DNA from: a virus
Virus record (IMG/VR): IMGVR_UViG_3300042691_016555
Coordinates: 1 to 20,345 of that record
Strand: one strand, 5' to 3'
Length of the DNA stretch: 20,345 nucleotides
In this document: positions 1-20,345 of the stretch, one piece after another
How the letters are laid out: each line of letters opens with the position of its first letter
How positions within the stretch are numbered: the stretch's first letter is position 1
Position numbers and translations under genes: made by a program
Notes under the pieces: model-generated
Databases searched by the model: none
What the model saw: only the letters and a program-made list of their open reading frames with translations
What the model was told of the DNA's origin: nothing

Positions 1-42
1 AGGGATATAGTGTTCAATGTAATCTACAAATAAAATAATCAT

Positions 43-3000
43 ATGGCAGGAATAACAGAATATTATAACAACTTACGCAGCCTAATTCATAATAATCTAC
101 AGGTTCCTGTTTATAGTGAAAGCACGTTTGAGAATCAGAATGTAGAGTTGCCTTGCGTTGTATTTAGTCGTGACAATACCATTGGAACACAAACGATGGA
201 TGGACCAAGTGTAAGATATGAAACGGTTACATTTGATTGTAAGGCCAAGACAATAGAAAAAGCAGAAGAGATGCGTACATTTATCATATCATTGCTGAAT
301 GGATATGATAGTGAAATACAAATAGTTTTGGACAGCAGCGTAGATGAGTTTGATATTATAACTGGTATATACAGCAGACAAATATCATTCACCGTTACTT
401 GGAATGCTGACATAGAATATGTTCAGCCTGTTATTGGAGCAGGTACAGCAAATCAAGTAGCAATATGGAAAGATAGATATATTCTTACTGGTAGTAATGT
501 AATGACCATTACTGGCAGCAATGTAGATTTTGTAGGCAATGTTACCGTAAGTGGAAGTTTGATAGTTGCTGGTGGATTTGTAGTTGATAATGCTATTTCA
601 GCCAGTTATGCCGCTACAGCCAGTTATGTAGAAGGATTGGTTACAGGCACAGCCAGTTATGCTTTACAAGCACTAACCGCATCATATGTAACTGGATTAC
701 CTGCTACATCTTCTTGGGCGTTCAATGCTCTAACAGCAAGTTATGTAGAAGGCATTCTAAACGGCACAGCCAGTTATGCTAGTTTTGCCAATAGTGCCAG
801 TTATGCAAGCAGTGGTGGCACTATAACAAGTTCGCAGCAGTTGAGCAATAATGGTGGTTTTGCGTTCAACAACACAAACAATGTTACTTTTGGACAAATC
901 ACCGCATCAGCAATACAAGTTCAGGTATTGAATGTAGAGATAGTAACAAGCAGCGTATCATTTGTTACAGGAAGTTTGACCGTATCTGGTCCTCTTGTTG
1001 CTAATGGTGGAGTTACAGGAAGTTTAGAAGGAACTGCCAGTTATGCTTTACAGGCTCTTACCGCATCTTTTGCACTAAGTTATAGTGGCACATCAGGCAC
1101 AAGTGGCACCAGTGGAACCAGTGGCACAGCCGGTTCAAGTGGAACCAGTGGCACAAGCGGAACAGATGGCAGCAGCGGAACCAGTGGTCAAAATGGTAGC
1201 AGCGGCACAAGTGGCACCAGCGGAAGCAGTGGGTCAAGTGGAAGCAGTGGTTCATCTGGCACATCTGGAACCAGCGGCAGCAGTGGCAGTAGCGGAACCA
1301 GCGGAGAAGACGGTTCAAGCGGCAGCAGCGGAACCAGTGGAACCAGTGGTTCATCTGGAACAAGTGGTCAAGATGGAACGAGTGGCACAAGCGGTACCAG
1401 TGGTCTAAATGGAAGTATATATAATGGTAATTCTACCACAACTTTAGCAATCACAGGTTCTGGAACAATAAACTTAGTTGTAGAAACTGGATTAGCATAT
1501 ACAATAACACAAGATATTACTATAGTATATGACCTTAGTAATTGGATGGATGGTACAATATCATCTTATAATCCATCTACAGGAGATTTGAGTGTTGTTA
1601 TTTACGCAAGTTCAGGTTCTGGAACATATAGTGTTTGGCAGACAAACCTCAACGGAGCAGTTGGTGCTGCTGGCTCAAGTGGAACCAGCGGCAGCAGTGG
1701 CACATCTGGAGCAAATGGTAGTAGCGGAACCAGCGGTGAAAATGGCAGCAGTGGAACCAGTGGCTCAAGCGGAACAAGCGGAAGCAGTGGAACATCTGGT
1801 GAAACTGGAACAAGTGGTTCTAGTGGCAGCAGCGGCACATCTGGTCAAAACGGCAGCAGTGGCACCAGCGGAGAAAGTGGAACCAGCGGGTCAAGTGGAA
1901 CAAGTGGTCTTACAGGCTCAAGTGGAACCAGCGGTGTAAATGGCTCAAGTGGCACAAGTGGTGCAAACGGAAGCAGTGGAACGTCTGGTCAAAATGGCTC
2001 AAGCGGAACTTCTGGTGAAAGTGGAACCAGTGGTTCTAGCGGAACAAGCGGTCTTACAGGTTCAAGTGGCACCAGTGGTCTTACTGGCTCAAGCGGCACA
2101 AGTGGTGTAAATGGAACATCTGGCACAAGTGGAGAAAATGGTTCAAGTGGAACCAGTGGTCAGAATGGCAGCAGTGGCACATCGGGTGAAAGTGGAACCA
2201 GTGGTTCTAGTGGAAGTAGTGGCACCAGCGGTCTTACTGGCTCAAGTGGCACCAGTGGCGTAAATGGTACATCTGGAACATCTGGTGAAAATGGTTCAAG
2301 CGGCACATCTGGTCAAAATGGAACAAGCGGAAGTAGTGGCACCAGCGGAGCAAATGGAGCCAATGGCAGCAGCGGCACAAGCGGAACAAGTGGCACAACT
2401 CCAACCAGCATAGATTGGAATAATATTACTGGTATAACAAACACCAGCCAGTTTGCTGGTACAGCAAGTTATGCCATCACCGCAAGTTATGCCCTAAATG
2501 GTGGTAGTGGTGGCACAGCAACAACCGCAAGTTATTTGCTGGGTAATGCAAGCAGTTCTTATATTCAGTTTGCTGAGACAGTAAATGCTACAGATGCCGT
2601 GGCACAACTAACTTGGAACAGCGACCTTGGAACGCTAAAACTTGGATTGCGTGGAGGAAATGTAAATCTTCCAATCGGCTTTGAGGAAATAGCATATGTA
2701 TATAATGCTGAAGCAACCGCACTAAGCAAAGGAGAAGTTGTATATGCTTCTGGTTCAGCAACAGATAAAGTTGCTGTAAAAAGAGCCAACTCTTCAGCAG
2801 ATGCTACATCAGCACGCACATTTGGTATTGTATTAGAAAGTATAAATGCCGCTGAAACTGGATATGTAAGTACTCGCGGACTAATCAAAGATATAGACAC
2901 ATCAATGTATAATGAAGGTGATGTTCTATATGTTTCTACATCTTCTGGACAACTAACAAACATAAAGCCACAAGCACCAATCCATCTTGTATATGCCGGT

Positions 3001-4560
3001 ATAGTAACAAGAGTAGGTGTTGGCAATGGCAGCATATTCACTCTTATACAGAATGGTTATGAACTTGATGAACTACACGATGTTAGAATAGTATCTCCAG
3101 TAGATGGTCAAATCATTGTAAAAAGTGGTTCATTGTGGATAAACAGCAATGAAGTCAATATTACTGGTAGTGTTCTTGGCACAGCAAGTTATAGCATAAA
3201 CTCTGCTACATCTTCTATATCAAGAAATGTGATTGGATTGGAAGGAGAACCAGTCAATATTACAGCGACTGATAATAGCGTACAAATAAACTCAACATAT
3301 GATATTATTCTTACTCCACTTAGTGATGTCACGATTGGTGGCTCTGGAGAGTTATATGTCGGTAGCCAGATAGATTTACTGGGAACAGATGGTACTATAA
3401 ATGCAGTCACATTGAATGCTGATAAGGCAAGTATTCCAAGCATTACAGGTTCATTACTTGGCACAGCAAGTTTTTCTAATGATACAAAGTTTATTTCATT
3501 TGCGAGTTCTTCTGTTTATATGGGAGAAAGCAACAAAATATCAACTGGTGCATCAAATGTAATGATTGGAATAAGTAGCTCGGCAGCAATAACCACTGCT
3601 AATAATACCATACATATTGGACCATCTGCTGGTAGGGCTATAACAACTGGTATTAGCAATGTACTTATCGGAAGCCTTACAGGAGCATCAATAACAGATA
3701 GTAGTAATAATACAATAGTTGGTAATGGAGCACTAAGATTTGCGACAGGTGGAACCCAAAATACAACACTTGGTAGATTTACACTTAGAAACTTACCATC
3801 TGGGTCAAATAATATTGCGATAGGAGCTTCTGCTGCAACTGGTTCAGTTGCTCACGATGACTCAATAGCAATAGGAACAAACGCACAAATATTAGCAGGA
3901 GCATCAAATGCTATTATCATCGGCACAAACTCAGTATCATCTGGAAGTAATAGTATAGTAATCGGTACAGCAACTCATACAAAAACGCATATATTTGGAA
4001 GATTACATACAGCAGATATTGAGGCAAAAACGATTACTGCGTCTTTACAGGGAACATCAAGTTATGCGATGATGGCACTAACTGCTTCGTATGCACTAAA
4101 TGCTGGTTCTGGTGGTAGTTCTACATCCGCAAGTTATGTATCTGGCTCTGGAGTATATGCCACGAATGGTATTATAACAACATTTACTTCTAGTTATGCC
4201 AACTTGACATATATTACAGCAAGCGAAATGTATGCGGCAGGAACAAATATATTTGGTGATAGTTCGTCCGATGTTCATAGATTTATAGGCACAGTACAAG
4301 CAACTGGTTCTGTTATTATAACAGGCTCACTTAGTGTAATAGGACCAATAACTGGAACGGCATCATATTCTACAACAGCAAGTTACAGTATAACTTCCAC
4401 TACGGCGAGTTATAGTGTAAATGCTACATCAGCAAGTTATAGTATAAATGCTACATCGGCATCATTTGCTACTACTGCTTCATACGCATTGAATGCCGCA
4501 TCAAGCCCAACAGTTTCTGGTATAACAATACAAGATGTATGGATGTATAGCGGTTTGTAA
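43..4560 (+). CDS. Tail-terminator-like (DUF3168-type) domain fused to a giant fibre
   Basis: This 1505-residue protein is modular. Residues 1-125 resemble the DUF3168 tail completion/terminator family: a PVY segment near the start, a conserved P-C-V-V-F strand, a helix with EKAEEMRTFI, and a closing strand YSRQISFTVTW. Residues 185-345 are TASY-type beta repeats. Residues 349-457 and 541-786 are Gly-X-Y tracts separated by a compact beta domain (458-540). About 845-1030 is a globular domain of a kind found in phage fibres (KGEVVYASG, NEGDVLYVS). About 1148-1322 are YadA/Hep_Hag-like head repeats (NNTIVGNGAL, SNNIAIG), followed by more TASY repeats. No C-terminal autochaperone is recognisable. 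Such repeats are usually trimeric and adhesive. The upstream sequence lacks a clear Shine-Dalgarno, and the start sits in a CATATG context. The N-terminal assignment is from sequence resemblance only; the fibre part is much surer. Confidence 0.85.
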   Translation: MAGITEYYNNLRSLIHNNLQVPVYSESTFENQNVELPCVVFSRDNTIGTQTMDGPSVRYETVTFDCKAKTIEKAEEMRTFIISLLNGYDSEIQIVLDSSVDEFDIITGIYSRQISFTVTWNADIEYVQPVIGAGTANQVAIWKDRYILTGSNVMTITGSNVDFVGNVTVSGSLIVAGGFVVDNAISASYAATASYVEGLVTGTASYALQALTASYVTGLPATSSWAFNALTASYVEGILNGTASYASFANSASYASSGGTITSSQQLSNNGGFAFNNTNNVTFGQITASAIQVQVLNVEIVTSSVSFVTGSLTVSGPLVANGGVTGSLEGTASYALQALTASFALSYSGTSGTSGTSGTSGTAGSSGTSGTSGTDGSSGTSGQNGSSGTSGTSGSSGSSGSSGSSGTSGTSGSSGSSGTSGEDGSSGSSGTSGTSGSSGTSGQDGTSGTSGTSGLNGSIYNGNSTTTLAITGSGTINLVVETGLAYTITQDITIVYDLSNWMDGTISSYNPSTGDLSVVIYASSGSGTYSVWQTNLNGAVGAAGSSGTSGSSGTSGANGSSGTSGENGSSGTSGSSGTSGSSGTSGETGTSGSSGSSGTSGQNGSSGTSGESGTSGSSGTSGLTGSSGTSGVNGSSGTSGANGSSGTSGQNGSSGTSGESGTSGSSGTSGLTGSSGTSGLTGSSGTSGVNGTSGTSGENGSSGTSGQNGSSGTSGESGTSGSSGSSGTSGLTGSSGTSGVNGTSGTSGENGSSGTSGQNGTSGSSGTSGANGANGSSGTSGTSGTTPTSIDWNNITGITNTSQFAGTASYAITASYALNGGSGGTATTASYLLGNASSSYIQFAETVNATDAVAQLTWNSDLGTLKLGLRGGNVNLPIGFEEIAYVYNAEATALSKGEVVYASGSATDKVAVKRANSSADATSARTFGIVLESINAAETGYVSTRGLIKDIDTSMYNEGDVLYVSTSSGQLTNIKPQAPIHLVYAGIVTRVGVGNGSIFTLIQNGYELDELHDVRIVSPVDGQIIVKSGSLWINSNEVNITGSVLGTASYSINSATSSISRNVIGLEGEPVNITATDNSVQINSTYDIILTPLSDVTIGGSGELYVGSQIDLLGTDGTINAVTLNADKASIPSITGSLLGTASFSNDTKFISFASSSVYMGESNKISTGASNVMIGISSSAAITTANNTIHIGPSAGRAITTGISNVLIGSLTGASITDSSNNTIVGNGALRFATGGTQNTTLGRFTLRNLPSGSNNIAIGASAATGSVAHDDSIAIGTNAQILAGASNAIIIGTNSVSSGSNSIVIGTATHTKTHIFGRLHTADIEAKTITASLQGTSSYAMMALTASYALNAGSGGSSTSASYVSGSGVYATNGIITTFTSSYANLTYITASEMYAAGTNIFGDSSSDVHRFIGTVQATGSVIITGSLSVIGPITGTASYSTTASYSITSTTASYSVNATSASYSINATSASFATTASYALNAASSPTVSGITIQDVWMYSGL
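1087..1413 (+). repeat. Gly-X-Y (GTSG/GSSG) tract 1 of the fibre gene
   Basis: About 36 consecutive Gly-X-Y triplets, mostly GTS and GSS with occasional GQN, GED and GQD, and no proline. The protein repeat is near perfect but synonymous codons vary widely, so the DNA repeat is imperfect. Such tracts form extended trimeric stalks, either collagen-like or polyglycine-II-like. Confidence 0.9.
1663..2400 (+). repeat. Gly-X-Y (GTSG/GSSG) tract 2 of the fibre gene
   Basis: About 82 Gly-X-Y triplets. A loose higher-order period of GSSGTSG followed by GEN, GQN, GES, GLT, GVN or GAN recurs many times. No proline or lysine is seen. Several sub-blocks (GES-GTS-GSS-GTS-GLT) recur within the tract, suggesting internal duplication and scope for length change by recombination. 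Confidence 0.9.
3484..4008 (+). repeat. YadA/Hep_Hag-like head repeats in the fibre
   Basis: The encoded segment carries repeats of about 14-25 residues with alternating small and hydrophobic positions, such as NNTIHIGPSAG, SNVLIGSLTG, NNTIVGNGAL, NNIAIGASA and SNSIVIGT. This is the pattern of the left-handed beta-roll head of trimeric autotransporter adhesins, also common in phage fibres. Confidence 0.75.
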
Positions 4561-4590
4561 AATCTAAACAATATATATTAGGATAATATT

Positions 4591-4959
4591 ATGGCATACA
4601 CAGATATAAAACAACTAGCAAGTCAAATACTACACGCCACAGAAAGTATTGTATATACGGCCCCAACAAGCAAGTCCGTAGAAATAGGCAATATGTGGTT
4701 TTACAACTATACTGGCACGGTTCAGTCGGTTCAGGTATATTTTCCATTTACTGCCACAGTTCCTACAGCCAGTTTTAGTGCTTCTTTTGCCATACAAAGA
4801 TTGAGTGAAGGCATTAGCGGTTCTGCTGTGCTTGAGTTGGCACCAAAAGTTCCGTTTGTATTGAACAGTGTAACTGGCTCTCATAGTGAAAAAATAACAA
4901 TGAAATGTTCGCAAACAGCATCTATCAATGTTGTAATATATGGCAGAGAACAGACATAA
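4591..4959 (+). CDS. Small beta-rich virion-type protein
   Basis: 122 residues, strongly predicted to be all-beta. The pattern of an early YTAPTSKSV strand, a W-F-Y-N-Y-T-G strand, a central acidic segment and a final VVIYGRE strand resembles small phage structural proteins whose N-terminal motif is L-Y-T-A-P and whose C-terminus is a short beta strand ending in G-x-E. These are usually encoded near tail or fibre genes and are thought to be virion components. A recognisable RBS (AGGATAA) lies about 8 bases upstream, and the gene follows the giant fibre by 30 bases, consistent with co-transcription. The exact location in the particle cannot be told from sequence. Confidence 0.8.
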   Translation: MAYTDIKQLASQILHATESIVYTAPTSKSVEIGNMWFYNYTGTVQSVQVYFPFTATVPTASFSASFAIQRLSEGISGSAVLELAPKVPFVLNSVTGSHSEKITMKCSQTASINVVIYGREQT

Positions 4960-4962
4960 TAT

Positions 4963-5955
4963 ATGCTACGCAGTACAAAATATCCACGACTAGGTAATAA
5001 ACTTGGATTGTCATATAAAAGTGTCAATCCAGTTGTAATAAGTGCTGCACCAGCAACTCCTACTTGGTATGGCACAAATACAAAAGGATTTAGTATAGGT
5101 GGAGCCGGTGGTGGAAATGTCGCAGATAAAGCAACATTCAGCACAGAAACAACTGCTGCACAAACATCAGCAAATCTAACAGCGGGTAGAGCACAAATAT
5201 CCAGCGGAGGAAATGATACTCAGGCATATTATATTGGTGGAACAGATGCATCAGACGTTTCACAAACAAGTGCCAATAAACTTACGCACAGCAATGATAC
5301 AATGGCATCAAATACTTCTGCCGCATTACCTGCTGCTCGTTCTGGTATTCTTGCTGCCGTATATACTACAGCAAATTATAGTTATGGTGGTTCTGCTGGT
5401 GCAAACTCTAATGACCAATCCGCAGCATACAAAACCACATATAGCAATGACACGACTGCGGCACAAACTTCTGCCAATCTTGCCACAGGCAGAGCAAGCG
5501 GTATGACATTGAGTTCTGATACGGCTGCTATGTATTTTGGTGGATTTAGAAACGTACCGAGTGGATTTACTCAGCAAACTATTGCCGATAAAATGCCTTT
5601 TAGCACAGAAACTAGTGCAAATAATACATCACTTGCTTTGCCTACGGCAAGAGCATATGGAAATTATGGTTCTATCAATAGCACACTAAATACTAAAGGG
5701 TATTTGTCGGCATCAAATACTACAAATACTTTTACAAAAGTAACATATAGCACAGATACTGCCAGTAACCTGGCGGCTACAGGTATTCAACAAGGCTCTG
5801 GTATGAGTAGTACAACCATTGGATATACTCTTGGAGGCTATACAACCACGCAGGTTGTAACTGCTTATAAATTCACGGTATCAAGTGAAACTTCCGCAAC
5901 AATATCCGCAATGAACAAAAGCGTAGCAAAATCACAATCAGCAGGATGTTGCTGA
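4963..5955 (+). CDS. Kelch-like beta-propeller protein, copy 1
   Basis: 330 residues containing about six blades of some 50 residues. Each blade has a di-glycine or equivalent core strand: FSIGG near residue 42, YYIGG near 88, YSYGG near 139, MYFGG near 190, KGYLS near 245 and GYTLGG near 287. Between these, a recurring K-x-x-(F/Y)S-x-(D/E)T element is followed by a patch ending in (L)(P/T)-x-(A/G)R. The Kelch-type GG signature suggests a beta-propeller, probably a receptor- or glycan-binding or decorating virion protein. It starts three bases after the preceding stop. It is paralogous to the gene at 6752-7702, with the same order of blade types. No signal peptide or enzymatic motif is apparent. 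The fold is well supported; the function is inferred. Confidence 0.8.
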   Translation: MLRSTKYPRLGNKLGLSYKSVNPVVISAAPATPTWYGTNTKGFSIGGAGGGNVADKATFSTETTAAQTSANLTAGRAQISSGGNDTQAYYIGGTDASDVSQTSANKLTHSNDTMASNTSAALPAARSGILAAVYTTANYSYGGSAGANSNDQSAAYKTTYSNDTTAAQTSANLATGRASGMTLSSDTAAMYFGGFRNVPSGFTQQTIADKMPFSTETSANNTSLALPTARAYGNYGSINSTLNTKGYLSASNTTNTFTKVTYSTDTASNLAATGIQQGSGMSSTTIGYTLGGYTTTQVVTAYKFTVSSETSATISAMNKSVAKSQSAGCC

Positions 5956-6509
5956 AAAACTTTATGAACTACCAAATAGATAAAATAGTAAATGAAAAAA
6001 AGAACGAACTAGAGGCTGCGTTTCACGCCATCAATCAGGCACGCAGCAACTATCAAATACAACACTTTGTTGTTGGACAGCACGATACTGAGCCAAGACA
6101 ATATGCTCAATGCGTATTGGAACTTCAGGTTCGCACGTTCAATCTACGCCGCCAAATGGTGGAAAAAAGGAAACTACTAAAGAAAATATCAGCAACAACA
6201 GACGCTGATGAAAAAGAACTATTGACCATTGATTTAGAAGAGATGGAGTTGGGATTGGAAAATCAAGTGCGTGAATGGAATGTATTATATCAAATGTTCA
6301 GCAATATGCCAAAATATACATACGAGCAGATACAATCTGGCGAAGAAGAATATTGGCAGTTGCGTCTCGCAAGACAATCGCAGGAAGAAATACTTGCTCA
6401 CGGCAGAATAGGTGTAGGCAATCTTGACGCATTATGGCAATCAAAAGCCATAGATAATCCAGCCATAGCATTTATAGAACAGCACAAAAAACCAGAATTA
6501 CCAGAATGA
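5946..6509 (+). CDS. Helical phage protein of unknown function
   Basis: 187 residues, mostly charged alpha-helix with coiled-coil potential around residues 65-110 (NLRRQMVEKRKLLKKI and the acidic stretch that follows). The C-terminal half holds a distinctive EEEYWQLRLARQSQEE helix followed by GRIGVGNLDAL. The chosen start overlaps the stop of the preceding propeller gene by 10 bases, suggesting translational coupling. A second ATG at 5964, just past that stop, is an equally plausible start. I recognise no family with a known role. Its position between two propeller genes suggests a virion linker, chaperone or assembly partner for them, but this is inference from context. Confidence 0.75.
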   Translation: MLLKNFMNYQIDKIVNEKKNELEAAFHAINQARSNYQIQHFVVGQHDTEPRQYAQCVLELQVRTFNLRRQMVEKRKLLKKISATTDADEKELLTIDLEEMELGLENQVREWNVLYQMFSNMPKYTYEQIQSGEEEYWQLRLARQSQEEILAHGRIGVGNLDALWQSKAIDNPAIAFIEQHKKPELPE

Positions 6510-6748
6510 AATATTTTACATATAATCTAAAGCCAGTAGGACCAGGTGAAGCAATGGGTCCATCAAGATACTTACCTCCAGATAGTTTGACTGGATATGT
6601 TGTCAGCGACCCTCCATACATTTATTATGGTGCAGCAGATATAGAAAGCCTTGATATACTAAAAGATTTCAACGCCGTGGAAATACCAAAAGCAGAATTT
6701 GATGCTGTATATAGTTCAAGTATGCAACCATTTCCTCCCATTGTATAA
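6506..6748 (+). CDS. Small conserved-looking phage protein, unknown
   Basis: 80 residues with no recognised domain. The start overlaps the preceding stop in an ATGA junction, which is strong evidence that it is translated in the same operon. The sequence is rich in proline, tyrosine and aspartate (SRYLPPDSLTGYVVSDPPY) with a short helix around DIESLDILKDF. It could be a small adaptor between the neighbouring helical protein and the second propeller. No function is claimed. Confidence 0.7.
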   Translation: MKYFTYNLKPVGPGEAMGPSRYLPPDSLTGYVVSDPPYIYYGAADIESLDILKDFNAVEIPKAEFDAVYSSSMQPFPPIV

Positions 6749-6751
6749 CTT

Positions 6752-7702
6752 ATGTTTATTACTCTAAAAAGAACATATATCCAATCTTTTTATTGGTATG
6801 GAAACAATATCAAAAGTTTTAGTATGGGTGGAACTACCGGACCTGTTGTAACTACAGATAAACTAAACTATTCTACGGATGCTATTACTGCACTAACCAG
6901 TGCAAACTTGCCAGCAGCAAGAGCACAGCAAACTTCTGGCGGAGGAAGATATTGGGGATATGCGATAGGAGGCATTGATACTACAGATACTAGCCAAACT
7001 AGTGCGGCAAAAATAACATATAGCAACGATGTAAATTCATCTAACGCCAGTGCGGCATTGCCAGCCGCAAGGTCTTCTATCAAAGGAGCATCATATTATA
7101 CAGCATTATATAGTTATGGCGGAAATAGTGCAACCAACTCAAATGACCAAACTGCGGCTTACAAAACCGTTCTAAGTAATGATACTACATCAACAGTAAG
7201 TTCTGCTGATTTGACCACTGGTCGTTCTAATGGTGGAACTGCAAGTTCCGACTCATTTTCTGTATTTCTTGGAGGATTTAGAAATACTTTTACTACATTT
7301 GTAAGCCAAACATTGGCTGATAAAATGCCATTTGCCACAGAAACAACAGCAAATAATACATCATTGGCATTGCCAGTAGCAAGAGGATGGAACTCTTATG
7401 GAAGCATAAATGGCCCTATTACATCACGAGGATATTTGACTGGAACTGCGGGAACATATAATATCCAAACTTGGATGAGAATAAACTATAGCACAGATAC
7501 TTGTACAAATCTTAGTGCTGCATATGATGTAGTAATAAGTCAAGCATCTGGGCATAGTAGTCAAACTGCTGGATATAGTTTAGGTGGATACTCTGCTACG
7601 CAAGTATCAAATGCATATAAACTAACATTTTCCAATGATACTCTAAATACCAATATTGATTTCAAGACAATAGCAAAAGGTCAATGTTGTGGCGTTGGAT
7701 AA
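6752..7702 (+). CDS. Kelch-like beta-propeller protein, copy 2
   Basis: 316 residues, paralogous over its whole length to the 4963-5955 product but lacking the first 20 or so residues of that protein. Blade core strands appear in the same order: FSMGG near residue 23, YAIGG near 70, YSYGG near 120, VFLGG near 171, RGYL near 227 and GYSLGG near 274. Shared inter-blade elements include ADKMPF-(S/A)TET and NNTSLALP-x-AR. The C-terminus ends in a cysteine-rich CCGVG, against SAGCC in copy 1. The gene begins three bases after the previous stop. Duplication followed by divergence fits two receptor-binding or decoration proteins of different specificity; a heteromeric assembly is also possible. Confidence 0.8.
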   Translation: MFITLKRTYIQSFYWYGNNIKSFSMGGTTGPVVTTDKLNYSTDAITALTSANLPAARAQQTSGGGRYWGYAIGGIDTTDTSQTSAAKITYSNDVNSSNASAALPAARSSIKGASYYTALYSYGGNSATNSNDQTAAYKTVLSNDTTSTVSSADLTTGRSNGGTASSDSFSVFLGGFRNTFTTFVSQTLADKMPFATETTANNTSLALPVARGWNSYGSINGPITSRGYLTGTAGTYNIQTWMRINYSTDTCTNLSAAYDVVISQASGHSSQTAGYSLGGYSATQVSNAYKLTFSNDTLNTNIDFKTIAKGQCCGVG

Positions 7703-7745
7703 AATATAAAAACTACTTTAGAAATTGGCAATCATATATATCAAT

Positions 7746-8516
7746 ATGAAATATGCTGATGGTCCAAGATACGAGAAGGTTTATATACCTGTAGTACTAC
7801 GCATCAAAAAAGACGCCGTAGAACATTACAACTATATAGAAACAATAAAAGCAGGCAACTCTACTGCTCATATATTATTTGGTGGTGGCATTTATTATAT
7901 GTGTATCAGCAGGGATGATAATGTATCTGTAGAAGAAAAGACAATGGAGCCTATTGGCTTTAGAAATGAAAAACTTGAGCAACTGAAAATATTAGCAGAT
8001 AAGTTCAACTGTGCCAGAAGAAGTGATTATGGCGATATTATTGATACGCATCGCAGAAAATGGAAGAAGGTTGTACATCCTATGCGTTGCGATGGCAATC
8101 TAACTTGGTGGCAGCGTATGCAGAACCAATATATAATCAATACAATAAATGGTCAGGAAATACCATTAGCACAGCGTAGAAAAGATTTATCCGCCAAAAT
8201 AAACATCTCAGAAAGCCTTATATCTGCTATGTTCAGGCAGGGCTTGGAAATAAAGCACTGGTGCTATAAAGGCAAAAGATTAGATGGTCTTAGTTGGGAA
8301 GAATATTTTAGTGGCAAACGCAATGATGAGTTTTTTCATACCAATCTATTATTCAAGAAAGGCGATGAAGAAATATATTATGAAACATTGCGTGAAACTG
8401 GTAAAAATATTGGCGTAAGCCACCAGACGCTAAGAGTGGCACTGCTAAATAACGCAGATACAATAAACGGATATAGTATTATACGTTCTTCTTCTTCTTT
8501 AGATAATCGTTCATAA
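7746..8516 (+). CDS. NUMOD1/HTH-like DNA-binding protein without a visible nuclease
   Basis: 256 residues from the ATG at 7746; a TTG at 7725 would add seven residues and is less likely. The C-terminal half has two segments resembling the NUMOD1/IENR1 modules of homing endonucleases. The first, about residues 145-185, has ISESLISAMFRQGLEIKHW. The second, about 205-250, has LFKKGDEEIYYETLRETGK followed by NIGVSHQTLRVALLN and GYSI, in the usual order of beta hairpin, helix-turn-helix and glycine-tyrosine strand. The N-terminal half (KYADGPRYEKVYIP and on) contains no GIY-YIG, HNH or LAGLIDADG signature that I can see. It may be a regulator or a nuclease-less relic of a homing gene. The last 38 bases overlap the convergent gene at 8479-8715. 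Confidence 0.6.
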   Translation: MKYADGPRYEKVYIPVVLRIKKDAVEHYNYIETIKAGNSTAHILFGGGIYYMCISRDDNVSVEEKTMEPIGFRNEKLEQLKILADKFNCARRSDYGDIIDTHRRKWKKVVHPMRCDGNLTWWQRMQNQYIINTINGQEIPLAQRRKDLSAKINISESLISAMFRQGLEIKHWCYKGKRLDGLSWEEYFSGKRNDEFFHTNLLFKKGDEEIYYETLRETGKNIGVSHQTLRVALLNNADTINGYSIIRSSSSLDNRS

Positions 8517-8715
8517 ACTTTATGAACGTATGAGCATATGTATCTGTATCAAAATATATAATAATCTTGTCTTTCTTTTGCTCATATTCTGAAGCAAAAC
8601 ACTCTACCGCAAGATTTAGTATTTGCTTTTTAGGCATAGAAAATCTGCTGAATATTACTGTAACCGCATAGAACTTTATATCGTCATTATCGTCATCAGG
8701 ATGTTCTGTAAGCAT
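8479..8715 (-). CDS. Small unknown protein on the minus strand
   Basis: 78 residues with a normal amphipathic composition: an acidic N-terminus (EHPDDDNDD), a central KKQILNLAVECFASEY helix, a beta strand KIIIYFDTD and a basic C-terminal tail. No family is recognised. It lies head to tail after the HNH gene, but a strong hairpin terminator is placed only 18 bases upstream of its start, and no RBS is visible. It would therefore need read-through or a promoter overlapping the hairpin. Its 3' end overlaps the NUMOD1-like gene. The coding call rests on composition and on the absence of any alternative gene in this stretch. Confidence 0.5.
   Translation of the reverse strand: MLTEHPDDDNDDIKFYAVTVIFSRFSMPKKQILNLAVECFASEYEQKKDKIIIYFDTDTYAHTFIKFMNDYLKKKKNV
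8508..8528. repeat. 8-bp inverted repeat over the stop codon of the NUMOD1-like gene
   Basis: CGTTCATA and TATGAACG face each other across a five-base loop (AACTT). The plus-strand stop codon TAA lies inside it, and the same bases encode the C-terminus of the minus-strand gene. There is no U-tract, so it is not a typical terminator. It may simply be a short palindrome at the junction of the two convergent genes. Confidence 0.4.
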
Positions 8716-8732
8716 ATTACATAAGTATAAAC

Positions 8733-8762
8733 AAAAAAGCCCACCGAGCAGGTGGGCTTTTT
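8733..8762. terminator. Bidirectional intrinsic terminator
   Basis: A 12-bp perfect stem (AAAAAGCCCACC with GGTGGGCTTTTT) has a five-base loop GAGCA. It carries an A-run on the left and a T-run on the right, so it can end transcription in both directions: plus-strand mRNA from the NUMOD1-like gene and minus-strand mRNA from the HNH gene, whose stop codon is only seven bases away. Confidence 0.85.
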
Positions 8763-8768
8763 ATTACT

Positions 8769-9371
8769 TTACTTTTTCTGTTTTTTTATTTGTCGCAACA
8801 AATGATTTATTTCAAGTGATAATGCTTTCATCTTCTTGGCACTATCTTCTGAGTAATCTGTGTTCATATACATATAATCCAGTTTCATACGATTTATTAC
8901 GCATTTTGTGCGTATCTCATTTTCATCTACCCAGCAATGCTTGTTTCGGTTGCTTTTCTTTTCTACTATCTGGATGTTATAGTATTTGTATGCGAATGGC
9001 TTTAGATGTTTGTTCTCTGGCTTGTTGAACCAACTGGCTGGCACTATATGGTCAATCTCGTGCGTCTTTAGCATTTCCTTGAACTCTACTTCAGTGGTAT
9101 TCATATTCACAAAAAACTGCTCTTTTGTCATACCAAGGCTGCTTACTACCATCGCACTATATTTCCATTGTCCAAGAAGATATGCTCGTAATGCTATACG
9201 CATTCTTGCTTCGCCATACTTTATCGGGTCTTTACGCATCTTGCGTTGATAGTCCCGATTATATTGTTTTACATAATCCTTGTTGTTGCTTCTCCACTTC
9301 TTGATATATGGAGCATAGCGTTTATAGGAGTCCGATAATGTGCCCTCTGGGCGTTCTACGTTGTTTGTCAT
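8769..9371 (-). CDS. HNH homing-type endonuclease
   Basis: 200 residues. The nuclease core is at about residues 110-155: HEIDHIVPASWF supplies the His and the Asp-His pair, and a later YYNIQIVEKKSNRNKH segment supplies the conserved Asn, followed by a final basic/His element. This is the beta-beta-alpha-metal fold of HNH nucleases, which cut DNA with a single divalent cation. The N-terminal part (YKRYAPYIKKWRSNNK, then YVKQYNRDYQRKMRK) is a basic helical region common in phage HNH proteins. It is encoded opposite to the structural genes and is isolated by hairpin terminators at each end, as expected for a free-standing homing endonuclease. No broken host gene or intron boundary is visible around it. 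No clear Shine-Dalgarno precedes the start. Confidence 0.85.
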   Translation of the reverse strand: MTNNVERPEGTLSDSYKRYAPYIKKWRSNNKDYVKQYNRDYQRKMRKDPIKYGEARMRIALRAYLLGQWKYSAMVVSSLGMTKEQFFVNMNTTEVEFKEMLKTHEIDHIVPASWFNKPENKHLKPFAYKYYNIQIVEKKSNRNKHCWVDENEIRTKCVINRMKLDYMYMNTDYSEDSAKKMKALSLEINHLLRQIKKQKK

Positions 9372-9391
9372 ATTTGTTGTATTTTAGGTTA

Positions 9392-9423
9392 TTGACACAT
9401 TCTTTAGTCATTGAGTGTGTCAA
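9392..9423. repeat. Inverted repeat upstream of the HNH gene
   Basis: TTGACACATTC pairs with GAGTGTGTCAA (11 bp with one G-T pair) across a ten-base loop, about 20 bases upstream of the HNH start codon. It has no U-tract. It could be an operator or a 5'-leader hairpin limiting expression of the nuclease. Confidence 0.6.
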
Positions 9424-9436
9424 GAATAAATATGAT

Positions 9437-9474
9437 ACTAAAATCTCAAAATAGTTTTTATATTTGATTTTAGT
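9437..9474. repeat. 9-bp inverted repeat in the HNH/tail tube intergenic region
   Basis: ACTAAAATC and GATTTTAGT are perfect complements separated by 20 AT-rich bases that can add a few inner pairs. It lies between the two neighbouring hairpins. The role is unknown; an operator or a recombination or cleavage site are possibilities. Confidence 0.5.
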
Positions 9475-9481
9475 GAAAAAA

Positions 9482-9510
9482 AGAAGCCCACCGCTATGCA
9501 GTGGGCTTCT
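9482..9510. terminator. Intrinsic terminator, mainly for the minus strand
   Basis: A 10-bp perfect stem AGAAGCCCAC / GTGGGCTTCT with a nine-base loop. The run of seven A's to its left becomes a U-tract when read on the minus strand. On the plus strand the flanking T content (TTCTTCACC) is poorer. It would insulate the HNH gene from antisense transcription coming from the tube gene side, and perhaps weakly stop plus-strand transcripts. Confidence 0.7.
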
Positions 9511-9649
9511 TCACCTTTTATACCTATCTATGACAACAGCCATATATATTGCCTAAAAAACTTGTATTGTCAATGTTTTTGCCAAGACATTAGTTTTTAT
9601 TTTTACCATCATTTTTTTATTTTTCATTATACTTATTAGAAGATAGTAA

Positions 9650-9666
9650 ATCAAATAATCTAAAAA
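9650..9666 (+). repeat. Left arm of a 17-bp inverted repeat bracketing the tail tube gene
   Basis: ATCAAATAATCTAAAAA lies 14 bases before the tube gene start, immediately ahead of its RBS. It is the exact reverse complement of the sequence at 10111-10127. Confidence 0.85.
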
Positions 9667-9667
9667 C

Positions 9668-9672
9668 AAGGA
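9668..9672 (+). promoter_or_regulatory. Ribosome binding site of the tail tube gene
   Basis: AAGGA lies seven bases ahead of the ATG at 9680. It is among the clearest Shine-Dalgarno sites in the window, in keeping with high production of the tube protein. Confidence 0.75.
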
Positions 9673-9679
9673 TAATAAT

Positions 9680-10105
9680 ATGCCATCGCCAGCAATCTAT
9701 AGCAAAACAACACTCGCAGTAGCAACCAGTTCTGCTGGAGTACCAACACTAATCTCAGGTGTCACCAACGTTGGTGGTCCTAACTTTACCCGTCCTGAAA
9801 TTGATATTACCACGATGGAAAGCGTTGCCAAGGAATACAAGCCAGCAGCACTAACCGATACTGGTATATTGACCTTCGGCCTACAATATAATCCAGCAAA
9901 CGCTGTGCACGCTTATATCGTATCTCAGTCCGCCAACAATACACCGGGCAACGACATCTTCAAGATTACCTTTAGTGATGCGACTGACTGGAACTTCACT
10001 GGTTCCTTTACTGAGTTCAGCATTACTGCTGATGACCCATCCCAAGGCATCTTGACCGCAAACGTCTCGGTTCGCCTATCTGGAGCAGTCAATTTCAACC
10101 CATAA
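9680..10105 (+). CDS. Major tail tube protein
   Basis: 141 residues. The pattern is that of small siphovirus tail tube proteins (lambda gpV N-domain / TP901-1 type). It has an early beta strand around LISGVTNVGGPNF and the key IDITTMESVAKEY element (the usual E-I-x-x-T-x-x-x-x-x-x-K-E). This is followed by LTDTGILTFGLQYNP, FKITFSDATDWNF and FTGSFTEFSITADD strands, and a closing SVRLSGAVNF strand. Hexameric rings of this protein stack around the tape measure. Codon choice differs from neighbouring genes, with more ACC, GTC, TTC, GAC and CGC, as expected for a very highly expressed gene. It has its own RBS and terminator, so it is probably a monocistronic or strongly boosted unit. The chaperone and tape measure genes downstream support the call. 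Confidence 0.85.
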   Translation: MPSPAIYSKTTLAVATSSAGVPTLISGVTNVGGPNFTRPEIDITTMESVAKEYKPAALTDTGILTFGLQYNPANAVHAYIVSQSANNTPGNDIFKITFSDATDWNFTGSFTEFSITADDPSQGILTANVSVRLSGAVNFNP

Positions 10106-10110
10106 TCACT

Positions 10111-10127
10111 TTTTTAGATTATTTGAT
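10111..10127 (-). repeat. Right arm of the 17-bp inverted repeat bracketing the tail tube gene
   Basis: TTTTTAGATTATTTGAT begins five bases after the tube gene stop codon and runs directly into the terminator hairpin. It is the exact reverse complement of 9650-9666. Confidence 0.85.
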
Positions 10128-10154
10128 AAAAGCCCCGATTATGTCGGGGCTTTT
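10128..10154 (+). terminator. Intrinsic terminator of the tail tube gene
   Basis: AAAAGCCCCGA pairs with TCGGGGCTTTT (11 bp) around a TTATG loop and is followed by further T's. It is a strong rho-independent terminator, able to act in both directions because of the A-run at left. It sits 22 bases after the tube gene stop. Confidence 0.9.
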
Positions 10155-10215
10155 TATTATACAAATCTAAGGCTAAAATATCTTTTTTATTTTACATCAT
10201 TATATATATTGTTAT

Positions 10216-10455
10216 ATGAGTTTTACAGGTAAAAAGCATAGCGAGGAGACCAAACGCAAGATAAGTTTGTCGCGTAAGAAATATACTGGCAAAAATCATC
10301 CAAGATATGGTGCTGAATGGACTGATGAGCAGCGAGCCAAATATATACTAACTATGCATCATATTCGCCAAGAAGAAAATCGTATAAAGATGTTTCTGAT
10401 AAAATATGATGGTTTATACCGCAAATTTCAGGATGAACAAAAAAAGAAAGAATAA
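10216..10455 (+). CDS. Small NUMOD3-type DNA-binding protein
   Basis: 79 residues. The N-terminus, FTGKKHSEETKRKISLSRK, matches the NUMOD3 motif (G-K-x-H-S-E-E-T-K-x-K-I-S) found in the DNA-binding region of GIY-YIG and HNH homing endonucleases. A second partial copy (TGKNHPRYGAEWTDEQR) follows. No catalytic domain is present in the frame or upstream, so it is either a remnant of a homing endonuclease or an independent minor-groove DNA-binding protein. It lies between the tube gene terminator and the tail chaperones; the next gene starts four bases after its stop, so it is part of their operon and perhaps just carried along. Confidence 0.75.
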   Translation: MSFTGKKHSEETKRKISLSRKKYTGKNHPRYGAEWTDEQRAKYILTMHHIRQEENRIKMFLIKYDGLYRKFQDEQKKKE

Positions 10456-10458
10456 ATT

Positions 10459-10683
10459 ATGTTTGATAAAATAAGCCTAAAGTCAATGTGCCATTATGAA
10501 AAACTAACTGGCAAAAACGCAATGGAACTATTCCAAAAAGAAGGCAAGTCCGCAACAGATTTGCGTGATATTGTATTCCTGCTGAAATATACCAAGGATA
10601 CTACAGCCACGTTTGATACTATTGAGAATATGTCTGCTGAAGAGTTCCAAGCAACTCTTAGCACCATAGGCGATGAAAAGTAA
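10459..10683 (+). CDS. Tail assembly chaperone, upstream partner (G-like)
   Basis: 74 residues. The segment KSATDLRDIVFLLKYTKD resembles the helix-rich core of siphovirus tail assembly chaperones (D-L-R-D-hydrophobic-x-x-L). Its place between the tube and tape measure genes, overlapping a second small gene out of frame, is the standard arrangement of the G/GT pair. Such proteins coat the tape measure and recruit tube subunits during assembly and are not in the finished virion. The last 11 bases overlap the next start; a frameshift fusion may also be made. Position is the strongest evidence. Confidence 0.7.
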   Translation: MFDKISLKSMCHYEKLTGKNAMELFQKEGKSATDLRDIVFLLKYTKDTTATFDTIENMSAEEFQATLSTIGDEK

Positions 10684-10996
10684 TATAAGTGCCCACGATA
10701 TTGTCGCATTTGCCATAGTAGAACTAAATGTGCCAATATCATTGGATGTCTTATATTCAATGAGTCCAAACGATAAACTTTACAAGGCTCTTATTGAGGC
10801 TTGGAAAGCAAAGGAAAAAAGGGCAGACGCCAGAACTGCCCTTTTATGTGCTGTTATGGCAAACTGTATGGGTAGTGGTAAAAAGAAGTATGAGCCAAGT
10901 GATTTTATGCCAAAAGAACCCAAGAGTATTCAAGACAAAGAGGCAGCAATAAAATCAAACTTTATGGCGTATATGGCACAGCGTAAAGGTAAATAA
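10673..10996 (+). CDS. Tail assembly chaperone, downstream partner (T-like)
   Basis: 107 residues. The segment RADARTALLCAVMANCMGSG, then KKKYEPSDFMPKEPK, has the layout of the second tail chaperone of many siphoviruses: an alanine-rich helix with A-N, a basic loop, then a D-F-x-P motif. The ATG lies inside the end of the preceding gene (ATGAAAAGTAA) in the +1 (equivalently -2) frame. Translation could restart there by coupling. A frameshift would have to happen in a window of only about 14 bases, because a stop codon in this frame lies at 10667-10669. With its partner it likely escorts the tape measure protein. Confidence 0.7.
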   Translation: MKSNISAHDIVAFAIVELNVPISLDVLYSMSPNDKLYKALIEAWKAKEKRADARTALLCAVMANCMGSGKKKYEPSDFMPKEPKSIQDKEAAIKSNFMAYMAQRKGK

Positions 10997-11007
10997 GTTT
11001 TTTATTC

Positions 11008-11027
11008 TATACTTATATAAAAGTATA
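11008..11027. repeat. Small AT-rich inverted repeat ahead of the tape measure gene
   Basis: TATACTT and AAGTATA face each other over six bases, 10 bases before the tape measure ATG. The hairpin is too weak for a terminator. The spacer before this start lacks a Shine-Dalgarno, so the element could affect start-site accessibility. Confidence 0.3.
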
Positions 11028-11036
11028 TTATAACAT

Positions 11037-13514
11037 ATGGCCACCCTAAGTACAGTAGCAGTTGATTTTATCGCCAATGTATCCAAATACATTTCTGGAT
11101 TGACGCGGATGAAGGAAGAGAACAAGAAGTTCTCTTCTGATACAAAGAAGGAATTCTCCAAAGCAAAAGGTGGCATAGATGATTTTTCTAATGGATTAGG
11201 TGGTGGGCTAAAAGGACTGCGACTATTCGGTGCTGCATTAGGAGGTATTGGACTGGCAAGTTTTGCCAGAGATGTGCTAAATACGGCGGAAAAAATAGGA
11301 GATTTATCCGACCAACTTAGCATAAGTGGTGTAAGTTTGCAGAAGTTACAAGGTATTTTTGCCAAAAGTGGTGCCAGTGTAGATGATGTAGTTGCTTCAA
11401 TATCAAAGTTAGAAAAAAGTGCTGTAGAAGCGGCAGAAGGAAATAAATCATTAGAACAATCATTTGCCAGATTAGGAATAAATGCTGATAGTTTCAATAA
11501 ACTGAACGCAGATGATAAAGTAGTAGCATTTGCAAAGGCTCTACAAACAATAAAAGACCCTGCTGAAAAAGCATCTTTGGCTCAAGAAATATTAGGAAAA
11601 AGTTCCAGAAAAGTATTACAAGGTTTCAAGGACATAGCAGAAAGTGGTGATATAAATAAGGCTGCAAAAGAGGTAGTTACATTTAGCGATGAAGCAGGAG
11701 CAGCAGTATCAGAATTTGCTGATAACGCAAAATTGGCTTTTGCAAACTTCAACGCGATTGTTATTGAACTGATTGGAAACTTGTTGATTTCCCAAAAAGA
11801 ACTAAAAAAACTACAAGATACAAAAGGACCGGCTGGAATTCCTACAACCGCTGGTGCATTTTTAGGGCAAGGTGGTTTTGGAACAACCAGCAATGTAGCA
11901 GCAGCAGTTGAACAAGCAAGAGGGGCATTTGATAAAACAGATTTACAACTTGCCAGAGAAGAACAAGCATTGTTGCGTGACCGAGCGAAGCAAGATAGAG
12001 AAAGAGCAGCAGCACTGGAACTGCAAGCAGAAGCATTTAGAAAAGTAAGAGATAGTATTCTTGCCACTATTGACCCTGTGGCAAGGTATTCCTCGGAAGT
12101 AGATAAAATAAATGAAGTAGTAAAGAAAAATAAGTTGAGTGAAGAAGATAGGCTCAAACTTATTGCTGGCATTTCACAGGCTTATATATTTGCAGTTGAC
12201 CCGGTCAAAAAATATGCCGCAGAAGTAGCAAAGATAAAAGCGGATAAAGGTTTATCCGAAAAACAAAAGGCTGATAATATAAAACTTCTTGGTGCTGCAT
12301 ATGATGATGCTATTGACCCAGCAAACAGATATAAGAAAATCTTAGAAGATTTGGATGCTCTTGTTGCCAATGGTATAAGAACAGACCAAGAAAGAAGAAC
12401 AGTAATAGATAGTTTAGGTAGTTCATATAGAGCATTATATGACCCGGCAGAAAAATACTTGAAACTACAAAGAGATTTGATTGCTTTACCAAGAGGGTCA
12501 AATGTCAATATATTGGATGTTTTACGCAATAGCAATAAAGAGGTTAGAGATATATTGAGACCATTGGCAGAGTTGGATGACAAACTAAAAGAGTCCAATG
12601 CATATTTTGAGGCATTAGCAAAAACTGAAGTTGCTGTAAGGCAAGAGATATTAGACAACTTTATAAAATCAGGCACATTGACTCAAGGAAGGCTTGAGTT
12701 ATTACAGCAGGAAGTAGATGCAATACGAGCCAAGTATCAGGCAGAGGCAACATTTGCTCAACTAAGTATCAAACAACAAAAGGATGCGATATATCAAAGA
12801 GAACTTGCTATAGCACTAAACGACAAGCAACTTCTTGGTGAAGCACAATATACAGAAGAACTTGTTAGAATAAACAAACTTCTTGCCGCATCCAGAGAGT
12901 CGGAAAAAGGTGCGATGAGATTGGCTCTTACAGACCAGCAGAAAAGGATAATGCTTACTCAGGCAGAAGCAAAAGTATTCTTGACCAGAAATGAAACAAT
13001 AGCACAAGGCTTCCAGTATATGTCAGATTTTGCTGACCAGTTCAGCAGAGCAATAGTAGAAGGACAAAACTTTAGTGATGCTCTAAAAAATGTGTTCAAG
13101 AGTATTCTAAAAGATATTACTGTATTGATACTACGCACAGCAATACTAAGAGGTCTTATGGCAGCAATAGGCTTTATAAATCCAGTTGCTGGTGCCGCAT
13201 TTGGAACAATGGTAGGATTACCGCCCGGCAGAGCAAGTGGTGGTCCAGTTATGGCAGGTATGCCATATACCGTAGGAGAACAAGGACCAGAAATGTTTGT
13301 TCCAAGAGAAAATGGATATATCGTTCCTAATGATATGATGCCGGGTGAGTCAATGAATGTAACGCAGAACATATATATAGAAACTGGTGTATCACAAACC
13401 GTAAGAGCAGAAATGGTGTCGTTGCTGCCAAAGTTCAGACAAGAAGCAATCGCATCTGTATTGGATGCCAAACTGCGTGGCGGTTCATATGCCAAAGGAT
13501 TAGTAGCAGCCTAA
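11037..13514 (+). CDS. Tape measure protein
   Basis: 825 residues, by length and composition a lambda-H-type tape measure: long, helical, alanine- and lysine-rich. An N-terminal hydrophobic segment (LRLFGAALGGIGLASFA, near 60-77) is followed by GDLSDQLSISGVSLQKLQGI, a block common in the family. A hydrophobic C-terminal segment lies around 697-735. The C-terminus has the characteristic GRASGGPVMAG, YTVGEQGPEMFVP and later NVTQNIYIETG motifs. Four degenerate repeats lie at residues 346-480. It fixes tail length and is ejected at infection; at about 0.15 nm per residue it predicts a tail near 120-125 nm. No lytic peptidase or transglycosylase domain is apparent. It has no Shine-Dalgarno and the same CATATG start context as several other genes here. 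Confidence 0.92.
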   Translation: MATLSTVAVDFIANVSKYISGLTRMKEENKKFSSDTKKEFSKAKGGIDDFSNGLGGGLKGLRLFGAALGGIGLASFARDVLNTAEKIGDLSDQLSISGVSLQKLQGIFAKSGASVDDVVASISKLEKSAVEAAEGNKSLEQSFARLGINADSFNKLNADDKVVAFAKALQTIKDPAEKASLAQEILGKSSRKVLQGFKDIAESGDINKAAKEVVTFSDEAGAAVSEFADNAKLAFANFNAIVIELIGNLLISQKELKKLQDTKGPAGIPTTAGAFLGQGGFGTTSNVAAAVEQARGAFDKTDLQLAREEQALLRDRAKQDRERAAALELQAEAFRKVRDSILATIDPVARYSSEVDKINEVVKKNKLSEEDRLKLIAGISQAYIFAVDPVKKYAAEVAKIKADKGLSEKQKADNIKLLGAAYDDAIDPANRYKKILEDLDALVANGIRTDQERRTVIDSLGSSYRALYDPAEKYLKLQRDLIALPRGSNVNILDVLRNSNKEVRDILRPLAELDDKLKESNAYFEALAKTEVAVRQEILDNFIKSGTLTQGRLELLQQEVDAIRAKYQAEATFAQLSIKQQKDAIYQRELAIALNDKQLLGEAQYTEELVRINKLLAASRESEKGAMRLALTDQQKRIMLTQAEAKVFLTRNETIAQGFQYMSDFADQFSRAIVEGQNFSDALKNVFKSILKDITVLILRTAILRGLMAAIGFINPVAGAAFGTMVGLPPGRASGGPVMAGMPYTVGEQGPEMFVPRENGYIVPNDMMPGESMNVTQNIYIETGVSQTVRAEMVSLLPKFRQEAIASVLDAKLRGGSYAKGLVAA
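12072..12480 (+). repeat. Four 39-42-residue repeats within the tape measure
   Basis: D-P-x-x-(R/K)-Y motifs begin at bases 12072, 12198, 12315 and 12441 (residues 346, 388, 427 and 469): DPVARY, DPVKKY, DPANRY, DPAEKY. Each of the first three is followed by a helix (E/K-V-x-K-I or K-I-L-E-D-L), a short loop and a second helix ending in G-x-(A/S)-Y or similar. Spacing is 42, 39 and 42 residues. Confidence 0.8.
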
Positions 13515-13527
13515 AATACAAAATCAT

Positions 13528-14082
13528 ATGCCAACATATCCCATCAATTATCCAACAAATAGTAGGCTACAGCCAAGAAATATAGAATTTACTAGTCGTA
13601 CATTGACCACAAGATTTCAGTCGCCATTTACTGGCAAGACACAGATATATCGTTATGGTGGTCAATGGTGGGAACTAAATGTAACATTGGCTCCATTATT
13701 CCAAAGTGATGCTGAAGAACTAACTGGGTTCTTGAATGCTTTGACTGGGGCAGGAGACCAGTTTGGAACATTTTATTTTCCATTGCCGAGCAAGTTTCTT
13801 ATATCATCTACGGTTAGTATAACAACTACATCAACAGGCAATGATTTTACTGTAAGCAGTGGAACCGTACAAGTAGGCAAGTTTGGTTATGACAGCACAA
13901 GCAACAGGCTGGTACAATTTACAACTGCGACATCATTGTTTCCTAAACTAAATCCAAGCACAGCATATAGCATCAATACAACATCAAAAGCAAAAATGCG
14001 ACTAGTCAATAGTGATATAACATATACTGTTGATGAGTTTATGCTGACTAACGTAACAATACCAATGATTGAAGCAATATGA
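13528..14082 (+). CDS. Distal-tail/hub-type minor tail protein
   Basis: 184 residues. The segment FQSPFTGKTQIYRYGGQWWE followed by a strand, a helix ADAEELTGFLNAL-like region and FGTFYFPLP is the core of a minor tail protein family found directly after tape measure genes and before DUF2163-type hub genes. An insert of about 65 beta-rich, Thr/Ser-rich residues (90-155) precedes the final MLTNVTIPMIEAI strand. Position equals that of the distal tail protein slot in lambda-like phages and gene transfer agents. It likely forms a ring between the tube and hub. The stop overlaps the next start (ATGA). Confidence 0.75.
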   Translation: MPTYPINYPTNSRLQPRNIEFTSRTLTTRFQSPFTGKTQIYRYGGQWWELNVTLAPLFQSDAEELTGFLNALTGAGDQFGTFYFPLPSKFLISSTVSITTTSTGNDFTVSSGTVQVGKFGYDSTSNRLVQFTTATSLFPKLNPSTAYSINTTSKAKMRLVNSDITYTVDEFMLTNVTIPMIEAI

Positions 14083-14723
14083 GCAGAAGCGGAATATCAT
14101 CAACATATGTTAGTAGTTCTGTAACGCTTATTCAGCCATATTTGGCTGCGTATATGGATTTTAGCGGCAGTGCTGTTAGATTATGGACTGGTACATATTC
14201 ACAGAGTTTCAATGATGATTTTGGCAATGGAACATATATTGGTGTAGGAACTCTTGGCACAATATCTACCGTTACAGAAGCAACTGAAGTAGCAGCCAAA
14301 GGAATGGACCTTACACTTAGCGGAATACCTACAGAATATGTAAGCCTTGCTCTTAGCAACAACTATAGAGGTCGTGAAGTAGCAGTATATCTTATTTTAT
14401 ACAATACTGGTATGACTGCGTATGAACAAGTAACATTGTTCCGTGGCAGAATGGACCAGATGACTATTCAAGAGTCCAAGGATTTGAGCAGCATTGTTAT
14501 AAAATGCGAAAATAGGCTCATTGACTTGAATAGACAAAAGGATATAAGATATACCGACGAAGCACAGCAAATCATATCACCGGGCGATAAAGGACTTGAG
14601 TTTGTAAGTTCTATGGCAGACAAAAGCATTTACTGGGGCACAAGTGCTCCGGGTAGTTCAGCCAATACTGGCGGCGGCGAAAATGGTGAAGGTGGCGACG
14701 GCACAAACATAGGAGGTAGTTGA
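14079..14723 (+). CDS. Tail hub protein (DUF2163-like)
   Basis: 214 residues. Recognisable family blocks in order: YLAAYMDFSGSAVRLWTG, a YIGVGTLGTISTVTEATE strand pair, MDLTLSGIPTEYVSLAL, GREVAVYLILYNT, then LFRGRMDQMTIQESKD, ENRLIDLNRQKDIRYTDEAQ and PGDKGLEFVSSMADK with a final YWG. These are seen in phage and gene transfer agent hub proteins upstream of cell-wall peptidase genes. It is predicted to form the central ring of the tail tip. A glycine-rich flexible tail of some 25 residues closes the protein. It is coupled to both neighbours by ATGA- and TGATG-type overlaps. Confidence 0.85.
   Translation: MSRSGISSTYVSSSVTLIQPYLAAYMDFSGSAVRLWTGTYSQSFNDDFGNGTYIGVGTLGTISTVTEATEVAAKGMDLTLSGIPTEYVSLALSNNYRGREVAVYLILYNTGMTAYEQVTLFRGRMDQMTIQESKDLSSIVIKCENRLIDLNRQKDIRYTDEAQQIISPGDKGLEFVSSMADKSIYWGTSAPGSSANTGGGENGEGGDGTNIGGS
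14711..14716 (+). promoter_or_regulatory. Strong RBS that fixes the start of the DUF6950-like gene
   Basis: AGGAGG is six bases ahead of the ATG at 14723 (spacing measured to the A). It favours this ATG over the in-frame TTG at 14720. Confidence 0.8.
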
Positions 14724-15100
14724 TGTATATAGACAACACATTTTATCATAAACTGCAAGAACTGCATATGCAGGAGTTTGATTGGAAGAACAACAACTGC
14801 GGCTTTTTTGTTGGGAAGATGCTACAGTTTATGTACAAGAAGGATTTTCTAAAAGATTTTGCTGATAAATGCACAGACGAAAAAACATCATTTGATTTGA
14901 TACAAGCAAAAGGAGGCTGGCATAAAGTATTGACTGATGCTGGTCTGGTAAAAAGAAAAGATAATGCCATATATGTTGGTGATGTTGTATTGTGTGAAAA
15001 TGCCATTGGTATATATGATGGCACAAAAGCATTGTTTGCTGGTGGAGCATTTCGCAGAAAAACAGCAATAACATCAGCGTATTATTACAAGGAGAATTGA
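14723..15100 (+). CDS. DUF6950 / NlpC-P60-like tail peptidase
   Basis: 125 residues. The fold signature is an N-terminal helix with FDWKNNNCGFFVGKML (Cys at residue 26 in the position of the catalytic cysteine), a GGWHKVL segment, the NAIYVGDVVLCE strand that contains the usual G-D-V-V, and a later IGIYDG strand. Proteins of this kind occupy the GTA gp14 / lambda gpK position and are thought to trim peptidoglycan during DNA entry. The residue before the Cys is Asn, where most relatives have Asp, and a clear catalytic His cannot be assigned, so the protein may be only structural. It overlaps the preceding stop by one base (TGATG). Confidence 0.75.
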   Translation: MYIDNTFYHKLQELHMQEFDWKNNNCGFFVGKMLQFMYKKDFLKDFADKCTDEKTSFDLIQAKGGWHKVLTDAGLVKRKDNAIYVGDVVLCENAIGIYDGTKALFAGGAFRRKTAITSAYYYKEN

Positions 15101-15103
15101 TTT

Positions 15104-18100
15104 ATGCCACAACTAGTAGCCGTAGCAATACTTGAAATCTGGGGAGCATTGGTAGTATCAATGCCACTATGGGCACCTACTGCTGCCACATATGCGGCAT
15201 ATGCCATTGTTGCTGCGGGAACATATGCTTCCATTCGCAGTATGCAGAAAATACCAAACCTTGGTAATCTTCAAGCGGATGCTGCTGGTAAAGTATCAAT
15301 GACCCGTGATACAGTTGCGTCTCGCAGAGTCATATATGGTATGGCAAGGGTGTCTGGGCCTGTGGTATTTGCCAGCACCAATAGTTCTGGAACTTCTGGT
15401 AAGAACGAGTTTTTACATATGATTGTTGCCCTTGCTGGGCACGAAGTTACTGAGTTCAAGTCCATTTTCTTCAATGATGTTCAGGCGTGGGATAGTGGCA
15501 GCGGACAAAGTGCATTATTTCCAGCAGATAAACTGGCAATGACATACAAGATTGGTGCTGCTTCACAAACAGCATATGATATGACGCCGCCAACAGAATG
15601 GACGAGCGACCATAGGCTAAACAGCATTGCTTCTGTATATGTTCGTCTAACGGCTGACCCGAACACATATCCAAATGGTATTCCAAATATATCAGCCACG
15701 ATTGTTGGTCATCAACTACAAGATGAAAATGGCAACAATGTAAATTATTACGATAATCCAGCACTTATACTACGCCATTATCTTCTAAACTATTTTGGTG
15801 CTGATACTACTGAAATAGATGCTACAAGTTTTGGCATTGCCAAAGATGCCTGCAACTATGAGCCATATGGTGCTGGCACAGGCAAAAGATATACCTGTAA
15901 CTATACATTTACGCTGAATACCAAGCCAGCAAAAGTCATAGAAGATATACTAAAGACGTGCTATGGCAAACTGGTATATACCAATGGTAAGTTTGTAATA
16001 AAGGCTGGTGTATATAATACGCCAACCGTATATCTAAATGAAGATGACCTGATTGGTGGCATCAATGTAACCACAAAATCAAGTCAAGCCAATGCATTCA
16101 ACAGCGTTCGTGGCTTGTTTATAGATGGCAATACATACACCAGCAGTTTCCAAGCATCTGATTTTGTTCCTATAACCAGCAGTTTTTATCTAAATGAAGA
16201 TGACAACTTTGATAATCCAATAGACATTGAACTATCTGGTGTTACAGACCATACAATCGCAAGACGTATTGCCAAACTAACATTGCTGGATAGTCGTCAG
16301 GATTTGAGCGTACAATGTACAACCAAAATAAGCGGCCTACAACTTATTGCTGGTGATAATGTTTATCTATCCGTAGCAAGATATGGATGGGTAAATAAAG
16401 TATTTGAGGTCAATGAACTTACTATAAACTCGGACCTAAGCATTGGATTATTGCTCAAGGAAACCAGTTCGGATATATATGATTTTCCTGTTAGTGAAGA
16501 CGTAGATAGAGACCTAAGTCCAAATACAAATCTACCTAACCCATTTATTGTACAGCCTCCAGTTGGATTTAGTGTTACAGAAACTACAACAGTTGATGCT
16601 GATGGTACTGTATTTCCAAGTGCCACACTAAACTGGAGTGCTTCTTATAGCGGCAGCATATCGGATATATCAGTAGAATATAAAGAAACAAGTTCTGCTG
16701 ATTTTGATGCTCTTGGCATATTTCCACGCACAGACAGCACATTTACTACATTGGATGTTGTGGCGGGCAAGACATATATGTTCCGTGCCAGAAACTTGAA
16801 CTATCTTGGTGTGTTCAGTTCTTATGTAAGCAAAAGCCTAAAGATAAATGGCGATAATACCGCACCACAAACTCCTACTGGCATAACAGCCACGGGTGGC
16901 ACAGGAAGTTTTTCACTAAACTGGACAAATCCTGCTGTAGATACAGATTATAAATTCACGCGGATTTGGCTGAATACTGCCAATAACTTTAGTACATCAA
17001 CTGTTCAGGGTACTATATCTGGCACTACTTGGAACAAGACAATCACTTCAAGCAGCACATATTATGCTTGGCTACAAAATATAGATACAAGCAACAATAC
17101 ATCCAGTGTAAGCAGTCAGGTAAATGCTGCTGTTTTTGCTCTTGGAACTGGTGATGCTGGTCCAAGCGGTAGTGCTGGTAATATACAATATCAGATATAT
17201 CGCAGAAGTGCTACACCTCCTGCTACACCAACAGGTAATCTTACACCAGCATTCTGGAGCACAAGCATACCTGCCGATGATGGTAATGCTTTATGGGTGT
17301 CGGTTGGACTTATCTCTGGTGGCGATGGCATAACTCTTATTGGCTCTTGGAGCACACCAGAAAGATTGACTGGCAAAGTATCTTGGTACCAAACAACTGC
17401 TCCTACTGGTGCTACGACAGCATCTATCAGCATTGGTGATTTATGGTGGGATACTGATGACAACTATAAGCCATATCGTTGGAATGGAACAACTTGGCAA
17501 GCAGTTGATGATGGACGCATTACTCCTATCAGCCAATCTGTTGTAAATTATGGTGATAAATATGCTCTAACGGTAACAACAACTGGAACGCCAAGAGTTG
17601 CTGGCTTTAGAATAATGAATGAAGCAACTGCTCCAAGCGAGTTTGTTGTTCAGGCAGATGTATTCAAGATTTATAGCACAAGTGATGGCACAATAACACA
17701 ATCATTTACTGCTGATGCCAATGGTGTATATATGCCACAGGCTCTTATTCGTGAGTTGGATGCTGGTAAGATTACAGCAGGTACAATCAATGCCACCGTC
17801 AAAATGACTGCGGCCAAACTTGAGTCACCTGAAATAACTGGTTCTGGTATTATGATAAACAGCCAGAATGGTATGAGATACCAAGATAATAATGGAAACT
17901 TTATTATAACTGGTGGTGAGCAGAATGGTGAAAATAATGGTGCTCAGATTGACCTTGTTGGTGTTGGTGGAGGTGTTGGTCCCGGTGGAAGAGGTGTATT
18001 GGTACTAAGTGCTGGTAATGTTGGCACAACACTTGGTGATGGTGAAATAAGATTTAGAACAGCAGCGAATGAAAAAGGAGCACTGAAACGTGATGGTACA

Positions 18101-19450
18101 TTATATCTTTCAGGAAGCCTTGATGTTCGCAATTCGGTAAATAATAGTAGAATTGGAGACAATCTAATAGATGATGCGGCAATAGAACTTGGACATCATA
18201 ACAGGTCTAATAGAGATACATACATTGATTATATTTCTACAACTGGAGCAAGTGATTATGATGCTCGTACTATTCGCACCTTTGGAACAAATGGTGACTT
18301 TGAGATAGAAAATACAGGCACAGGCAATATTGTTATAAAAACAGGATATGGCACTGCTGGATATTTTTCTGGCACTGATGGTGTATATTATGGTACTGCT
18401 TCATATGCCCTAAATGCTGGTGCTGGTGGGGGTGGAGGAACAAATGGAACAAGTGGCACATCTGGTACAAGCGGAGAAAGTGGAACGTCTGGCAGTAGTG
18501 GCACCAGTGGAGCCAATGGCACATCGTTGGTATGGAGAGGTATTTGGAATGATACAACAGCGTATGACGCATATGATGTGGTATATTATAATGGTAGTAG
18601 TTATATAGCAACAACCAGCATATCATCTGGTCAAGATGACCCTGAAGTAAATACCGACTGGGAGTTGATTGCACAGCGTGGAACAAATGGAAGTAGTGGC
18701 AGTAGTGGCACCAGCGGTGAAAGTGGAACGTCTGGATCAAGCGGAACAAGTGGTGAAACTGGAACCAGCGGAAGCAGTGGCACAAGTGGAGAAAATGGAA
18801 CAAGTGGCTCAAGCGGAACCAGTGGTGAAAGTGGAACGTCTGGTAGTAGTGGTACAAGTGGTGAGAGTGGAACCAGCGGCAGCAGTGGCACCAGCGGTGA
18901 AAGTGGAACATCTGGAAGCAGCGGAACAAGTGGCGATAGTGGCACTTCTGGCTCAAGCGGAACCAGCGGAACCAGTGGTGAAAGTGGAGCAGGTATTGTG
19001 TGGCAAGGAACTTGGAACTCTGGAGCCACATATCAAGTATATGATATAGTATATTATAATGGCAGCAGTTATATTGCTACGGTGAATATATCTTCTGGCC
19101 AAAATGACCCAGAAAATAATGCTAATTGGGCATTGCTTGTTCTACGTGGAACAGATGGTACAAGCGGAACAAGCGGAAGCAGTGGAACAAGTGGTAATAA
19201 TGGTGATAATGGAACACCGGGCAGCAGTGGAACCAGTGGCAGCAGCGGAACCAGTGGCCTCAATGGAGACAATGGTGATAATGGCACATCAGGCAGCAGT
19301 GGCACCAGCGGCACAAGTGGCAGCGACGCCAGTGTAACATCTGGTAATGTTGCGGCTGTATTATCCAGTGCTCTTATAACAGCATTTGGCTCGCCGGGCA
19401 CAAATGAATATCTGAAGTATGATGGCACAAACTTTGTATGGTCTGCATAA
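15104..19450 (+). CDS. Tail tip / host-specificity protein (J-like)
   Basis: 1448 residues. The hydrophobic N-terminus (1-50) and the RRVIYGMARVSGPVVFAS and MIVALAGHEVTEFKSIFF blocks identify the J/gp15 tip protein family. A Phage-tail_3-like region follows (about 285-350). Two fibronectin-III-like domains lie near 486-582 and 586-680. A GDLWWDTDDNYKPYRWNG repeat-like module (about 776-800) precedes a lambda-J-like IRELDAGKITAGTI segment (about 880-900). The C-terminal third alternates Gly-X-Y spacers (1112-1141, 1193-1296, 1349-1406) with two duplicated carbohydrate-binding-like modules (1142-1192, 1297-1348), ending in a short beta domain (YLKYDGTNFVW). It closes the tail tip and binds the host surface. 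The start has a good RBS (AAGGAG at 15089-15094). The N-terminal family is firm; the sugar-binding role is inferred. Confidence 0.88.
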   Translation: MPQLVAVAILEIWGALVVSMPLWAPTAATYAAYAIVAAGTYASIRSMQKIPNLGNLQADAAGKVSMTRDTVASRRVIYGMARVSGPVVFASTNSSGTSGKNEFLHMIVALAGHEVTEFKSIFFNDVQAWDSGSGQSALFPADKLAMTYKIGAASQTAYDMTPPTEWTSDHRLNSIASVYVRLTADPNTYPNGIPNISATIVGHQLQDENGNNVNYYDNPALILRHYLLNYFGADTTEIDATSFGIAKDACNYEPYGAGTGKRYTCNYTFTLNTKPAKVIEDILKTCYGKLVYTNGKFVIKAGVYNTPTVYLNEDDLIGGINVTTKSSQANAFNSVRGLFIDGNTYTSSFQASDFVPITSSFYLNEDDNFDNPIDIELSGVTDHTIARRIAKLTLLDSRQDLSVQCTTKISGLQLIAGDNVYLSVARYGWVNKVFEVNELTINSDLSIGLLLKETSSDIYDFPVSEDVDRDLSPNTNLPNPFIVQPPVGFSVTETTTVDADGTVFPSATLNWSASYSGSISDISVEYKETSSADFDALGIFPRTDSTFTTLDVVAGKTYMFRARNLNYLGVFSSYVSKSLKINGDNTAPQTPTGITATGGTGSFSLNWTNPAVDTDYKFTRIWLNTANNFSTSTVQGTISGTTWNKTITSSSTYYAWLQNIDTSNNTSSVSSQVNAAVFALGTGDAGPSGSAGNIQYQIYRRSATPPATPTGNLTPAFWSTSIPADDGNALWVSVGLISGGDGITLIGSWSTPERLTGKVSWYQTTAPTGATTASISIGDLWWDTDDNYKPYRWNGTTWQAVDDGRITPISQSVVNYGDKYALTVTTTGTPRVAGFRIMNEATAPSEFVVQADVFKIYSTSDGTITQSFTADANGVYMPQALIRELDAGKITAGTINATVKMTAAKLESPEITGSGIMINSQNGMRYQDNNGNFIITGGEQNGENNGAQIDLVGVGGGVGPGGRGVLVLSAGNVGTTLGDGEIRFRTAANEKGALKRDGTLYLSGSLDVRNSVNNSRIGDNLIDDAAIELGHHNRSNRDTYIDYISTTGASDYDARTIRTFGTNGDFEIENTGTGNIVIKTGYGTAGYFSGTDGVYYGTASYALNAGAGGGGGTNGTSGTSGTSGESGTSGSSGTSGANGTSLVWRGIWNDTTAYDAYDVVYYNGSSYIATTSISSGQDDPEVNTDWELIAQRGTNGSSGSSGTSGESGTSGSSGTSGETGTSGSSGTSGENGTSGSSGTSGESGTSGSSGTSGESGTSGSSGTSGESGTSGSSGTSGDSGTSGSSGTSGTSGESGAGIVWQGTWNSGATYQVYDIVYYNGSSYIATVNISSGQNDPENNANWALLVLRGTDGTSGTSGSSGTSGNNGDNGTPGSSGTSGSSGTSGLNGDNGDNGTSGSSGTSGTSGSDASVTSGNVAAVLSSALITAFGSPGTNEYLKYDGTNFVWSA
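18437..18526 (+). repeat. Gly-X-Y tract A in the J-like gene
   Basis: Ten proline-free Gly-X-Y triplets (GTN, GTS, GES, GSS, GAN) leading into the first carbohydrate-binding-like module. Confidence 0.85.
18527..18679 (+). repeat. Carbohydrate-binding-like module 1 in the J-like protein
   Basis: The encoded 51 residues have VWRGIWNDTTAY, YDVVYYNGSSYIA and P-E-x-N-x-x-W. This spacing of aromatic residues (W-x-G-x-W, Y-x-x-x-D-V-V-x-Y-N-G-x-x-Y, W) resembles the CBM5/12 chitin-binding fold. It is a duplicate of 18992-19147. Confidence 0.75.
18680..18991 (+). repeat. Gly-X-Y tract B in the J-like gene
   Basis: About 34 Gly-X-Y triplets with a clear 12-residue unit G-E-S-G-T-S-G-S-S-G-T-S repeated in series, with ET, EN or DS in place of ES at times. 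The single GATC found in the window is here (18735-18738). Confidence 0.9.
18992..19147 (+). repeat. Carbohydrate-binding-like module 2 in the J-like protein
   Basis: 52 residues matching module 1 closely: VWQGTWNSGATY, YDIVYYNGSSYIA, ISSGQNDPE and a final W. The DNA of both copies is nearly identical over the YYNGSSYIA stretch, showing a fairly recent duplication. Confidence 0.75.
19148..19321 (+). repeat. Gly-X-Y tract C in the J-like gene
   Basis: About 19 Gly-X-Y triplets, with GDN and GNN units and the only clear proline of the J tracts (G-T-P). It precedes a short C-terminal domain. Confidence 0.85.
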
Positions 19451-19478
19451 AATATTTTGACCACTACAGGATATGTAT

Positions 19479-19495
19479 ATATTGTAATACAATAT
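19479..19495. promoter_or_regulatory. 17-base palindrome overlapping a start codon
   Basis: ATATTGTA and TACAATAT are perfect complements around one central A. The last two bases of the palindrome are the first two of the ATG at 19494. The shape (two 8-bp half sites, odd centre) suits a dimeric repressor operator; as RNA it could at most form a small hairpin hiding the start. Confidence 0.4.
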
Positions 19496-19679
19496 GAAAC
19501 TAATACTACCTCCTGTTGCTACGCCTACTATAACAAATACAATATATACAGATGTTGTACGAACGCCAGAACCTATACAAATTCCTGAGCAGTATGATAC
19601 TTATATAGAAACCAGAGAAGACCCATTCTATGAAGAAAGAAAAGCCTACAACGAATTTATCAACTGGGCAAAAGAATAG
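19494..19679 (+). CDS. Small proline-rich protein, unknown
   Basis: 61 residues: a proline/threonine-rich N-terminal half (LPPVATPTITNTI, then RTPEPIQIPEQY) and a charged, probably helical C-terminal half (EDPFYEERKAYNEFINWAKE). No family is recognised. It begins 43 bases after the J-like gene with no Shine-Dalgarno, its ATG lying in a palindrome. It is probably co-transcribed with the small genes downstream. Confidence 0.6.
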   Translation: MKLILPPVATPTITNTIYTDVVRTPEPIQIPEQYDTYIETREDPFYEERKAYNEFINWAKE

Positions 19680-19785
19680 TTTGCCTCAAGGTAAAGATAT
19701 AACAATGCCAGAGCCAAAGATTGGCTATGGTATGCGAGTTGGCACACGCACTCAAAGCAGTGCCCGCAAAACCATAAAGTTATAA
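19630..19785 (+). CDS. Candidate 51-residue basic protein
   Basis: An open frame overlapping the end of the previous gene by 50 bases and ending one base before the next start. The product is basic (MKKEKPTTNLSTGQK at the start, then KIGYGMRVGTRTQSS and a K-T-I-K-L end). It fills the only gap between two small genes. An inner ATG at 19705 would give 26 residues (MPEPKIGYGMR...) and avoid the overlap. There is no RBS. The close packing is the main evidence; no function is known. Confidence 0.4.
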   Translation: MKKEKPTTNLSTGQKNSLPQGKDITMPEPKIGYGMRVGTRTQSSARKTIKL

Positions 19786-19786
19786 T

Positions 19787-20188
19787 ATGGCAAGTTATAC
19801 TCCAACAGAAGAAATGGCTAAGAATGCTGAGATGGCACTGAAGGTGCGTGAAGAAAAGCCAGATAGTCAAAAAGGAATGACGCCTGTTGGATTAGCAAGA
19901 GCACGCGACCTAATCAATAAAAGACCGCTAAGTGAAGAAACTGTGCGTAGAATGAAAGCATATTTTGATAGACACGAAGTTGATAAACAAGGCAGCACTT
20001 GGGATGAAAAAGGCAAAGGCTGGCAAGCGTGGAATGGATGGGGAGGAGACGCTGGCAGAACTTGGGCCAACAGAATAGTAAATCAACTCAACAAAGAACA
20101 AAACCGCCATTATCCTCACAGTTATGACGACAATAATGACGACGAAGATTATCGTAAATACTTATACAAAAAATATATTAGGAGATAA
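19787..20188 (+). CDS. Conserved phage protein with a WGGD-G-x-x-WA motif
   Basis: 133 residues. The blocks SYTPTEEMAKNAEMALKVRE, TPVGLARARDLI, LSEETVRRMKAYFDRHEVDK and KGWQAWNGWGGDAGRTWANR belong to a small domain I recognise from many phage genomes, where it stands alone or is fused to head or minor structural proteins. Its biochemical role is not known to me. The helical N-terminal part and conserved tryptophan/glycine loop suggest a compact fold. The acidic run DDNNDDED and basic end KYLYKKYIRR follow. It begins one base after the candidate small gene. Confidence 0.8.
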   Translation: MASYTPTEEMAKNAEMALKVREEKPDSQKGMTPVGLARARDLINKRPLSEETVRRMKAYFDRHEVDKQGSTWDEKGKGWQAWNGWGGDAGRTWANRIVNQLNKEQNRHYPHSYDDNNDDEDYRKYLYKKYIRR

Positions 20189-20193
20189 AACAT

Positions 20194-20345
20194 ATGCCAA
20201 GCACAAGCGAAAGCCAACAAAACTTCTTCAAGTTAGTAAATGCCTACAAAAAAGGCGGATTGAAAAAGAGCGAAGTAAGCAAATCAGTCATTGACACCGC
20301 CAAATCAATGACCAAAAAAGACATAATAGATTATCTGAAGTTAGA
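20194..20345 (+). CDS. DUF3008-like small protein, cut by the window end
   Basis: 50 codons are visible. MPSTSESQQNFFKLVNAYKK followed by G-x-L-K-K-S-E-V-S-K-S-V-x-D-x-A-K-S-M and a K-D-I-I-D-Y helix match the DUF3008 pattern (M-P-x-x-S-x-x-Q-Q-x-F-x-x-x-V, then K-x-x-x-K-x-A-K-S-M). The family is small and of unknown function, common in phages. A clear RBS AGGAG at 20180-20184 lies nine bases from the ATG. The 3' end is missing. Confidence 0.7.
   Translation, partial: MPSTSESQQNFFKLVNAYKKGGLKKSEVSKSVIDTAKSMTKKDIIDYLKL

What the first reader, a model, noticed from the sequence alone, without database searches (positions are those of the whole stretch)
43..4560. Tail-terminator-like domain fused to a 1,380-residue trimeric-type fibre
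The first 125 residues resemble the DUF3168 tail completion/terminator family, and the gene lies upstream of the tube gene, where the terminator belongs. The remainder is an extended adhesive fibre. Terminator proteins are normally 120-150 residues and form a ring at the head-proximal end of the tail. If the fusion works as both, the phage would carry long collar fibres at its neck, with Gly-X-Y stalks and YadA-like tips. A six-fold ring bearing fibres that usually trimerise would also pose a symmetry question (two trimers per ring).
Basis: partly seen in the sequence, partly recalled or inferred. Interest (0 to 1): 0.7.

Follow-up and report, generated by a model that had tools for sequence, protein, structure and literature searches.

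The report
Tail-terminator protein carrying a long neck fibre
In a group of uncultured siphovirus-like phages, the small protein that caps the top of the tail is fused to a very long collagen-stalked fibre, and some relatives appear to have no other tail cap, so an essential joint of the virus probably doubles as a fibre holder.

Summary
ORF 43-4560 is a 1,505-aa protein whose first ~124 residues are followed by a collagen-stalked modular fibre. The terminator reading is strongly supported. The AlphaFold model of residues 1-142 matches solved tail terminators: all 50 VIA rows are terminator or cap-type proteins (lambda gpU, RcGTA and T5 p142 at Z 11.7-12.3). Relatives hit PHROG_347 'tail terminator'. 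The gene sits after adaptor, head-closure and Neck1 genes and before the tube gene.

A contig identical to the window over 5,217 bp (L002) has a separate 118-aa terminator paralogue directly upstream. In G014, covered from terminase through the tail-tip genes, the fusion is the only terminator detectable; G005 and G018 carry two fusions each and no stand-alone copy. Fused and stand-alone copies form two clades (support 100/100), and stand-alone presence is patchy on the capsid tree. The fused domain is under strong purifying selection.

Best reading: a terminator subunit that also anchors neck fibres, beside a plain terminator in the window's phage and as sole candidate terminator in G014-type phages. 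Ring stoichiometry and virion position are inferred, not shown.

The parts
43..414 (+). Tail-terminator-fold domain (residues 1-124) of the fusion
   Evidence: AF2 pLDDT 79 and pTM 0.72 for residues 1-142; Foldseek/VIA against PDB return tail terminators; PHROG_347 hits in 7 of 15 family members, best 2.5e-5, though not in the window copy itself
415..1086 (+). Linker and beta/T-A-S-Y repeat shaft (residues ~125-348); the start of it is conserved across fusions
   Evidence: blastp: window 73% identical over a 218-aa stretch to the G018 fusion; motif counts
1087..1419 (+). Collagen-like stalk 1, 37 Gly-X-Y triplets (residues 349-459)
   Evidence: Pfam PF01391
1654..2400 (+). Collagen-like stalk 2, 83 Gly-X-Y triplets (residues 538-786)
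   Evidence: Pfam PF01391
2509..3060 (+). Shared fibre domain (residues ~823-1006)
   Evidence: tblastn to proteins annotated as tail fibre or fibritin in cultured phages, E down to 7e-20
3556..3972 (+). NxxIG repeat region (YadA-head-like motif only)
   Evidence: sequence inspection; no Pfam support
3973..4560 (+). C-terminal T-A-S-Y repeats ending QDVWMYSGL
4591..4959 (+). 122-aa small beta-sandwich protein, usually close downstream of the fusion; fibre or decoration partner suspected
   Evidence: alignment A3; AF2 pLDDT 69; weak jelly-roll matches such as KHP30 cement protein and HFTV1 turret, Z 7.5, below the reliable range
9680..10105 (+). Major tail (tube) protein, downstream partner of a terminator
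   Evidence: PHROG_158 E 5e-14; PF16460 2e-6
10673..10996 (+). Tail assembly chaperone-like (Phage_tail_T)
   Evidence: PF06223 1.9e-10
11037..13514 (+). Probable tape measure protein (825 aa)
   Evidence: size and position; no significant family hit
13528..15100 (+). Distal tail, hub and peptidase-position genes, lambda/RcGTA-like order (no sheath gene recognised)
   Evidence: PHROG_1302, 2048, 2134

Best explanation
The protein is a tail-terminator subunit with a long adhesive fibre grown onto its C-terminus. The N-terminal domain (shown: predicted terminator fold) joins the hexameric ring that caps the tail tube under the head (inferred). Its C-terminus exits outward, as in E217, and carries a ~100-nm collagen-stalked modular fibre at the neck (inferred), probably for reversible host binding. 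In phages such as G014 the fusion is the only detectable terminator and so must also end tube growth (inferred by elimination). In the window's phage a plain 118-aa paralogue is encoded directly upstream, so the cap is probably a mixed or stacked set of plain and fibre-bearing subunits, which would relax the six-versus-three symmetry problem (inferred).
For: Fold: AF2 model; Foldseek top hits are phage terminators; all 50 VIA rows are terminator or cap-type proteins, Z up to 12.4, e.g. RcGTA 12.3 (119 aligned, 3.0 A), lambda gpU 11.7 (120 aligned, 3.0 A), T5 p142 11.7 (123 aligned, 2.6 A). Sequence: PHROG_347 tail terminator hits 7 of 15 members, best 2.5e-5; the G014 fusion domain 7e-4. Synteny: Ad1 (PHROG_40), head closure (PF05521/PHROG_25), Neck1 (PHROG_5), then terminator or fusion, then tube. 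Elimination: no further family copy in G005, G014, G018 by profile search of all six frames without filters. Constraint: fused domain dN/dS 0.04-0.17 where dS is measurable, tighter than the stand-alone copy (0.20-0.26); mean identity 79% among fused versus 63% among stand-alone copies. Geometry: in phage E217 six terminator C-terminal extensions extend outward to the sheath (PMC10329688).
Against: The window's own phage has a plain terminator gene upstream (L002), so the fused copy need not terminate the tail there. No contig is a proven complete genome. Oligomeric state, virion position and tube termination are untested. A six-subunit ring can bear at most two trimeric fibres, and how collagen triple helices would form from ring-bound chains is unclear. 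Pfam terminator models do not score significantly.
Confidence: 0.65

Rival explanations
1. The plain paralogue is the true terminator in phages that have both. The fused copy uses a terminator-fold domain only as a docking module, as a second ring or a neighbour of the ring, to hold a neck fibre.
For: In L002, L003, L004, L014, L017, L020, L021 and L061 a stand-alone copy precedes the fusion; the two copies form separate clades 100/100 with 40-53% identity, consistent with split roles.
Against: Fusion-only phages have nothing else detectable to terminate the tail, and their fused domain belongs to the same clade as the fused copies of the paired phages; the fused domain is not relaxed in selection.
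Confidence: 0.22
2. The domain has the terminator fold but the protein is mounted elsewhere, for example at the tail tip, and acts as an ordinary side tail fibre.
For: In T5 the tail completion protein p143 is not at the proximal end and is placed with the distal baseplate hub (PMC11784142), so neck-type genes can act elsewhere; the fibre's middle domain matches proteins annotated as tail fibres.
Against: Closest solved matches are proximal terminators; gene position is exactly the terminator slot, not the tail-tip cluster; no other terminator in G014.
Confidence: 0.07
3. The fusion does not stay one chain: internal initiation or proteolysis separates a terminator from a free fibre.
For: It would remove the symmetry problem; there is no experimental evidence for it.
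Against: No in-frame internal ATG with a Shine-Dalgarno-like motif was found between codons 115 and 260 (the scan assumes Shine-Dalgarno use, which the host may lack); the reading frame is unbroken across the junction in the homologues examined.
Confidence: 0.06

Closest known systems
Siphophage tail terminators (lambda gpU, SPP1 gp17, T5 p142, RcGTA terminator)
   Same: Fold of residues 1-124, gene slot between Neck1 and tube genes
   Different: Known ones are short caps (about 120-160 aa); here about 350-1,650 further residues of fibre follow
Extended myophage/CIS terminators (T4 gp15, E217 gp29, Staphylococcus phage 812, PVC16)
   Same: Terminator with additional C-terminal or inserted domains; in E217 the C-terminus extends outward (PMC10329688); larger terminators with extra domains are noted in PMC11784142
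   Different: Described additions bind or cap the sheath; none in the papers read carries an adhesive fibre
Lactococcal neck passage structure (TP901-1 and 936 group NPS)
   Same: Adhesive fibres at the phage neck with variable C-terminal binding modules
   Different: NPS N-terminus is BppU-like, modelled as an 18-mer collar, encoded apart from the terminator and non-essential (PMC6669499, PMC4493119)
T4 fibritin whiskers and XM1 gp40 collar spikes
   Same: Fibres or spikes around the neck; the window fibre shares a domain with proteins annotated fibritin in Synechococcus phages S-CRES1/2
   Different: Separate collar proteins, not fused to the terminator (PMC10491603)

Membership tests
Phage tail terminator (gpU-like, PHROG_347) | Terminator fold (helix - strands - helix - strands) | tested here: met
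Phage tail terminator (gpU-like, PHROG_347) | Significant match to a curated terminator profile | tested here: inconclusive
   PHROG_347 hits 7 of 15 family members, best 2.5e-5; the window copy itself has none; Pfam Phage_tail_terminator_6 only 0.06 in two members
Phage tail terminator (gpU-like, PHROG_347) | Gene lies between Neck1/head-closure genes and the tube gene | tested here: met
   order met, but ~5 kb of other genes lies before the tube gene
Phage tail terminator (gpU-like, PHROG_347) | Hexameric ring that caps the tube and stops its growth | not testable with these tools
   single-chain structure prediction only
Pfam DUF3168 | Match to the Pfam model | tested here: not met
   no such match at E<=10 among 15 members; does not argue against the fold
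Collagen-like phage fibre (PF01391) | Long uninterrupted Gly-X-Y repeats | tested here: met
   120 triplets in two blocks; E 6e-50
YadA-like head repeats | Match to a YadA head model | tested here: not met
   only motif resemblance; no Pfam hit at E<=1
Lactococcal neck passage structure | BppU-like N-terminal beta-sandwich | tested here: inconclusive
   N-domain matches terminators instead; BppU not compared directly
Lactococcal neck passage structure | Fibre located at the virion neck | not testable with these tools
   needs electron microscopy

The most novel reading that the evidence does not exclude
In fusion-only phages (G014 type) every subunit of the essential tail-capping ring carries a ~90-nm collagen-stalked adhesin, so tail termination and host-binding fibres are one protein. 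Phages of the window type mix plain and fibre-bearing subunits, so ring composition sets how many fibres the neck carries.
Probability: 0.45. Interest if true: 0.75.

Novelty: new variant of a known kind. Interest (0 to 1): 0.6.

Why it matters
Neck fibres are otherwise known to be held by dedicated collar proteins. Here the structural cap itself seems to have become the fibre anchor, after a duplication of the terminator and repeated loss of (or exchange around) the plain copy. It gives natural comparison sets (plain plus fused, fused only, two fused) for asking how six-fold rings carry three-stranded fibres and how many copies are needed. It also adds a neck-anchored site to the places where siphoviruses may display variable adhesins.

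Tried and rejected
Assembly artefact: rejected, the same junction is present in about 20 contigs. Pfam, NCBIfam and sequence-only PDB searches of the N-domain gave nothing useful (the WRAP beta-propeller hits cover 32 residues and are taken as spurious). No convincing homologue in cultured phages by tblastn. No prophage or host found in two genome scans. The PHROG_347 six-frame search of whole records missed even the known copies, so its absence there is uninformative; a family-specific profile was used instead. The tube-gene scan and single-sequence Neck1 and capsid scans added little; the capsid-alignment scan added L061, another paired phage, and no phage with only a plain copy. The structure of the downstream 122-aa protein gave no firm identity. 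Literature searches in the open-access library for terminator-fibre fusions found none; most subscription papers were not searchable.

Full report
WHAT IS THERE. The window is a 20,345-bp virus record holding the tail half of a siphovirus-like structural module. ORF 43-4560 (+) encodes 1,505 aa. Pfam and PHROG see only its collagen-like stalks and related fibre profiles: two Gly-X-Y blocks at residues 349-459 and 538-786, 120 triplets without proline, 79% Ser/Thr at X and Y. At the textbook rise of 0.286 nm per residue this is about 100 nm of stalk. The 825-aa putative tape measure would set a tail of about 120 nm (0.15 nm per residue, general knowledge), so a neck-anchored fibre could reach close to the tail tip. 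This is an inference, and stalk length varies from 0 to about 130 nm among relatives.

THE N-TERMINAL DOMAIN IS A TERMINATOR FOLD. Sequence models do not recognise the window copy, but an alignment of fused and plain relatives (A2) gave an AlphaFold model with pLDDT 79 and pTM 0.72. Foldseek against the PDB returned phiXacJX1, lambda gpU, T5 p142, T4 gp15, Mu, RcGTA and R4C terminators. VIA-align gave Z up to 12.4, with all 50 listed rows being terminator or cap-type proteins. Many BFVD hits are named tail completion, DUF3168 or tail terminator proteins. Seven of 15 family members also hit PHROG_347 'tail terminator', best 2.5e-5.

GENE NEIGHBOURHOOD. The window starts 42 bases before the gene, so relatives were needed. 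Searches with the N-domain gave 21 viral loci. Upstream order is terminase, portal, protease, capsid (these four by position and size), adaptor Ad1 (PHROG_40, PF05135), head closure (PF05521; PHROG_25), Neck1 (PHROG_5), then the terminator slot. The tube gene (PHROG_158), a Phage_tail_T-type chaperone, the probable tape measure, and distal-tail, hub, peptidase and gpJ-like genes follow downstream. No sheath gene was recognised, so this looks like a siphovirus with a lambda/RcGTA-like tail tip.

THREE STATES OF THE TERMINATOR SLOT. (a) Plain 118-123-aa terminator directly followed by the fusion: L002, L003, L004, L014, L017, L020, L021, L061; L018 and L022 end just after the plain copy. (b) One fusion and no plain copy: L005, L009, L010, L011, L012, L013, L015, L016 (several of these contigs are short at the 3' side, so a second fusion beyond the end is possible). 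(c) Two fusions and no plain copy: L006 and L019; L007 and L008 are shorter near-copies of L006. G014 (L015's record, 28,996 bp, terminase through the tail-tip genes) has only the one fusion. A family profile run without filters on all six frames of G005, G014 and G018 found no further copy, and PHROG scans of the genes around the G014 fusion found no other terminator. None of these records is proven complete.

HISTORY AND CONSTRAINT. Fused and plain copies form two clades with support 100/100, so they are paralogues, and a single fusion event is enough for the sampled set. On a capsid-protein tree the presence of the plain copy needs about four changes (bootstrap range 3-5; well-supported branches alone force two to three), which suggests repeated loss of the plain copy or exchange of the neck cassette. 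Several branches are poorly resolved. A capsid-based search, not chosen for fusions, found no phage with a plain copy only. The fused domain averages 79% identity versus 63% among plain copies, and its dN/dS is 0.04-0.17 where dS could be estimated, against 0.20-0.26 for plain copies (dS is near saturation, so these are rough). The fused domain is thus under at least as much constraint as the plain one, which argues against it being a decaying tag.

THE FIBRE. Behind a conserved N-terminal region the fibre is modular and variable: T-A-S-Y repeats, collagen stalks of different length, a 184-aa domain shared with annotated tail fibre and fibritin proteins of cultured phages, and several unrelated C-terminal ends. 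A 122-aa small beta-sandwich protein is encoded close downstream in many relatives; its structural matches are weak.

MECHANISM. Shown: predicted fold, synteny, paralogy, fusion-only relatives. Inferred: ring assembly at the top of the tube, outward C-termini, neck fibres. The outward direction is supported by phage E217, where six terminator C-terminal extensions extend outward to recruit the sheath (PMC10329688). A terminator ring sitting on a trimeric tube ring has C3/pseudo-C6 symmetry in T5 (PMC11784142), so three-fold fibres on a six-subunit cap are not absurd. Mixed rings in state (a) and two fused forms in state (c) could reduce or partition the fibres, but nothing here tests stoichiometry.

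COMPARISON. Terminators with extra domains are known (PMC11784142), and neck fibres are known (T4 whiskers, XM1 spikes, lactococcal NPS; PMC10491603, PMC6669499, PMC4493119). In the papers read the two are separate proteins; the NPS N-terminus is BppU-like. I found no description of a terminator fused to an adhesive fibre, within an open-access library only. The finding is best called a new variant of a known kind.

Noticed in passing
window 15104-19450: The gpJ-like tail-tip protein (1,448 aa) has its own C-terminal collagen-like stalks (residues 1106-1408) of the same G-T-S-G type as the fusion.
   Followed up: partly
window 4963-5955 and 6752-7702: Two related kelch-like repeat proteins in the variable block between the fusion and the tube gene; both match the same relatives' genes.
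   Followed up: partly
window 10216-10455 and 8769-9371 (-); L064 5970-6599; L019 6683-7168 (-): Small homing-endonuclease-like ORFs sit at several spots in the neck and tail genes; in L019 and L064 one lies at the start of the head-closure gene and seems to shorten it. Not checked with family models.
   Followed up: no
L010:1724-5213: The fusion reading frame breaks after 971 aa and seems to continue in another frame (4818-5213): sequencing error or a real frameshift.
   Followed up: no
L067:1609-3205: An IS200/IS605-like TnpA/TnpB pair appears inserted between the capsid and adaptor genes of a distant relative (judged by eye).
   Followed up: no
BFVD A0A516LX71 (rank 17): A 641-aa viral protein matches the terminator model, possibly an independent terminator fusion.
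   Followed up: no
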